DNA from: SAR202 cluster bacterium bin22
GTDB taxonomy: Bacteria > Chloroflexota > Dehalococcoidia > Lucifugimonadales > UBA3495
Reading direction: 5' to 3'
Assembly (NCBI GenBank): GCA_002238505.1
Contig: MPMM01000015.1
Span: forward strand, 1-64,000
Length of the DNA stretch: 64,000 nucleotides
The translations under genes were made by a program, and so were the position numbers. The notes under the pieces were generated by a model. That model worked only from the letters and a program-made list of their open reading frames with translations, was not told where the DNA came from and searched no databases. Numbering within the stretch: position 1 is the stretch's first letter; every line of letters starts with the position of its first letter. Shown piece after piece: positions 1-64,000 of the stretch.

Positions 1-122
1 AGATGATGGCCGAGCCGCCGCTGGGCATATACCGCAACAATTTCATGCGACGGATGTCCCACATGCTCGACTGCGAAAGGGCGCCCAAAGGGGCTTAATG
101 ACCAGAAGCGAACAGGACCTTG

Positions 123-158
123 CCCGGGTAGGTTTTGATTTTCCAAACCCTATCCGGG
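123..158. repeat. imperfect 15-bp inverted repeat (hairpin)
   Basis: The arms 123-137 and 144-158 are complementary at 13 of 15 positions around a 6-nt loop. There is no clear T-run afterwards. It lies just upstream of transposase debris and could be an old element end or a terminator; the sequence does not decide. The first 98 bases also hold an open frame ending in TAA at 96-98, which may be the tail of a gene entering from the left but has no recognisable family. Confidence 0.35.
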
Positions 159-950
159 ATAATTCCTATATCGCCGACCGACGCGCCAAGAGGAGAGGCG
201 ACCCGAACAATTTTTGGCAGGACGGTCTATATGACTAATCAATCACGCCCTGCACCGACGGACTCCATCGAGGCATTCGACGAGGCAGCCTTTGACAGAC
301 AGTCATACCTAACAGCAAAGGCCCACTCGGCCAACTGCCCAGGAACTCTCTCCGCAAATATCCTCTCAACTCTCCCGGACTTCAAGCGCTACAGCCCTCC
401 GGCTACGCCCTGCGATCGGCTTTTGCTGCACGAGGCGGTACGTGATGAATTTAAAGAGCAACTGACCCGGCGCCGCGCCAGCCTGGATCCCGTAGCCCTC
501 CTGCATGCCATCCGCGAAGCCCAGGCCGCCCTGGTGGCCCTTTCCTCTCCCTGTCACGGTGAGAGCCAGCCCAGCAGGAGAGCCTGGAGCAGTTCCTGTC
601 CCAACTGCCCACCCTGTGGCAGCAGGGTGAAAACCGTCCTACCACGCTCCCCGGACCAGGGGACCCGCCATTGCCGTACTCGTTCAGACCCCTTCGAGGG
701 AGCGTGGCAGCACATCCTGGGATGGTTGGAAACGGAACCCGACATCACCGCCAGGACAATACTGGACCGGCTGTGCTCCCACCGTCCTGACCGGTTCAGC
801 GACACCCACTTGCGAACCCTGCAGCGCGGGGTGAAAAAGCGGCGGGGAGTAATGGCCCGGAAGCTGGTATATGCCAGCCCGGACCAATCCGCACCGACTC
901 TTCTTTCAATGCCGGAAGATGTCCCTGTTGGAGCCGACCACAGGGTCTGA
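135..950 (+). pseudogene. decayed IS transposase, C-terminal part
   Basis: The frame ending at 950 carries the typical C-terminal tail of a family of DDE transposases/integrases: a DPFEGAW...GWLETEPDITA block, then LRTLQRGVKKRRGVMARKLV, about residues 188-245. The preceding conserved stretch (SLEQFLSQLPTLWQQGE) is found only in another frame at about 575-632, so at least two compensating frameshifts break the gene. No DDE catalytic core is seen upstream. An IS-end-like sequence follows at 956-985. This is transposon debris, not an active gene. The IS family assignment is from memory of similar proteins; the exact family (IS21-, IS481- or ISNCY-like) is uncertain. Confidence 0.6.
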
Positions 951-1798
951 ATTTCGGTAACATTTTCTCTTGACTCAACAGACGGCAGAATTAATTGTCG
1001 TTGACCACCCTGGCGCCTCCGTAACCGCCGATACGCCCACGGACTGTCCAACCAACACCCAGCCTGTTACGGTCGGTCAGGCTCCCCGGGCCGGGACCAG
1101 GCCGGGAACTACCGCGCCGCTCCTGAAAGGGGTGGCCTTATCTCGGCTCTCAGAACGCTCGCTTTTAGACAGGCGGACAAGAACCGCCAACTCTGACGCC
1201 AACTCTCCTGCCGACCGCCGCGGTGCGGCGCACTCCTCGCTGGGAGTGCCCGCAACACCTGACGGCAGGGGTGAAGCCCGCCACGCTGCTGGCCACCAGT
1301 GCCCTGACCCTGGCCGGGACCGGCGCTGGGCCTTCACGACCCTGGATGCGTCCTTCCGGCCCCGATTCGTCCTCGCCACCTGGACACGGATAACCGGGCT
1401 CCACACCTGGCCTGTCCCCTGGCGCCAATGATCCGCCGACCAATGACGCCAGGCCGCCCGGGAAAGCCTCGCCACCGGGCCCCTGCGAAGCGGGAACCCC
1501 GGCTGCACCCCCCACTGATTCCCTGGGCCGTACCGGCCGGTCGCCAGGCCCCGGAACTCCTTAGATCCGGTGCAGCATCGGCCCTGCCGGACCCAGCCGC
1601 CAGCGACGCCGGGAGCCCAAAATGAGTGCGGAGCGCCGACGGCCGCTCCCAGATACAGATCCCTATCTGGTTAGGGTTTCCCCCCTTTAAACATGCTTGG
1701 GAATGTACTAATGCTTCCTGGACGGGCAATTTCGGTGATGCACCGGCGGCAGTTGCTGCACGTTTGCAGCACTGACTGAATCCCGGTAAAATGAGGGC
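951..1798. other. gene-poor GC-rich stretch with an IS-end scar
   Basis: No convincing gene is seen. At 956-985 a sequence starting GGTAACATTTTCTCTTGACT resembles the terminal repeat of the IS whose transposase tail lies just upstream; a related motif recurs near 9329. At about 990-1015 a stretch resembles 7790-7812. The remaining open frames on both strands have low-complexity Pro/Arg-rich translations typical of shadows of GC-rich non-coding DNA. Confidence 0.4.
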
Positions 1799-2341
1799 AT
1801 GGCAAGTCAGGGAGATTCCAACAGGATGCGGAGATTCTCGGTACAGGTGCCCGAGGATTTGTGGGTCGGGCTTAACGACCTGGCGCGGCGGGAGCGCCAG
1901 CCGCTCCAGCACCTGCTGCGGGATGTTCTGCAGGCAGTGGTGGACGGGGACGGTCCGGGGCGCGTGGCATCAGCCGGGACCAGGGAGGCCATCGACGCCA
2001 TCGACGCCCTCAGGGAGGAACAGAGCAGGGACGCTGGCCGATGGGCAGCTGTGATGGAGGCCATCGAAGCCCTCGGGAAGGAACAGCAGCGAGGAGGGGC
2101 GGAGCGGGCAGAACTGTTGATGGGGAACATCTATGCCCTGCGGGACAAGCTTGACCGTTTCCGGGAAGAGGATGAAGGGGGTTGGGAGGAGCTGAAGGCG
2201 GCCGTCAGGGAGCTGAAAGGGGGCCCGGACCAGTTGCAGTCCGAGGGGGACAGGGTACCGGAGTTAGAGACGCCTCCTGCCCCTGATGAAGCCAGGCGGG
2301 GCCTGCGAGGCCGAATTTTCGGAGGCGGAGGAGGGAAGTAG
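1799..2341 (+). CDS. RHH-domain protein with coiled coil
   Basis: This encodes 180 residues, unknown function. Residues 10-48 (MRRFSVQVPEDLW...LLRDVLQAVV) look like a ribbon-helix-helix DNA-binding fold: a short strand, then two helices. Residues 55-150 are rich in Glu, Leu, Ala and Lys in a pattern suggesting a long coiled coil with near-repeats (EAIDAIDALREEQ, EAIEALGKEQQ). The C-terminus is Gly-rich. The start could be 1799 or the ATG at 1826, which has a GGGAG upstream. The 3' end overlaps the convergent large gene by 137 bp, so at least one of the two stop regions is unusual. It may be a regulator or partition-type DNA-binding protein of the mobile element; that role is inferred. Confidence 0.7.
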   Translation: MASQGDSNRMRRFSVQVPEDLWVGLNDLARRERQPLQHLLRDVLQAVVDGDGPGRVASAGTREAIDAIDALREEQSRDAGRWAAVMEAIEALGKEQQRGGAERAELLMGNIYALRDKLDRFREEDEGGWEELKAAVRELKGGPDQLQSEGDRVPELETPPAPDEARRGLRGRIFGGGGGK

Positions 2342-4391
2342 CCACGACGGGGACCCCCAGTTCCTGCCCCAAACGGTCGTAATTCCTGGCGCCCTGGTCC
2401 GTCCTGCAGATGACGGCCAGGGGATACGGGGTGAGCCGCAGCGCGTATTTCCTCAGCCTGGCCTCAACGTCCTCAGGGCCCAGATGAGAGAGCTCCAGTT
2501 CGAGGTAATGGTAGCCGATTCCGACCGGGCTGCAGCAGTAGACCAACCCGTCCGGGTCGATGCCGTACCCCTCAGCGTTGACAGTTCTGGCCCGTGACGC
2601 CGGCACGACCTCGGAGCCCATGAGGCTGAAGTCCCCCAGGAGGTCCACCAGGATATCGTCGTGAACCCGCCGGGTCCCAAGCCGGTCCTTGAGCCGGCGC
2701 AGGCCGGAGCGCCTGACTATTTCCCTATAGGACAGCTCACCGTGGTCCAACATGACACGAAAAGCCCCGTCCGCCGTCGGGCGGGCAGGGTCCCCGCCTG
2801 CCAGCCCCAGCTCCGCCAGTTCCTCCGCCAGCTCCCTCTCCCCCTGCGGACTCAGGCTGACACGGTACCGCATCTGGCCCTGCCCGCGATTCGAAAAGAC
2901 CAGAGGCCTGCCGGACGTCCTTACGTTGGCCACACCTGCAATTCCCGCTTCCCTGGCCAGGCCCAGGTCGACGAGGGTTATCATCCTCCTCCAGATGATC
3001 CTGTCCTTTTCGCTCTTCCCCCGCAGGGCAGCATAATTGGCGATGCTGGCCCCGGGGTACTCACCTACAAGTTTGAGGATTAAGAACAGGGTGCACGCAT
3101 CGCGCCGGACCCAGGGACAGGATTTGATGATGCTGTCCAGCCCTGCCCTTCCCAGGCGGCGCTTGGCCCGGGGCCAGACGAACCGGTCCAGCCGGACCGG
3201 GGTAAGGTTGGGTGTGAAGGGCTGGGCGGCGCCGTCCAGCATGGACGCCCCGCCGGCTGCCTGCCAGCCACCGGCATAGGCCCAGGCTGCCACGTCTGCA
3301 GGCTCAATCCGCCAGGCGCTCAGACCCTCCACAGCCATGGGCAGCGCCCCGGCCACCGCCCACCGGTCGGCGCCGATCAGGGCAACCGAGCCGGCAATCC
3401 CAGGCGGTGTGATGCGGCCGACCGCCTCCGGCAGGTCCGTGATTCGCTCCCAGATCTCCCGTTCCGTGTCCCACTGCCCCACCCACATGAAGGACACGGT
3501 ACTGCGGACCTCCGGCGATCCCCTCAGGTTGTACAGGGCGACGGCCTGCACCGCCTCCCGGTCCACCCAGGCCACACCCTCCAGAGCCCAGCCGTCGACC
3601 GCGTACCTGACGGCCACCTGGTTGATGATTTCGACCCGGGGCATGTCGTACCTGAGGAGACATCCCACCCCGTCACTCCGGTGCCAGGACACGACGGCAC
3701 GTTCCAACTCCCCCACGGGGCCATCGTCCAGGTCCCCAGGGTCGACCCAGTAGCGGGGTGTCGGCGGCATGAGGCACCCGAAAGAGGCACTTTTCAACAG
3801 ACCCTGCTTTACGAGATCCCGGGCAGCCTCCTTCACCTGGCGCTCGTCCAGTTCCAGTTCCATGCCCCGGGGCAGCTCTGAGCAGCTCGCCAGCGGTGTC
3901 ATAAGAAACTGATGGAGAACCTCGAGGAGAATATCGTCCCTGCTGACCCAGGACGGGGCGCCCTGCCCCGGACGGCGTGCCTCCAGGGGATCCCCCACCG
4001 GCCAAAACACGGGGGAGCCATACTCCCTGAGGTCCGGGGGGATCCAGTTGCCCTGGCGCCGGTTCCGGGCCCGCCACCGACGGGAGCCCTTCAGGCGGCG
4101 GATCCGCTCATATGCCGGGGATTCGTTAGCGGCGGGGTCCTCCACCACGTCGTCGACCGGCTCATCCACCGCCCCCGTAAGGAAGCGTCTGTCGCCGACC
4201 GGCTCGTCATCCCAGTCGGGGGCGTCGTTCTCGACTGAGTCGTCGTCGTAATCCTCGTAGTCCTCGTAGTCAGCCGCATCGAGGTCCTCCACGTCGTCGT
4301 GCTCGTCGTCGTAGCCGGACTCGTAGCCCTCAGCCGCATCGTCATACTCGTGGCGGTGGCGCCCATATCCGTAGCCATAGTCCTCAGCCAT
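2205..4391 (-). CDS. replication-relaxation-like wHTH/nuclease-like protein
   Basis: This encodes 728 residues from the ATG at 4391; the open frame continues further upstream, but the extra residues look non-coding. Residues 1-90 are extremely acidic and Tyr-rich (EDYGYGYGRH, then Asp/Glu runs). Next comes a winged-helix-like region (DILLEVLHQFLMTP...), a beta-rich central part and a second HTH-like segment (GEYPGASIANYAALRGKS). The C-terminus has a Y-H-Y-LELELSHLGPEDVEARL stretch that could be the Glu-rich strand of a PD-(D/E)XK fold, followed by PLAVICRT. The layout matches the 833-aa protein at 11647-14148 and resembles the replication-relaxation family of mobile elements. A catalytic role is inferred, not shown. 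It converges on and overlaps the RHH gene at 1799. Confidence 0.65.
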   Translation of the reverse strand: MAEDYGYGYGRHRHEYDDAAEGYESGYDDEHDDVEDLDAADYEDYEDYDDDSVENDAPDWDDEPVGDRRFLTGAVDEPVDDVVEDPAANESPAYERIRRLKGSRRWRARNRRQGNWIPPDLREYGSPVFWPVGDPLEARRPGQGAPSWVSRDDILLEVLHQFLMTPLASCSELPRGMELELDERQVKEAARDLVKQGLLKSASFGCLMPPTPRYWVDPGDLDDGPVGELERAVVSWHRSDGVGCLLRYDMPRVEIINQVAVRYAVDGWALEGVAWVDREAVQAVALYNLRGSPEVRSTVSFMWVGQWDTEREIWERITDLPEAVGRITPPGIAGSVALIGADRWAVAGALPMAVEGLSAWRIEPADVAAWAYAGGWQAAGGASMLDGAAQPFTPNLTPVRLDRFVWPRAKRRLGRAGLDSIIKSCPWVRRDACTLFLILKLVGEYPGASIANYAALRGKSEKDRIIWRRMITLVDLGLAREAGIAGVANVRTSGRPLVFSNRGQGQMRYRVSLSPQGERELAEELAELGLAGGDPARPTADGAFRVMLDHGELSYREIVRRSGLRRLKDRLGTRRVHDDILVDLLGDFSLMGSEVVPASRARTVNAEGYGIDPDGLVYCCSPVGIGYHYLELELSHLGPEDVEARLRKYALRLTPYPLAVICRTDQGARNYDRLGQELGVPVVATSLLRLRKFGLAGPAWLHQGQEASLTPVPCPPRTATGPGPLSAP

Positions 4392-4503
4392 ATGGCCAAC
4401 ATAACACGGGGCGCTCGATGAACGGCTTTCATGAACGGCAAGAAAAGTTGGCCGGCCTGGCCAGGACCGGCTGACGTATTCCGGCTTGCCGGGCGGAAAC
4501 TTC

Positions 4504-4527
4504 ACCCCCCGCCACGTGGCGGGGGGT
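4504..4527. promoter_or_regulatory. perfect 24-bp palindrome
   Basis: A perfect inverted repeat with no loop: A, six C, GCCAC, then its exact complement. It lies about 113 bp upstream of the start of the 728-aa gene at 2205-4391. No T-run follows on either strand, which argues against a simple terminator. A dimeric repressor operator or a cruciform site are both possible. There is no direct evidence for either. Confidence 0.4.
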
Positions 4528-4714
4528 CAATTACGAAACCTGTTCCCACATGCGCCCTGATCCCGCAACCGGTCTCCGGAGCAGAGAGATCCCCCAGCCT
4601 TGGGAGGACCGGCGCTGGCCAGCGGCACGTCCGACGGTAACCGGCCACTGCAGGAGAGGGTTTCGGCAACCGGCTTTTTCCTGGACAATTGGCGAAAAAG
4701 CGGGGTGGAAACTC

Positions 4715-4801
4715 ATGCACAAGTTTCTGATGGGAATGGGAATAATCGCCTTGCTTGTTATCCTGGGCGCGCTGCTCAGGGATTGTGGATTCTACGGGTG
4801 A
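4715..4801 (+). CDS. possible 28-aa single-pass membrane peptide
   Basis: A short frame from ATG 4715 encodes a peptide that is nearly all one hydrophobic helix (MGMGIIALLVILGALL) with a charged MHKF start and an RDCGFYG tail. A weak GGGGTGG lies 5-12 bases upstream. Small hydrophobic peptides are common as toxins or membrane anchors, but no family is recognised and the call rests only on the helix and the start context. Confidence 0.3.
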   Translation: MHKFLMGMGIIALLVILGALLRDCGFYG

Positions 4802-4895
4802 GTTGCCCCGAGCAATCACGGTAAGACAGTAGCGCAGGTCCAGGGCGCCGGGGTATCCACTTAGCCGCCTGGCCACTTTCCTGGGTCCACCTCAA

Positions 4896-5010
4896 CTGGG
4901 AGGGAACGGGGATTCTAAGCGCTCTGGAAGCCAAAGGTCTGGTCAGGAGGGGGAAGGTACGAAAGGGAAAAGGGAACTGACATTCTGATTCGTACAAACG
5001 ATTCTTATGG
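4896..5010 (+). pseudogene. duplicated 3' fragment of the 85-aa wHTH gene
   Basis: This stretch is nearly identical to 8006-8120, the 3' end of the intact gene at 7843-8100, including the shared stop and about 20 bases past it. Only the last third is present: the residues GTGILSALEAKGLV can be read before indels disturb the frame. It is a partial duplication left by rearrangement. Confidence 0.75.
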
Positions 5011-5279
5011 GAAAGCTCCGACCCCTTGGGTGGCTTGTACGTGTACCGATATGTCGCCCGGCCGACCCTCCCCGGGTCACGCCGCGGTTTTGATGCCTTC
5101 CCCTAGTGAAACATTCAAGGCAATGCCCCAGTTCTTAGCCTCACGGCTCGCCTGCGACACGCTATGTTCGATTTATGGGCTATGTCGCTCGCGGCCCCGG
5201 GGCCTTAAAAAGGGACGCTTGGAAATTCAACGCGGCCGGTGGCCGGCATGCACGATAATTTGGTTCTGGCGGTTTTTCC

Positions 5280-5590
5280 AATGTGGAAAACCCCGAAGCA
5301 CTGGCTGCCAGGTGGACAACGCCTGCGACTGTCCTGGCCATTTGCTTGCGGTGGCCCAGCGCTCGGACAGTCGGGCCAACTCCGGAGCTTTCCGCCAAGG
5401 AGAAGGGGCCGAAGGCCTGGTTCACGATGGCTTCCTTTGGCCGCTACCGGGGCGGGCATTAATGATCGGCGGCGAACATCGGCTCCAGGCACTTCACGCT
5501 GCCGGTGTACCATCCAGCACCGTCAGCGGAAGTAAGGATGCTGCTGCCCGCCGCTTGACCCTGGCGCTACAAGACGTGGAGGACTTCTGA
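5280..5590 (+). pseudogene. ParB-like domain relic
   Basis: The end of this frame reads GFLWPL...LMIGGEHRLQALHAAGV then a segment ending RRLTLALQDVEDF. This matches the nucleotide-binding core of the ParB/sulfiredoxin fold, where a G-x-HR motif precedes a short helix and an A-x-x-LTLALQ segment. The N-terminal part is found only in a different frame (5283-5462: NVENPEALAARW... to a TAA). So the gene is frameshifted and truncated. It points to a former plasmid- or phage-type element here. Confidence 0.5.
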
Positions 5591-5603
5591 TGCCAAAGGT
5601 CAC

Positions 5604-5858
5604 GTGCACACCCCCGAGCTGCTCAACTGGTTAGGGGAGGGCAAGGCTCCGGTGATCGGGAAGATTGAAGGGACGGAGATCGAGGATCTCTTCAACGACG
5701 CCAACGGGGCTTTTGCTTGTCTTGCAGCGGCGCTGAGCCAGCTGCAGCTGGAAGACGAACTGGCCCACAACCAGGCCTTCAACAACCTGGGCGACGTCGG
5801 CAATCTCCTGAGAGAGACTTACGAGATCTACCAGGCGGATCCACTTTCGGACAGCTAA
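5604..5858 (+). CDS. 84-aa hypothetical acidic protein
   Basis: A GTG start at 5604 has AAAGG five bases upstream. The product is acidic and probably all helical (IEDLFNDANGAFACLAAALSQLQLEDELAHNQAFNNLGDVGNLLRETYEIYQ). It follows the ParB-like relic by 13 bases. No family is recognised. The protein-like composition and the RBS support it as a gene. Confidence 0.5.
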   Translation: MHTPELLNWLGEGKAPVIGKIEGTEIEDLFNDANGAFACLAAALSQLQLEDELAHNQAFNNLGDVGNLLRETYEIYQADPLSDS

Positions 5859-5954
5859 TCAAATGGGGATTGTGGGGGAAGCTCCCCGGCGAAGCCAGGG
5901 CTTGCCAGGGAACTTTCCCGCCAGACCGAATGGCGTATATGGAAGCCGTTGTTA

Positions 5955-6167
5955 CTACAGCATACGGTTAACAAACTGAGCAAACTGAGCCAGAGTTGCC
6001 CGAACATCATCTTGTTCGTCTTCGTCGGGCATGGGATGGGTTTCCACGTAATACGCCGCCCGAAGGAGAAACTCGTCGGAGCCTGCTGGCTGAGCATTAT
6101 TCAATACAACCGCATGAGCAACTGCCTGGAGAAATGCCTCCCATGACTTTTGACTGGGAGTAACCAT
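5955..6167 (-). CDS. 70-aa hypothetical protein, PH-protein partner
   Basis: The ATG at 6167 has GAAGG upstream and follows the stop of the PH-domain gene by 7 bases, so the two form an operon on the - strand. The product (MVTPSQKSWEAFLQAVAHAVVL... to AQFAQFVNRML) looks helical, with an acidic DEDEQDD patch in the middle. No family is recognised. Confidence 0.55.
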   Translation of the reverse strand: MVTPSQKSWEAFLQAVAHAVVLNNAQPAGSDEFLLRAAYYVETHPMPDEDEQDDVRATLAQFAQFVNRML

Positions 6168-6174
6168 ATCGCCT

Positions 6175-7038
6175 TCAGCCAATGTTTCCCTCCAGATGCC
6201 TTGCCACCTGCTCGACCTGTGGGTTTGGGGCACGGAATATCTCAGTGCGCCCGTTGATCCTGATGGTTAATGCCCCCATCATCAACCCTTTGCTCAACTT
6301 TGCCTCTGCTATATCCTTGTAGGCAAATTCATAGACCTTGCGACGCCCTATGGGTGGCTTGGATACAAACACCAGTCGGCGGTCAGTCGCGGCCAGCAAT
6401 CCCAACTTATTCTCTACCGACGACACCTTCAATCCATTGCGGTCGTCATACTCCCCATGTGCCAGCAATTCAGGCACTTCCTCTTGTTGCAGGATATCGG
6501 GCAGTTGCTTCCACTCAGAACCGGGTATGTGCTCGTGATGGACCATCCGTTCTATCATCTGGAGTTGGTTCGCCTTGTTGTCCCGGGGTGATTTAGTCTG
6601 TTTGCTGTCTGACGGGCGAGGTATTTTGGTTTCCAAGAACTCTGCCATTTCTATGCCGCGCCCTTTGCCGTTGATGCCTGGTATCTCGCAATCCCACTTC
6701 GTTCGACCTTGGTGAATGATAAGATGGTGTACCAAGAGACCTGAACGCCAGTTCACACCTGTAACCTGTGTCCATGCCGCTTCCTTCATCTTCAGTTTCC
6801 CAGAGAACGATATCGGGGGCTTGTGGACAAGCAAAATGCGCAAGTTGGTAGCTATCAACAGATGTTCGTCGCTGGCACCTTGGCGGATGCCTCCCAACAT
6901 TCTCTCGGGCAATTCGTCGGGCAGCAGCGCATCAGGTAGTTTCTTGACCAAATCAGTGAGGATGGCCTTTTGCATGAAGCCCAAGCCAGCCACGGTATCG
7001 TTAATCGCTGTTATCTGGGCTGGGGTAGGTGTAGCCAT
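6175..7038 (-). CDS. tandem bacterial PH-domain protein
   Basis: This encodes 287 residues. The start at 7038 is chosen because it has a strong GAAAGGGGG; a longer frame to 7077 lacks one. Two similar modules are visible. The first, residues about 60-140, has GASDEHLLIATNLRILLVHKPPI and a basic strand pattern. The second, about 200-280, has LGLLAATDRRLVFVSKPPIG then YEFAYKDI. The (A)TxxRLVFVxKP signature is typical of bacterial PH (bPH/YdjO-like) domains. These are beta-barrel domains found in membrane-associated, often stress-linked proteins; no TM helix is seen here. It is the first gene of a two-gene operon. The function is unknown. Confidence 0.65.
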   Translation of the reverse strand: MATPTPAQITAINDTVAGLGFMQKAILTDLVKKLPDALLPDELPERMLGGIRQGASDEHLLIATNLRILLVHKPPISFSGKLKMKEAAWTQVTGVNWRSGLLVHHLIIHQGRTKWDCEIPGINGKGRGIEMAEFLETKIPRPSDSKQTKSPRDNKANQLQMIERMVHHEHIPGSEWKQLPDILQQEEVPELLAHGEYDDRNGLKVSSVENKLGLLAATDRRLVFVSKPPIGRRKVYEFAYKDIAEAKLSKGLMMGALTIRINGRTEIFRAPNPQVEQVARHLEGNIG

Positions 7039-7365
7039 AAGATGCCCCCTTTCAGCAGGACTCGGTGAATTCGCCACAAGCTACAAGGAACCTAAACGTG
7101 GGTTTCTATGGAACAAGAGTCATCTTGCGACTTGGAAACTCTTGTGGCAATTAGGAATACGGGCCAGCTTGTGGCAAGTCGCCTACAAGATAGGTGAGCC
7201 CTTTCATGCTGTCAATGCGAAGGGTAATCGGGGCGGCCACCGACGCCTAGATTCGGTGAGTAGCTTTCTTTATAACTTCCAATCAAATGAGGTTCAAGCC
7301 CACGGAAGTGCCGTATCGACAGCCTTGGGTCGCCCACGGATCACTCTGGCAACCTGGAGGAACCG
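7039..7365. other. intergenic, nothing recognised
   Basis: About 330 bases between the start of the PH-domain gene on the - strand and the next + strand relic. It presumably holds the promoter of the - strand operon. No repeat, hairpin or convincing coding stretch was found. Confidence 0.4.
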
Positions 7366-7741
7366 ATGAACCAGGAACGCGAAGCTCGAGTGATTTACCA
7401 CCACCGGCGCGCCGTGGCTGAACTCGGCCTGGCGCATGCGCTCATTGACTCCCGCCAGGTGCAGCAAACCTCTGAGAGGGATTTGTCGGAGTTGGACGAT
7501 TGTTGTATCTTTGGAGGAAGGGACCGCAGAAGAGACGGCCTAACCGTGGCCACGGCCGCCGTCCCGGGCGGATAGCATCGTTGAGCGGGTTTCGGTCGGC
7601 GGCCCCCTTACTGCGGACAAGCTCCGCCTGGCCATCCAACGCCTTCTTGACGACGGGTGTGTCGTCAGTCACGGCGACGACCTCTACCATCTGCCGGCAG
7701 CGCCCGACTGGACGCAGGTGTGGAGGCTCCGCAGGTCCTGA
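7366..7741 (+). pseudogene. decayed small winged-helix gene (copy A)
   Basis: The first part (MNQEREARVIYHHRRAVAEL...LTHA/LAHALIDSRQVQQTSERDLSELDD) runs in one frame to about 7500. The second part (SIVERVSVGGPLTADKLRLAIQRLLDDGCVVSHGDDLYHLPAAPDW...) is in another frame and ends with TGA at 7739-7741. The second part has the look of a small winged helix. Both parts have a diverged copy on the - strand at 46172-46310 and 45113-45270 respectively. So this is one member of a repeated, frameshifted family. Confidence 0.6.
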
Positions 7742-7842
7742 AAATTACACGTCGTTTATTTCACACTTGCGGTCGTTACGCCGGCAGTACTAATTGTCGT
7801 TGATCACTCTGGGCGTTTATTGAACAACCAAAGGAGGTGAGC

Positions 7843-8100
7843 ATGGATCGGTTAAAACGTGGGCAACACCTGATTGCTCAATTGGAGGAGCTCGTTGTAG
7901 AGGTCCTGATGGAAGCAGGTCGAAACAACGAACTTTTAGGCCCTGCTGAAATAAATCGAAGGGCCGGTATTTGGTTGCCAGAAACGGTAAGTACTGCGGA
8001 CCGGGACTGGGTGGGAACGGGGATTCTAAGCGCTCTGGAAGCCAAAGGTCTGGTCAGGAAGGTGGAGGGTACGAATGGGAAAAGGGAACTGACATTCTGA
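7843..8100 (+). CDS. 85-aa winged-helix-like protein
   Basis: The ATG at 7843 has a textbook AAAGGAGGTG five bases upstream, which decides it over the in-frame GTG at 7837. The product is compact: a helical N-terminus (LIAQLEELVVEVLMEAG), a recognition-like segment (GPAEINRRAGIW) and a final GILSALEAKGLVRKVEGTNGKRELTF that resembles the last helix and wing of a winged-helix domain. It is probably a small DNA-binding regulator. A degraded copy of its 3' end lies at 4896-5010. A hairpin terminator follows at 8163-8194. Confidence 0.65.
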   Translation: MDRLKRGQHLIAQLEELVVEVLMEAGRNNELLGPAEINRRAGIWLPETVSTADRDWVGTGILSALEAKGLVRKVEGTNGKRELTF

Positions 8101-8162
8101 TTCGTACAACCGCTTCTTATGGTGCATCAATCAGGGTCGCGACCTGTGATGTGGTTGACAAA

Positions 8163-8194
8163 AATAAGGGCGGGAACTTCTCCCCGCCTTTATC
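8163..8194. terminator. bidirectional hairpin terminator
   Basis: An inverted repeat (ATAAGGGCGGG, 7-base loop, then CCCGCCTTTAT) sits between the convergent genes at 7843-8100 and 8224-9009. A-rich and T-rich edges on the two sides suit termination in both directions. Confidence 0.6.
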
Positions 8195-8223
8195 GCTGGC
8201 TAAGTATACTTGTCCAGACTTGG

Positions 8224-9009
8224 TCATTCCGACTGTAGCTCCCCTGCCTTGATCTGATAGAACAGCACTTCACCTGCATCCACATTTGCTTGGGCGTCCG
8301 GCATAACGTTGACACCGGCCACAGCAGCGTAGGCAGGAAGTCCGGTATAGCTACCCAAGTAGCCGGCGTTCCTCATAGCTCGCCGGACGTCAGTGCCATC
8401 AACCGTAAACGATGCTTCGATCGCCAAATAGCCAGGCCGACCTGCGTTGTCCTGGACGTTAATGACCATATCGGCATTGCGGAAGCTCTCCGCATCTCCC
8501 TCGCTTTCGCCTTGGTCACGCGCCAGTCTGGCCCAGGCCAGGACAGTGTCCTGGGGGACCTCGCCGATGAAACGGAAACCAAACCCATCTGCGATTCTAG
8601 CCAAGTTATGGACCATGGCATTACGCGCGTGTCCGCCCTTGACCAAGGCCAAGTCATCCCTAACACCCTCGAACTTCGTTTCCATCCCGTCAAACTTGGC
8701 TTGGAGACCGTCGACTTTGCCCGCAAACCCTTCCAGTTTGGTCATCCATTCAGCAAGTCCCTCATTCACTGTACGAATAACTGCTTCAGTAGCCTCAGAC
8801 CTACTGCTGACAGCGTCGACCACTTTCCCGTGGGCATCCACCTTGGCGTCAACCGCCTCAATGAGCTCACGCAGGGAGACGACCTGACTGTCGCGGTCCT
8901 GCGACAAACGCTCACTACTCTCGATGAACGTGAGCAACTTGTCGCGCATGTCCATGACGACCGCAAGGGACTCTTCGCTTTCTTCTGGTTGTTCCGGCAT
9001 TGTAGTCAT
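8224..9009 (-). CDS. coiled-coil protein with nuclease-like C-terminus
   Basis: This encodes 261 residues from the ATG at 9009 (MTTMPEQPEE); the ATG at 9000 is an alternative with better spacing to GAAGG. Residues 20-145 form a long predicted coiled coil, with heptad-like repeats such as GFAGKVDGLQAKFDGMETKFEGVRDDLALVK. The C-terminal ~110 residues fold separately: FRNADMVINVQ... then GYLAIEASFTVDGTDVRRAMRNAGYL. The Asp followed by an E-A-S strand and a helix resembles a PD-(D/E)XK core, as in coiled-coil DUF3782-like proteins. The family assignment is inference. The gene is convergent with the 85-aa gene and shares its terminator. Confidence 0.6.
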   Translation of the reverse strand: MTTMPEQPEESEESLAVVMDMRDKLLTFIESSERLSQDRDSQVVSLRELIEAVDAKVDAHGKVVDAVSSRSEATEAVIRTVNEGLAEWMTKLEGFAGKVDGLQAKFDGMETKFEGVRDDLALVKGGHARNAMVHNLARIADGFGFRFIGEVPQDTVLAWARLARDQGESEGDAESFRNADMVINVQDNAGRPGYLAIEASFTVDGTDVRRAMRNAGYLGSYTGLPAYAAVAGVNVMPDAQANVDAGEVLFYQIKAGELQSE

Positions 9010-9328
9010 GCCTTCATTATAGGGTATCCGATCACGTTCGGAAACTACTCGATTGACCCTCCAGAGCTTCGTCGGTTTCACAATAAAAGGGCGGTTTTCA
9101 TGGTCCATGGACCCAGAGCGCTCCGCCTGCATGCGCGGAATAATGCTACTGGCAAAACCACCTGGGGATAGAACATCGACCCGGAGCAAACGAGGGAGAA
9201 GCGTCACTTTCAACATGTGAACTGGCAGGCGTGCCAGGTTGGCCTGGCCCAGGCTTTGGGAGCCATGCAGGAGCTGCTGCCGATGCCTCCGACCAGACTT
9301 CCTGGTCTCCCGAAAACGGGTGACATTT

Positions 9329-9364
9329 GGCTCTGGACTGACCTGGCCAGCGTGCACGATAATT
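9329..9364 (+). repeat. IS-end scar (GTGCACGATAATT motif)
   Basis: The sequence GGGTGACATTTGGC... followed by GTGCACGATAATT (9352-9364) recurs in diverged form on the opposite strand at about 44392-44430, and the last 13 bases recur with one change at 5248-5260. The first part also resembles 956-975. It immediately precedes a 5'-truncated gene relic, which fits a former element end. Confidence 0.45.
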
Positions 9365-9677
9365 GCCATTATCGAACCGGTCTCTGAAAGCACCTTGCGG
9401 GAATATATCGACGCTAACAGACAGCTCATTTCTCTGGAGATGCCAGACCACAACTTCATTGACGACTCTGAATCGACTGTCAATGGCCACTCGGCCCATT
9501 TTTTCGAATCGACATTCCAGCATGAGACATTCAATCTGCGGAATCGCCTGGCTTATCATCAACGGGGACAAGGCCTTTGAGGTCACAGCCACGGCGCTGG
9601 AAGAGACCCGGGAAAGTTATGATGATACTTCCGACGCTTCGCTGCGCAGCTTCGAATTGGCCCAAGGCGGTCCGTAA
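9365..9677 (+). pseudogene. C-terminal relic of a PsbP-like lipoprotein
   Basis: From the IS-end scar onward one frame reads SESTLREYIDANRQLISLEMPDHNFIDDSE... to FQHETFNLRNRLAY. The adjacent frame then continues INGDKAFEVTATALEE...SYDDTSDASLRSFEL to a TAA at 9675-9677. Together these match the C-terminal half of PsbP-like or related secreted proteins, joined across a single-base indel near 9553. The N-terminus, including any signal peptide, is missing. The family name is from the general pattern and is moderate at best. Confidence 0.5.
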
Positions 9678-10138
9678 CAATGATCGGCGCGCGCGAACTG
9701 GGGTCAGTGCTCTCCGTGTAAATAGTTTGTCCATACACAGATAAGGCCCGGAGACGGCACTCCGGGGCTCCTGACGTACGTCCTGTCGCCGTGGCAATAG
9801 ACTGTCGTCACCTGGCGGGGTATGTAGAGGCCCCCTCCGCAGCTCTCACCCACTGGAAGTGGCAGAAGAGACCGGACTCCTGATCGAACCCCCTCAATTC
9901 GCCGGTCGGTACGCCGGCACGGCTGCAGCAGATCAGATCTTCCTGGCACAGGGTGATGGAGACCCGCGACCCACCCACGTGGCAAACTCCCGTGGTTTTG
10001 TATAATAGACAGTAAGAGGGTTAAAGCTGGGGGCCCGCGTGATACAATACCCTTCCCAGAAGAGGGGGTGCCGCCCACCAATCAGGCAGTTCAGACCCTT
10101 TTTGCACATCAGTACTGAGGATTTAAAACGGAGGCCCC
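9678..10138. other. intergenic with hairpin and a repeated block
   Basis: A hairpin (CCCGGAG, 6-nt loop, CTCCGGG) lies at 9747-9766. The block 9793-9860 (ATAGACTGTCGTCAC... to CCCTCCGCAGCTCTC) is a diverged direct copy of 11048-11116, so the Fic operon is bracketed by the pair. A TATAAT at 10001-10006 could be the -10 of the Fic operon promoter; no good -35 is seen. Confidence 0.4.
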
Positions 10139-10342
10139 ATGCTCGACCTTAAACAGCTGCTATCCGAAGAAGTGGACGGGACCGGGGAACTCGATGAGCT
10201 GCTGGCCAGCAAGGCTGATGAGCCCCTGACTCTAGAAGAAATACGCGCTCAACGACTTTCCTTTGTGATGGGTATGTTGCCACGCGAAACTACATTGACG
10301 CGTGAGGACGTCAGGCAACTCTTGGAGAAACGATACGGATAA
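10139..10342 (+). CDS. 67-aa partner of Fic protein
   Basis: This small acidic protein ends 5 bases before the Fic gene, so they are translated together. The C-terminal half (LTLEEIRAQRLSFVMGMLPRE... to REDVRQLLEKRYG) has the general shape of VbhA-type antitoxins that partner Fic toxins. Near the N-terminus the residues SEEVDG resemble the inhibitory (S/T)xxxE(G/N) motif but with Asp in place of Glu. An RBS (GGAGG) lies 8 bases before ATG 10139. Its role as antitoxin is inferred from position and size. Confidence 0.65.
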   Translation: MLDLKQLLSEEVDGTGELDELLASKADEPLTLEEIRAQRLSFVMGMLPRETTLTREDVRQLLEKRYG

Positions 10343-10347
10343 ACCAG

Positions 10348-10944
10348 ATGAACCTGTATGAGCTCCAAGGGACTGAGTCAAACCCTGTTTACCAGGCTGT
10401 AGCAGCCTCTAACAATGCTAGACACTACGACTTCCTCCTCTCCATGGTTCAGGCTGCCATCGACAGTAACAAGCCCTGGCTGTCTGAATCCCTGATCAAG
10501 GCCATCAATTTCCACGCAATCGTGGCCTTGCATGACCAGGCAGGTCAGTACCGCTCAGTCCCGGTTCAAGTAGGAGACCACTACTTTCCCCCCGAACCTT
10601 ATCGAGTCCAGTCCTTGATGGAGGATTTTGTCAACCAAGTAAACTGGCTCTGGCAACCAGCGAACCTTACTCAATTGGCTTCCTATGCGCTCTGGAAACT
10701 CAACAACATTCATCCCTTCGTTAACGGTAACGGGCGGACGGCGAGGGCTGTCTCCTACTACATTCTCTGCGTGAAAGCCGGAGGGCCCTTACGCGGGCAG
10801 ATGATTGTTCCCGACATCATTCGCCAAGGACCTATGAGGCCTGAATACGAAGCAGCATTAGCCGCAGCCGATGCCAGTGGCGATATATCACGGCTAAATG
10901 AGCTAATTGTGCGAGCCTTGGTTCAACAGCTTTCTTCGGCCTAG
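10348..10944 (+). CDS. Fic family protein
   Basis: This encodes 198 residues. The Fic core motif is at residues 122-133, HPFVNGNGRTAR, with the catalytic His, the GNGR anion-binding loop and the final Arg. Fic enzymes transfer AMP or related groups from nucleotides to target proteins. Position 5 of the motif is Asn rather than the usual Asp/Glu that binds the metal, so the activity may differ. The N-terminal region (residues 20-100) is helical and includes a flap-like VQVGDHYFPPEPYRV stretch. The gene follows a 67-aa partner by 5 bases, a typical toxin-antitoxin layout. A hairpin terminator follows. Confidence 0.88.
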   Translation: MNLYELQGTESNPVYQAVAASNNARHYDFLLSMVQAAIDSNKPWLSESLIKAINFHAIVALHDQAGQYRSVPVQVGDHYFPPEPYRVQSLMEDFVNQVNWLWQPANLTQLASYALWKLNNIHPFVNGNGRTARAVSYYILCVKAGGPLRGQMIVPDIIRQGPMRPEYEAALAAADASGDISRLNELIVRALVQQLSSA

Positions 10945-10997
10945 ACCACCACCCAGACTCATATGCCATCGATGTGGCAGTAGCTTGTCGATAGACC

Positions 10998-11033
10998 ACG
11001 AAACCCCGGGGCATCAGCTCTGGGGTTTTTCGT
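10998..11033 (+). terminator. terminator of the Fic operon
   Basis: AAACCCC (11001-11007) pairs with GGGGTTT, followed by further T residues (11022-11030). It lies 55 bases after the Fic stop codon. Confidence 0.6.
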
Positions 11034-11646
11034 CCACCGGCTGTTGCCTTGTAAATAGGCTGTCGTCACGCCCCAGACCGGGCCTGTAGCGGCTCCCTCC
11101 GCAACTCTCCCCCATCGGTATGGACAGCCTTTTTGCACCCGCCAGTTCCGCCAGGCAGGGTGGCCGCACGGCGTGTCGCCAATGTATGAACGCTACACCG
11201 CAGGGTCGCACCTGGTCCTGGGCGGCTTGCCCCAGGGCTGGCTCCAGGCAGGGCTCTAATCCTCCCCGACGCTCGACCCAGTGGCCACGGCCACGCCTGC
11301 CACCAGGTCCGGTTCCTCCGGCCTGCCACGGACAGGCCGTGGGGCCAACTGCCGTAACACCTAACGGGCAGGGGCCAGCCGGACCGGTGGTGGCCACCGC
11401 CCAGCGCCTGGTTGCCGGGGCTTGCCACCATCGCACCAAGGCGGCCGTCCTGCCCAGGGGCCACGGCTCGACCTCCTGGAGGGCCCTGACGGGCCGGAAA
11501 TGGAGTGTCCGCCTCCTGTATAGGATTTCCCTTTGGATTTAGCCCTTCTCTATAACAGCCCCCCTACATCCGCAGGAGCACGCCCTGCAGAACATTCTCT
11601 GGAGGAAGTGTCCGGCTGTTGTAGCTGAGGACAGCTCCCCGCAAAG
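11034..11646. other. GC-rich intergenic stretch
   Basis: The block 11048-11116 repeats 9793-9860 in the same orientation. The rest is GC-rich with overlapping Pro/Arg/Gly-rich frames on both strands, none with a credible start or a recognisable domain. Confidence 0.4.
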
Positions 11647-14148
11647 CTACGAGCCCTCGGGATAATCAGGGCCGCCCGCCGAATCAAGTGTCCGGGCCTT
11701 CCGGGCTTCCCGAACGACCTTGTCCACCGCCGACTGCCAAACGTTGAAAATCTTTCGGGCCCCCGGCCCGTAGGCCGGGTAATCCTTTACCAATTGTTTA
11801 AAGGCCTCGCGGGGATACAAGCTGGACTCCGACGCCATCAAAAACTTGAACCAGCCCAGGGCCCGCCTTGCCTCGAGGTGCTCATCCTCCAACCTGAGGC
11901 AAAGGCCTACAAGAACCTCCAACTTTCCCTCATCCACTTGCTCGCGGAGAGCCACACCATAGGTTACGATCGCCATCAGCCGCTGTAGGCAAAGCCGCTC
12001 AAGAGGAGACATTTCTTTGTCCCGTTGCAGACGGCGTTCAGCAACGGCGTAGGCATTCTCCAGGGCCACGTTGATTCTGCTCAGCACCGGCCGGCGCTCA
12101 CGTACCCACTCCCAGGGCACAACCCCTGGGATATGAGCCGGCACAGATTTGACAGGAGACGCCTGGGGTCCAGGGGATTTCGCCGGGACAGGAGAGGCGC
12201 CCTGCTTCGGCGCAACGCCAGCCGGAGTTGCGAGGGGCTTACTCCTTGGCGGCGCAGCCTGGCTTGTGGGAGTGGGCGCCGGCGGTGCAGCCACAGAACC
12301 ATTCCCCTTTTGGGGGTTACCGTCCCGGATTCCGTCCCACTGCCATTTCTGCCAGCCCGCGGTCACAGGATCCTCCCAGATGAACTCCCGTCCATGCATC
12401 TCTATCCAGGTCTCCACTGGTGGCACGTCTCTCTCGATTTTCCGTCCGGTGGGCTGCAGCAGGTGAGCCAGGCCCGGCCTCGCAATATCGTCCAGGTCCA
12501 CAGGCTGGCCCCGCTGCCGCCAGACGCTTTCCGGTCCCTCCCAGACGTCAGACTTGAATTCGGAAATAGTGGTTGTGAAAATCGTCAGCTTGCCAGCCAC
12601 CTCGTCAAAGAGCTTCGCGGCCGGTTTCCCCCCAGTGATCACCAGAATCGGGAAGGATATTCCGCGTTCCGCCAGGGACAGCCGATATGATCGAAGCTTG
12701 CGCTCCTCTATGCGCTTTCTCGCGGTCGCGGAAAACTCCACCTCCACGGCAATCCATGTACCGACCCGCCCGCCCGGTCCCGGGATGCGGACCCACAAGT
12801 CCGGATCCAGCTGCCCCTCGTCCTTACCCTCCCCCCAGGAGACTGCCCACCTCCAGCCTGCTACCACGGCGAGACCTTTGGCCAGGAAATGGGCGGCCAC
12901 CTCGGCCACCGCAGCATCATGCCTCCTCTCCCGGACCGCTGCTTCCCCCGTCGGATCATCGTAGCTAACTTCCACCAGCCTATCTACTTCGATCCTGTCC
13001 CTGGCCGCCAGCATATCCAGACCTCCCTGGGTCACGTACAGGTGACCCTCCACTTCCGTAACCAGGACCCGGCCCTCCAGGATCGTCATCACATCCTTCA
13101 CCGCTTTGCGGGACATTCGGAAGGCTTTCGCCAGGTTTGCCCGGGTGGCAGCCCTGAACTGGGCGATAAAGCAGAAGAGCCGGTATTCTCGTATGCCCCC
13201 AAAGTTGAGCACCTCCACACCCTGCGCCTGAACTGCATTCTCCGGATACCCGATTACCCGGGCCGCGGGACGGGTCTCTTCCAGGGTCCACTCACTGTCG
13301 CTCGCCTCCGAGGACCAGACCAGGCTCCCGTCCGGGTCCATGGAGGCCACATCCACGTCAGCGCCATAAGCCCACCTGGCACGCCAGGCCGCAAATTCAT
13401 CCAGGCCAATCGCGATCACGACCGGGGCCAATCCCTGCCACAGGTAATCCCCGGGACTACGCAGAGAGCGAACAAAGGGCGACCCCAACCTCAGGCTACG
13501 ATCGTTGAAGTCCTCCTGAGGCAGGAGGCCGCTCCAGAAGAAGGGCAAGGTGATGTACCGGTCACCCTTGTCAGGTCGATAGAACCGCCAGGTGACCGCC
13601 ACATGGAGGCGCCCCCTGGTAAGCCACCGGATATCCGTCAGGGCGGGAATGCCGAGCCAGAGGTAACTCTGGCACTCCGGCGCCGTATTCTCCCCCCTAA
13701 GCTCGAAGGGTTCGGCAAGTCCGCTGGTCCAGAAATTGACGAGCGCATCGTAAAGGGCCTCAATCATGGGGAGCCGACTGAGCAACTTCAGCACGCCTTC
13801 CTCGGTCATTTGCCAGGTCAAGGGCAAAGCCGCCCGAACCTCACCGTGGTAATTGAAGGGCTTGGTCACGTGGGCGACTCCCAGCCGCGCCAGCACAAAA
13901 CGCCGGGTACTGCGCCGGCTCACTGCCACGTCAAGACCGGCTATGGACCCGTCCTCTTCCAGTTCACGGAAGTGTTCATACAGGTCCGACTCCCCCAGCA
14001 GCTCCCCGACATTCGCGATGGAGGAAAAAGGCAGGTACGCCAGCACCACCATAATCCGCTCCTTAACCGGGCAAAGCTTCAGCGGTATGCCGCCCGGTCC
14101 AGCTCCGCCAGAGGGCTGAAATGGTGGAAATGCTGCAGGGTGCTGCAT
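11647..14148 (-). CDS. large replication-relaxation-like protein with PD-(D/E)XK-like domain
   Basis: This encodes 833 residues. ATG 14148 has GGGAGG upstream. Residues 25-110 contain a winged-helix-like start (VKERIMVVLAYLPFSSIANVGELL... to TRRFVLARLGVAHV). A second HTH-like stretch (RATRANLAKAFRMSRKAVKDVM) lies near 335-355. At about 435-520 a probable nuclease fold reads DPDLWVRIPG...TWIAVEVEFSATARKRIEERKLRSY, with Asp, an E-V-E strand and a following helix. Residues about 630-690 are a Pro/Ala/Ser linker, and the last 140 residues are helical (VLSRINVALENAYAVAERRL...). This is the replication-relaxation pattern of integrated elements: wHTH plus a restriction-endonuclease-like fold. It parallels the 728-aa protein at 2205-4391. 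Activity is inferred. Confidence 0.65.
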   Translation of the reverse strand: MQHPAAFPPFQPSGGAGPGGIPLKLCPVKERIMVVLAYLPFSSIANVGELLGESDLYEHFRELEEDGSIAGLDVAVSRRSTRRFVLARLGVAHVTKPFNYHGEVRAALPLTWQMTEEGVLKLLSRLPMIEALYDALVNFWTSGLAEPFELRGENTAPECQSYLWLGIPALTDIRWLTRGRLHVAVTWRFYRPDKGDRYITLPFFWSGLLPQEDFNDRSLRLGSPFVRSLRSPGDYLWQGLAPVVIAIGLDEFAAWRARWAYGADVDVASMDPDGSLVWSSEASDSEWTLEETRPAARVIGYPENAVQAQGVEVLNFGGIREYRLFCFIAQFRAATRANLAKAFRMSRKAVKDVMTILEGRVLVTEVEGHLYVTQGGLDMLAARDRIEVDRLVEVSYDDPTGEAAVRERRHDAAVAEVAAHFLAKGLAVVAGWRWAVSWGEGKDEGQLDPDLWVRIPGPGGRVGTWIAVEVEFSATARKRIEERKLRSYRLSLAERGISFPILVITGGKPAAKLFDEVAGKLTIFTTTISEFKSDVWEGPESVWRQRGQPVDLDDIARPGLAHLLQPTGRKIERDVPPVETWIEMHGREFIWEDPVTAGWQKWQWDGIRDGNPQKGNGSVAAPPAPTPTSQAAPPRSKPLATPAGVAPKQGASPVPAKSPGPQASPVKSVPAHIPGVVPWEWVRERRPVLSRINVALENAYAVAERRLQRDKEMSPLERLCLQRLMAIVTYGVALREQVDEGKLEVLVGLCLRLEDEHLEARRALGWFKFLMASESSLYPREAFKQLVKDYPAYGPGARKIFNVWQSAVDKVVREARKARTLDSAGGPDYPEGS

Positions 14149-14662
14149 GAGGTTTACCTCCCGAGAAGGCCTGCATTTAAGGAGCCTGAATTAAGGATAC
14201 ATGGAAAATCAAAACTTCGTTTATTTTCTTGTCCTGGCCCGCCTCGGGGTCATTTCACGCCTCAAGAGGGTGACAAGAGGGGCTTGAAAGAGACCGTGCA
14301 ACCTGACCTATAATGGACCTTGTAGGACATGTTGGTCATCAATCAGGCAGGGGCCAAGACACCCGTTCTGCGACTGTAACAGGGACAGGAATGCAGCAGG
14401 ACAACCAGCCCAACCACAACAGATCCTTTCCCCCACGGAAATAGACCTAAGACCTCCGGCGAGACCTGGAATACGGTCATGCCGAGTCAGTTGACCACTT
14501 GGCCTACGAGCTGGAAACGAGAAAAAAAGACTATGGCCCCTGCTAAAACAAGGCCAAGGCGAGATGTGCTTAGAGAAGTCCTTCCAGGACGCTCAAGCGG
14601 TCGGCACCTCCGAAGCGACTCCGGAGACCGTATGCCATCATTTATCACCAAGGAGGACTGGT
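14149..14662. other. divergent intergenic region
   Basis: This lies between the divergent genes at 11647-14148 and 14663-15544, so it should carry both promoters. A motif TGTAGGACATGTTG at 14322-14335 is similar to ATAGGACATGTTG at 44363-44375, which is near an IS-end scar. No gene was recognised. Confidence 0.4.
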
Positions 14663-15544
14663 ATGGAATGTATTGATGACATTTTCGTGAATGAAGACGT
14701 CAGCAAGCCCGAGAACCGGGTGAACCTGGCACTCTTCTCAGTGATGCAGCAGGACTGGTTCCGTGAATGGTTTCTGAAGAAGCTGGACCTGCAGCCCGAT
14801 GCCGTTGTTTACCCGCCCATGAACGTAGGGAGCCGTCGCCCCGATTTCAGGGTGAAGCACTCCTCTGCTGAGCTGGCTATGATCGAGGTAGAGCTCGGCA
14901 CCGATCTTGCCCAAGCTGAGGACTACCGTGAACAGTTCGGGACGGTGAAGACCGTCTGGGGCAGGCGCGCAGACGGGGGAGACCTGAGCCTTGAGGAGAT
15001 CGCTGACTTCCTTGCTGGGTTCCTTGAAGAACCGGGACGCCTTTCGCCTCAGCCAAGGACTAACGTAAAACATCTGAGTGAGCTGATTAAACAGGGATTA
15101 GCTGGGCACTCTCCTGCGGCGGGGCGGGGCAACGTGTCTGAAGAGATGTGGCAGCACAGTTTGGTAGTCGCGCTTCGCTGCCGGCTTGGCGCCAGGCTCG
15201 AAGCCACTACCAAGCGGGTCGCGATGGGTCAACTCAAGGCCGACACCGTTGGGAAGAAGGGTTTTTCGCTAAAGGTGAACAGGCGCGATAAGAGCGGGGA
15301 CGTGGCACTGATCTCCATCAACGGCGGAGGCAATCTAATTTTCCCAAGCCGGCAGAAGCTCAACCGCTGTCTCCCGAATCTTCGAGCCGAGGTCGATGCC
15401 TACATGTCCTTGGTCTCCTCGATGGGATGTAAAGTTGATGTAGACGGGGATAATGCCAGTCCCCGACTTCCCCTTGAAGTAAACCTCGATGCCGTACTCG
15501 GAAGAGTCAACGAACTGGCGCGTTATTTCAAAGCCTTAGCCTGA
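14663..15544 (+). CDS. PD-(D/E)XK-like nuclease protein
   Basis: This encodes 293 residues. The ATG at 14663 has AAGGAGG at 14650-14656; the frame is open upstream but without such a signal. Residues 45-80 read GSRRPDFRVKHSSAELAMIEVELGTDLAQAEDYREQFG: an Asp, then an E-V-E strand, then a helix. This is the core layout of PD-(D/E)XK nucleases. The second half (GNVSEEMWQHSLVVALRCRLG... to ELARYFKAL) is mixed alpha/beta of unknown family, with a basic patch (KGFSLKVNRRDKSG). It is probably a defence or mobile-element nuclease; the family is not known to me. It is the last gene before the first integrase relic. Confidence 0.65.
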   Translation: MECIDDIFVNEDVSKPENRVNLALFSVMQQDWFREWFLKKLDLQPDAVVYPPMNVGSRRPDFRVKHSSAELAMIEVELGTDLAQAEDYREQFGTVKTVWGRRADGGDLSLEEIADFLAGFLEEPGRLSPQPRTNVKHLSELIKQGLAGHSPAAGRGNVSEEMWQHSLVVALRCRLGARLEATTKRVAMGQLKADTVGKKGFSLKVNRRDKSGDVALISINGGGNLIFPSRQKLNRCLPNLRAEVDAYMSLVSSMGCKVDVDGDNASPRLPLEVNLDAVLGRVNELARYFKALA

Positions 15545-15664
15545 TCGGAAACCTCTGAAGAATCGTTGGAAAGCCCCAGACAACGCCTTACATGATGAAG
15601 GTCCGTCGCTATCCTGAGGACAGTCACATTTAGCCGATCAGGGCGACGACGAAGGACCTACACC

Positions 15665-16634
15665 ATGCAAGACGCGCTGTTGCCAACTCCCCAGGAAAGA
15701 TCAAGCACCACTTCGCCGGCCAGCAACTCCGGTCTCACCAACGCCGACCTGGCTCGCCTGCGCCGCTCCCTGGACTCCAGCGTCTCCGACAACACCCGCA
15801 CCATGTACAACTCCGCGTGGAAGAACTTTGAAGCCTAGGCCCATGCCCAGGCGCCCTGTCGCTCCCGGCCTCTTCGCCCCTGGTGGCCGCCTACCTGGCC
15901 CACCTGGCCGAGGAGCGCCGCCTCTCGGTGGTCACCGTCCGGCTACATAGGGCGGCCCTGGCCGCGATCCACAAGGCCGCTGGCCACGCCGGATCCCACC
16001 GATAACGAGGGGGTGCGCCAGGCGATCAAGGGCATCGCCCGGGCCCATGGGAAACCCCAGAAGCAGGCACGGCCCTTAATCGCGGAGGCCCCTGGCCGCC
16101 GTCAAGACAACCGCCGGCATCAAGTGCCCCTTCGGCGGCCGGGGCAAGGGCATGGAGTCGGCGCAGCGGGCGTCCTGGAGAGCCGGGGTGGACATGGAAC
16201 TGCTGGCCACCCTCAGGGAGACGGGCTGTTGAGAAGATCCGAGGCCGCGGCGCTCACCTGGGGCGACGTGGAGTTCCGGGACGACGGCGCCGCCCTGCTG
16301 CACCTCCGCCGGTCCAAGACGGACCAGGAAGCCAAGGGGGTGGTACTCTACGTCGGCAGGGAGGCCGCCCAGGCCCTGCTGGCCAGCAGGCCGGCGCCGG
16401 AGCTGCTGGACCCAGGGGAATCAGTTTCCGGGATGACCACCCGCAACATCGGAAGCGGGTCACGGCCGCCGCGTCGGCATGACCCAGGACCTGGTGAAGA
16501 GCGGCGTGGAGCTACCAGCCCAAATGACCGCGGGACGGTGGAAGAACTCCAAGATGCCGGCCCGGTACACCGAGCGCCAGGCGGCGGACCGGGGCGCGGT
16601 GGCCAGGTATTATCAGGAGACCGACAATAACTAA
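15665..16634 (+). pseudogene. decayed tyrosine recombinase, copy 1
   Basis: The start (MQDALLPTPQERS...) and N-terminal SAM-like domain (LTNADLARLRRSLDSSVSDNTRTMYNSAWKNFEA) are intact, then a TAG stops the frame near 15838. Later blocks are in other frames: EGVRQAIKGIARAHGK, then LLRRSEAAALTWGDVE (catalytic Arg), then after a deletion that removes the H-x-x-R box the segment GRRVGMTQDLVKSGVELP..GRWKNSKMPARYTERQ, with the catalytic Tyr, ending at TAA 16632-16634. This is one of four related relics in 15.6-28 kb. The intact copies would be about 320 residues. Confidence 0.85.
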
Positions 16635-16712
16635 GTCCTCAATATCTGATTTGACAGGAGTCTGAATATCAGTCCGCTATAGTCCGTGACCCTCGCTAAT
16701 GGAGTATTTTCA

Positions 16713-18614
16713 ATGGCCTTATGCCACCAGTGTGGAAGCGCACTGCGGGAGACCGCCAAGTTCTGCAACCAATGCGGTGGGCAAGTAACTCCAGATCAAA
16801 CCACTCCAGTCCAAGAGAATATCCCTCCACAACCGGACCATGTTAATACACTGACCAGAGACCCAGTATCCCAACTCTCTATGGTCTCTGGACCTCAGGA
16901 AAATGGCGCCTCCAATATAAAGCGCAATTTCATCAGGTGGGGCAAAATCGGTTGCGGGGGGTTGCTCTCCCTGTTCATTCTTCTGATCATCATCGGGGCC
17001 ATCGCGGGAGAACCAACCACCGACAGCCAAGATGAGCCCACCGCACGCCGACCATCCTCAGAAGAGAAAACAAGTGCACCTGAGGTGCTCTGGGAAGCGA
17101 CATTCTGGCAACAGGTCACTGTCGACGAACTAGACGCAGCTTTCGAAGAGGGGCTGGACATTCAGGACAAGGACGAATACGGGGATTCCCTCCTGCATTA
17201 TGCGGCTGAATTCAACGGTGACCCCCAGGTGATTTCCCTCCTGCTGGACCGAGGCGCAGACATCGACGATCCCGGATGGAATCTCACCCCCCTACACCTG
17301 GCAGCTGGCAACAATACCATGCCTGTTGTCGCTGCCCTTCTGGACAGAGGCGCGGATATATCGGCACGGGCCAGAGATTCGGGATATACTCCTCTCCATT
17401 TCGCAGCAGAGAACGAGGACCTTAACGTCCTAAGAGTTCTACTGGATCACGGCGCAGATGCCAGGGCAACCAATGGTTCTGGAACAACCCCACTTCACAT
17501 TGCTACCCAGCGCGCCGGAAGGAAAGGCGCGGTCAATATTCTTTTGGATGCAGGCGCCGACCCATCCGCTCAAAATCGACTGCGGGCAGCCTGCCTTCTG
17601 GTCACCGCTGACGGTGTCAGTGAATACATGTCTGGATTGTGCAGCACGCCCCCGGCACCCAAGGCCACAGCCAAACTCACGCCGCTGCCCATCGCGACAG
17701 AAAGAGACACGGAGACTTCCCGCCCAACGCCATCTCCGGTCACCGAGCCGGTCCCCACAGACATACCGACTGCAACTCCAATACCCGTGGATTGGACCGG
17801 GCGCGACCTCCAGGGAGCCGACCTGCAAGACCTGCAACTTCGGTTCGCCAACTTAGAGGGCGCCAACCTGCAGGAGGCAGAAATCAGGGGAGTTGACCTG
17901 ACCGACGCCAACATGGCCGGCGCCGACTTGACCGACGCCGTTTTCGTAAACACAGAACTGACAAGGGCTAACCTGAAAGGGGCGAATCTCTCGGGAGTCA
18001 GACTGCGCTCCAGCGACGAACGGGGCTATTATGCCAATTTTTCCGGCGCCAACCTGGAGGGAGCAGAGCTGACATCCGCCTTACTTCCTTACGTGAGATT
18101 CCCCAACGCCAACCTGCAGAACGCCCAACTGGGTCGGAGACCCCCAAACACTACGTCTGACCGAGGCCGGGGGCTGGCAGCCGACCTGAGATATGCCTAT
18201 ATGAGCGGGGCTAACCTTTCCGGCGCCAATCTCGCCGGGGTTATCCTCGAGGAAGCCAACCTGAACAACACTGACTTGACTGGAGCTAATCTGCGATATG
18301 CCGACCTTAGGAATGCCTATCTACAAAACGCTGACCTGCGCGGTGCAACACTCATCGGCGTGAAAATGGCCGGTGCCGACTGTAAGAGATGTAACTTTAG
18401 TGGAAATGTCATTGCTGGAAAGATTCTTGAGAGGGTTAATTTTGAGGGAGCCAATTTCCAGGGGGCTGACCTGGATAGTACGAGCTTCGCCTACTCGAAC
18501 CTGGCAGGAGCGGACTTTACGGGGGCAGACCTCACCGGAGTGGACCTGACCGGAGTTAATTTGGAGAGGACGTTATTGCCGGACGGCTGGCAGGACGTAG
18601 TATTTGCTTGGTAA
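16713..18614 (+). CDS. zinc-ribbon, TM, ankyrin and pentapeptide-repeat fusion protein
   Basis: This encodes 633 residues. ATG 16713 has GGAG 8 bases upstream and starts exactly at the zinc ribbon; a longer frame to 16686 adds nothing. Order of parts: a zinc ribbon with CxxC pairs at 4/7 and 18/21; a low-complexity linker; one TM helix at about 80-98 (GCGGLLSLFILLIIIGAIAG); four to five ankyrin repeats at about 145-310 (for example DEYGDSLLHYAAEFNG, then LLLDRGADIDD); a Thr/Pro linker; and pentapeptide repeats from about 365 to 630 (A-D/N-L-x-G repeats such as GADLQDLQLRFANLEGANL). This predicts a cytoplasmic zinc ribbon with the repeats on the other side of the membrane, or the reverse. The function is unknown. 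It is cargo between integrase relics 1 and 2. Confidence 0.88.
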   Translation: MALCHQCGSALRETAKFCNQCGGQVTPDQTTPVQENIPPQPDHVNTLTRDPVSQLSMVSGPQENGASNIKRNFIRWGKIGCGGLLSLFILLIIIGAIAGEPTTDSQDEPTARRPSSEEKTSAPEVLWEATFWQQVTVDELDAAFEEGLDIQDKDEYGDSLLHYAAEFNGDPQVISLLLDRGADIDDPGWNLTPLHLAAGNNTMPVVAALLDRGADISARARDSGYTPLHFAAENEDLNVLRVLLDHGADARATNGSGTTPLHIATQRAGRKGAVNILLDAGADPSAQNRLRAACLLVTADGVSEYMSGLCSTPPAPKATAKLTPLPIATERDTETSRPTPSPVTEPVPTDIPTATPIPVDWTGRDLQGADLQDLQLRFANLEGANLQEAEIRGVDLTDANMAGADLTDAVFVNTELTRANLKGANLSGVRLRSSDERGYYANFSGANLEGAELTSALLPYVRFPNANLQNAQLGRRPPNTTSDRGRGLAADLRYAYMSGANLSGANLAGVILEEANLNNTDLTGANLRYADLRNAYLQNADLRGATLIGVKMAGADCKRCNFSGNVIAGKILERVNFEGANFQGADLDSTSFAYSNLAGADFTGADLTGVDLTGVNLERTLLPDGWQDVVFAW

Positions 18615-18880
18615 TCCATTATCACGCATTTAGTATTACAACGACGCATTGCCGAATAAGATGATTGACGGTTTTTGTCCAGCTACGAATCATCGAAGGT
18701 GGAAAGATCCCAGCCGCGCTGTGTCAAGTTCAATCTCCTCGCAGGAATTACCTCGCCAGTTAATCCGTCGTAATATTAGTAAGGTGGGAAATAGTCGGAA
18801 AGAACACCCGACGTTTCGTAGTTTTACAGCGGGACTCCTGGTGCGAGAGACTTAAAGAAACCCATCAGGAGGATACGATA

Positions 18881-19840
18881 ATGGTTAATATGGCGCAATT
18901 TGAAAGCCCTGAGGAACTACGGGAATACCTACGCTCGGAACTGCAGAGAACGGACGGCTCAACAATCGAACGAATGGACAACATCCACGAACTGCTGCAT
19001 TCGCTGAAAACGGAACCGACAGGCATCGACTTCGATGAGGTCGTAGGTCCGTTGGTTGCGGAGTGGTGCAACGATAACCCAGGCATAGCCCAAGGTCTGG
19101 GCCATGTAGTCACTCAACTCTCGAGCGTAATGAACGAAGCCGCGCGGCCTTTGGGGCTCATTCTCAACCAAGTCACAACAAAAATGGAAGAGTGGGCTCG
19201 CAACAATCCTGAGGTAGTTCAGGGATTGGTTGTCACCTGGGAAGTGTTTGCTGCCGACGGACAAGCTAGTGAGTTCCGCGACCAGTACGACAAGGCAGGC
19301 ATTCCAATTTCGTTTCAGCGAGCCGTCCGCTTGGCTTTCTGCCTGATGGCTCTCCGTATTCCACATAGTGGCGACCGGTATCCCGATAAGGGCAGCCTAA
19401 CTCAGGTTTATGACTTTGAAATGCGCGCAGTTCATGCTCTGAGAGAAGACCGCCTACCAGAGTTGCTTGAAGGGGCGCAAACTAGTCCGCTGGATTTCCG
19501 GGCACTTCAAGTAGTGCTCTCCTCTCTACGGAAAGACAATGAGCCGATTCCAAGCGAACTCAATGAATGGGCTTTAGATGTGGCTTGTGGTGAAGTCGAA
19601 TGTCCAAGGATCAGGCCCGGCAGAAGTCCGTACACGAACGTGGTTCGTGATGAGTTGATCACCAAAACAGTTCAGACCCTGGTGGACTGTGGCCTGAGCG
19701 CAACCCGAAATGAGGCCTCAGACCCGGAGTCTGCCTGTGACGCCGTATCCAAAGCCCTGAATGCCCACCGAGTCGAACTAAGTTTCGACGCCGTAGCTAA
19801 GATCTGGCGGTCCTCCAGAAGCACCCTAAAGGGGGAATAA
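18881..19840 (+). CDS. 319-aa protein of unknown function
   Basis: The ATG at 18881 has AGGAGG eight bases upstream. The protein is mostly helical and acidic, without signal peptide or TM segment. Notable stretches are FDEVVGPLVAEWCNDNPGIAQGLGHVV, repeated in style by KMEEWARNNPEVVQGLVVTWEV, so an internal repeat of a 'W-x-x-x-NP-x-x-x-QGL' unit is likely (about residues 60-75 and 105-120). No family is recognised. It is the second cargo gene between integrase relics 1 and 2 and is 266 bp from the previous gene; the gap holds no recognisable gene. Confidence 0.7.
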   Translation: MVNMAQFESPEELREYLRSELQRTDGSTIERMDNIHELLHSLKTEPTGIDFDEVVGPLVAEWCNDNPGIAQGLGHVVTQLSSVMNEAARPLGLILNQVTTKMEEWARNNPEVVQGLVVTWEVFAADGQASEFRDQYDKAGIPISFQRAVRLAFCLMALRIPHSGDRYPDKGSLTQVYDFEMRAVHALREDRLPELLEGAQTSPLDFRALQVVLSSLRKDNEPIPSELNEWALDVACGEVECPRIRPGRSPYTNVVRDELITKTVQTLVDCGLSATRNEASDPESACDAVSKALNAHRVELSFDAVAKIWRSSRSTLKGE

Positions 19841-19860
19841 CGGTTTTCCGACAAGTGTAG

Positions 19861-20810
19861 ATGAGTATTCAACGCCTGCCTCAACGATCCACGGAACTGG
19901 CCTCTGCCGGTCTCACGGTCCAGGACCAGTGCCGGATACAGGAGACGCTGAAGAGTTCCACATCGGCCAACACCCGCCGTGCCTACAACCAGGCCTGGCG
20001 GCGGTTTGAAGCCTGGCCGAGGACCGTGGGACTACCCACCCCCCGCCGGCGACGCCGGAGCTGGTGGCCGCCTTCCTGACGGAACTGGCCGAAGAGGGCA
20101 AGTCGGTGGCCACCCTACAGCTCATCAAGTCCGCCCTGGCGGCGATCCACCGGGCCACCGGGCCACCGGCCACGAGGACCCAACCGACTACGAGGGGGTC
20201 AAGCGCGTGCTGCAGGGGATCTCGCGGGCCCACGGCAGGGCCCAGAAGCAGGCCAGGCCTTGACCGCGGTGAGGGCCACCGCCAGCGGCCGTCGGTCCCT
20301 GGGGCGTGAGGGCCGGCGCCAGGAGTCGGCCGAGAGGGCCTCCTGGCGGGGGAGGGTGGACGTCGCCCTGCTGTCCGTCCTGAGGGACGGGCTGCTTAGG
20401 CGCTCCGAGGTCGCGGCGCTCACCTGGGGCGACGTGGAGCTGCGGGACAACGGCATCGGCCTGCTCCAGCTGCACCGGTCAAAGACCGACCAGGAGGGCG
20501 AGGGAGTGGTGCTCTACATCGGAAGGGAGGCGGCGCTCAGGGCCATCCGGCCAGCAGAGCAGCTGGTCTTCGGCCTGTCGGCCAGGCAGATCGGCAGGAG
20601 AGTGCAGGCGGCGGCCAGGGCCGCGGGCCTGGGCGAGGGGTATACGGGGCACAGCGGCCGCGTGGGCATGGCCCAGGACCTGGGGTGGAGCTGCCGGCCC
20701 GTATGACCGCCGGCCGGTGGAAATCTTCCAAGATGCCGGCACGGTATACCGAGCGCCAAGCCGCCGACCGGGGGGCGGTGGCCAGGTACTACCAGGAAAG
20801 CGGGAAATAG
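19861..20810 (+). pseudogene. decayed tyrosine recombinase, copy 2
   Basis: Start ATG 19861, only 20 bases after the previous gene. The N-terminal domain (TVQDQCRIQETLKSSTSANTRRAYNQAWRRFEAW) is followed by several frameshifts; the next blocks LVAAFLTELAEEGKSVATLQLIKSALAAIHRATG and EGVKRVLQGISRAHGRAQKQARP are in other frames. The catalytic domain reads LLRRSEVAALTWGDVE, then LGEGYTGHSGRVGMAQDL, then another frameshift before MTAGRWKSSKMPARYTERQ and a TAG at 20808-20810. The Arg, HxxR and Tyr are all present but not in one frame. Confidence 0.85.
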
Positions 20811-21290
20811 CTTGTCCAACCAGCGGGGATTGTGATGACTATTCCCCGCTCCGGCGCTGCAACCTGTAAAGACCAGGACGTTTACGGCAAACCAAGTCGC
20901 ACATCCCTACACGTCATGGCGAAGCTCCGAAATGCAGAGCGCAAGCTCATCAAGACGTTACAGGCAGCAGAACACTCCATCACGAACAAAAACGTCCGCG
21001 ACCACGCCCTCATCGCAACTTAGGACACGGCAATAGCCAACATGACCAAATCAGCCAAGGGCACACTCGAGAACTCCGGCAGGAACGTCGCACAGAATGC
21101 CGGTTCTTCGACATCACGACCGAGGACTGTCCCGACCTCGTGGAAGACGACGCGGAGGCCTGAGAGGATAGCACCGCTGCTGTTACACTGATCTTCGCGA
21201 CGGATCTCTTCTTGGACAATGACAGGCTGACGCCTTCTTTGGAGATGACAGTCTCGCACGAAGCCATATTCCGGGCTATACTCGACGCAT
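20811..21290. other. region before the retron RNA, no intact gene
   Basis: Two coding-like fragments are visible on the + strand: LRNAERKLIKTLQAAEHSITN near 20920-20990, and RRTECRFFDITTEDCPDLVEDDAEA ending at TGA near 21163, in a different frame. Together they could be one frameshifted small gene. No family is recognised. The retron promoter should lie at the right end of this stretch, but no clear -35/-10 pair was found. Confidence 0.35.
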
Positions 21291-21415
21291 TACGGGGCGA
21301 TTGAACTCGATGGTGTTTCGCCATCGTACCCCGCGACGGGCTGCAATAGCAGCCTGCTGCAATGCTTCACTCTGCTGCGTCTGCTGTCGCAGCCTTCGGT
21401 TGGAATCGCTCCGTA
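21291..21415 (+). ncRNA. candidate retron msr-msd RNA
   Basis: TACGGGGCGATT (21291-21302, a1) pairs with AATCGCTCCGTA (21404-21415, a2) over 12 base pairs, 11 Watson-Crick and one G-U. The base right after a1 is G21303, the expected place of the branching guanosine. Next is a short hairpin at 21308-21326 with arms CGATGG/CCATCG and loop TGTTTCG; the GTTTCG loop is like the msr hairpin of retron Ec86 as I recall it. A long hairpin follows, stem 21339-21354 with 21379-21394, 14 of 16 positions paired, which would be the msd. The RNA ends 65 bases before the RT start. All this is read from the sequence; the reverse-transcription product is inferred. Confidence 0.8.
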
Positions 21416-21480
21416 TCCTTGACAACTTCCTGTTTGCACGGATCCCTTAAGGCTATCATCGAGCCACCGAGAGGTACGAG

Positions 21481-22554
21481 ATGTCCAGCGTATCCAGTGC
21501 TCTTCGCCCTCAATGGCAGGCGATCTCTCAGAAGGATTTTCGGGAGATGTACGGCCAATTGGGTTCCATACAGGAATTAGCTGACTTTTGGGAGATACCA
21601 GCCTCTCAACTCGCCTACTACGCGTTCAGGATCGATAAAGACTCGGCGTATCGAACCTTTAGCATAGCGCGACGCTATGGCCAGCAAAGGTTGATCGAAG
21701 CACCAGCACGTACGCTCAAATACATCCAACGCATCATGCATGAGTCGCTAACTCGAATGTACAGCCCTCATCCGGCTGTACATGGGTTTACGCCCAACCG
21801 TTCTGTCGCTACGAACGCGAGAGTGCACCTGCACCAACGGTATGTCCTGAATATTGACTTGGCAGATTTCTTCCCAAGCATAACCCAACAGAGGGTCTTC
21901 GGTAGGCTGGTTGCGAGACCATATGAATTGCAGTCACGGGTGGCTAACGCGATCGCTTCGTTGGCCACGAATCGGTACGGCCAGTTGCCCCAGGGAAGTC
22001 CGTCATCGCCTGTCATTGCGAACATGCTAACGGCCGGACTCGATACCGACTTGGCTAACTTGTGCGGGAAGTATCGCTGTTGGTATACCCGGTATGCTGA
22101 CGACATTACCATATCCATATCACGTGGCGAGATGCCTCCGCAAATCGCCAGATACCCAAACGCCAACGGTACCGGCCAAGTAGTCATCGGTGATGATTTG
22201 GCGGACATCATCGAACGGCACAGTTTTCGCATAAACCACCGCAAGAGTAGATTGCAGAGCTACTGGACACGCCAAATGTGCACTGGGCTGATTATCAACG
22301 GCGACCGGCCCTCACTCCGAAGACCGTATATACCAAACCTAAGGTCGTTAGTTGACCACTGGTCTAAGCATGGATGGCAAGACGCCGCACAAATTCTTCA
22401 TTTGAAAGAAGGTCTTCCTGTCTTCGAAGACCGGCAAATTTTCGTAAACTACGTGATGGGCAAAATCGGGTACCTTAGAATGGTGCGTGGAGAGGACGAC
22501 AAGGTATCCAAGCGGCTATACGAGATAGTCTCTTCAATACCGCAATATCACTGA
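21481..22554 (+). CDS. retron-type reverse transcriptase
   Basis: This encodes 357 residues; ATG 21481 has GAGAGG upstream. RT motifs in order: NARVH at 112-116, matching the retron region-X NAxxH; NIDLADFFPSI at 124-134 (motif A); QGSPSSP at 171-177; YADD at 205-208 (catalytic aspartates); CTGLIIN at 267-273, corresponding to the retron VTG motif with Cys for Val. No maturase or endonuclease domain is fused, unlike group II intron RTs. Retron RTs copy the msd part of their own RNA into branched msDNA and guard a toxic partner. The RNA lies directly upstream, and an FRG-domain gene follows after 44 bases. Confidence 0.9.
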   Translation: MSSVSSALRPQWQAISQKDFREMYGQLGSIQELADFWEIPASQLAYYAFRIDKDSAYRTFSIARRYGQQRLIEAPARTLKYIQRIMHESLTRMYSPHPAVHGFTPNRSVATNARVHLHQRYVLNIDLADFFPSITQQRVFGRLVARPYELQSRVANAIASLATNRYGQLPQGSPSSPVIANMLTAGLDTDLANLCGKYRCWYTRYADDITISISRGEMPPQIARYPNANGTGQVVIGDDLADIIERHSFRINHRKSRLQSYWTRQMCTGLIINGDRPSLRRPYIPNLRSLVDHWSKHGWQDAAQILHLKEGLPVFEDRQIFVNYVMGKIGYLRMVRGEDDKVSKRLYEIVSSIPQYH

Positions 22555-22598
22555 AGAGCCACCAGCGGGCGTACTACCATCCATCGGCAGAAAAAGCC

Positions 22599-23573
22599 AT
22601 GATTGCAAAGTCAATAACAACGGCTAGCTACTCTGTACACACGTCCAAGTCTGCACGGGAGTTTCTCGATTATTTGCTTATCAGTGCAGACCATTGGCGC
22701 GGGGCCAACCGTGGCGATCTGGCATATCGTGGCCAAGCTTCAAGCGAATGGCCGCCGTTGCCTAAAGCGTTTCGTCCCGCCGAAAGAATCGGCTACGGAC
22801 CAAATGCGCCAACCCCTCACCTGACTCGCGTAGAACCGCAAGCACAGGCCGAATTCCGTACGCTGCTCGAATTCGTGAAGTCGGCTGACGATGCAGGTCT
22901 TGAGGTAACCGAGGCGGGGGGGCGATTGTTGTTGCAAGAAAACCCGCGTCTCTTTTTCGGCGATCCAAATTGGGAATACAGCTGGCCTCAAGACGAGGTC
23001 TTAGAAACACTGGCACTGGCACAGCATCACGGCGCCCCCACCCGGCTTCTTGATTTTACGGAAGACCCATTGGTAGGAGCCTATTTCGCCGCAAGCACCG
23101 CTTGGGATCCCAAGAGAGGCCAAAGGGTTAGGGGATTGGGAAGAAAACCCATGTCGGTGTGGGTTATAGATTTGAGATTCATCCGAGCTCTCGATGCCGT
23201 AGACCATCGTTATAAAGAGCGTATCGGGCAGATCAGGGTGCCCAGAGCCAACAATTCTTATATCAACGCGCAAAGTGGCTTTTTCCTAATCGACCGAGGT
23301 GCCAACGATGTGATGATCCAAGAGGGCCCGCTTTCTGTCGCCCAGGTGGCCGTAGAGCGCGCCAATTTTTGGCGAGTAGGTAACCGTCTTGCGAGCCGAC
23401 GCATTAAACAAACTTGGTTCGACGAGATTCCTGTTAAACAGGTAAGCCTCCCAGCCAATCAGACCAAGGCCCTCCTCCAAGAACTGGAAAGGCGAGGGAT
23501 CACCAAGGCAACTTTGATGCCTAACTTAGACCGTGTAGTGGAGTCGCTCGAACTGCGGAGGTCCACCGCTTGA
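22599..23573 (+). CDS. FRG-domain protein, probable retron effector
   Basis: This encodes 324 residues. The FRG domain is clear: LAYRGQASSEW at 41-51, then LALAQHHGAPTRLLDFTEDPLVGAYFAA at about 138-165, where H-G-x-P-T-R-L-L-D-F/W-T is the family hallmark. The C-terminal part (QSGFFLIDRGANDVMIQEGPL... to QTKALLQELERRGITKATLMPNL) resembles the usual FRG tail. FRG proteins occur in many defence contexts as suspected toxins; their biochemistry was not established as far as I know. It lies 44 bases after the retron RT on the same strand, so it is most likely the effector of that retron. No signal peptide or TM helix is visible. Confidence 0.85.
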   Translation: MIAKSITTASYSVHTSKSAREFLDYLLISADHWRGANRGDLAYRGQASSEWPPLPKAFRPAERIGYGPNAPTPHLTRVEPQAQAEFRTLLEFVKSADDAGLEVTEAGGRLLLQENPRLFFGDPNWEYSWPQDEVLETLALAQHHGAPTRLLDFTEDPLVGAYFAASTAWDPKRGQRVRGLGRKPMSVWVIDLRFIRALDAVDHRYKERIGQIRVPRANNSYINAQSGFFLIDRGANDVMIQEGPLSVAQVAVERANFWRVGNRLASRRIKQTWFDEIPVKQVSLPANQTKALLQELERRGITKATLMPNLDRVVESLELRRSTA

Positions 23574-23649
23574 ACCCGGAGCGCTTGCGTCGGTTTTTTA
23601 TACCCTACCGTCCTCAAACTCGTTATAAGAACTGTTGAGGAACCGGACA

Positions 23650-24673
23650 ATGACCACCCAGAAACCCCTCCTCACAGCTTCCGAGGAAAGATCAAGGATC
23701 AACCCCCAGCTGCCACAACCGGGATCACCGGTGCCGACGTCCAGCGCCTCAGGAACTCCCTGGACCACAGCGTCTCCGATAACACCCGGGCCATATACAA
23801 CTCCGCATGGCGCTCCTTCGAGGCCTGGACCAACCACCGACGCATCCTGGACCTGACCGCCAACCCAAGCCTGGTCGCCGCCTACTTGGCCCACCTGGCC
23901 GAGGAACGACGTCTGTCGGTATCCACCATCCGGCTCCACAAGACTGCCCTGGCCGCCGTCCACCAGGCTAATGGCCGCCAAGACCCCACCGACCACGAGG
24001 GCGTCCGCAGAACGATGAAAGGCATCGCCCGGGCCCACGGCAAACGCCAGAAGCAGGCAAAACCCCTCACCTCCGAGGCATTGGCGGCGTCAGGTCCACA
24101 GCCCCCACCAGGTGCCCCCTGGGAGACGGCAAGAAACAGGAATCAGCTGAGAGAACTTCCTGGAGGGCCCGCGTGGACTTTGCGCTGCTGTCCGTCCTGA
24201 GGGACGGCCTCCTACGCCGCTCAGAGGCCGCGGCACTCACCTGGAGCGACGTCGAGCTGCGCGACAAAGGGACCGCGCTGATCAACGTCTGGCGGTCCAA
24301 GACCGACCCCGAGGCCGAGGGCGTCACCCTTTACATCGGACCCCAGGCCGGCGAGGCCCTCCAGGCGATAAAGCCAGCCGAGGAGCTGCTGGACCGGAAC
24401 ATATCGGTCTTCGGGCTATCACCCCGCCAGATCGGCCGGAGAGTGAGTGCCGCGGCCAAGGCCCCAGGCCTGGGCGAAGGTTACACCGGCCACAGCGGCC
24501 GCGTGGGAATGGCTCAGGACTTGGCCAAGACCGGCACCGAGCTGCCGACCCTCATGACCGCAGTCCGGTGGAGCAGTTCAACAATGCCAGCACGGCACAC
24601 CGAGCGGTAGATAGAGGACCGTGGTGCAGTGGCCAGATATTATCTGGAAGGTGGAGAGAACCTAACTGAATAG
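23650..24673 (+). pseudogene. decayed tyrosine recombinase, copy 3
   Basis: The best-preserved copy. It starts MTTQKPLLTASEE, then NSLDHSVSDNTRAIYNSAWRSFEAW, SLVAAYLAHLAEERRLSVSTIR and EGVRRTMKGIARAHGKRQKQAKPLT, with frameshifts near 23740 and 24090. The catalytic domain has LLRRSEAAALTWSDVE (Arg) and GYTGHSGRVGMAQDL (HxxR). The catalytic Tyr is replaced: MPARHTER instead of ARYTER, near 24596. The next codon after TER is a TAG where the other copies have Gln. The relic then continues DRGAVARYYLEGGENLTE to TAG 24671-24673. So even its catalytic residue is lost. Confidence 0.87.
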
Positions 24674-24818
24674 TAAACCGGAACTCATAGAAAGCCTCCC
24701 AAGAGAAGCCGAGGTTCCACTTATCTCGTTAAAGGCCTGAGGAACAATCCAGGGCCCCACCGGGTTCCCAAGGAAAGCGGAAACAAAGGGTCACCCACCG
24801 CCCGCCGATCGGTGCTCC

Positions 24819-26114
24819 TCAAGGACATTCAGGATGACCCCGTTTATCTTGGGAAACGTCCCCCGGGGCGAAGGCATCCAGGCGAGAGCCAATCCGGTCC
24901 CGTATCCCCTCCTCATCCCACCAGTCCTCATACTCGGATTCTTCCAGTATGTCCCCCTCCTCGTGCAATTTAAGGTACTGGTCGCTGTAGGCCGAGGCCG
25001 CACCATTGAAAAGATCCCCGCGCTCCCTGACGCGGTCGTATATTCTGCGCCTGAGAGAATCATCACCTCCCTGGCAAAGCGAGAGGTACAACGATACACC
25101 GTTGTAGGTGACCCGTACTTCAAACAACAACAGAAAGAAAGGCCAGCCATCAAGGCTCAACTCTTCATATGCTACCCAATCAGCCGACCTGAACCGCACG
25201 TAAGGCCGGTCGCACCGGCCTAAATTCCATAACGGATGCTGGCGAATCGCCTCCTGAATCATCCGATATCCCTCGCCCACATAGTCGGGCCTATATTGGT
25301 CAACATTCTCCATGATCAGGTCAATGGCCCGACGGTGCTTGCGGTAAATCCGTTTAGCAAGTTCATGGATGTCGTTACTCACGTCCGGCACAATATTCCT
25401 CCTCAGCGTCACGGCATACTGGTTAAGTACGGCCCTCACGTCCCGATTCTCAGTGTTTGATTCGCTATCCAGAAATCCCTCAACCAGTTGAAGGATTTTG
25501 CTGTAGCTCATCGTGATCCAATGAGGATGCTCCTGATCGTCTTCAGGAGAAAGTCCCTCGCGGGTCAGGAAAACAAGGTCAACTCGATAGTCTGCATAAT
25601 CGCGCCCAAGCACCTTGCGATACCAGGCGAGCTGGTTCTCCCCCTCAGGTGACCACACTTTGTTCTCGATAGCACACACGTAGTTGGCCCTTGAGTTTCG
25701 AATCAAAATATCCAGGCGACCCGATTCCCCTTCGTAATTCAGATGGACTTCTCGCGCTACGCTCGTGGCAGGACGGTCGGCCGCCGAGATGGGAGGTCTT
25801 CCGTGAAAAAGCTTCAGAAACTCCTGCAGGAAGCGGTCACCCAGCCCATGACTGCCACGCGGGTTCAGCAGCCAGGCCAGCATCTTAGAGTGGAAGAGCT
25901 CGTTACCGTGCAATCCCAACTCGTCGAAAATATCGACCTCGCCCCGTCGATCTTCCATCATGGCCTTCACCCGATAGAGAGCCCTGTCATCCTCTTCCAG
26001 TCCCAGAAGAGCCTGCCGAAGCTCTTCATCTCCCTGATGAAGCAGTTGTCCCAGTTCGACCAGGTCGACATCCAACTCCTCCAACTGGCCCCGACTTAAC
26101 TCATCGGCGTTCAT
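24819..26114 (-). CDS. PD-(D/E)XK nuclease superfamily protein (PDDEXK_4-like)
   Basis: This encodes 431 residues. A helical N-terminus leads into NELFHSKMLAWLLNPRGSHGLGDRFLQEFL, characteristic of the PDDEXK_4 family, then at about 125-150 the nuclease core: EVHLNYEGESGRLDILIRNSRANYVCAIENKV, with Asp, then E-N-K. A QLAWYRKVL helix and LVFLTREG strand follow. The C-terminal 200 residues fit the same family's extension. Such proteins are common in defence islands as predicted DNases. It is transcribed with the 123-aa gene upstream (58 bp gap) and divergently from the PGN_0703-like gene, all between integrase relics 3 and 4. Confidence 0.85.
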   Translation of the reverse strand: MNADELSRGQLEELDVDLVELGQLLHQGDEELRQALLGLEEDDRALYRVKAMMEDRRGEVDIFDELGLHGNELFHSKMLAWLLNPRGSHGLGDRFLQEFLKLFHGRPPISAADRPATSVAREVHLNYEGESGRLDILIRNSRANYVCAIENKVWSPEGENQLAWYRKVLGRDYADYRVDLVFLTREGLSPEDDQEHPHWITMSYSKILQLVEGFLDSESNTENRDVRAVLNQYAVTLRRNIVPDVSNDIHELAKRIYRKHRRAIDLIMENVDQYRPDYVGEGYRMIQEAIRQHPLWNLGRCDRPYVRFRSADWVAYEELSLDGWPFFLLLFEVRVTYNGVSLYLSLCQGGDDSLRRRIYDRVRERGDLFNGAASAYSDQYLKLHEEGDILEESEYEDWWDEEGIRDRIGSRLDAFAPGDVSQDKRGHPECP

Positions 26115-26172
26115 CTTTGTACCACCATATTGATTGTGGCCCTTGTAGTTGCCTCTACTACCTGAAACTCAG

Positions 26173-26544
26173 TCACCAGTCCCTGGCCGGTTCGGCGGGA
26201 TAGTCCCCACGTTTCCCGGTATCCCCGGGCTGGATCACAAAGTCCCTGCGGTCCCGATAGAGCAGCGCCCGGTTCAGGGCATGTTCGGTTTGATCCTGCT
26301 CCAGGTCTATGACGTCGTGGTGGGTCATGAACCAGTACTTGTAGCCGCCAACTATCAGGTAGGTGGGTGTGGTGTGGAAAAAGCACCCCACAAAACCCTC
26401 CCCTGCCTTCATTCGGTCACGCACCGCCGCCATAAGCTGCCCCTGGCCGTCCTTCAACAGCAGCACGTACTCGTGGGGCCAGGTATCCCGGTACGTCACC
26501 GCCTCCCGCCAGGGGGCACTCTTGATAAGCTCCGTCAATTCCAT
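26173..26544 (-). CDS. 123-aa defence-associated protein (WPHEYV family)
   Basis: The ATG at 26544 has AGGAGG 7 bases upstream, preferred to the in-frame ATG at 26562. The sequence MELTELIKSAPWREAVTYRDTWPHEYVLLL, then VGCFFHTTPTYLIVGGYKYWFM, fits a widespread family of about 100-130 residues often found beside restriction or methylase genes: a PHEY motif, a Phe-rich strand, then a Y-x-Y/W-W strand and a helix with NRAL. Its function is not known to me. It is the first gene of the two-gene - strand operon with the PDDEXK_4-like nuclease. Confidence 0.65.
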   Translation of the reverse strand: MELTELIKSAPWREAVTYRDTWPHEYVLLLKDGQGQLMAAVRDRMKAGEGFVGCFFHTTPTYLIVGGYKYWFMTHHDVIDLEQDQTEHALNRALLYRDRRDFVIQPGDTGKRGDYPAEPARDW

Positions 26545-26768
26545 CCCCGAGCCTCCTGACATTCCCCCAAACCTAGGGGACCTTCCTCTCAGCAGGTATC
26601 ATACAATCAGCGAACAATACTTCTGAGCCAGGCAGCTCACAGACCACGCCTCACAGAAACCGGAGGTTATATTGTGGACTACGACAGCCAGCATTGCCCG
26701 GCGGACCAGGCACTCTCCTGTGCCCAGCCGGACCTGCACATATGACCATGGGCGAGGGAGACTCCCAG

Positions 26769-27812
26769 ATGGAAAGACACGGGTCGAGAGCCAGCTTCGA
26801 ACACTCGGCGAAGTCGCGTCAGGCCAGGTTCCAGGACACTTCACCAACCATCAGCGAACCGGCCAGAACGCCTGTTGATGACCCGGGCAGGAGGCACAAC
26901 TACCTGCTGGCCCTGGGCCACGCGGAGGAAAACCTCTTTCCCGGCATCAGAGGCCCGGGCGGAGCCATAGATTTCTTCGCGCAGCGCAACATCAAATGGT
27001 GGGATGGCGGGGGCGAAGACGGAGGGACCACCCCAACTCGCAACATGGCCAGTTCCCAGGTGGCCTGCGTCAACTTCCTGCTTCCCCTGTCGGGAGTCCC
27101 TGGGGGGCTGATGGCGGTCCTGCAGAGCCTGGACCCGGATGTCAGGGAAGTGGTGGATATCCACCACGAGGGCCGGCATTTTCCCGTTGAGTTCGAGTGG
27201 ATCGGGACTAATGAATCCCTGGAGGGAGGCCGGCGCAGGGGCGCCTACGAGACCAGCGTCGATGCGTTCATGATCGCCGATACTACCTCGGGGCACAGGC
27301 GCGCGTACCTGCTGGAATGGAAATATGTAGAACGATACCTCAGTGGTCGCCCCGAATACAAGGGAGCGGGAGCCAGCGGACAGACTCGGCGGCGAAGATA
27401 CGAAGAGCGATTCAAGGCTTCCTTCTCTTCTTTCAATCCGGTCATGGCCCCTGGCCTGGACGACTTCCTCTATGAGCCCTTCTACCAGCTGATGCGGCAA
27501 AGGCTCCTGGCCGACCGGATGGTCCATGACCGAGAGCTGGACATCGACCAGGCCAAAATCATTGTGGTTGTTCCGGAAGAAAACTGGGCTTATCGGGTCG
27601 TATCCGACGGCGCGACCTCGACGTCCCCTTTGCTGGCCCAAAGGTTCCCCCAGTTGGAAACTGTGGACGAGATAATGCGGACCTGCCTCAAATATCCTGA
27701 AAGCCAGTTCGACCTGGTGCCTGCAGAAGTCCTGCTGGAGGGGGTGCAAAGAAAGCTGCCGAATGAAACGGGCGACTGGGCCAGCTACTGGCGAGAGCGC
27801 TACGGAGTCTAA
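26769..27812 (+). CDS. PGN_0703-like restriction endonuclease
   Basis: This encodes 347 residues from ATG 26769 (GAGGGAG upstream); longer starts at 26694 and 26742 lack support. The conserved blocks are RQARFQ near the start, then IDFFAQRNIKWWDGG, TRNMASSQVACVNFLLPL, PVEFEWIGTNESL, then SVDAFMIADTTSGHRRAYLLEWKYVERYL. The Asp of VDAF and the E-W-K strand make a PD-(D/E)XK core. These blocks match the family annotated as PGN_0703-like putative restriction endonucleases. It is divergent from the - strand nuclease operon and is directly followed by an integrase fragment. Confidence 0.82.
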   Translation: MERHGSRASFEHSAKSRQARFQDTSPTISEPARTPVDDPGRRHNYLLALGHAEENLFPGIRGPGGAIDFFAQRNIKWWDGGGEDGGTTPTRNMASSQVACVNFLLPLSGVPGGLMAVLQSLDPDVREVVDIHHEGRHFPVEFEWIGTNESLEGGRRRGAYETSVDAFMIADTTSGHRRAYLLEWKYVERYLSGRPEYKGAGASGQTRRRRYEERFKASFSSFNPVMAPGLDDFLYEPFYQLMRQRLLADRMVHDRELDIDQAKIIVVVPEENWAYRVVSDGATSTSPLLAQRFPQLETVDEIMRTCLKYPESQFDLVPAEVLLEGVQRKLPNETGDWASYWRERYGV

Positions 27813-27836
27813 TCTACATCCTGCCAAGGAGGAGGC

Positions 27837-27998
27837 ATGGCCCAGGACCTGGTCAAGAGAGGCGTGGAACTGACGGCCCTGATGACTGCGGGCCGGTGGA
27901 AGAGATCCAGGATACCGGTGCGGTACACGGAACGCCAGGCGGCCGGCCGGGGCGCAGTGGCCAGGTATTACCAGGCCAGCCAGGCCAGCATCAGTTGA
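27837..27998 (+). pseudogene. tyrosine recombinase 3' fragment, copy 4
   Basis: Only the last 54 codons remain: MAQDLVKRGVELTALMTAGRW..., IPVRYTERQAAGRGAVARYYQ, ending at TGA 27996-27998. Homology to the other copies begins abruptly at the Met of the VGMAQDL block, 24 bases after the previous gene. The catalytic Tyr is present. It marks the right end of the 15.6-28 kb series and could be the junction of an integrated or recombined element. Confidence 0.85.
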
Positions 27999-28102
27999 AG
28001 CCCCAGGCAAAGAATGCCCCATCGGAAGTGCTAAAATACGAGCAACCCCATCCTCTTGGTGATTAAAGACAGCTTCCCGCCGCTCCCAAGGACAGGTGCG
28101 AT

Positions 28103-28831
28103 ATGACTACTAAGCCCAGCAAAACCACAACGGCCGGGTTCCGACTGCCCGACCCGCCCAGGAGGGAACTCGACGAAGTGACCGCATTCGACTACCTCTA
28201 CGGTCCGGGAATGACCGAATACCTGGCCATCCACTTCGGCAACCGAGAGACAACCCTGGTCAAGGCCGACCGGTGGATAATCGCCGCCCCCGAGGACAAC
28301 CGCGCCGAAGCCAGAAGGCCCGACCTGCTGATCGCCTTCGGTGTCAGTCCGGAAAAGTACGAGGAAAACAACGGCTACATAAGCTCAGAGCAGGGGAAGC
28401 CCCCGGACTTCGTCCTGGAAGTGGCTTCCGAGAGCACCGCCGTAACCGACACCGGGGCCAAACGCGACAACTACGCTGCCCTGGGCATTCCCGAGTACTG
28501 GCGATTCGACCACACCGGCGAATACCACCAGACCAGGCTGGCCGGAGACCGGCTGGTGGACGGCAGATATGAACCCATATTCACCGAGGCCGGCGGCGAG
28601 GGCATCGAGCAGGGATACAGCCCTGCTCTGAACCTATACATCAGGTGGGACCAAGGCCAATTGGTCTTCATCGACCCCGACACCAACGCTCCAATCCTCA
28701 CCTATGAGGACCAGCAGGCCAGGGCCGACAGAGAAGCAGTCCGGGCAACAAACGAGGCAGCCCTCCGTCAGCAGGCCGAAGAAAGGGTCAGGCAACTGGA
28801 AGAGGAAAACCGCACGCTCCGCGGAGAATGA
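28103..28831 (+). CDS. Uma2 family nuclease-like protein
   Basis: This encodes 242 residues. The Uma2 (DUF820) features are clear: RRPDLLIAFGVSPEKYEENNGYI, then PDFVLEVASESTAVTDTGAKRDNYAALGIPEYWRFD. The Asp, the E-V-A-S strand and the K-R-D-x-Y helix form the PD-(D/E)XK-like core. The last 40 residues are a coiled coil (REAVRATNEAALRQQAEERVRQLEEENRTL). Uma2 proteins are abundant in Cyanobacteria and Chloroflexota and occur as many paralogues; the cellular role is unclear. It lies between the last integrase fragment and the partition module. Confidence 0.85.
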   Translation: MTTKPSKTTTAGFRLPDPPRRELDEVTAFDYLYGPGMTEYLAIHFGNRETTLVKADRWIIAAPEDNRAEARRPDLLIAFGVSPEKYEENNGYISSEQGKPPDFVLEVASESTAVTDTGAKRDNYAALGIPEYWRFDHTGEYHQTRLAGDRLVDGRYEPIFTEAGGEGIEQGYSPALNLYIRWDQGQLVFIDPDTNAPILTYEDQQARADREAVRATNEAALRQQAEERVRQLEEENRTLRGE

Positions 28832-28854
28832 ACCCATTAACTCATCAGCGCAAT

Positions 28855-28950
28855 AGAGCGACTGCAGATATACAACCTACATCCGTTGGAATCAAATAGC
28901 TACATAGCTTTGCAGTTACATATCTAGATATCTAACTAGCTATATATCTC
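28855..28950. repeat. AT-rich repeats 3' of the partition genes
   Basis: A strongly AT-rich stretch holds recurring TAGCTA, ATATCTAGATATCTA and AACTAGCTATATATC units. The same kind of units recur at 29838-29905 and 29985-30062, on the other side of the ParA/RHH pair. Arrays of short repeats beside ParA-RHH genes are often the centromere bound by the RHH protein. Confidence 0.5.
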
Positions 28951-28951
28951 A

Positions 28952-29173
28952 CTATTTCCTCAACGCATCCCCAAATAACTTGAGGCACCAGTCACGGAGA
29001 GTCACCCCTTCGTCCAGCGCCCGCCGCCGCATCGCCAGGTGCATCTCCACCGGTACCTTGATGTTCATCTGACGCAGCTCCTCCTCCTTCACCTGGGCGG
29101 TAACACGCTCCACAGCAGCATCCTTTGACCGGTTAGGCCGGTTAGGAGACCGGCTTAAATCAGGACTAGTCAT
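28952..29173 (-). CDS. RHH protein, probable ParA partner
   Basis: This encodes 73 residues. The C-terminal half (EELRQMNIKVPVEMHLAMRRRALDEGVTLRDWCLKLFGDAL) is a clear ribbon-helix-helix: strand NIKVP, then two helices. The N-terminus is polar and basic (SRSPNRPNRSK), as in ParG-type centromere-binding proteins. The start codon lies inside the end of the ParA gene (8-bp overlap), so they are translationally coupled. AT-rich repeat arrays flank the pair. It most likely binds them and stimulates ParA. Confidence 0.75.
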   Translation of the reverse strand: MTSPDLSRSPNRPNRSKDAAVERVTAQVKEEELRQMNIKVPVEMHLAMRRRALDEGVTLRDWCLKLFGDALRK

Positions 29174-29807
29174 CTTTTAGCAACTCCTTGATCTCATCAC
29201 GCAGGGCCTCGATCTCACGACGGGCCGGCCCAACACGGCCGTCAAACACCGTAGTGCCCGCAGCAGCACTCACAGCATAAGCCACCCGCTGGGTGGTCCC
29301 AGAAGCCAGCAAGGGCAACGGCTTTTCCTCCAAGGCCTGCGCCAAAGACCGCTGCACGGCAGTATTGGATATAGCCCGGGAAATCACGTAGGCGCCCCTG
29401 GGAGAACCGCCAGTGACCTCCTGACGTGCCAAAACAAGGTCAACAACGGGACCGGTGGCCCACACGTCCAGAGGGCTGGGCTGCACCGGCACCAGCACCA
29501 GATCAGACACGCGGATCGCGTCAGCGCTCACGTCAGCATACTGAGGTGGACAGTCGATAAGCACCAGGGAGTGCTCCCGCCGCAAATTCCGTATATTACG
29601 GACCAACACGCTCCGCTCCATCGGCTCCACCTCGAACCCCACCCCACCGGCCGGGCTCATTGCCCGCCAGTCGGCGGCCGACCCCTGAGGATCAAGGTCC
29701 ACTAGGACAACGGAGTCTCCCTCCAGGACAAATGCCTGAGCCAGGTTGAAGGCCAGGGTGGTCTTGCCGCACCCCCCCTTCTGGTTGCACACCGCGATCA
29801 CCGCCAT
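29166..29807 (-). CDS. parA: ParA family partition ATPase
   Basis: This encodes 213 residues from ATG 29807, with GGGAGG upstream; the frame is open to 29837 but without such a signal. The deviant Walker A is at residues 10-17 (KGGCGKTT), then VVLVDLDPQGSAADW (A'), then SLVLIDCPPQYAD (Walker B). No N-terminal HTH is present, so this is the short ParA (type Ib) form that pairs with a small RHH protein. It segregates plasmids or integrated elements by cycling on the nucleoid. The downstream overlapping gene is that RHH partner. It strongly suggests a plasmid-derived module. Confidence 0.92.
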   Translation of the reverse strand: MAVIAVCNQKGGCGKTTLAFNLAQAFVLEGDSVVLVDLDPQGSAADWRAMSPAGGVGFEVEPMERSVLVRNIRNLRREHSLVLIDCPPQYADVSADAIRVSDLVLVPVQPSPLDVWATGPVVDLVLARQEVTGGSPRGAYVISRAISNTAVQRSLAQALEEKPLPLLASGTTQRVAYAVSAAAGTTVFDGRVGPARREIEALRDEIKELLKDD

Positions 29808-29837
29808 CACATCCTCCCATCTGAACAACTCTCGCAA

Positions 29838-30062
29838 TAAGCAAATAGCTAGATAGTTGTCTATGTAACTATACAGATATTGGAATAGCTAGTTAGTTAC
29901 CTATCTGACCGCAACCAAAGAATACCAGAGGCGCCGCCCAAATTGCCATCACCTTGACAGCCACGTTTCTTTCAAAAAGGAAGGGAGCTATCAACATAGA
30001 TAGATATCTTGCTATACCGCTAGTTAGCTATATAAATATCGGGAATTATATAGAAGGAAATC
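29838..30062. repeat. AT-rich repeats upstream of parA (candidate centromere/operator)
   Basis: Two clusters, 29838-29905 and 29985-30062, contain many copies of TAGCTAG, AGTTAGTTA, ATAGATAG and TAGTTAGCTATATA. They sit directly upstream of the parA start, so they could act as both partition site and operator for autoregulation. The 79 bases between them are GC-richer and have no repeats. Confidence 0.5.
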
Positions 30063-30120
30063 CTAATTTACTGACAGCAGGGCATTGACCCACACGGGAA
30101 ACAAAACGGATCATACCCGT

Positions 30121-30513
30121 ATGACCATTCCAGACCAACAGATTCAAACCCTCCAGCTCCGCGGCTACTGCTCAAAGGCAGGATACCAGCGCCTGCACAG
30201 AATCCTGGATATGAGCCGTACCCTGTAAAACGCCGCCCTGCTGGACCGCCGGGACGCCTACCGGCACAGCAAGAAGCAGGTCTCCTATACTGACCAGCAG
30301 AACCAGGTGACCCTCATCAAGCAGGACCTCCCAGATTACCGGGAAATCGACAACCGCGTCTGAAGAGCCACCCTCTGGAAGCTCGACAAGTCCTTCAAAA
30401 ACTTCTTCCGACGGATCAGAAAGGGCGAAACCCCCGGATATCCCAGATTCAAGGGCAGAAGCCGCTACAAGACCATCTAGATGATGGCAGCCCCAATCTC
30501 GAGCTACTTCCAC
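30121..30513 (+). pseudogene. TnpB (IS200/IS605 OrfB) N-terminal relic
   Basis: Reading from ATG 30121 in one frame gives the TnpB N-terminus: QTLQLRGYCSKAGYQRLHRILDMSRTL, NAALLDRRDAYRH, VSYTDQQNQVTLIKQDLPDYREID, RATLWKLDKSFKNFFRRIRKGETPGYPRFKG. It is interrupted by TAA near 30226, TGA near 30361 and TAG near 30478 with no frameshift. The RuvC-like catalytic part is missing. It is a broken remnant of a transposon-encoded RNA-guided nuclease. Confidence 0.88.
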
Positions 30514-30652
30514 CCACTCCCCTAGCGGATCGGCCTGTAAGCCATTTCCAACACTCTCCGATAAACATAATCTTGCATCGTCGCAACGCGCCGTGCTAAT
30601 ATGTTTTCACTCTGCCACAACAAGGGCCTTGCCCTAACCCAGGAGCCCAGAA

Positions 30653-30871
30653 ATGAAAACAGAAGACACACATTTCCACGCCTGGATCCTGCGAATCAAC
30701 GACAACACATTCGGCTTCCACGCCATGGAGGGCGCCTACCCCAACGACATCACCTGCCGCCGGCACGCGTTAAAGGAAGTAGATGGGGACCCCAATAAAG
30801 TGATCATCATGATCTGTCGCAGTGAGGACACCTGCCCGAGCAAGCACGAGGCCGCAGCAATGGCAACCTAG
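30653..30871 (+). CDS. 72-aa hypothetical protein
   Basis: The ATG has AGGAG 9-13 bases upstream. The product has strands and polar helices (FHAWILRINDNTFGFHAMEGAYP, then KVIIMICRSEDTCPSKHEAAAMAT) and four Cys/His-like positions but no clear zinc motif. A very strong terminator follows within 12 bases, supporting a real transcription unit. No family is recognised. Confidence 0.55.
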   Translation: MKTEDTHFHAWILRINDNTFGFHAMEGAYPNDITCRRHALKEVDGDPNKVIIMICRSEDTCPSKHEAAAMAT

Positions 30872-30882
30872 CACAAACGAGA

Positions 30883-30919
30883 AAGGCGACCGATGCCCCC
30901 ATCGGTCGCCTTCGTTTTT
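30883..30919 (+). terminator. strong intrinsic terminator
   Basis: Arms of 13 perfect base pairs (30883-30895 with 30900-30912), a CCCC loop, then CGTTTTTG. It ends the 72-aa gene. Because it overlaps the upstream start option of the next gene (ATG 30893), the next gene more likely starts at 30965. Confidence 0.85.
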
Positions 30920-30964
30920 GTCCCCCCAGCGAGCAACCACACTCAGCGCAGAGGACGGAGCACC

Positions 30965-32206
30965 ATGGGTACAGAGTACCACCGGGGCCAAAATCAGGCA
31001 ATCCCCGCCGAGCACGAATATCGGCCAAAACCGCGCCCGGGAACTCCCCAGGACCACTACTCAGCCGACACCGGCCAATGGGACGGCCAGCTACCTCATT
31101 CCGACATCGCGGACCAGAGCAACGACCCTGCCCAACACCAATCACCTACCTGGCCAGGAATTCTAGAACGCCTGCTTTGGACCAGAGCAATCATCAGGGC
31201 TCATCACCTCCCACCCCCACAAGCAACAATCCTAAACGAAATAGCCTTCAGAGACGGCCGAGGCCTTGGCTGTACGGCCACAATCGCCACCCTGGCGCTG
31301 GATACAGGCTACAGCGAAAAGCCGATCAGACTTGCCATCCAAGCCCTTGAAAAACAAGCCATAGTCATGGTCAACGGCACCCAGGGCCAGAGAAAAATCA
31401 TGCGCCTACCCGTCGTAGACGGCAAACTGCCCTGGCCAACTTCGGTCGCAGAAACCGATGTTATCACCCAGGATGACCTCCAACTTCGGTCGCAGAATCC
31501 GATGTTATCACCAACTTCGGTCGCAGAATCCGATGTTCCATCAGGCCACCATCCAGCAACTTCGGTCAGAGAAACCGAAGTTAAACACCGAACATCGGTT
31601 GCTGCGACCGAAGTTGGGGTCAACTTCGGTCGCAGCAACCAAGCAACTTCGGTCGCAGCAACCGATATAACGGTAAATAAACAACAAAGAGAGAGAGAAG
31701 AATATATAAATATTTCTCTCTCTCATGGTTCCCTTCCCGGTTCTCCGGTCGGAGAAACCGAAGTTTCACCTGCCCATAACTCCGAGCCTCGGTCGGAGAG
31801 TCCGAGGTTGGCACAAACCCAGACCAGACACTCCGAACCTGAAGACCAAACCACCAACGCTGAAGCAGAGCGTATCCGCGCCCTGGTTGTCCAGAACTGG
31901 CCATTGCTGGAGCAAAACGCCTGGAAGTTCCTTGAAGCCGCAGTCAAGCATTATCAGACCTATGGCATGACATACCTGCAACGCGACCTCCGAATCAAGC
32001 AGGAGAACCTCGAAAGCGAAGAACGAGCCACCAGGACCTGCGCTCACTGTAACACCGTCCACCAGTCCACCGACCAGCTAAGACCCTGCGTCATATGCCA
32101 GGAATCCATTTGCGTCTCCGAAACCAACCCTTGCCACCGAACCGGCTGCGACGGGAATCCACGTTCCAGGAGAAGCCCAGCACCACGATCCCGACAGCGG
32201 AGATAA
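30965..32206 (+). CDS. replication initiator-like protein with intragenic iterons
   Basis: This encodes 413 residues; the start at 30965 has GGAG upstream. Residues about 60-140 look like a winged helix (LLWTRAIIRAHHLPPPQATILNEIAF... to ALDTGYSEKPIRLAIQALEKQAIVMV), as in plasmid and phage replication or HTH proteins. Residues about 158-240 are low-complexity TSVAETDV-type repeats encoded by 25-bp DNA repeats. A helical segment follows (RIRALVVQNWPLLEQNAWKFLEAAVKHY) and a Cys-rich C-terminus (CAHC...CVIC...C...C), probably zinc-binding. The layout is like phage lambda O, an initiator with its origin iterons inside the gene. Initiator function is inferred from this, the nearby ParA module and the AT-rich stretch. 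Confidence 0.7.
   Translation: MGTEYHRGQNQAIPAEHEYRPKPRPGTPQDHYSADTGQWDGQLPHSDIADQSNDPAQHQSPTWPGILERLLWTRAIIRAHHLPPPQATILNEIAFRDGRGLGCTATIATLALDTGYSEKPIRLAIQALEKQAIVMVNGTQGQRKIMRLPVVDGKLPWPTSVAETDVITQDDLQLRSQNPMLSPTSVAESDVPSGHHPATSVRETEVKHRTSVAATEVGVNFGRSNQATSVAATDITVNKQQREREEYINISLSHGSLPGSPVGETEVSPAHNSEPRSESPRLAQTQTRHSEPEDQTTNAEAERIRALVVQNWPLLEQNAWKFLEAAVKHYQTYGMTYLQRDLRIKQENLESEERATRTCAHCNTVHQSTDQLRPCVICQESICVSETNPCHRTGCDGNPRSRRSPAPRSRQRR
31438..31809 (+). repeat. iteron array inside the initiator gene
   Basis: About nine copies of a 25-bp partly palindromic unit, AACTTCGGTCGCAG-A/C-A-ACCGATGTT in consensus: 31438-31462, 31482-31506, 31513-31537, 31558-31582, 31591-31615 (reverse orientation), 31622-31640 (short), 31645-31669, and more diverged ones at 31741-31765 and 31786-31809. 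Relative to the start codon, the units begin in phase 2 mostly, but in phase 1 (31482) and phase 0 (31622), so the same DNA is translated in different frames. The selection must be on the DNA, as for protein-binding iterons of an origin. Confidence 0.85.
31674..31726. other. AT-rich palindromic segment, possible DNA unwinding element
   Basis: Between the seventh and eighth iterons lies an AT-rich inverted repeat: GAGAGAGA...AATATATAAATATT...TCTCTCTC. Origins with iterons usually have such an easily melted segment next to the array. It is inside the coding sequence. Confidence 0.5.
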
Positions 32207-32209
32207 CAC

Positions 32210-32566
32210 ATGGGCATTTTCAACCTAACCATAGCGGTAGCCAGCATCCACGGTGAAACCTTCGAACACGTCGACGTCACGGTAGACACCGCATGCGATT
32301 ACACCACCCTCCCCACGGAGATGCTTCAGAGACTCGCAGTACCAGTGAGCGGCACAGCCATATCGGACATGGCCGAAGGCCGCCAGGTACCGTCCGACAC
32401 CGGCTGGGCCCGGGTCAGGCTTGAGGGCCGACAGGTCTACACGCCGGTAATATTCGCCCAGGAGGGCGAACCAAGCCTCCTGGGTGTCGTCACCCAGGAG
32501 GAGGCCCGCCTGGGGATGGACCCCAACAACAAACGTCTGATTCCGGTGAACCTCCGCCGGTACTGA
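32210..32566 (+). CDS. retropepsin-like aspartic protease-like protein (DTA variant)
   Basis: This encodes 118 residues, starting 3 bases after the initiator gene with GGAG upstream. The layout matches short clan-AA (retropepsin-like) proteins: VDVTVDTACDYTTLPTEMLQRL, where the catalytic D-T-G is D-T-A, then a strand region and EPSLLGVVTQEEARLGMDP near the C-terminus, the second family signature. The loss of Gly after D-T makes catalysis doubtful. A paralogue with intact DTG is at 33009. The role in the plasmid-like module is unknown. Confidence 0.8.
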   Translation: MGIFNLTIAVASIHGETFEHVDVTVDTACDYTTLPTEMLQRLAVPVSGTAISDMAEGRQVPSDTGWARVRLEGRQVYTPVIFAQEGEPSLLGVVTQEEARLGMDPNNKRLIPVNLRRY

Positions 32567-32590
32567 CGACACAAACCATTCGGAGGCATG

Positions 32591-32956
32591 ATGACCAACC
32601 GAAACTCACTCCTAGGCCGCTCCAGGCCCGCGGACAGACTCAGCAAAGCCGACCGCGAAGCCCTGGAAAGGGCAACGGCGGAACCAGCTCCCACCCAGGC
32701 GCCTACAAAACCAGAGCAAGCCAAAACGGCGCCAGCCCAGCCGGCGCCAGCCAAAGCAGCGCCTGCAGGAAATACCGCACCGCCAGCCAACGTCGGCAGG
32801 GACGGAACAGTCAGGCAGGACCAGCTCAAGTTCCACTGGACGTCGGAGTGCCCCGCCTGCGGATTCAAGGTTGCCGGCAGCGGCAATCCCCAGCCAGGAC
32901 AGCGCCTGGCCAGGTGCGGCCGCTGCAAGCTCAATATCTTTCTCAAGGGAAAGTAA
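32591..32956 (+). CDS. zinc-ribbon protein with Ala/Pro linker
   Basis: This encodes 121 residues. An N-terminal basic part (NRNSLLGRSRPADRLSKADREAL) is followed by an Ala/Pro/Lys/Thr-rich linker (residues about 35-70) and a C-terminal zinc ribbon: CPACGFKV...RLARCGRCKLNIFLKGK, two CxxC pairs. It may bind nucleic acid or other proteins. It lies between the two retropepsin-like genes and is followed by a strong terminator. Confidence 0.65.
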   Translation: MTNRNSLLGRSRPADRLSKADREALERATAEPAPTQAPTKPEQAKTAPAQPAPAKAAPAGNTAPPANVGRDGTVRQDQLKFHWTSECPACGFKVAGSGNPQPGQRLARCGRCKLNIFLKGK

Positions 32957-32959
32957 TGC

Positions 32960-32986
32960 CAACCCCGGCACCAGATGCCGGGGTTG
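32960..32986 (+). terminator. intrinsic-type hairpin
   Basis: CAACCCCGGCA pairs perfectly with TGCCGGGGTTG (11 bp) around a 5-base loop, four bases after the zinc-ribbon stop codon. No long T-run follows, so attenuation is also possible. Confidence 0.6.
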
Positions 32987-33008
32987 ATTCAAAACAGAGG
33001 TGCAACCC

Positions 33009-33365
33009 ATGGGAACTGTCCTGGCCACCATCCAAGTGGCCCACCACCACGAACCCCTGACATTCCGTCCACTGGAAGTCGAGGTGGACACCGGCTGCAC
33101 CTATACAGCCGTACCCAGCCAGCTTCTCGAAGCACTGGGCGTACCGGTCACCCGGGTCGAAGGCTCCAAGCTCGCCGACGGCAGTATAAAGCCGCTGGAC
33201 GTAGGCGACGCTGCCGTCATACTGGCCGGAAAGGAATTCATCACCACCGTGAGCTTCGCGGACGAGGGCGAACCCAGCCTCCTGGGGGTAATCACCCTGG
33301 AACAGGCGCTCATGGCCGTTGACCCTGTCAACGGCGAACTCATCCCCGTTGAGGCCCTGGCGTAA
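33009..33365 (+). CDS. retropepsin-like aspartic protease-like protein (DTG)
   Basis: This encodes 118 residues from ATG 33009 (AGAGGTG upstream), the same length as its paralogue at 32210. The catalytic signature is intact: LEVEVDTGCTYTAVPSQLLEALGV, followed by EPSLLGVITLEQALMAVDPVNGELIPV. Short retropepsin-like proteins of this size are common in Chloroflexota and Cyanobacteria; they would act as homodimers. Substrate is unknown. Confidence 0.85.
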   Translation: MGTVLATIQVAHHHEPLTFRPLEVEVDTGCTYTAVPSQLLEALGVPVTRVEGSKLADGSIKPLDVGDAAVILAGKEFITTVSFADEGEPSLLGVITLEQALMAVDPVNGELIPVEALA

Positions 33366-33459
33366 GACGGACATTTTTCTAGGAAATCGGAACGGGGTCT
33401 CCGACGAGTCAGCAAGAACTTGGTAAAATAAGAGACCAAACGGTCAAAGAGCAAAACCG

Positions 33460-33870
33460 ATGAATAATCACGTCATCAGAAATGACAAGACCGGCGATTC
33501 GGACCCCAAGGCCCTGGCTATAGCCCAGTGGTTGCACCAGGCAACCAACGCGGAGAGCACATATCTGTTAGGCTCCCGCGCCAGAGGCTACTACCACAAA
33601 TATTCGGATATCGACGTCCTGGTTATAACCCCAGACCTGCACAACGAGGCGTGGCTTGAAAGGATCGAGGACCAGGCTCGCCAGTTGCAACGTGAACGAG
33701 ACGAGGAAGTCGTCAGCGTCCAGGTGGTCAACATGACCCCCCAGGAATTCCATCGGCGACGCAAGCTGCTGAACAACCTGGCACGCAGCATTGCCACCGA
33801 GGGCATACCAGTTATGGCATCAGAAAGACTCGACTACGGCGGCAGCTACCCAGAGGATGAACACCCTTAA
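33460..33870 (+). CDS. MNT-type nucleotidyltransferase
   Basis: This encodes 136 residues. The signature GSRARGYYHKYSDIDVLV (residues about 39-56) has the G-S-x-x-x-G and D-x-D of the minimal nucleotidyltransferase fold. A long helix (WLERIEDQARQLQRERDEE) and a strand VVSVQVVNMTPQEF follow. Proteins of this kind act as antitoxins of HEPN toxins or as tRNA/protein nucleotidyltransferases. No HEPN partner is adjacent. The stop codon overlaps that of the convergent helicase gene by 4 bp. Confidence 0.8.
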   Translation: MNNHVIRNDKTGDSDPKALAIAQWLHQATNAESTYLLGSRARGYYHKYSDIDVLVITPDLHNEAWLERIEDQARQLQRERDEEVVSVQVVNMTPQEFHRRRKLLNNLARSIATEGIPVMASERLDYGGSYPEDEHP

Positions 33871-36800
33871 TCGGCCCGCGCCGCCCCTATGGCCGCAAGA
33901 ATCGCGGCGTTGATCCTGGACCCGCCCCGCTTAAAGCCCAGCTCCCGCTTCATCTCGCGCAGCAGTTCATCATCAGTCCGAAGCAGCGTGTCCGAGTTCA
34001 ACCACCTGGCCAGGGCCACCAGTTCCCGCATCGAGTATTCCGTAATGGGCAGTCCGACCCGCACAGCAGGCCTGGGACCCCGCTCCGACTCCACAGGAGT
34101 CACAGGAACCACCACCGGCGATGGATCGGAAGTGTTGGCCACCTCAACGCCCGCGTCGGCCTCGTCGGCCGCTGCCACCGCCCTGCGCCATGCCTCCAAC
34201 ACCAGGTCTGCCTGCCCCTCAGGGTCCCGGAACCACTCGGTGGACCAGATCCGGTGAAACCGCCACCCCAGGTTCTCCAACACCTGCTGACGCAGCCGGT
34301 CCCGGTCCCGCGCCGTGGGCGCCGAGTGATAACTGGCGCCGTCCGCCTCCACGGCCAACACCATCCGCCCGGGTTGCTCCGGATGAGCACAGGCGAAGTC
34401 CAGCCGGTAACCGGCCACCCCGTACTGGGGCGTGACCGGTATGCCCCGCTTCTCCAGCTGCCGCTGGATGTTCAGCTCAAAGGCGTTCAGGGGCTCTTCG
34501 CTCAGGCTGCCGCCCATCGCGCTTCCGCCGGTGGCGGCAAACTCCAGGTAGCTCCGCAGAAGCTCCACCCCCTCGGCCGAGGACCGGCCCGGGTCCATAT
34601 CATGGTGGGAGAAGCCGGCCACCAGGTGAATCCTGGAGCGGGCCCGGGTTATGGCCACGTTCAACCGCCGCTCCCCGCCATCCTGGTTCAAAGGCCCAAA
34701 CCGATAGGGCAGCGTCCCGTTGGCCGCCTTGTGGTACCCCACGCTGAGGATGATGACGTCCCGCTCGTCGCCCTGCACCCGCTCGATGTTCTTGACGAAG
34801 AACCGCTCCTCCCGCTCCATGGCAAAGAAGGGGTCCAGCCCGCGGTCGTCCTCAGCGCCGAGACGGCGGCGCAGGGCCTCCTCGATATTCTCCGCGTGGT
34901 GGGAACCGAAGGCGATCACCCCCAGGGACTCCTCGGGCCGCTGACGCGCATGCCCAATAATCAGGTCAACCACCCTCTCCACCTCGTCAGGATGGGACCT
35001 GGTGGAGCGCCCGAGGGTCGGTGGGAGATCCAACTGGTGAAAGGTCAACGGCGATTCCAGGACCGTGCCCGGAAACGCCGTCAGAGCCTCGCCGTAGATG
35101 TGGTTATTGGAGAAGGCAATGAGCCGGCCGTCCCGGCTGCGGTAATGCCACCGGAGCAGCTGCTCCTTGATGGGCAGGCCCTTCACCACGTCTAGGATGG
35201 ACTCTATGTTGGCGATCAGCGCCAGGCCCTCGGCAGCGTCGTCAGAATCATCGTCATCGTCGAGATCCTCCGGCTCCTGGCTGCGGAAGAAGCTGGTAGG
35301 CGGCAATTGCCGGTCGTCCCCGGCCACAACGGCCTGTTTGGCCCGGGCCAGGCAGCCGATGGCCTCCGCCGGCGGGATCTGCGACGCCTCGTCGAAGATG
35401 ACCACGTCGAAGAGCTCGGTGTCCGCTGGAATCATCTCCGCCACCTGAAGCGGCGACATCATCCAGCAGGGCCTGAGCCCACACAGCACCTCCGGCGCTT
35501 GGTGGACCAGCTGGCGCACCGAAAGGTGCCGGCTCTTCTTCACCGCCTCCCGTCGCACCAGGTCCCGCTGCTCCGGATGCTCGTTCATGGCCTGGGTCGC
35601 CTGCTCGGCGGCCTCGCGCCGGATCCGGGCCGGATTCAGCTGCAGGTGCTGGGCGTCCAGGCGGGCAAACTCGTCGCGGGACCGGTTGTGGGACACACCC
35701 ACAAAACCGGCCAGCCGAGGCTCCTGCAGGGTAAGCTCGGACCAGACTCCCTGGAGCCAGGACGACGCAATCGCGTTGGTGGCCAGCCCCACCGGAAAAT
35801 CCCTTTCGACCGCCGAGACAATCTGGCCGATGCCGGCCACCTCAAACCGTCGTTCCAACTCCCGCAGCCTGGGCAACCTGCCAGCCACCTGCTCCTGATA
35901 CACCAACCATTGCAGGGTGGCACGCAACTCCGCCTCGGACAGGATCAGAAGTGAGCCCGAGCCAAGAAACTCGCCAATCTCCCCCACGGACGCCACCAGT
36001 TCACTGACCGAATCGTGCAGCTGCGAAACACCACCACCCTCCAGCGCCCGGGGAAGAGCATTGGGCCCAAGGGAGTAAAACCGCCACGCTCCCACCAGCC
36101 GCTCCGCCATCTGTACGGCTCCGTAAACATCATCGCCGGACAGCTTCGAACCATCAAGCGCCTTTGCCTGCACAGCCCGCCTGGCAGCCCGGTACGGGCC
36201 CGACAGGCCAGCCTTAAACCGGCCGACCAGGCCGGACCGCGGCTTCAGCGCCCCCATCAGCTGAGCATGGTCCAGGCCATAGATCTCAGGTCGGAACCTC
36301 CGACCGTACTGCTCAATTTCGGCCAGTAGCTGCGTCAAAGTCGCCCATTCACCCACCCGCTGGGGCAGGGCCAGCCCCAACCGCCCCGCGCCGGTCGACA
36401 ATTCCGATTGGCACCGGGCCAGTTGCTGCTGCAGGACAGCATGAATCAGATCCAGGATACGCCGCACTTGGTCGGTGGAGTCCGGCCAGACCTGCGCCCA
36501 GCCAGGATAACGCTCGGCCAGCCAGGGCCCCTCCAGGTCAATCCAGCGCTCCACGTCCCGCTGCAGCTCCCGCAGACCGTCCCGGTCCAGCGCGTTCACC
36601 TTCTCCGCGGGAAGACGGGGGACGTTCCGGACCTCCTCCGGAATCTCCAGCAGCTGGGCCTGCACCTCAAAGGCGCTGACCTTCCAGGGCTCACGCTGCC
36701 GGTGGAGGGCCTCGGCATGGCCCACCAGCTCCCGCTTCCGCTCCGCAAGGTCACGGTGGACGTCGGAATAGTCCCGCTCCGGGGTGGACCCAATGCGCTG

Positions 36801-37955
36801 CATGGCGTCGGCCAGGCCCCGGGAGAACTCCCGCCTGGACTTGAAACCGCCGTGGCAGTCCATGACCAGGTCGGAGAGACCAGCGCGTTCCAGCCGGTTG
36901 ATCACCACCTCGACGGCCGCCTGCTTCTGGGCCACAAACAAAACCCGCTTGGAGTTGGCGATCAGCGCCGCGATGAGGTTGGCGATGGTCTGCGACTTGC
37001 CGGTGCCCGGCGGGCCCCAGATGATCTCAGACTGGCCGGCCAGGGCCCGGTTGATGGCCTGGTGCTGGCTGGCATCGGCGTCCATGACCAGGTACTCGCT
37101 GTCCGGAGGTTCCGTATCGGGCAAGTCCGGCGGAGGATCATCCAGATGCTCACCCAGGGCCTCCCGCGCCTCCCGCACTCCGGCAATGGCCGCCACCAGG
37201 TCATTGGCGGCGAAGGCCTCCAGGTTCTGCTCCAGGTCGGCCACCAGTGGCAGGTTGTTGTACCGGAAGTTGCCCACCACCAGCCTGGGAGTAATATTAA
37301 GTCCCGGGACCTGGGACAGGCTGCCAGCGACCTGGCCCAGCAAAGCCACCACGTCGGCGAAACTGTCCGGCGGGTCCTCCAGGTCGAAGTCGTCGTCGTC
37401 CAGCTCAACACCGTACTCCGTCCGGAGCGCGTGGGCCATTATGGGATTGAAATGAGCGTCCCCCGCCACCTGCAGGAAGAACTCGCGGTGGGCCGCGTCC
37501 CCGGGCTCCACCGTCAACGGCAGCATGACCACCGGAGCGTTGGGACGGGCGCCGGTTACCACGTCCCACGTGGCCAGACCCGCCGCCAGAAACAGGATGC
37601 TGGCGCCCTTCTCCTCAAGGTAGGCCTGGGCGACCTGGCCAATGCGCTTGACACGGTTACGGGCGTCCGTCAGTGAAGAAGACCCGTTCACCGAGGCCTC
37701 GGGAATGAGGTTAGACAGGCGGACCCTCTGGCCGGCCAGCAGGGAATCAACAGCGGAGGGATTGACCTGACCACCCATGTCGCCCGGGGTTAGGTCCAGC
37801 GTGCCGGTCTTCAGGTCCCGGTAATAGACCAGGGGGCTGCGCGTCGTATCCAGGAGCTGTTGCTTCCACACGGTAGCCACCCGCTGCAGGGCGCCCACGC
37901 GCTCCGATTGCTCGGGTTGAGAGGGAGAAAGAGTTGCCAAAATATCCCGTTCCAC
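33867..37955 (-). CDS. SF1 helicase-nuclease fusion (DUF4011/DUF559-type)
   Basis: This encodes 1362 residues. Residues 1-300 match the DUF4011-like N-terminus (WKQQLLDTTRSPLVYYRDLKTGTLDL). The Walker A is at about 313-320 (GPPGTGKS) with QTIANLIAALI, Walker B at about 845-855 (DVVIFDEASQIPPAEA), and late motifs GVIAFGSHHAENIEEAL, ERVQGDERDVIILSVGY and LNVAITRARSRIHLVAG. At about 1150-1240 a Vsr/DUF559-like nuclease follows: RGIPVTPQYGVAGYRLDFACAH...LAVEADGASYHSAPTARDRDR and NLGWRFHRIWSTEWF. The start is a GTG at 37955 with no strong RBS. Large proteins of this type are predicted defence helicase-nucleases. Confidence 0.88.
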   Translation of the reverse strand: MERDILATLSPSQPEQSERVGALQRVATVWKQQLLDTTRSPLVYYRDLKTGTLDLTPGDMGGQVNPSAVDSLLAGQRVRLSNLIPEASVNGSSSLTDARNRVKRIGQVAQAYLEEKGASILFLAAGLATWDVVTGARPNAPVVMLPLTVEPGDAAHREFFLQVAGDAHFNPIMAHALRTEYGVELDDDDFDLEDPPDSFADVVALLGQVAGSLSQVPGLNITPRLVVGNFRYNNLPLVADLEQNLEAFAANDLVAAIAGVREAREALGEHLDDPPPDLPDTEPPDSEYLVMDADASQHQAINRALAGQSEIIWGPPGTGKSQTIANLIAALIANSKRVLFVAQKQAAVEVVINRLERAGLSDLVMDCHGGFKSRREFSRGLADAMQRIGSTPERDYSDVHRDLAERKRELVGHAEALHRQREPWKVSAFEVQAQLLEIPEEVRNVPRLPAEKVNALDRDGLRELQRDVERWIDLEGPWLAERYPGWAQVWPDSTDQVRRILDLIHAVLQQQLARCQSELSTGAGRLGLALPQRVGEWATLTQLLAEIEQYGRRFRPEIYGLDHAQLMGALKPRSGLVGRFKAGLSGPYRAARRAVQAKALDGSKLSGDDVYGAVQMAERLVGAWRFYSLGPNALPRALEGGGVSQLHDSVSELVASVGEIGEFLGSGSLLILSEAELRATLQWLVYQEQVAGRLPRLRELERRFEVAGIGQIVSAVERDFPVGLATNAIASSWLQGVWSELTLQEPRLAGFVGVSHNRSRDEFARLDAQHLQLNPARIRREAAEQATQAMNEHPEQRDLVRREAVKKSRHLSVRQLVHQAPEVLCGLRPCWMMSPLQVAEMIPADTELFDVVIFDEASQIPPAEAIGCLARAKQAVVAGDDRQLPPTSFFRSQEPEDLDDDDDSDDAAEGLALIANIESILDVVKGLPIKEQLLRWHYRSRDGRLIAFSNNHIYGEALTAFPGTVLESPLTFHQLDLPPTLGRSTRSHPDEVERVVDLIIGHARQRPEESLGVIAFGSHHAENIEEALRRRLGAEDDRGLDPFFAMEREERFFVKNIERVQGDERDVIILSVGYHKAANGTLPYRFGPLNQDGGERRLNVAITRARSRIHLVAGFSHHDMDPGRSSAEGVELLRSYLEFAATGGSAMGGSLSEEPLNAFELNIQRQLEKRGIPVTPQYGVAGYRLDFACAHPEQPGRMVLAVEADGASYHSAPTARDRDRLRQQVLENLGWRFHRIWSTEWFRDPEGQADLVLEAWRRAVAAADEADAGVEVANTSDPSPVVVPVTPVESERGPRPAVRVGLPITEYSMRELVALARWLNSDTLLRTDDELLREMKRELGFKRGGSRINAAILAAIGAARAD

Positions 37956-38166
37956 GCATTAGATATTCGAGACACGAAGAAGGTCCAAGGGCCAGCGTCT
38001 GACACAAAGTATATCCTCTGCCCCGAAATTTCGTGAGCGAAACCCGCCTCCCGTTACATGACAGCAAGATGATGCAAGAGACGACCCAGGGCGGTATAGT
38101 AGGCGAAAAGCCAGACCACCTCCGATCCGGCCACAAACCAGAGACAGTCTGCGATCATGGGGCCCC

Positions 38167-38439
38167 ATGACCACACCCGTCTGCGACTGTCCGGAACCCT
38201 GCGCCTGCTATGCCGAGTGCTACGCCCAGGGCAAGAACAAGGCCTACTCCGAAATGAACAACTTCGACTGGACCCAGCACGCTAAGGGCTGCGGCTGCGA
38301 GCGTTGCACCGCCTTCGGGAAGGTCCTGGTAAAGATGCTTGAGCACATGGCCACCGGCGAAGACCAAGAAGGCCGGCTGGTCGCCTTTCACTTCACGTCC
38401 TGGCTGAACGCAACCATGGACGAGGACAAGCTCACTTAA
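38167..38439 (+). CDS. Cys-rich 90-aa protein
   Basis: The N-terminal half is full of Cys: MTTPVCDCPEPCACYAECYAQG, then HAKGCGCERCTAFG, nine Cys in all, likely binding metal. The C-terminal half is helical (KVLVKMLEHMATGEDQEGRLVAFHFTSWLNATM). No family is recognised. It is divergent from the large helicase and precedes the nuclease-methyltransferase gene by 171 bp, which holds nothing recognised. Confidence 0.6.
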   Translation: MTTPVCDCPEPCACYAECYAQGKNKAYSEMNNFDWTQHAKGCGCERCTAFGKVLVKMLEHMATGEDQEGRLVAFHFTSWLNATMDEDKLT

Positions 38440-38610
38440 CCAAGATATGAGCCGGAAAACCTCCTGGATGCCGCTTGAGTGTTCAACCGGCCGAGAGAAA
38501 CCAGCAATATCCAGGATAAAAATCCCAAACCACGGTTATAATCAAGAGACATTCAGTCTCTGCTGGGCACTAACCCACCAGCTGACCCACACGGTCCAAA
38601 AGGAACGAAT

Positions 38611-41600
38611 ATGCCTGGCCAATTGCTCACCCAGTATTTCCTGACAGACGGAATAAAAAGCACCGAGGAATGGAAGGAAGCCGCGCCGGCATTTAACACC
38701 TTCAGAGAAAATACTCGCGCCATATACGAGAACTTCACCAAATACCATAATCCGAACGAACCGGTCACCGAAGAAGACCTCATTAGGCCAATACTTGAAG
38801 CATTGGGCTGGAAGGACTACCTGCCGCAACAGGGGAGCAAAAACAACGAAGATATTCCAGACCACCTGCTATTCGCAGACTCTGAATCCAAGATTAAGGC
38901 CGTGGAACGTACCAACTCTCAAGAGCGATTCCTGGATAGCTTGGTAATCGAAGAGAGCAAACGGTTCGAGCTTCCTCTCGACACGCGAGACGAGGGAGAC
39001 AAATCACAGACAGCCTCCCCTCATGGACAGATCCTAAGATACCTCGCAACAGCAGACACCATCACCGACGGCAGAATCCGCTGGGGTATCCTGACCAACG
39101 GCTGCACATGGCGCCTCTACGACAACCGTGCCCGTCCACGAGCCACGAGCTATTTCGAGGCCAATATAAAAGAAGCCTTGGAGGCTGAAAACGAAGATAG
39201 TCTCCGGCTCTTCTACTTACTATTCCGCCGAGATACCTTCAATTCCAAGCAAGGAGCCACCGCAAGCTTCATTGAAGTCGCCTTAGCCGAAGGCAAACGC
39301 TACGAAGAGCGTGTGGCTCAAGACCTGTCCGGAGCTGTATTTAAGGACGTATTCCCCAGCCTTGTCGAATCCCTGGCTGACGCCACCAACCAGGAACTCT
39401 CACAAGTCCGAGAAGCAGCTCTCACCTTCCTATACCGGCTACTCTTTATCCTTTACGCAGAGGACAGGGGCCTGTTACCGGTCAACGACCCCAGATACGA
39501 TGACTACGGCCTTCGAAAACGCGTCCGTGACGACATAGCAAAAAGGACAGAGGACGTAAGGAATTTCTCTGCAACAGCAACCAACTATTACGACCACATC
39601 ACAACGCTTTGCAAAATCATTGACGAAGGCGACTCATCCATCGGCATCCCTCCTTACAATGGCGGGCTATTTGCTGCAAATGCAACACCTCTGCTGGCAA
39701 AAGTACGTATCACAGACAAGGCCCTGGCGCCAATAATTTACAACCTCAGCCATACCAAAACCGACCAGGGCCGGCAGTTCGTCAACTACCGGGACATGTC
39801 AGTCCAGCAGCTGGGTTCAATCTATGAAAGGCTACTTGAGCAGGAACCGGTCCGAACTGACCAAGGCAAAATAGTCATTCGTCCCAACAGCTACGCTCGC
39901 AAAGATAGCGGCAGCTATTTCACTCCCCAGGAACTCGTAGACCTGATCGTCAACAACACCCTCAAGCCCCTGGCGGAGGAACGGCTGGCCGCCTTCGAAA
40001 GTAGAGGCAAGGAACTTGATAACGACCTTCGGCCGACATCGGAAAGACAAGCAGAATTAGTGGAGCTGGACCCTGCCGAAGCAGTTTTGAACCTTAAGGT
40101 TCTGGATCCTGCCATGGGCAGCGGCCATTTTTTAGTGACGGCCGTCGAATTTCTCTCCGACTACATCGCCGAATTGGTGGAATCCACTCCCAGCGTACCA
40201 ACCTGGCTCAACGGCGAATATGTCTCTCCCCTCATCGACCGGATAGCAGCCATCAGAGCCGAGATCGTCAAACGAGCCACGGAAGCCAACTGGGCCCTGG
40301 ACCCAACCCAGCTAACCGACCAGACAATTATCAGGAGAATGGTACTAAAGCGCTGCATATATGGCGTAGACAAGAACCCCTTGACCGTAGAGCTAGCAAA
40401 AGTATCACTGTGGCTCCACAGCTTCACTGTAGGGGCGCCGTTGTCATTTCTGGACCACCATCTTCGCTGTGGAGACTCGCTGCTTGGCCTCACTGTCATG
40501 GAGGCTACTCAGGAACTGAACCGTTTGAGCGGCCTCTTCGCCAGTTCGGCCATCGCCGGAGCAGAAGCCGCCACGTCAGCAATGCAACAGATCGAGGATA
40601 TGTCCGATGCGGACATATCGGAGGTCCAGGAATCGGCATCACTATTCCAGGAGGTAGAAAGCACGACATCCGAACTGCGTAGCATGCTGGATCTTCTAAA
40701 TGGAATCCGTTGGTTGACGGCAGGAATGAAGTCCAAAGAACGCACCGCCTTTGAGGCACCGCTGGTTAACACCCTCGGTCAGAAACCCGCGCAGGATTTT
40801 GAGTTGCTGGCAAAGGGCCCAGACTCCCTCGACGTGGACACAAAAGAAAGCGAATACGAAGCCTTGGCAGCTTTCGGGCAATTATGGAACGACGCTAAAG
40901 CTATGGCAGAACAGGTAAACTTCCTTCATTGGGAAGTAGCTTTTCCCGGAGTCTGGTCCGGATGGGAAAACCCTCAGCCAGATGGCGGATTCGACGCTGT
41001 AATTGGAAACCCGCCTTGGGATAAAATCAAGCTTCAGGAGGTAGAATGGTTGGCCCCACGTTCCCAGGAACTGGCCCTAGCCGCCACGGCCGCAGCCCGA
41101 GAAGCGGGCATTCAACAGCTACGCGACACAGGGGCACCTATTGTCGACGAGTTCGACAGGGCCAGAGACCAAGCAGAAACCCTTAGCAAACTGGTTCGCA
41201 CCTCGGGACAATATCCGCTACTGAGCCGGGGGGATATAAATCTCTACTCACTATTCGTCGAACGGTCCTTGAGGTTAGTCAATTCTAAAGGAATAATAGG
41301 CCTCCTTTGTCAATCAGGCATCTATGCCGACAAGTTCGCGGCCCCATTCTTCAAGTCCATATCCACCAGTGGGCGCCTTGCCGGCTTGTTCGACTTCGAG
41401 AACCGGCGCAGCCGGATAAAACTAGCACCTTTCTTCCCAGACGTTGACTCGCGGTTAAAGTTTTGCGCACTCATACTTGGCGGAGAGCAACGAAGATTCC
41501 CAGAGACCCGATGCGCCTACTTCCTCGAGGACACAGAATCGGTCACGGACCCAGACCGTTGCTTTCCACTAACGCCAGCGGACTTTGCCCGGGTCAACCC

Positions 41601-42657
41601 AAACACCGGTACCGCGCCCATTTTCCGCACCCGTCGAGATGCCGAAATTACCCGCAACATCTACGAAAATCACCCTGTCATGGTGGACCGCTCTCAAGGT
41701 GTAGAACACCGGGCTTGGCCCGTCCGATACCAAACCATGTTTCACATGACCAACGATTCTCATCTCTTCCGCACAGCCGCCCAGTTACAAGCGGAGGGAT
41801 ATTATCCAATCGAAGGTAATCGCTGGAAAAAGGGAGAGAGCCTGTATTTGCCCCTCTACCAGGGTAGGATGATTCACCAATTCGATCATAGAGCAAACTC
41901 TGTTCAATTAAACCCTGAAAATACCCACAACCCTTACTTGAGCCTGGAGGCAACTCCAGAGCAACACGCCGATCCAGAGTTTATACCGCAAACGCAGTTC
42001 CTGGTTCCGGCATCCGACGTGGAAGAAACCTTATTGGACGACCAAGGATACGTGCTTACCTTCAGGGACATAGCCCGGCCCACAGATGCGAGAACGTCAA
42101 TAGCCTGCATAGCCCCTAAAGCCGGGTACGGAAACACCCTCCCGATTCTCCTCCGTACGAAAGGAGATCTCCATCCAGGAATCACCGCCTGTCAGCTTGC
42201 CAATTTCAACAGCTTCATTTTCGACTACATTACCCGCCAGAAAGTTCAGGGAACCCACCTCAACTGGTATATCGCCGAGCAACTTCCCGTGATAAAGCAA
42301 GAGTCTTATAAATCAGAGTTTGGTGGCACAACCGCCAGAGACCTGGTCTTAGACCACGTATTACGCCTAACCTATACAGCAAACGACATGACTCCTTTTG
42401 CCAGGGACCTGGGATATGAGGGCCCACCATTCATCTGGAATGATGACGAAAGACGCCACCTGCGAGCCAGGCTGGATGCTCTCTACTTCCACCTTTACGG
42501 CGTATCCAAAGAGGATGCAGAGTACATATTAAGCACATTCCCCATCGTCCAACGGGAAGATGAAGGCCAGTTCGGGTCCTACCGCACCCGAGACCTAGTT
42601 CTGGCTTACATGAGCGCTTTAGCAGCGGGAGATACCGAGACAAGAATTGCCATATAA
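38611..42657 (+). CDS. type IIG-like restriction endonuclease-methyltransferase
   Basis: This encodes 1348 residues; ATG has AAGGA 7 bases upstream. Residues 40-120 hold a probable nuclease domain: VTEEDLIRPILEALGW, then EDIPDHLLFAD and SLVIEESKRFELP, an E-x-K near D. The N6-adenine methyltransferase core has motif I at about 497 (DPAMGSGHFLV) and motif IV at about 800 (IGNPPWDKIK). A long region with Eco57I-type sequence and a C-terminal target-recognition-like part follow (FIWNDDERRHLRARLDALYFHLYGV). This is the single-chain Eco57I/MmeI-like layout, which cuts and methylates with one protein. It could also be a BREX-type PglX relative, but no BREX genes are adjacent. Confidence 0.85.
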   Translation: MPGQLLTQYFLTDGIKSTEEWKEAAPAFNTFRENTRAIYENFTKYHNPNEPVTEEDLIRPILEALGWKDYLPQQGSKNNEDIPDHLLFADSESKIKAVERTNSQERFLDSLVIEESKRFELPLDTRDEGDKSQTASPHGQILRYLATADTITDGRIRWGILTNGCTWRLYDNRARPRATSYFEANIKEALEAENEDSLRLFYLLFRRDTFNSKQGATASFIEVALAEGKRYEERVAQDLSGAVFKDVFPSLVESLADATNQELSQVREAALTFLYRLLFILYAEDRGLLPVNDPRYDDYGLRKRVRDDIAKRTEDVRNFSATATNYYDHITTLCKIIDEGDSSIGIPPYNGGLFAANATPLLAKVRITDKALAPIIYNLSHTKTDQGRQFVNYRDMSVQQLGSIYERLLEQEPVRTDQGKIVIRPNSYARKDSGSYFTPQELVDLIVNNTLKPLAEERLAAFESRGKELDNDLRPTSERQAELVELDPAEAVLNLKVLDPAMGSGHFLVTAVEFLSDYIAELVESTPSVPTWLNGEYVSPLIDRIAAIRAEIVKRATEANWALDPTQLTDQTIIRRMVLKRCIYGVDKNPLTVELAKVSLWLHSFTVGAPLSFLDHHLRCGDSLLGLTVMEATQELNRLSGLFASSAIAGAEAATSAMQQIEDMSDADISEVQESASLFQEVESTTSELRSMLDLLNGIRWLTAGMKSKERTAFEAPLVNTLGQKPAQDFELLAKGPDSLDVDTKESEYEALAAFGQLWNDAKAMAEQVNFLHWEVAFPGVWSGWENPQPDGGFDAVIGNPPWDKIKLQEVEWLAPRSQELALAATAAAREAGIQQLRDTGAPIVDEFDRARDQAETLSKLVRTSGQYPLLSRGDINLYSLFVERSLRLVNSKGIIGLLCQSGIYADKFAAPFFKSISTSGRLAGLFDFENRRSRIKLAPFFPDVDSRLKFCALILGGEQRRFPETRCAYFLEDTESVTDPDRCFPLTPADFARVNPNTGTAPIFRTRRDAEITRNIYENHPVMVDRSQGVEHRAWPVRYQTMFHMTNDSHLFRTAAQLQAEGYYPIEGNRWKKGESLYLPLYQGRMIHQFDHRANSVQLNPENTHNPYLSLEATPEQHADPEFIPQTQFLVPASDVEETLLDDQGYVLTFRDIARPTDARTSIACIAPKAGYGNTLPILLRTKGDLHPGITACQLANFNSFIFDYITRQKVQGTHLNWYIAEQLPVIKQESYKSEFGGTTARDLVLDHVLRLTYTANDMTPFARDLGYEGPPFIWNDDERRHLRARLDALYFHLYGVSKEDAEYILSTFPIVQREDEGQFGSYRTRDLVLAYMSALAAGDTETRIAI

Positions 42658-42704
42658 AAAGACCGGCAGGCCGGAGAACAGTCAACAGCTATTCGCCACC
42701 TATC

Positions 42705-42905
42705 ATGAACAGCAAATTAACCGAGAAGCAGAGGACTGAACTAAAAGCCCTGGAAACTATGCCAGACGATGACATCGACTTCTACGACATCCCGGAAACC
42801 CTGGACTGATCCAACGCCATCCACAACGCTTGCGAACTGCTGCAAAAAGGCGAACCACTTCCAAAAAGGAAGCCAGAGCCAGAAGAAAAAGGCCTAAGAG
42901 GTTAA
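42705..42905 (+). pseudogene. BrnA-like antitoxin gene with in-frame TGA
   Basis: The frame reads MNSKLTEKQRTELKALETMPDDDIDFYDIPETLD, then TGA at 42807-42809, then SNAIHNACELLQKGEPLPKRK to TAA 42903-42905. The block MPDDDID...DIPE fits small antitoxins of the BrnA/CopG kind, where a Trp follows the Asp; here TGG has probably become TGA. No BrnT toxin is next to it. If the short form is made it would be 34 residues. Confidence 0.65.
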
Positions 42906-43083
42906 ATCAACTGACCAAGCAAACAGGCGCCTACCAGGGCTCCCGCAGTTCCCCCTCAGCGGTGGCCACCCCTGCAGGTGAAACCACCTTGATCCGGCCC
43001 TGGCCCGACGACACCGGCTCCTGGCCAGCCACCAGCCCAGTCGGCAGACGCGTACGATCCAAACGTCCACACGAGGTGTCCAA

Positions 43084-43338
43084 GTGACCGAAAAACAAGA
43101 AGACCTCTTGGCAAAGGAATTCCAGTTCTACCTGGATAACCAGGACGAACTGGTCAAGCAGTACGACGGTCGCGTCATCGTGATCAAAGAAGGTCAAGTG
43201 TTAGGAGACTATGACTCCGACGCTGCGGCTATTTCCGCGACCAAAGATATCCACCCACTGGGCACTTTCCTGGTACAGCGGGTCAGCGCCGGACAGGAAG
43301 CCTATACGCAGATATTCCATTCCCGAGTAAGGGGGTAG
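43084..43338 (+). CDS. DUF5678-like protein
   Basis: This encodes 84 residues from GTG 43084 with GAGGTG upstream. The sequence FYLDNQDELVKQYDGRVIVIKEGQVLGDYDSDAAAISATKDIHPLGTFLVQRVS matches the DUF5678 pattern (helix, then YxGRVIVIKDGQVLGxYxS, then a GTFLVQ strand). It is followed after 2 bases by a retropepsin-like gene, a frequent pairing. Function is unknown; the pair may act in one pathway. Confidence 0.8.
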   Translation: MTEKQEDLLAKEFQFYLDNQDELVKQYDGRVIVIKEGQVLGDYDSDAAAISATKDIHPLGTFLVQRVSAGQEAYTQIFHSRVRG

Positions 43339-43340
43339 CT

Positions 43341-43826
43341 ATGGAACCTACGCTCAGATCGGGAGCTGACAGGCTTGCATTTCAGCATTCTTCCCAGCAA
43401 CTCCTGAGAGACCTGCTCAGCGATTGCTCCGTCGCCGATTTCACTCTCCCAGACCAACCAGCGGAGGACTTCGTTCCATTCAAGGCTCTTTGGGACACAG
43501 GAGCCACCAACAGCGTCATAACGGACCAGGTCGTCCAGCAATGCAACCTGATTCCCTCCGGCAAGACATTCGTGTACGGCGTCAATGGCCGACATCTCGC
43601 AGACACCTATTTGATCACCATTCAGTTGCAAGGACTCATCCTGTTCCCATCCTTGAGAGTTACCATGGGCGACTTCCTGGGGGCCGATGTCCTGGTGGGC
43701 ATGGATATAATCACCCACGGCGACTTCTTCGTAACCAACCAAAACGGGCAGACCACCTTCGCCTTCAGGGTGCCTTCACAAGGCGGCCTGAACTTCATCG
43801 CCTCTGATCACGAACAAGACGAGTAA
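43341..43826 (+). CDS. retropepsin-like aspartic protease
   Basis: This encodes 161 residues; AGGGGG six bases upstream of the ATG, overlapping the end of the DUF5678 gene region. The catalytic motif is FKALWDTGATNSVITDQVV at about 48-66, and the second part GADVLVGMDIITHGDFFVTN at about 113-132 is the hydrophobic-hydrophobic-G motif near the C-terminus. It is a third, distantly related member of this fold in the window. It is probably a small protease working as a dimer, coupled to the DUF5678 protein. Confidence 0.85.
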   Translation: MEPTLRSGADRLAFQHSSQQLLRDLLSDCSVADFTLPDQPAEDFVPFKALWDTGATNSVITDQVVQQCNLIPSGKTFVYGVNGRHLADTYLITIQLQGLILFPSLRVTMGDFLGADVLVGMDIITHGDFFVTNQNGQTTFAFRVPSQGGLNFIASDHEQDE

Positions 43827-44704
43827 CCGCCGTCACCAACGTCAATGCCAGGCCTTCGAGCATACGGCGCCGGAAACGACCCGCACCTGCACGAAGCCTT
43901 CCAGCTGGAGCTGAAGGACCGACGGGCATTATGCGAGCAGGGGAAGAGATAACCAGGCCAGAACGCTACGCCCTGTTTGAGACATCAATGACCGCCGACA
44001 GCGCCCCCGCCAAACAGGCAAAGGAGGCGCCGCCATCCCTTTCCTGACCCCTACAACTGACCGGTCTTCTTTATCAACATCATCAGGCCGATCCAGGACG
44101 AAATCCCCCGAAACCCGCAGAAACCAGCGTCGCCGCAGAAAATCCGTCGCGCTGAGAGCCGAATTGCGGCCCCTCAATCAAAAAAACAGTGTGGGCCAAC
44201 CACTCCAGGACAGGAACTCAAGATAGGAGCCAGCGACAGCGCCATCACCGGCGCCATTTTCACCGGGTCCGGGGCAAAAATAGCCCCTGGCCGGCACACC
44301 GCAGTGCCAGCCAGGGGCATAGCGCAGCCAACGACTACGTTGAAGCGCCTCAACTGGAATTATAGGACATGTTGCGCGGAGCGATAGTCGCAATTATCGT
44401 GCACGCTGGTCAGCGACCGCAACAGGCCATTGTCACCCTGAAGAAACGGTCAGTCGGCGCCACCAGTAGGCACGCTCGTCTAGCTCCCGGCTGCAGAAAG
44501 TCCGCTCCTGGTTGAAGTGTCAGGCATGACGCTGGAGTTCTCCGAGGCCGCGAGCGTATAGACCCTGAATCGAACATAGCTCAACGCATCGGCTTCATGT
44601 GGTTATCTTCGGAGGATTTTGGAGAGTGTAATGCACCGAGGCCTAAAACGCACCGCCGTACAGTTCTTGGATATGACTCCTTGCCCTATTAGGGCGTGTG
44701 GAGT
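43827..44704. other. gene-poor stretch with terminator hairpin and IS-end scar
   Basis: No convincing gene. A very strong hairpin lies at 44283-44318 (15 positions, one mismatch); on the - strand it is followed by TTTTTGCCCC, so it is an intrinsic terminator for - strand transcripts. At 44392-44404 AATTATCGTGCAC is the reverse of the IS-end motif at 9352-9364, with GGGTGACA-like sequence further right (44421-44428). The motif ATAGGACATGTTG is at 44363-44375. Confidence 0.45.
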
Positions 44705-45043
44705 TCACCCTTGGTCAGGCCACGTAGGCCACTCGGCGCTTCTCATTGCACGTACAACAGCATGCAGGATGTCGAGTAGGGCGTGGACTGATGATGGTGC
44801 CAAGAAGGAAACAATATGGTTGGCGATAAGAGTATCAGGGACACTAGCGGTGCCGGTCACCAGCCCGTAGGAGAAGATTCCTCCGTCTATCATCCTGGGT
44901 TCGTCTTTTCTCGCTTCGACGTATTGCTCCCTTGACTCCCATATGATGAGGTCATCGGTACGCTCGAAACGGTCAATTACGAGAGTCTCTGAGCCCTCAC
45001 CAGCGCTGAACAGGGTAATGTAGTTAAGTGTCATCGGTGCCAT
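44705..45043 (-). CDS. 112-aa hypothetical protein
   Basis: ATG 45043 has GAGG five bases upstream. The product begins with strands (MTLNYITLFSAGEGSETLVIDRFERTDDLIIWESREQYVEARK) and continues with a helix-rich part (VSFLAPSSVHALLDILHAVVRAM). The composition looks like a real small alpha/beta protein. No family is recognised. Neighbouring genes on this strand are decayed. Confidence 0.5.
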   Translation of the reverse strand: MAPMTLNYITLFSAGEGSETLVIDRFERTDDLIIWESREQYVEARKDEPRMIDGGIFSYGLVTGTASVPDTLIANHIVSFLAPSSVHALLDILHAVVRAMRSAEWPTWPDQG

Positions 45044-45112
45044 AAATCCTCGCTTTAGGAGTTGCGCGAACGGCTCCAGGGCCGCCTCTCTCCATAATGA
45101 ATTCTATGTGGC

Positions 45113-45490
45113 TTACCTGCGTAGGCTCCAGTCCTGCGTCCAGTCGGGCGCTGCCTGCACCTGGTAGAGGTCGTTGCCGTGACTGACGACACACCCGTCC
45201 TCAAGAAGGTGCTGGAGGGCTAGGCGGATCAGGTCCGCAGTAAGGAGGGCCACCGGTCGAAATCCGCTCAACGTGCGTTCCACCTCAAGAGTCCCGTGAC
45301 CCGTCTCATGGTCCACCATGTCGCAGATCTCAACCAGGACGGTAATCATCAGGGCATTCAGATCACAGCTGTCCCAGGGTCAGCTGTCATGCACGGAATT
45401 GACGTATTGCGTTCTTGCCACTTTGGCCGCCGCCTCGGGCTTATCGTCCCCAGCTTCTTGCAACCATGCCCGCGTAAGCCAATCACCCAT
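45113..45490 (-). pseudogene. small winged-helix gene (copy B) with in-frame TGA
   Basis: A strong GGAGGGG precedes ATG 45490. The frame reads MGDWLTRAWLQEAGDDKPEAAAKVARTQYVNSVHDS, then TGA at 45380-45382, then continues in frame to LTADLIRLALQHLLEDGCVVSHGNDLYQVQAAPDW and the final stop at 45113. The last ~55 codons match copy A at 7590-7741. If the TGA were a sense codon the product would be 125 residues. An alternative start (ATG at 45349) could give a shorter 78-aa product. Confidence 0.6.
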
Positions 45491-45563
45491 ATCAGTTGCC
45501 CCTCCCCCTGCGGTTTCCCTTCTCCTTATCGTGTTGTGGCGCTTTCAACGACACTGAATCGTC

Positions 45564-46017
45564 GGTAGTGTCGCACTTTGAAATTAGGGAATCTCAATTC
45601 AGTCATGCTCTCTAACCCAACGAATCAAAGAGGTCTTTGCGAAACTGGCGCCTTACTATCCCTTCGTTCCACTCTTCTGACGTCATGCTTGCGTATTTGG
45701 CAGATATGAACTCTATTTCCTTTACCAAGGTGGCATAGAGCCGCTCTGCTTCTGAAAATGCCCCTTACTCAGTCTCTGGAAGCCAATACTGAAGGTTATG
45801 AGTATGCAACTTCAGACCTGAAAGCACTTCATCTAGCTCCACCGAGTTTCGTACTCCGAGTTCAGCCAGAGCCGAAGATACAATGAACAAGAACGCTTTT
45901 TCTCCCAACTTATTGGGCCTATTCATCATCGGTCTATACCTCTCTACAATTCTACAGCATCGTGCAGGAGGGTTGCCTCATTGTGACGGGATTCCAATTT
46001 CAAAGTGAGACACTACC
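45564..46017. mobile_element. 454-bp element with 22-bp terminal inverted repeats and 8-bp target duplication
   Basis: The left end 45564-45585 (GGTAGTGTCGCACTTTG...) and the right end 45996-46017 are inverted repeats with one mismatch in 22. Both sides are flanked by the same 8 bases, GAATCGTC, at 45556-45563 and 46018-46025. This is a textbook insertion with target duplication. The size is too small for a normal transposase; it carries one decayed 106-codon frame. The GG start and 8-bp duplication would suit an IS1595-like MITE, but that family call is a guess. Confidence 0.85.
45612..45929 (-). pseudogene. 106-codon gene inside the small element, in-frame TAA
   Basis: The frame MMNRPNKLGEKAFLFIVSSALAELGVRNSVELDEVLSGL...HNLQYWLPETE runs to TAA at 45765-45767 and then continues in the same frame as GAFSEAERLYATLVKEIEFISAKYASMTSEEWNEGIVRRQ... 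to TAG at 45612-45614. Both halves look like real protein. It has no transposase motif, so it would be a passenger gene. The ORF is not in a protein family I recognise. Confidence 0.6.
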
Positions 46018-46171
46018 GAATCGTCTCCCGCAGCGCCGACAGGGAATGGCTCTGACCCACACAAACTAAAGCCGCCAGGATTGGCCACATCCACCGCAGC
46101 TGGGATCGCAGTAAAACTACCGGTCATGCCTAACCATGAATCACCTTTGAAATCAGTGCGGGCTGTCCGCC

Positions 46172-46310
46172 TGGGACGGCGGCCGTGGCCACGGTTAGGC
46201 CGCCTCTTCTGCAGTCCCTTCCTCCGAGAGATACAACAAATCGTCTAACTCCGACAAATCCCTCTCAGACGTTTGCTGCACTTGGCGGGAGTCAGTGAGC
46301 GCATGCGTCA
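46172..46310 (-). pseudogene. fragment of the repeated small gene (copy B, 5' part)
   Basis: On the - strand LTHALTDSRQVQQTSERDLSELDDLLYLSEEGTAEEAA is encoded, closely matching 7429-7570 at the DNA level. In that copy the part joins directly to the winged-helix part; here the two are 900 bp apart. The fragment overlaps nothing intact and lies just beyond the end of the HEPN-motif gene. Confidence 0.6.
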
Positions 46311-46348
46311 GGAGTAATGCGCCAAAGGTGGCCAGGGCCGTTGCAGCG

Positions 46349-47368
46349 TCAATTAATTTCACTGCTCCTCGACACTGGGGGAGGAGTTCTTGCGCATACC
46401 TCCAGAAAGGCATGCGCGTCCTCTATCATGGATTTGATAGCTTCGTAGGTCTCGTCATCAAGTTGAGTACTCAAGGTCTGCCGGTTTGACCTGCCGGTGT
46501 GCTTGGTCAAATGAGGAGCAATTATTACCTTGTTTTCGACAACGAGACCGTTGTAGATGGTTGAATGAGCGATTGCGTCACGAATATCCACTAGTTCTTC
46601 TAGGTTGGCGATGCCGGGTTCTCGTAGTTGGTCCGGTATGATGTCGGAAGTTTCTCGGTCCAGGGCGGCTACCAGTCCTGAGAAGTTCTTGTCGCTGTTT
46701 TTCTCCACGAGGCTCATCTGTAGGGGTTCAAGTCTGGCCCACCACGCGTTAAACCACTCAGCGGAAAGTGTGCCTTCAGCCTGAGCGGCGGTGATATCGT
46801 CATACATCGGGACAATATCCGGATGCCGTGAGACGAGGTGGTAATTCAGACGCTTCTCAACATAGCGAAGTGACATAAATATTTCGCCAGGACGAGCAAT
46901 TAGCTGTTGATATTCAGGGGTGTTTGTTGGAGGCGGCCGAACGATAAGGTTCATGGATTCCTGGGGCGACATATCAATGCGGTTGAAAATGTAACGGACG
47001 ACGTCGACGGAAACGTCCTCTTCCGATTCATCTATGGAGAGGATGGGAGGGATCTTGTTGAGATAATCTACAAAGGTATGGTGTGATTCTCTCGACAACA
47101 TGTAATTGGCCCACTCCGAAATAATCTTGGTAGATGCAACGAAGACAGGGGTTTCCAATTCTGGATCATCCTCCGCCGACCAGAACAGCGCAAACTCGAC
47201 TCCCGGGGCCGGGAGGCCGAGGGCAGGCAAGTGAGTGTGCAACTGGGCCATAGTAGGCCGCACCGTTTTTCCTAAATCTATAAGGGGTTTGCTGACAAAT
47301 TTGCCGGCATCTTCTAATATCAGATGATAGCTGCCAGTGCTTGTTGTTGAATTTTCCAATGCATTCAC
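46349..47368 (-). CDS. 339-aa protein with HEPN-like RxxxxH motif
   Basis: GTG start at 47368; an in-frame stop 12 bases upstream rules out a longer form. The protein is alpha-helical. Near the C-terminus the segment NLEELVDIRDAIAHSTIYNG holds R-D-A-I-A-H, the R-x4-H motif of HEPN RNases, in the usual helix setting. The N-terminal 200 residues (for example VEFALFWSAEDDPELETPVF) are not recognised. A HEPN toxin or RNase role is inferred from this motif. An IS5-family element is inserted about 30 bases upstream, possibly separating it from its promoter or a partner gene. Confidence 0.55.
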   Translation of the reverse strand: MNALENSTTSTGSYHLILEDAGKFVSKPLIDLGKTVRPTMAQLHTHLPALGLPAPGVEFALFWSAEDDPELETPVFVASTKIISEWANYMLSRESHHTFVDYLNKIPPILSIDESEEDVSVDVVRYIFNRIDMSPQESMNLIVRPPPTNTPEYQQLIARPGEIFMSLRYVEKRLNYHLVSRHPDIVPMYDDITAAQAEGTLSAEWFNAWWARLEPLQMSLVEKNSDKNFSGLVAALDRETSDIIPDQLREPGIANLEELVDIRDAIAHSTIYNGLVVENKVIIAPHLTKHTGRSNRQTLSTQLDDETYEAIKSMIEDAHAFLEVCARTPPPVSRSSEIN

Positions 47369-47397
47369 CTTTGGTGCCTAGTTAAGCCTTATTCGAT

Positions 47398-48631
47398 TAG
47401 GGATACTCTGAACAAGGCCCATCATGGCCTGAATTGCGGCTGACCGATGGGCAAGGGGTGTAATTCACCGTCCCAGACTGGTCTGATTTCGTTCATTGCC
47501 CAGCATTTCGCCTCTTTTACGGGACAATTGGGAGCTTGTCAGGGGTTGATGGCCGATGAATATTGCCCCTGGGCCCACTACCCCCTCGGTTGACCCTCTG
47601 CAATCAACAGGTTGCCCAGCCCGAACAGCAGAGCCAACCGCTCCGTGTTCTTTGCCAGCCCCCGGTAGCGTACTTTCCAATACCCGAACTGGCGCTTCAG
47701 TCTCTGGAAGGGATGTTCCACTTTGGCTCGCACCGACGCCTTCGCCTTCTCCACCAGCGCTACAGCGCTATCCGGCTCCAGCTTCCGCCGTCTCCCAGGA
47801 CGCATCGCCACCCGCCATTCCACCTCCAATTCCAGGTTCTCCTCCCTCCTGTGAACCCCCTGATACCCGGCGTCGCCCCACACCACCGTCTCTCCCCCGT
47901 GCAGCAGATGGCGCGTCTCGGTCACGTCATGGGCGTTGGCCGCCGTCGTGCTCATGCTGTGGACTATCCCCGTCTCCGAGTCCACTCCGATGTGAGCTTT
48001 CATCCCGAAGTGCCACTGGTTCCCCTTCCTGGTCTGGTGCATCTCCGGGTCCCGCTCCTGGTTCCGGTTCTTGGTGGAGGACGGCGCCTCAATGATGGTG
48101 GCGTCCACGATGGTTCCCTCCCTGAGCTTCAGTCCCTGGCTTTCCAGGTGGGCGTTGATCTCCTCCAGCAGACCCTGCCCCAGGTTGTGCTTCTCCAACA
48201 GGTGGCGGAAATTGAGGATGGTGGTCTCGTCGGGCAGGGGACCGGTGAGCTTCAGCCCTACGAACCGCCGCACCGGGTCGGACTCGTAGAGCAAGTCCTC
48301 CATGCCCGGGTCGCTGAGATTGTAGAACAGTTGCACGCAGTGTATGCGCAGCATGACCGGCAATGGATAGGGACGACGGCCCCGTCCGGCCTTGGGATAG
48401 AAAGGATGGATGCGGCCTTCCAGCTTCTGCCAGGGAATCAATCCGTCCATCCGCTCCAGGAACAGCTCCCGACGGGTCTTGCGCTTCTTCCCCTGATATT
48501 CCAGATCGGAAAAGAGCCTGCCCTCGTGAAGACGGGGGTGGGTTGCTCCATCCCAATTCACCTATCTACTGGTCTGGCTTGCCTTCTCCTACTATGCCAT
48601 AATCTCCCTGACTTGTTCAGAGTTTCCCTAA
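47398..48631. mobile_element. IS5-family insertion sequence
   Basis: Inverted repeats TTAGGGATACTCTGAACAAG (47398-47417) and its near-complement at 48612-48631 (19 of 20) bound the transposase gene. If the terminal TTAG/CTAA bases are target, they fit the YTAR preference of IS5 but are not identical. Length about 1.23 kb is usual for IS5 elements. The transposase frame is intact, so it may be active. Confidence 0.85.
47578..48561 (-). CDS. IS5-family DDE transposase
   Basis: This encodes 327 residues. The N-terminus has RMDGLIPWQKLEGRIHPFYP and the GRGRRPYPLPVMLRIHCVQLFYNLSDPGMEDLLY block of IS5 transposases. Catalytic region: TIVDATIIEAPSS (first Asp), then VVWGDAGYQGV (second Asp), then KVEHPFQRLKRQFGYWKVRYRGL with the Y-(2)R-(3)E-(6)K-like signature (the Glu of VEHPF). 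It cuts and pastes its own element between the inverted repeats. Confidence 0.95.
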   Translation of the reverse strand: MNWDGATHPRLHEGRLFSDLEYQGKKRKTRRELFLERMDGLIPWQKLEGRIHPFYPKAGRGRRPYPLPVMLRIHCVQLFYNLSDPGMEDLLYESDPVRRFVGLKLTGPLPDETTILNFRHLLEKHNLGQGLLEEINAHLESQGLKLREGTIVDATIIEAPSSTKNRNQERDPEMHQTRKGNQWHFGMKAHIGVDSETGIVHSMSTTAANAHDVTETRHLLHGGETVVWGDAGYQGVHRREENLELEVEWRVAMRPGRRRKLEPDSAVALVEKAKASVRAKVEHPFQRLKRQFGYWKVRYRGLAKNTERLALLFGLGNLLIAEGQPRG

Positions 48632-48853
48632 TACTTCCAGTCCGTCGGCGTTGCTCCTTTCGCCTGGCCGCGCAGGTATTGAACGAATCGGATTGGACGC
48701 CAGTGGTGTAGGAGCGCAGGCAAAAGGAGTTGGTAGACTCATTTCGCAGGCAATGGCGGTTGGCCTGACGCGCCCCGCATCTTATCCTTTCCTGACGCTG
48801 CACAGCAGCGTGGTCCATCTTGGCATTTTGCGCAAATCGCGGGGATTGTTTGA

Positions 48854-49564
48854 ATGGTTTCCGAATCGCGCCCCCTGGCTATGCTGATTGACGGCGACAA
48901 CGCCCAACCATCCTTAATAGAGAACATCCTGGCGGAGACTGCAAAGTACGGCGTGGTCACAACTCGCCGTGTCTATGGTGATTGGACGACTCCCCAGATG
49001 AATGGGTGGAAGGATTCGCTCCATTCTTACGCAGTCCAGCCCATGCAGCAGTTTGGCTATACCGTGGGGAAGAACGCCACGGACAGTGCCCTGATAATCG
49101 ACGCCATGGACCTGCTGCACGGGGGAACCGTGGGAGGCTTCTGCATCGTTTCCAGCGATAGCGACTATACTCGGTTGGCCACCAGGATACGTGAGCAGGG
49201 ACTGTTCGTAATGGGCATCGGGCGGTCTGACACACCCAAGTCTTTCGTCAACGCATGTGAGATATTCGTTTACACGGAAAATCTCTCTCCCCAGGCCGAG
49301 AAAGAGGTTCCCGTAGCCGATCTGGACGTTTCCGACTGGACCCAGACTACTACGCGTGCAATCGAGATGGCAGCCCAGGACGATGGGTGGGCGTTCCTCG
49401 GAGCCGTAGGAACATACCTGCGGCAATTGGACCCTGCCTTCGATGCCAGAAGCTATGGTTACAAGCAATTATCGCCGTTAATCAAGTCCCGAATGGATCT
49501 CTTTGAGACCAGGGAACCCAGGATGGGAAATGGGACTTCGCAGGTATACGTGAGAGTAAGGTGA
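48854..49564 (+). CDS. NYN-domain (LabA/DUF88-type) protein with LOTUS-like C-terminus
   Basis: This encodes 236 residues. The NYN (PIN-like) domain is at 8-145: LAMLIDGDNAQPSLI, GYTVGKNATDSALIIDAMDLLH and GFCIVSSDSDYTRLATRIREQG, which gives the acidic site D-D-D. The C-terminal part (AAQDDGWAFLGAVGTYLRQLDPAFDARSYGYKQLSPLIKSRMDLFE) fits an OST-HTH/LOTUS RNA-binding domain, often fused to NYN. It is a predicted ribonuclease, sometimes seen in defence contexts. It is divergent from the IS5 element. Confidence 0.88.
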   Translation: MVSESRPLAMLIDGDNAQPSLIENILAETAKYGVVTTRRVYGDWTTPQMNGWKDSLHSYAVQPMQQFGYTVGKNATDSALIIDAMDLLHGGTVGGFCIVSSDSDYTRLATRIREQGLFVMGIGRSDTPKSFVNACEIFVYTENLSPQAEKEVPVADLDVSDWTQTTTRAIEMAAQDDGWAFLGAVGTYLRQLDPAFDARSYGYKQLSPLIKSRMDLFETREPRMGNGTSQVYVRVR

Positions 49565-49802
49565 TGGTCTGCTCAGCCCCGGCCACTCCAGTGAAAGCAG
49601 GAGGCCAGAGAAAGCATCGTTGGTCAACGGTGAACTTACAGTTGGACATCCCACCGGAAAGTTCTCAATACGGTACACTTAGGCCCACCACCGGAACTGT
49701 TGTTCGTAGAATTGGCTTGAGCATCAGGGAGGTCGCTTAATTTTTCCGTGGTTCTGTCCAAACAGCGGGGCCCACTTCGGTATCTTGCGGCGGCACCCTT
49801 GC

Positions 49803-50819
49803 TCATAACCCATTTGCCCTTCGTTGAATGTCGGCGCATCTTTCCATCAAGTCGCCGAACCGTTCTTCATCGTCAAGGAGCATCCCATCGGCCAGCATCC
49901 TGTCGTAGTCGTTGGAAAGGACCTGGAGAACTGGGCCGCGCGGCACCAGTTGCAATTCGCCCGACACCGCCGCAATGTAGTTGACCCAATTCCCGTTCGC
50001 GTCTTTCTCTCGGAAGAACATCGACTTGTGGCGAGACACCGAAAGCGCCAAGGCATGGTCCTCCAGCGCCTTATCTGCATATCCCGTATCGTCCAACCTT
50101 ACCAGGTCGTACCAATGCCGGGACAGCCGCTCTCCCCGGCTCCGCTGCTGTTGACAGAAGACGTGCACGGCGGTCGCCTTTTCCCAGAAAGTACGTTCAG
50201 CCAACATGACAGAGGGGCGGGCGGTAGGGAAAGCGACATCCGGTAAATAGCTGGCCGCGTCGCATCCGCATAAGCGTTCCTCCCGAGGTTCGCCAATCGA
50301 GCGTGCGCCAAACTCGACCATTACCTCGGGTCTCACAAAGCCATAATTGTCAAACAGAGGCTCGTAGGCAACGAAAATGTGGTCTCCTTCGGCCCGGAGT
50401 TCGGCGGATAGACCCGCCGCGGCCAGATTAACTTCTACGGAAGGCAAAGCTTGATTTACTACCCACCCAGGTAACCGTCTCCTGATTTCACGACTCCACC
50501 GGCGCTCCTGGCTGCGGGTCGCGGGAATGGCCTCGTCATCCCCGTCCGTCAGCAGGTCCGGCGCGATGGCGCGGATGTCATAGGTAATGTCGAGGTCCTC
50601 GGAAAACCGGCGAATAGCATGGTATGCCTTCGCCAGGGAGGTGCCTCCTTTGAAGGTCAGGTCTACTCCGAAGGACGTTTCGATGAGGGATGCCAGGGTC
50701 TGGACGACCCAGATGTCCTTTTCCAGTAAATGCGCCCGGCGCCCACTGAGAGCGGCTGCGACCTCCAGGGCGTCCCGCCGGTCATCCGGGGAGAGCGATT
50801 GAAACGAAACTTCAGCCAC
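49803..50819 (-). CDS. AbiEii-type nucleotidyltransferase toxin
   Basis: This encodes 338 residues. The family signature is at residues 55-80: DLTFKGGTSLAKAYHAIRRFSEDLDI, with G-G-T-S and E-D-L-D of the nucleotidyltransferase fold. Downstream are FGARSIGEP...PVAFPTARPSVMLAERTFWEKATAVH and RHWYDLVRL, typical for AbiEii/AbiGii. These toxins transfer nucleotides to tRNA acceptor ends and stop growth of phage-infected cells. The gene overlaps the antitoxin gene by 8 bp. Confidence 0.93.
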   Translation of the reverse strand: MAEVSFQSLSPDDRRDALEVAAALSGRRAHLLEKDIWVVQTLASLIETSFGVDLTFKGGTSLAKAYHAIRRFSEDLDITYDIRAIAPDLLTDGDDEAIPATRSQERRWSREIRRRLPGWVVNQALPSVEVNLAAAGLSAELRAEGDHIFVAYEPLFDNYGFVRPEVMVEFGARSIGEPREERLCGCDAASYLPDVAFPTARPSVMLAERTFWEKATAVHVFCQQQRSRGERLSRHWYDLVRLDDTGYADKALEDHALALSVSRHKSMFFREKDANGNWVNYIAAVSGELQLVPRGPVLQVLSNDYDRMLADGMLLDDEERFGDLMERCADIQRRANGL

Positions 50820-51408
50820 TGGCCACCCTTGCGCTTACCGGCTCGGCGATCCAGGCGGGCATCAATGCCCGGGACGCTGCCAGTTCACCCAGGTCTTCGG
50901 CGGATAGTTTTCGGCCAATCACGCTGAGACTCTCCTCAACCTCCTGAGGGCCCAGCCACGCCAGAGCGCGCAAGGCGTTACCGGCTGCTCGGTGCGGGGC
51001 TACAAGCTGCCACCTTGGGGCGTGGCGCAGGTGTACCGTGCCCTTGCCGAGTTTCAGTTTGCGGCTGGGGCCGGAAGTGAGGTAAACAGACCTGACCGGC
51101 ACCTGAGTTGTGAGGCCGAGGGCGTTTGCCGCCGCTCCGCCGCAAGGTACAATCGTCTCCCCCCACAGTTCGGATAAAGACTCGATCACCTTATCAACTG
51201 ACGGAGGGCGAGGGCCGAAGCGAGTTTCTACCGGACGCACGTAAACGCCCTGACAGACTCGGCTCAGGCGCCCGCTTCGGGCAAGACGCGACAAAGCTTG
51301 GTCCACTGCATCCCTGTTTCCCAGGTGTAGCAGGACATTTGGGCACAGCAACGACCCCTCCGGCGACTCAGCAGCGTACTCCATAATCAGGCGAGGCAGG
51401 CTTGGCAT
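50812..51408 (-). CDS. AbiEi-type antitoxin
   Basis: This encodes 198 residues. An N-terminal winged helix (ALSRLARSGRLSRVCQGVYVRP) is followed by the AbiEi domain (VIESLSELWGETIVPCGGAAANALGL). Such antitoxins repress their own operon through the winged helix and neutralise AbiEii; in this type IV system no direct contact is needed. The toxin gene follows with 8-bp overlap. Confidence 0.88.
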   Translation of the reverse strand: MPSLPRLIMEYAAESPEGSLLCPNVLLHLGNRDAVDQALSRLARSGRLSRVCQGVYVRPVETRFGPRPPSVDKVIESLSELWGETIVPCGGAAANALGLTTQVPVRSVYLTSGPSRKLKLGKGTVHLRHAPRWQLVAPHRAAGNALRALAWLGPQEVEESLSVIGRKLSAEDLGELAASRALMPAWIAEPVSARVASG

Positions 51409-51575
51409 GGCGTATATCCGATGCTAGAATGTCAGAAATATATCATCAAGACTGACTATACGCAAGTAAGGACACTATTGGGAAATCGTTTCCCGGGGTT
51501 GATGGCGATAATTCCGACTCCGTGTTTTCTGTTAGCCTTACCACGTAGTCAGTGGTTTGTCGCAGGTGGATTAGC

Positions 51576-52343
51576 TTGAACGCCAATAGGTATGTTGACC
51601 GGATTGTACGCAAGTACGAAGTGAAGAAGGGGCCCGGAACGGCCGTGTACCAAGCAGGGGAGCGGCTCCGGGGCTTGATCCAGAGATGGTACGACACACG
51701 CCTGGTAAGAGTGCACAACTCCGGTTCTTTCGCCAAAGGCACATCAATCAAGGGCGGTACGGACCTTGACCTGTTCATATCCCTAAAACCCAGGTCGGGA
51801 AAGTCGTTGAAAAAGATGTTTGAGGGACTTCACCAGTACGCTCACTTGGAGGGGTTGAAGCCCCGCCGCCAAAATGTCTCGATTGGAGTGGAGGTGAACG
51901 GCGTAAAGGTGGACCTGGTGCCTGCTCGGAAGCATACCGGCAAGAGTGACCACAGCTTGTATCTCAGCAGACGGCAGGGATGGACCAGGACCAATGTGGA
52001 TAAGCATATTACGCTTATCAGAAGGTCCGGGAAAAGCGCAACTATCCGCGCCGCCAAGATATGGCGGTCAAACCGTGGCCTGCATTTGCCTTCGTTCTAT
52101 TTAGAGCTTGTGGTGATGCAGGCGCTTCGAGGGCGTGAACCTCAAGGCACTGCGGACGAGTTGAAGCGGGTGCTGGAGTTCCTGGCGGCCGACTTTCCCC
52201 GCGCCGAGTTTGTTGACCCGGCCAACAGCGCAAATATCATCTCTTCGGACCTGTCCCCAGACGAAAAACAGGAAATTGTCAGACAAGCCACGGCTTCACT
52301 CGGGAGGGTCCGGAATAGCCAGTGGGAGAGAGTGGTGTGGTGA
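51576..52343 (+). CDS. CD-NTase/OAS-like nucleotidyltransferase
   Basis: This encodes 255 residues from TTG 51576, with AGGTGG six bases upstream; an in-frame GTG at 51552 has none. The catalytic motif is VHNSGSFAKGTSIKGGTDLDLFISL (GS, then D-L-D), and the third Asp is in VNGVKVDLVPARK. A helical C-terminus follows (GLHLPSFYLELVVMQAL). It fits the OAS/CCA-adding/cGAS-DncV superfamily of 250-300 residues. In defence islands such enzymes make cyclic or linear oligonucleotide signals (CBASS). It precedes the DUF6602-like gene by 4 bases, which is the likely effector. Confidence 0.78.
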   Translation: MNANRYVDRIVRKYEVKKGPGTAVYQAGERLRGLIQRWYDTRLVRVHNSGSFAKGTSIKGGTDLDLFISLKPRSGKSLKKMFEGLHQYAHLEGLKPRRQNVSIGVEVNGVKVDLVPARKHTGKSDHSLYLSRRQGWTRTNVDKHITLIRRSGKSATIRAAKIWRSNRGLHLPSFYLELVVMQALRGREPQGTADELKRVLEFLAADFPRAEFVDPANSANIISSDLSPDEKQEIVRQATASLGRVRNSQWERVVW

Positions 52344-52347
52344 ATTC

Positions 52348-53112
52348 ATGAATAGGCCAGAAGGTGGCAACCAAATAGACCTGAACAGCCTGTTTCAGAG
52401 CACCCAGCAGCGGATGATTGCGGAGTTGACGGGGATAAGAGGAGCTGTGGATCACGTGGGAACCTTGGGTGATGAGACGGAATTGGCCTGGCTGGATTTT
52501 CTAGCCAGGGTTCTTCCCAACCGATACCGGGTGGCCAACGGATTCGTAGTAGATGCGGACGGGTGGAGGAGCGACCAGACGGATGTCATCGTGTTCGACA
52601 GGCAATACTCCCCGCCCCTTTTCATGGCGGGAAACGTCCAGTACATACCAGCGGAGGCCGTGTACGCGGTATTTGAGGTGAAGCAACGGATCGACAACAG
52701 AAACCTGCGGCTTGCCTGCGAAAAGGCCGCCTCCGTGAGGTTATTGAGGCGGACCAGCGCGATAATACCTTCAGCGGATGGCACGCTAGACCCAAAGCCA
52801 CCCCACAGAATCATCAGCGGAATCTTGGCGCTGTCGAACTCATACTCCAGTAACTTTGTAGAGGCGCTGAGGGGAATGATGGGGCAGGTTCTTGAAGACC
52901 GACAGCTTGACCTGGGATGCGCGCTTAAAGATGGTTCGTTCCTGGTCAAGTACAGGGCAGGGGAGGTCGAGAGCGTTGAATCTAGCCCCGCTTCGGCGTC
53001 TCTGGTCAGCTTTCTGTTCCGGTTGCTGGCGGGCCTGCAGGCTATCGGCACTGTACCTGCCATAGACTATTCGGCCTATGCTAGAGCGCTAGATATAAAC
53101 ACTGGCGAATGA
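52348..53112 (+). CDS. DUF6602-like nuclease-fold protein
   Basis: This encodes 254 residues. The segment QTDVIVFDRQYSPPLF, then YIPAEAVYAVFEVKQRIDNRNL (residues about 75-115), has Asp, then E-V-K in a strand, a PD-(D/E)XK layout, with GDETELAWLDFLARVLPNRYRVANGFVVDADG before it. This matches the DUF6602 domain pattern. The C-terminus contains SASLVSFLFRLLAGLQAI, a helix. The 4-base spacing to the nucleotidyltransferase gene makes the two a unit. It is perhaps a nuclease triggered by a nucleotide signal; this is inference. Confidence 0.75.
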   Translation: MNRPEGGNQIDLNSLFQSTQQRMIAELTGIRGAVDHVGTLGDETELAWLDFLARVLPNRYRVANGFVVDADGWRSDQTDVIVFDRQYSPPLFMAGNVQYIPAEAVYAVFEVKQRIDNRNLRLACEKAASVRLLRRTSAIIPSADGTLDPKPPHRIISGILALSNSYSSNFVEALRGMMGQVLEDRQLDLGCALKDGSFLVKYRAGEVESVESSPASASLVSFLFRLLAGLQAIGTVPAIDYSAYARALDINTGE

Positions 53113-53164
53113 CTCAGTGGCAATTATCTTGAGGTCCCTGTGTGTGTTCAGTTGAAGCTACCAA

Positions 53165-54403
53165 GTGCTGTTTGGTGCGAAACCGACCAATTGGAGGCAA
53201 CCCATTCGAAACATAGCTCAAGAAGGACCCCCGACCTTGGACTCTGGCCATATAGGCAATGGCCACGATGCTTCGAGTGACCTGCATCTGTACGATACCA
53301 TTCACAATCACCTCGTAGGCCTGGGATTCTCCAAGAACGGCAAGGGATACTACGTCGAAGGCGGTCTTACCAAGCAAAAGATCAGGGACCTACACTCGGC
53401 GCAGCGGAACGATATCCTTAAGCAACGACAATCTTTTGTCTCATCCCAAGGCCCGGCGCTGATCAAGCATTTCGCGACTGGTCGAGATGTAAATCCCGAT
53501 GCCATCGACCCAGAGATAGTTGAGGTCAAGTCGGAGTCGTTGGACTCCCGGCTGTTTCGATTCGCTAGTCTATTGTGGTCCGTTCCAGTGTCCCAAGGGT
53601 TTGGTCGGCGCCTCAGGTTCTTAGTTCGAGATCGACAGAACGGGAAGTTGATTGGTATCTTTGCCCTGGGAGATCCCGTATTCAACCTCTCCGCCCGGGA
53701 CAACTGGATTGGCTGGAATCACGAGGACCGCTGCGACCGGCTTGTCCACGTCATGGATGCCTATGTGGTGGGCGCCGTACCTCCTTATTCCCAGTTGATA
53801 GGCGGCAAACTCGTTGCGTCCCTGATGACGAGTCAAGAGGTAAAGAGAGCCTACGAAAGGAAATACCTGGGGAGTGAATCCGTCATTCGCAAGAAGAAGC
53901 ACCGTGCACGCCTGGTATTACTAACAACGACTTCCGCCTTGGGTAGGTCATCGATCTACAACCGCCTGTCGCTACCGAACGGCCCACACTTTCAGCGAAT
54001 AGGTACGACTAGAGGATTTGGCCATTTTCACTTGTCCGGGGAGATTTTCGAAGCATTGAGAGGGCACTTGGAGGCAACCGGCCATCCGTACGCTTCGGGG
54101 CACCGATTTGGAATGGGTCCCAATTGGAAACTGCGTGTTGCAAGGGCCGCTCTTGAAGATATAGGAGTTGATGGCAACTCGATTCTAAAGCACGGAATTG
54201 AACGGGAAGTCTACGCCATCCCATTAGCCAAGAATTGGCAGAAGATTCTGTTGGGAAGTAACAAAAACGTCCGCTCCCTCACCTCCCCCGCTTCGGAGAT
54301 AGCCGATTTCTGCATAAGCAGGTGGATGGTGCCTAGGGCAGGGCGCGACGATCGATACAGGAATTTCGATCCTGAAAGTATGATCCAATCCCTATTGGAT
54401 TAA
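53165..54403 (+). CDS. druA: DruA-like protein (DUF4338)
   Basis: This encodes up to 412 residues from a GTG at 53165; the true start may be later, since the first 35 residues look non-conserved. The DUF4338 blocks are strong: RLRFLVRDRQNGKLIGIFALGDPVFNLSARDNWIGW, then RLVHVMDAYVVGAVPPYSQLIGGKLVASLMTSQEV and YNRLSLPNG. The family defines DruA of the Druantia anti-phage system. It is followed by two large genes and a DruE-type helicase, all on the same strand. Confidence 0.88.
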   Translation: MLFGAKPTNWRQPIRNIAQEGPPTLDSGHIGNGHDASSDLHLYDTIHNHLVGLGFSKNGKGYYVEGGLTKQKIRDLHSAQRNDILKQRQSFVSSQGPALIKHFATGRDVNPDAIDPEIVEVKSESLDSRLFRFASLLWSVPVSQGFGRRLRFLVRDRQNGKLIGIFALGDPVFNLSARDNWIGWNHEDRCDRLVHVMDAYVVGAVPPYSQLIGGKLVASLMTSQEVKRAYERKYLGSESVIRKKKHRARLVLLTTTSALGRSSIYNRLSLPNGPHFQRIGTTRGFGHFHLSGEIFEALRGHLEATGHPYASGHRFGMGPNWKLRVARAALEDIGVDGNSILKHGIEREVYAIPLAKNWQKILLGSNKNVRSLTSPASEIADFCISRWMVPRAGRDDRYRNFDPESMIQSLLD

Positions 54404-54417
54404 GGGCCTGGTGTGCC

Positions 54418-57393
54418 ATGGTGATAGGAAGAAACTTGCGGGAATGGCAAGCGCGTTTGGCAGCGCACTTCACGGAGTTAAGAGAGAGCCGGGTGATGGC
54501 CGGCCTGGGCCAGCCCGTGTTCGGTCTTGAACATGGGCTCGACCCTTCGGAAATTCAAGACCTTGAGAGAACAGTGCATGCCGAAATCCGTTATCGTCGG
54601 CCATCCCGGTCTCATTCGTTGGTCTGGGTCGTGTATTCGTCCGAACTGGGTTATCGTTACTCAGGGGATGAATACTGGCAAACTTTTGAGCAGGAGACGC
54701 CAGGCTGGGTCCAGAACGGCGACCGGTACGCTCTTCGGAACTTCTTTCGACTTTTCCAAAGAGATTACGGCGGTGCGGAGCCGTCAGGCGCGTGGGCAGC
54801 GCACTTTTCAATAATCTGCTGGCCGATAACCCATGCGATCCTCCCAAGGGACTTGCAACTGCAATTAGCTCGCACCCTCTATGAATTGAGATACCGGTTC
54901 TCCAGAGACATTCTTGAATCTACAGAAGCTCTTGGGGAACTAATAGCGGCGAAAAGTTGGGACGCTACGTCCCGATTTCAAAACTTCGTCCAGGAAAAGG
55001 ATCTTGTCGGCCAAATCGCCGCCGCACTTCTTTTGCAGGATGAACTTGGGACCAGCAATCTGATACACCCTAAAACTCTTGAGCGTATAAGCGAGGATGT
55101 GGACCGGCAGCGGCAGGCGCGGGAATGGTTGCGGAGCGCGCGCCAGTCCGCGGGCGAACGAGTGAGAACCCGTAGCATAGGTCTCCCGAGCCGGAACGCA
55201 CCTGTGGACATTTCCAGTCCGTTGGACCGAGCCCGAGCCGAGGTGACAGATCTTGGAATAGAGCCCCGGCTCATTCTTCGGCCCAAGGATTCTTTTGAAG
55301 ACACCTGGGATGTATCGTTGGAGATTCCTGACTTATCCCATCTGCCTTTGCGGTTTCCTCAAACTGCGGAGGCACTATCGGCATCACGTTGCATTGTTGC
55401 GGGATCCTCTGGACGCCCACTCGCGCGAGGACGATTGCTGCATGGGTCGCCGCAGCGGGTCACGCTTCATCATTGGCCAAGGTGGGACGAGGTATTGCTG
55501 CAGTTTGAACGGAGTGATCCGCATCTGGAATTCCTGCTCCGTACCGAATGCCTTCTCCGCCCAGGACCGAAACGCTTGTTTAGAATCGCCTCCGATGGAT
55601 TGGCATACGAATGCCGGAGCCTCCGTGTGCGACCTGGCGAGAAATACATCCTGGTTGGCACAACGGGCCCGATGCCGTCAGACCAACATGTCACCGCGCT
55701 TGAGCTAAATTGTGAAGGCGTATACGGCTTGATGCTGCATTTACCGGAATCTCTCACTTTGGATTGGGAAGAAACGATTCGCCAACTCGGGCTCGAACAG
55801 TCGAGGACCGTTGAAGTGTGGCCGGCCGGGTTAGCCCCTGTGGCATGGGATGGGGACGGATACGGGGAATGGCTCGAAACGGAGACCCCCTGTCTGGGAA
55901 TTCTCTCAGACCATCCCTTGGCCTCTCTTAACGTGTCGATCGACACGGACTCAAACGGCGTTTTCGAGTTGGCGTCTGTGGATTCTGGGGAACCGGTGTT
56001 TCTTGAACTACCTCAAATGCCTGTGGGCGAACATAGGATGCATATTTCCGCCCAAAATAAGGCGGGAGGGAACTTGGGAAGACTTGGAGAGATGGACGTT
56101 GTCATCCGCATCCTCGAAGAGCATCCGCAATCACAGGTAATCAGCCCCATCGGTCCACTTTCTCTGCAGATGGAGCCGCCATCACCCACCCTTGAGCAGC
56201 TATGGGAAGGACAGGTTGACCTATCACTTCAGGGTCCTGACGGTCACAGATCGGAGATTAACGTCGCGTTCTCCGGAGCAAATGATGAGACCCCAGCATT
56301 TAGTCAGCCCCTCCCTCCTATTCCTCTGCCATTCCAGTCGGATGACTGGAGGCACCATTTTAATGCGCACTTCCAATCCGGTACTGAGGCCCAGGACGCT
56401 TACGACTTAGCTAGGGTTTGCACAATCGATTTCGCCGCAGGCGACCTGGGAGAGTTCAGGCTCAGTTTTGAAAGGGCATTCACACCTTTAAGATGGGCAG
56501 TGAGGCGCCGCCGAAATGGCTATTTCGTGCAATTGATCGACGACAGAGGGGATCCTGAACCACCTGGTATCACCCGCTGGTCCTTTGAGAAGCCGTGCGT
56601 TGAAGAGCCACTTGCCTGGGACTCCGATTTTCAAGGACAGGAATCCGGCGGATTATTGGTTGCCGGGGCCGATAGGTTAATCTCGGCAATCATCGTACCG
56701 CCGGCGTCGAACAGAATCAGACTGGAAGACCTGCGCCTTGAACCAAGCATAGAGCGATATGAGCGCTCAATGGATTCTGCAGTGGGGTTGGTCGGCATTC
56801 TGGAACTTTGGGGCAAGGCCAGGCTGACGGGAGACTTGCTATCGGCGATACGACAGAGAAGTGTGTTGCGAGGACTGCTTGACGAACTATTTCGCGTGCT
56901 TTGCGGGGAACGGTGGGCTAGAGTTGAACGCCAAACCGTGCCCAAGGGGACCCCTGATGCCCTTCGAGCATTGTCCGATGCCGTATCGCAGCGCCGGGAG
57001 GAGATAGGTTTAGGAACCTCGCTCTTTCAAAACGCAGAACAATTCGCCACGTCCACCTGCGAAGAGCGTGTCGGAGTACTGTCTTCGCTAGTCGCCCAAT
57101 ACCGCATCTTGAGTCCATATTCCAACCGTATGATTACCCCTACTGCCGGAGGGTTTTCCAAGCACCCTGATGATCCTGAATGGCTCGCGGAGTTCGCGTT
57201 GAGACTTTCAACTGACCCAGGAAACGTGAAAGATTGGGCGGGCGAAAACCTGGTGCCAGGGCTGACCCGCCTTTACGAAACGCCAACCATTGCAAAGGCC
57301 GCCCGGTACCTGGTACTGGTTACTGATTGCTACGTTCAAGTTGATGGTAAACTCGGAGGTCAGGGGCCCTATGATGGCTGGAGATGGGAATGA
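54418..57393 (+). CDS. Druantia-associated 991-aa protein
   Basis: This encodes 991 residues with no TM segment. The N-terminus (residues 1-180: VWVVYSSELGYRYSGDEYWQTFEQETPGW, HFSIICWPITHAILPRDLQLQLARTLYEL) is distinctive. The middle (about 280-640) is beta-rich, with Ig-like alternating strands (VFELASVDSGEPVFLELPQMPVGEHRMHI). In the Druantia type I layout, DruB and DruC lie here. The length suggests a B+C-like fusion or a variant; I cannot confirm either without a profile search. It starts 14 bases after druA and overlaps the next gene by about 10. Confidence 0.7.
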   Translation: MVIGRNLREWQARLAAHFTELRESRVMAGLGQPVFGLEHGLDPSEIQDLERTVHAEIRYRRPSRSHSLVWVVYSSELGYRYSGDEYWQTFEQETPGWVQNGDRYALRNFFRLFQRDYGGAEPSGAWAAHFSIICWPITHAILPRDLQLQLARTLYELRYRFSRDILESTEALGELIAAKSWDATSRFQNFVQEKDLVGQIAAALLLQDELGTSNLIHPKTLERISEDVDRQRQAREWLRSARQSAGERVRTRSIGLPSRNAPVDISSPLDRARAEVTDLGIEPRLILRPKDSFEDTWDVSLEIPDLSHLPLRFPQTAEALSASRCIVAGSSGRPLARGRLLHGSPQRVTLHHWPRWDEVLLQFERSDPHLEFLLRTECLLRPGPKRLFRIASDGLAYECRSLRVRPGEKYILVGTTGPMPSDQHVTALELNCEGVYGLMLHLPESLTLDWEETIRQLGLEQSRTVEVWPAGLAPVAWDGDGYGEWLETETPCLGILSDHPLASLNVSIDTDSNGVFELASVDSGEPVFLELPQMPVGEHRMHISAQNKAGGNLGRLGEMDVVIRILEEHPQSQVISPIGPLSLQMEPPSPTLEQLWEGQVDLSLQGPDGHRSEINVAFSGANDETPAFSQPLPPIPLPFQSDDWRHHFNAHFQSGTEAQDAYDLARVCTIDFAAGDLGEFRLSFERAFTPLRWAVRRRRNGYFVQLIDDRGDPEPPGITRWSFEKPCVEEPLAWDSDFQGQESGGLLVAGADRLISAIIVPPASNRIRLEDLRLEPSIERYERSMDSAVGLVGILELWGKARLTGDLLSAIRQRSVLRGLLDELFRVLCGERWARVERQTVPKGTPDALRALSDAVSQRREEIGLGTSLFQNAEQFATSTCEERVGVLSSLVAQYRILSPYSNRMITPTAGGFSKHPDDPEWLAEFALRLSTDPGNVKDWAGENLVPGLTRLYETPTIAKAARYLVLVTDCYVQVDGKLGGQGPYDGWRWE

Positions 57394-58454
57394 GACAGTT
57401 GACGAGGACGGAAGTCCACTTGCGTGGGATCGCGCAGTTGCGACTTGACCCAAACACCCTGGACCTTACCTCGGTCGAAGCGATAGCCGCGGCCCTTCGG
57501 CGATCCGCTCGTTTCTTGTGCCCATGCGCATCGGCGACCCTGGTGCGCGCGGTCGTTGAGCCAATGAAGGGATTGGTAGAGGAGATTGACGCATTCAGGG
57601 AGTCGGTTTGGGACACTCTTGAGGCCATGATCGCCCACGGCGACTTCCTCGAACACTGTGACATCGAAGGGTCGTCAAATGCCACACTGGTCTACGGAGC
57701 CCCTCTTGGTTTTGTTGCGCGAAACAGCGGCGCAGTAATCCTCTTGGGAGTCTCATCGAATCAGTTGTCTTCGCTCCCCAGTGATCTCGCTGACCGGGTC
57801 GAGTATGTGAAACACTTGCGGCGCCTCAAGCCATTACCGAATGAGGATTTGAGCGTGGTTCTTCCTCAACTGGGTCTGAGAGCGGTCAGCTACCTTGGCT
57901 GGCTGCAATCGCCTGGAGATGAGGCTCCGGACCAGCATATTTCAAGATTGAACCGACTCCTCGATGCCGGGCCGGCTTCGGGGGCGGTGCCAGGTTTGTC
58001 TATATTAGACCCAGAACAATCTGTCCGTTATTACCGGGGAAGATGGAGAGAAGTCCGCGCCGACTCAGGAAGATTCGTGGCCAGACGTGATCAGGCCTAC
58101 GGATCTAACCTTTGGTGTTACGTCGAATTGATCAGCGGCGAACCCCAGAAGTTACTCGATTTTCCATTGGCGAGCAGCCGATGGCGTGGGTGCGACGAGG
58201 CCTGGCGCCTCCAAATGGCTATCGACGCTCAACGCGGGAACCCTCAACGGTTCAGGTTGCTACCTGGTACGGAAGCCGGTACAGTGATTCAGTTTTTCTC
58301 GCCTGTCCCGGCGTGGGCACAGCGTCGTTGGGACGCCGTGGGAGAACCGACCACAAACCAAGGATGTCTTTTTGCCTACCGGTTAGCTGAGAGTGAAGTG
58401 GCCGAAGAGTTGCGTTTCGCTCGGGGAACGCTTTGGCTTGAAGAGCTTGAGTAG
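57384..58454 (+). CDS. Druantia-associated 356-aa protein
   Basis: This encodes 356 residues from ATG 57384 or ATG 57390 (354 residues, GGAGATGGGA before it, ATGA overlap with the previous stop). The sequence has a helical N-terminus (IAAALRRSARFLCPCASATLVRAVVEPMKGL), FLEHCDIEGSSNATLVYGAPLGFVAR in the middle, and LLPGTEAGTVIQFFSPVPAWAQRRWDAVGEP near the end. Its size and place match DruD of type I Druantia, but the identity is inferred from context only. The druE-like gene starts 31 bases later. Confidence 0.7.
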   Translation: MGMRQLTRTEVHLRGIAQLRLDPNTLDLTSVEAIAAALRRSARFLCPCASATLVRAVVEPMKGLVEEIDAFRESVWDTLEAMIAHGDFLEHCDIEGSSNATLVYGAPLGFVARNSGAVILLGVSSNQLSSLPSDLADRVEYVKHLRRLKPLPNEDLSVVLPQLGLRAVSYLGWLQSPGDEAPDQHISRLNRLLDAGPASGAVPGLSILDPEQSVRYYRGRWREVRADSGRFVARRDQAYGSNLWCYVELISGEPQKLLDFPLASSRWRGCDEAWRLQMAIDAQRGNPQRFRLLPGTEAGTVIQFFSPVPAWAQRRWDAVGEPTTNQGCLFAYRLAESEVAEELRFARGTLWLEELE

Positions 58455-58485
58455 CAGTGTGAACATGGTGGAGTCGAGAACTTTA

Positions 58486-61400
58486 TGGCATTAACAATTG
58501 GAGAAACCGTCCAAGAGCTGCAAGGCTCTCTCCGTGATTACATAGAGGCCACTTACCATGTAAGCGACCCCACGCTGGTCGCGCAGCGGCAGCATATCCT
58601 ACAGGCGCCCGGTGTGATTCACCAGCGCCCGTACCTGGAAAGCACTCCGCGTTATCGGCCCGGGCCCCCTTTCAAGAACCTGGGTCTCGATGCCGCCGCT
58701 CTGGAAGTTTTCTCGGGCGTCTCAAGGGTTGAGGAAGGCGAGAGCTTGCTCATTCATGACCCCCCCTATCAGCATCAAGCCGAAGCCACCAAGCTTTCCC
58801 TGGTTGAAGGTCGGAGCCTCGTCGTTATGACGGGGACAGGCTCAGGAAAGACCGAGTGTTTCCTTTTGCCGATACTTGGCAAGCTCGCCGTCGAAGCTGA
58901 AAGGAAGAAGAAGGCGTTCGGGGAAACCGCCGCCGTGCGAGCGATGGTTCTTTACCCCATGAACGCCCTGGTAAACGACCAACTTGGAAGGCTCCGACTG
59001 CTGTTCGCAGACCCGAGGATTAGTGAAAAATTCATGGGATGGTCCGGGCGGCCTGCCCGGTTTGCCCGTTACACGAGCCGAACCTTATATCCAGGAGTTC
59101 GAGACCAGAGGAAGGACCAATCAAAACTGTCCCCAATCAGAGATTATTACGTGAGCAATCTGGAACTGGCACAGGACCCCAGTTCTCCCGGCCACGCAGA
59201 AGCAAAGACGCTCGTTGGCGAGTTAAAGAGGCGGGGCAAGTGGCCCGCCAAGCCAGACCTAATTGGCTGGTACGGCAAGAGCGGGACGAGATGGCGAGAC
59301 CGAACGACTGGAGAATTCACGAGATGCGTGACTCTTCCAGAGGACCCCGAACTGATCACTCGGCATGAAGTACAGGAGGCCCCCCCTGACATCTTGGTGA
59401 CCAACTACTCAATGCTTGAGTACATGTTGATGCGACCGCTGGAAAGGCCGATCTTTGACAAAACCAGGGAATGGCTACAAGCGAATCCGGAGGAACGATT
59501 TCTGCTAGTTATCGATGAAGCCCATCTCTATCGGGGAGCGGCAGGGGCCGAAGTGGCTATGCTCATCCGGCGCCTTCGCACTCGCCTGGGAATCCCCCCC
59601 GAGCGGCTCCAGGTGATTTGCACGAGCGCCAGTATGAAGGACCCGGCATACGCTGTGGAGTTCGCGGCCCAACTTACAGGGAAAGATCCCGCTGACTTCA
59701 GCCAAGTTCAGGGGGATTTGTTACTTCGTTCAGGGGCAGGCAAAGGAACTGCTGAAGATGCGCTTTCTCTTGACGCCATCGATCTTGACTCCTTTTACGA
59801 GTCCGAAGCGGACGATGCCAGGCTGGCGCATGTCGAAGAATTCCTGCAATATCGTGGGGTTGTTCCCCCTTGGAATCTGAATCGGTCCCTCCATGAAGCA
59901 TTGGAATCGTTCCCACCCATGGTGAATCTCATCAACATGACCATGGAAGAGGCGCGGCCGGTCGCCGATTTGGGCGACGAGTTATTCGAAGGGGTACCGT
60001 CGGATGTTGCCGCCCGCGCTACCACAACGTTGATTGCCCTTGGCAGCACTGCGAGGCTTGACTCAACTCAACCAGGTCTGATGCCCTGTAGGGTCCACTC
60101 CTTCTACAGGGGGCTTCCGGGCCTGTGGGTATGCATGGACTCTCAATGTACGGAGTTGTCTCCAGAGCAACGGGGAGGACCTTCCGGCAAGCTGTTCGGG
60201 CAACCCCGGGACCTATGTGAGTGCGGAGCGAGGGTGCTGGAACTCTACACTTGCCGGAATTGTGGCACAGCCTACGCAAGAGCCTACACTAACGACGTTG
60301 AGGAACCTGACTTCCTTTGGGCGGAGCCCGGTGGTGCCCTAAGGACACTGGCTGGACTGTTTGAGGAACTGGAGCCAGTAGATTTACTTCTCGAAGAGCC
60401 GGTCTTCACTGACAGAGTCGAGCCTGCCGAGTACGACTTAATCACCGGTCGGCTGAACCCGTTCGTGCTGGGTGACCGAGTTCGTCAAGTATATCTTCGG
60501 GCTAACCGTGCGAATCTTGCCGATGCTGACGGAGAGCCCAACGCCGCGAGTGGAGGAGAATTCAGACCCTGTGCTGTATGCGGTGAAAGCGCCGCCTACG
60601 GGCGGTCGTCGGTCCAGGACCATCAGACCAAGGGGGACCAGCCTTTTCAAGCATTGATCACGAAGCAGATTCAGGTGCAACCCCCTGGCCAAGTACCCAC
60701 GACGAGACTGGCTCCCTTGAGGGGGAGAAAGGTCCTTATATTCTCGGATTCAAGGCAGATGGCGGCTAGGCTTGCCCCCAACATACAGACGTACTCCACT
60801 CAAGATGCCCTCAGGCCCTTGGTGGTTTCAGGTTATTCGCGCTTGGTGGCAGTCCCGGCTATAGCCAGTCTCCTATCGCTTGAGGACCTTTATCTGGGGG
60901 TATTGATCGCCGCCAAGATATTGGGTGTCAGGCTTCGCCCCGAGTTGAGAGCGGGAGAAACTTTCCAGGATGAAAACCTTATAGAGCAAGCAGTAAACAG
61001 CGGAGAAATTGAGAGCGACACAACTCTGTTGCAACTTCTTGTGAGCCTTAGTAGGTCCGCTCCTCCGGAGTCCTTGCTTCGAGCCATCATGAAAACTTTG
61101 GGCGACCGCTACTATGGCTTGGAAGCCCTCGCCTTGGCTTCGTTTATTGAGCGCTCTGACCATACTTCAAAGATCAAGTCTCTACCGGACATACCGGATT
61201 ATGCGCAGTCAGATCACGAAAAAGTTGCGCTTGTGCGGGCGTGGTTTCGGTGTTGGGCCCGTCCTGGAATTTGGCTGAGCCGTATGCCGGCAGCATGGCA
61301 GAACAGGGAGGTTCGCTCTCATTCGGGAAAGTTCCGGGATATGGGCAGGCTCCTCAGGGATAGAAACTCGGTGGCTCTGTTCGAAAAAGAATGGCTCCCA

Positions 61401-64000
61401 AGATTGTTGGAGACCTTTGCCGAGCCAGTACCAGGAGGAAGGTTCAGGCTAATCGGTAGAGAGTTGTCGCTGGAGATTGGCGGGACCTGGGCGTACTGCC
61501 AGTCGTGCCGCACCGCCCAGCGGCCCTTTCCTGGGAGACAGACCTGTGTACATTGTGGAGATGAAGCCGCAGAGCCCATTGACCCTGACACTGACCAGGT
61601 GTTTGTCGCCCGAAAGGGTTATTACCGTGCAAGTACATTAGAGGCGCTACAGGAGCCGCCTTCATCTCCCATGGCTCTGATCGCAGCGGAGCATACGGCA
61701 CAGATTAATGCCGCTCAGGAGAACGAGATATTCTCAAAGGCCGAGGAATATGAGCTCCTATTCCAAGACGTTGACCTGGGGCCAGGAGATTCCGGTCGCG
61801 AAAGGCCTGCGATCGATGTCCTATCGTGCACCACCACCATGGAAGTCGGCATTGATATTGGTAGCCTTTCGGGAGTTGCGCTTCGAAACATGCCCCCGGC
61901 TAGAGCCAATTACCAACAACGCGCTGGCCGAGCTGGTCGGCGGGGGACCGCCGTTGCGACGGTAACTGCCTTCGGCAGCGCAGATAGTCATGACGAGCAT
62001 TATTTTGAACATCCCGACCTGATGATTCGAGGGGCAGTAGACGACCCGACGTTGACACTCAATAACCCGGTAATTGCTCGCCGGCACGTGACGGCTTACT
62101 TGCTTCAGCGGTATCACCAGGAGAGACTGCCCGACATCAACCCGGCGGATCAGCCACACCTGTTTGCGGTGCTCGGGACAGTCGTGGATTTCAAGAATCC
62201 CGATAAGGCACTGAACCGCATCGATTTTGAGCAGTGGTTGCGTTCCAATGAGTCAGCTTTAAGAGAAGACGTGGGAGAGTGGCTACCGGGAGAAATCGGT
62301 GAGGAAGAAATCCGGAATCTTCTGGGTGGGCTCGTTGATGAAACCCTGAGCACCTTGGACGAGGCCGTCGGTTACCTCTCGGATGATCCGGCTGGGGACG
62401 CTGAAACTGGCGGTGAGGGGGATGTGGATAGCGCGGAAACCCAAGCAGAGGAAGGGGACGAAGCACCCGGGAGGGATCCTGCCACCGAAAATCTGCTTGA
62501 CCGCCTACTTTATAAGGCTGTGCTTCCACGGTATGCGTTTCCAACTGACGTTGCCGCATTCCATGTCTTTGATCAAGGCCGTTCAACCCGGTTTCGACAT
62601 GCTTTTCATTTCACTCCATCCCAGGGCCTTCCTGCTGCCCTCTCGCAATACGCACCGGGTAAAGAGGTCTGGATTGACAACAGGCTTTGGACTTCGGGGG
62701 CTATCTACTCTCCCATCCAGAGCGATAGGTACAATGCCTGGCAGGGGCGGCGACTTTATTACGAGTGCAAGGATTGCCGATTCGCGTCGACCTCTACGAT
62801 AGAGGCCGGTGAACTAGGAGAAACCAAAGATTGCGAGGGCTGCGGAGGCAAGGGAACTTTCGGGCCGGCGAGATACTGGTTCCGTCCTCCGGGGTTTGCA
62901 CATCCAGTTGACAAGGATGAGGGGACTTCGCCGGACGACCAGCCCGCCCGCAGCTATGCTACGCGCGCCAAGTTAACGATGCCCACTCCTGCCGATCCCG
63001 ATGGCTGGAAGGAACTTAACCACCGCCTCCGAGTGTTCAACACCCGGCCCCACCTGCTCGTAACGAACCGCGGGCCGGGGGACGAAGGTTACAACTACTG
63101 CACCAGATGTGGGTTGATTGAACCTACTGCATCGTCGACGAGCGAGGTTGGAGGAGCCCATAGGAAACCGTACCCGGACTCCCAAGAGCCGAATTGTGCC
63201 GGAAGGGGCATGACCACTAAGTTGACCCTCGGTACGGATTTCATCACCGATGTCCTCCTTGTTTCGCTCCGGGTCGACCCACCCCTTACTTTGCTTCCTG
63301 GATTGTTGGCCACAGACATTGCCCTACGAACCCTGAGCGACGCTCTTACAATAGCCGCTTGCAGAGTTCTGGAACTCGATGCCAATGAGTTGCAGGCCGA
63401 ATACCGACCCGCCCTGACACAATCCGGACGCGAAGGGCGTGAGGCCGAAATCTACCTTTACGATACATTGCCCGGTGGCGCCGGATTTGCTGAAAGGGTA
63501 GGTAAACTGGGTTTGGTCGTCTTCGAAGAGGCTCTTCGGATTCTGGAAGGTTGCCCCGAGGGTTGCGACAGGTCCTGCTATCGCTGTCTGAGAAGCTATA
63601 AGAACAAGTTCGAGCACGACTTGTTGGACCGTCATCTGGGATCTGGTCTCTTGAGGTACCTCCTTTATGGGGAATACCCAACAGCGAACCTTGCGCGTCT
63701 TGAAGGGTCTACTTCTCTCCTTTTCGAAGACCTGAGCCGGCAAGGCTCCAGCGGTTTGACCGTCACATTAAACCACCCCGTTATTCTTGACGACGGTAGC
63801 ACTGCTGTGGCTCCGATTTACCTGGAAAAGCCTGACGGCAACCGTTTCATAGTTGGGCTCAGTGCCCCACTTACTCCTAACGTCCCATCTGACGTTACGT
63901 TAGCAGCGGTGATGGAGTCGAGCCGCTCAATTCCGGTGTTGCTGTACGACGAAATCTTGGTACGGCGGAACCTGCCGTCCGCGACAAATCTCGTTCTTGA
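58486..64000 (+). CDS. druE: DruE-like DEAD/DEAH helicase with DUF1998 (runs off window)
   Basis: The frame is open from ATG 58486 to the window end, 1838 codons. Helicase motifs: Walker A at about 117 (MTGTGSGKTECF), Walker B at about 341 (LVIDEAHLYRGA), SxT-like ICTSASMKD, and motif VI at about 1144 (YQQRAGRAGRRG) preceded by CTTTMEVGIDIG. Several Cys clusters look zinc-binding: CECGARVLELYTCRNCG, CQSCRTAQ...CVHCG, CKDCRF...CEGCGG. The DUF1998 signature is near 1660-1715 (LPGGAGFAERVGKLG, CPEGCDRSCYRCLRSYKN). DruE is the large core helicase of all Druantia types. The C-terminus is beyond the window. Confidence 0.9.

Follow-up and report, generated by a model that had tools for sequence, protein, structure and literature searches.

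In phage lambda, the replication origin lies in the middle of the gene for the initiator O, where O dimers bind inverted-repeat iterons and an AT-rich region opens; in lambdoid O proteins, extra iterons add residues to the protein (PMC5043065; PMC7466680). The HTH_36 group of replication proteins, present in plasmids, phages and islands (Paracoccus pAES7 and pMOS2 are examples), comprises helix-turn-helix initiators whose genes have iteron-like repeats nearby (PMC3832669). RepA_N initiators, among them those of pSK41 and PLE, combine a DNA-binding N-terminal domain, a variable C-terminal domain and semi-palindromic iterons (PMC7145576). In the origins of PICIs, iterons flank an AT-rich stretch on both sides (PMC6092414).

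The window, that is, the whole stretch of 64,000 nucleotides that was analysed, contains a gene, here called rep (Table 1), which probably carries its own replication origin: judging from the sequence, Rep dimers would bind iterons within the coding region and an AT-rich dyad would open, in the manner of lambda O. The phasing of the iterons, the dyad, the winged helix predicted beside the array, parA with its partner and the disordered linker all fit the lambda O-like layout proposed in the initial annotation. As in lambda O, the iteron array lies within the initiator coding sequence, both in rep (contig C37) and in a paralogue on contig C44, the iterons are inverted repeats of the kind that a dimer could bind, and an AT-rich region, the putative opening site, stands beside them. 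Unlike lambda O, rep has nine units instead of four to six, its AT-rich dyad lies between units and not to one side of them, it lacks an adjoining P-like loader gene and has a plasmid-type parA partner, and Rep has a different C-terminal domain and no O-family sequence match. With RepA_N initiators Rep shares a predicted N-terminal DNA-binding domain, semi-palindromic iterons and a variable C-terminal domain, and it differs from them in iteron architecture, in its C-terminal cysteine cluster and in having no sequence match to the family. In some RepA_N systems, the origin is located inside repA. The iterons of rep stand on both sides of the AT-rich stretch as in PICI origins; unlike the pri-rep-ori arrangement of PICIs, where the origin is 3' of the initiator gene and beside a primase, the candidate origin is here inside the coding sequence of the winged-helix protein. 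Like the HTH_36 replication proteins, a relative of Rep presented below is an HTH_36 protein, with intragenic iterons, whereas Rep itself falls below the HTH_36 cut-off (14.1 bits against a curated 25); in contrast to rep, the Paracoccus modules are not described as having an intragenic array in the available part of their report (PMC3832669). Thus rep appears to work like lambda O and yet to be a sequence member of neither the lambda O nor the RepA_N family. None of the libraries searched describes the rep replicon family, which on this comparison is an undescribed one.

Table 1. Features of the rep locus in the window (contig C37).
Feature	Position	Strand	Remarks
Small Arc/ParG-like partner of parA	28952..29173	-	phrog_2639, E 0.037, weak match
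Centromere-like repeats	28895..28952		Downstream of the par genes
parA partition ATPase	29166..29837	-	NF041546, E 9.9e-67
Centromere-like repeats AATAGCTAGnTAGTT	29844..29909		Upstream of parA
72-aa ORF	30653..30871	+	Upstream of rep; 57% identical in C44
Hairpin	30883..30912	+	Strong, between the small ORF and rep; kept in C44; followed by a T run in C37
rep, putative replication initiator	30965..32206	+	413 aa from the likely start; ORF open from 30893
Winged-helix DNA-binding domain (predicted)	31154..31444	+	Residues 88-184; AlphaFold, structural matches, HTH_36 E 0.041
Iteron 1	31438..31462	+	Phase 2; pattern match
Iteron 2	31482..31506	+	Phase 1; pattern match
Iteron 3	31513..31537	+	Phase 2; pattern match
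Iteron 4	31558..31582	+	Phase 2; pattern match
Iteron 5	31591..31615	-	Phase 2; centre reversed
Iteron 6	31622..31646	+	Phase 0; 3' arm degraded
Iteron 7	31645..31669	+	Phase 2; pattern match
AT-rich dyad GAGAGAGAGAAGAATATATAAATATTTCTCTCTCTC, putative DNA unwinding element	31674..31730		80% AT over 40 bp; inverted repeat
Iteron 8	31741..31765	+	Phase 2; pattern match
Iteron 9	31785..31809	+	Phase 1
C-terminal domain	31847..32149	+	Three helices, then a zinc-ribbon-like cysteine cluster; common to the paralogue (45%)

Inspection of the sequence places nine 25-bp units inside the open reading frame of rep, with the consensus AACTTCGGTCGCAGAAACCGATGTT and a common build in which the arms AAC(T/A)TCGGT and ACCGA(T/A)GTT flank a 7-bp centre. 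All nine are quasi-palindromes, 6 to 10 of the 12 possible pairs being formed per unit. Counted on both strands with up to three mismatches, the palindromic pattern matched 13 times in the 64 kb and never outside the array, against 0.02 matches expected from dinucleotide shuffles of the window, in support of the earlier claim of nine such units within coding sequence. Over the 4.39-Mb genome, the exact pattern forms a cluster only at the rep array; single matches elsewhere are about as frequent as those of a reversed control pattern. Matches on contig C56, considered as a second array, were rejected as isolated singles. Units 6 and 7 share 2 bp, and the 3' arm of unit 6 is lost.

All three reading phases are used, as the initial annotation had stated, with six of the nine units in phase 2, two in phase 1 (31,482 and 31,785) and one in phase 0 (31,622); its count of a single phase-1 unit overlooked the one at 31,785 and does not stand. 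It had also described one unit as reversed, and the 7-bp centre of the unit at 31,591 does run in the opposite sense; this carries little meaning, since every unit is quasi-palindromic and its orientation is set only by the asymmetric centre. Centre-to-centre spacings are 44-31-45-33-31-23-96-44 bp in C37 and 33-33-44-31-23-96 bp in C44, the run 31-23-96 being identical. A helical period of about 10.8 bp fits both arrays (R 0.92 for C37, 0.93 for C44), with p of 2e-4 and 3e-3, respectively, in a test that searched periods of 10.2-11.2 bp against a simple null in which the spacings were jittered by at most 5 bp. Steps of 31, 23 and 44 bp necessarily shift the reading phase, and the array is therefore translated in all frames; the constraint on the placement of the units is helical and not one of reading frame.

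An AT-rich dyad, GAGAGAGAAGA-ATAT...CTCTCTC, occupies the 96-bp gap of each array, which in C37 falls between units 7 and 8. The C37 dyad, already recognised at this place in the initial annotation, is confirmed at 31,683-31,730 and coincides in part with the 40 bp of highest AT content (80%) in 28-34 kb; the C44 dyad likewise overlaps the 40 bp richest in AT of that gene (73%). GC skew, which had been proposed as a check on the locus, makes no turn at 31 kb and leaves the site unmarked. Neither a DnaA box in or near rep nor an Rfam family in 28-34 kb was found.

With regard to the encoded protein, the ATG at 30,965 is the likely start, since the first residues from there, MGT, are also those of the paralogue, and the upstream end of the open frame, at 30,893, lies inside a conserved hairpin. 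Rep gave weak matches to two phage replication initiation families (phrog_6643, E 0.0038; phrog_270, E 0.054). A Pfam search with E up to 1 returned no family besides HTH_36 (PF13730, E 0.041); neither Phage_rep_O nor RepA_N (PF06970) gave a match. AlphaFold predicts the winged helix with a pLDDT of about 70-82 over most of residues 88-184, and its structural Z to general winged-helix proteins is about 10; the DnaD N-terminal domain comes only at Foldseek rank 50, and the RepA_N fold of the pSK41/pTZ2162 RepA type is absent among the structural matches listed, which does not amount to exclusion. The iteron-encoded residues 185-320 are predicted to form a disordered linker (pLDDT 25-40). Residues 319-381 are helical and are followed by conserved cysteines of the zinc-ribbon type; for this C-terminal domain, a sequence search gave no solved relative and the best structural match, at Z 4.9, is uninformative.

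A genome search revealed one other copy of rep, on contig C44, and both loci have the same order of parA and its small partner, a divergent 72-aa ORF, the hairpin and rep. The C44 Rep keeps the N-terminal, winged-helix and C-terminal domains. Its N- and C-terminal parts are 39-45% identical to those of the C37 protein; by alignment count, the N-terminal extension is the best conserved part (about 60% identity), ahead of the C-terminal domain (about 45%) and the winged helix (about 30%). Seven palindromes, AACCGGGTGTCACACCCGGTT, occupy the middle of the C44 gene; they are placed as in C37, lie in mixed reading phases and occur nowhere else in the genome, and one of them is perfect. The units of the two arrays share a CGG-N9-CCG core at equal distance from the dyad centre and differ at most other positions. 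Centre-aligned without gaps, they are 40% identical, against 61-70% for the DNA of the gap segment, the N-terminal region and the C-terminal domain (70% for the dyad-bearing gap), a comparison somewhat favourable to the latter, for which alone gaps were allowed.

A TSVAETDV-like peptide is absent from the C44 Rep, whose array-encoded peptides are unrelated to those of C37. Because C44 keeps the palindromes and the spacings without such a peptide, it is the array that is conserved and not the peptide, as the initial annotation had held; the sole full-length homologue found thus shows the opposite of a retained peptide with lost repeats. The suggested alignment of the unit across related elements recovers the array and its spacings, while the letters of the units differ. 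In this regard, one genome harbours two sister initiators whose iterons occupy matching helical positions around the same AT-rich dyad but differ in their half-sites, and whose winged-helix domains (about 30% identical) have drifted further apart than the remainder of the protein (about 45-60%). It is conceivable, if somewhat short of probable, that the geometry of the origin is fixed and its letters are free, so that sister initiators and their intragenic sites change specificity together and become compatible, origin and frame being kept.

The two full-length members known belong to one 58-contig assembly, on contigs rich in decayed recombinases, which makes an integrated or decaying replicon possible, for instance the remnant of one within an island. 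We consider it unlikely, nevertheless, that the array is a relic, once a plasmid origin and now integrated and passive. Such a relic would consist of the same parts as a working origin and differ in whether they still function. Decayed recombinases and repeats are spread across the contig, no circular overlap was found for it, and units 6, 8 and 9 are degraded; against decay, the ORF from 30,893 is intact over 437 codons, and the reading frame, the spacing and the dyad are kept in both paralogues. It is improbable that the units are operators from which Rep or a regulator tunes or blocks transcription within the gene, the origin being elsewhere. Palindromic sites of winged-helix proteins are also typical of repressors, and among the best structural matches of Rep many are general regulators with a winged helix, Fur, PerR and LexA for instance, but nine phased sites over 370 bp with an embedded AT-rich dyad, kept in the paralogue, exceed what an operator needs, and the adjacency of parA and the weak matches to two phage replication-initiation families also point away from it. 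Rep may, in addition to an origin role, repress its own gene.

The array could instead be a site for copy-number control or incompatibility, acting by initiator titration or handcuffing, with strand opening outside the gene. The iterons of many plasmids control incompatibility (PMC3832669), and a second AT-rich stretch lies at about 30,030, between parA and the 72-aa ORF. We find this hardly likely: that stretch is without iterons, whereas the most AT-rich 40 bp fall within the array and occupy matching positions in the two paralogues. That the repeats are a coding feature, a TSVAETDV peptide with a function in the protein and the DNA similarity its by-product, is almost certainly wrong, for although six of the nine units share a reading phase and the third codon position carries slightly more mismatches in the C37 array (18% against 11-12%), the remaining three units fall in other phases, the peptides of the paralogue are unrelated and its phases mixed, the segment is predicted disordered, and palindromy and helical phasing are meaningless for a peptide.

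For an origin carried within rep, we propose the following model. The winged helix (residues 88-184) would bind each quasi-palindromic unit as a dimer, the units being encoded immediately 3' of it, and spacing by whole turns of about 10.8 bp would place every bound dimer on the same face of the helix. Once assembled, the complex could then strain and open the AT-rich dyad in the gap between units 7 and 8, and the helical and cysteine-cluster domain at the C-terminus, joined to the rest of Rep by a disordered linker that is incidentally encoded by the iterons, would recruit helicase and primase from the host. Segregation of the element would be the task of ParA, its small partner and the AATAGCTAG repeats, found at both ends of the par operon. 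The binding of Rep to the units, the melting of the dyad, the start of replication at rep and the recruitment by the C-terminal domain are all steps that we infer.

Directly 3' of rep there is no helicase-loader gene, the next genes encoding clan AA proteases and a nucleotidyltransferase; the order after rep is a clan AA protease, a short protein with a few cysteines and a second protease. These retropepsin-like aspartic protease genes lie at 32,210-32,566 and 33,000-33,365, and DNA 92% identical to the second is present near the C44 rep (4728-5091). Upstream, the 72-aa ORF conserves the motifs CRRH and ICR..TCPS and was found only beside the two rep genes; a match to it in genome G121 runs antisense to an ATPase gene and was taken as chance. 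The hairpin, GGCGACCGATG/CATCGGTCGCC, has a z of -7.2. It contains the C37 half-site letters ACCGAT and is kept in C44, where the iterons differ.

No homologue of Rep turned up in short-peptide scans of public genome-contig and viral-contig collections or in tblastn searches against plasmids and phages, and none among 58 relatives and a further 392 genomes of the class. With a profile of the two Reps, one further gene was retrieved (G091; E 9e-8), which belongs to a different family within the class; the match is confined to the winged helix. This gene encodes a strong HTH_36 protein (E 3e-17), is followed by a gene for an IstB/DnaC-like ATPase, and carries palindromes, AAAAGGTGTCACCGTGACACCTTTT, and half-sites in the coding sequence right after the winged helix, at spacings of 34-22-22-22 bp that all shift the reading phase. 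Genome G614 gave two weak profile matches (E 0.003-0.006), one of them with stops. Clear intragenic arrays recur in further HTH_36 genes of the phylum, among them one in G532 with spacings of 33-33-33-21-32-21 and R 0.94. A survey of HTH_36 genes, in which some of the repeat windows lie outside the ORF, found 10 of 27 downstream windows with more repeats than any of their 20 shuffles; it is only suggestive, because 7 of 56 control windows also exceeded theirs. With a margin of at least two copies, the counts were 5 of 27 against 1 of 56. The presence of such arrays inside further HTH_36 genes in the phylum suggests that the class may extend beyond the two Reps.

If rep works as proposed, the principle of lambda O, an initiator gene containing its own origin, would also hold for a plasmid-like element equipped with partition genes, and in a lineage for which none of the replicon families described so far gave a match. 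The paralogue pair offers a rare direct comparison, in which the iteron sequences and the DNA-binding domain diverge jointly against a constant spacing, helical phase and putative opening site, and thereby a testable system for how plasmids change incompatibility. The rep origin could also be a possible basis for replicating vectors in the lineage.

Other features of the genome deserve mention. A further HTH_36 gene (L044, G000:C15:9746-9910 and downstream) has two CTATGGGTAAC...GTTACCCATAG palindromes just past its stop codon. On the rep contig, an 833-aa ORF at 11,647-14,148 has a near-threshold Replication-relaxation match (PF13814, E 6e-5) and is possibly a mobilisation or replication partner of the element. 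Four related and mostly broken tyrosine recombinase copies, 66-88% alike, lie at 15,769-16,619, 19,861-20,800, 23,675-24,651 and 27,834-27,975, a fifth is located at 73.4 kb of the contig, and C44 carries several more, which suggests serial insertions. The contig is also rich in defence genes (21,481-22,554, 22,599-23,573, 33,867-37,955, 38,611-42,657 and 48,854-54,403), which encode a reverse transcriptase, an FRG protein, an MTES_1575 nuclease/helicase, an Eco57I-type R-M enzyme, an NYN/LOTUS protein, AbiEi/AbiEii, a SMODS-type nucleotidyltransferase and DruA.
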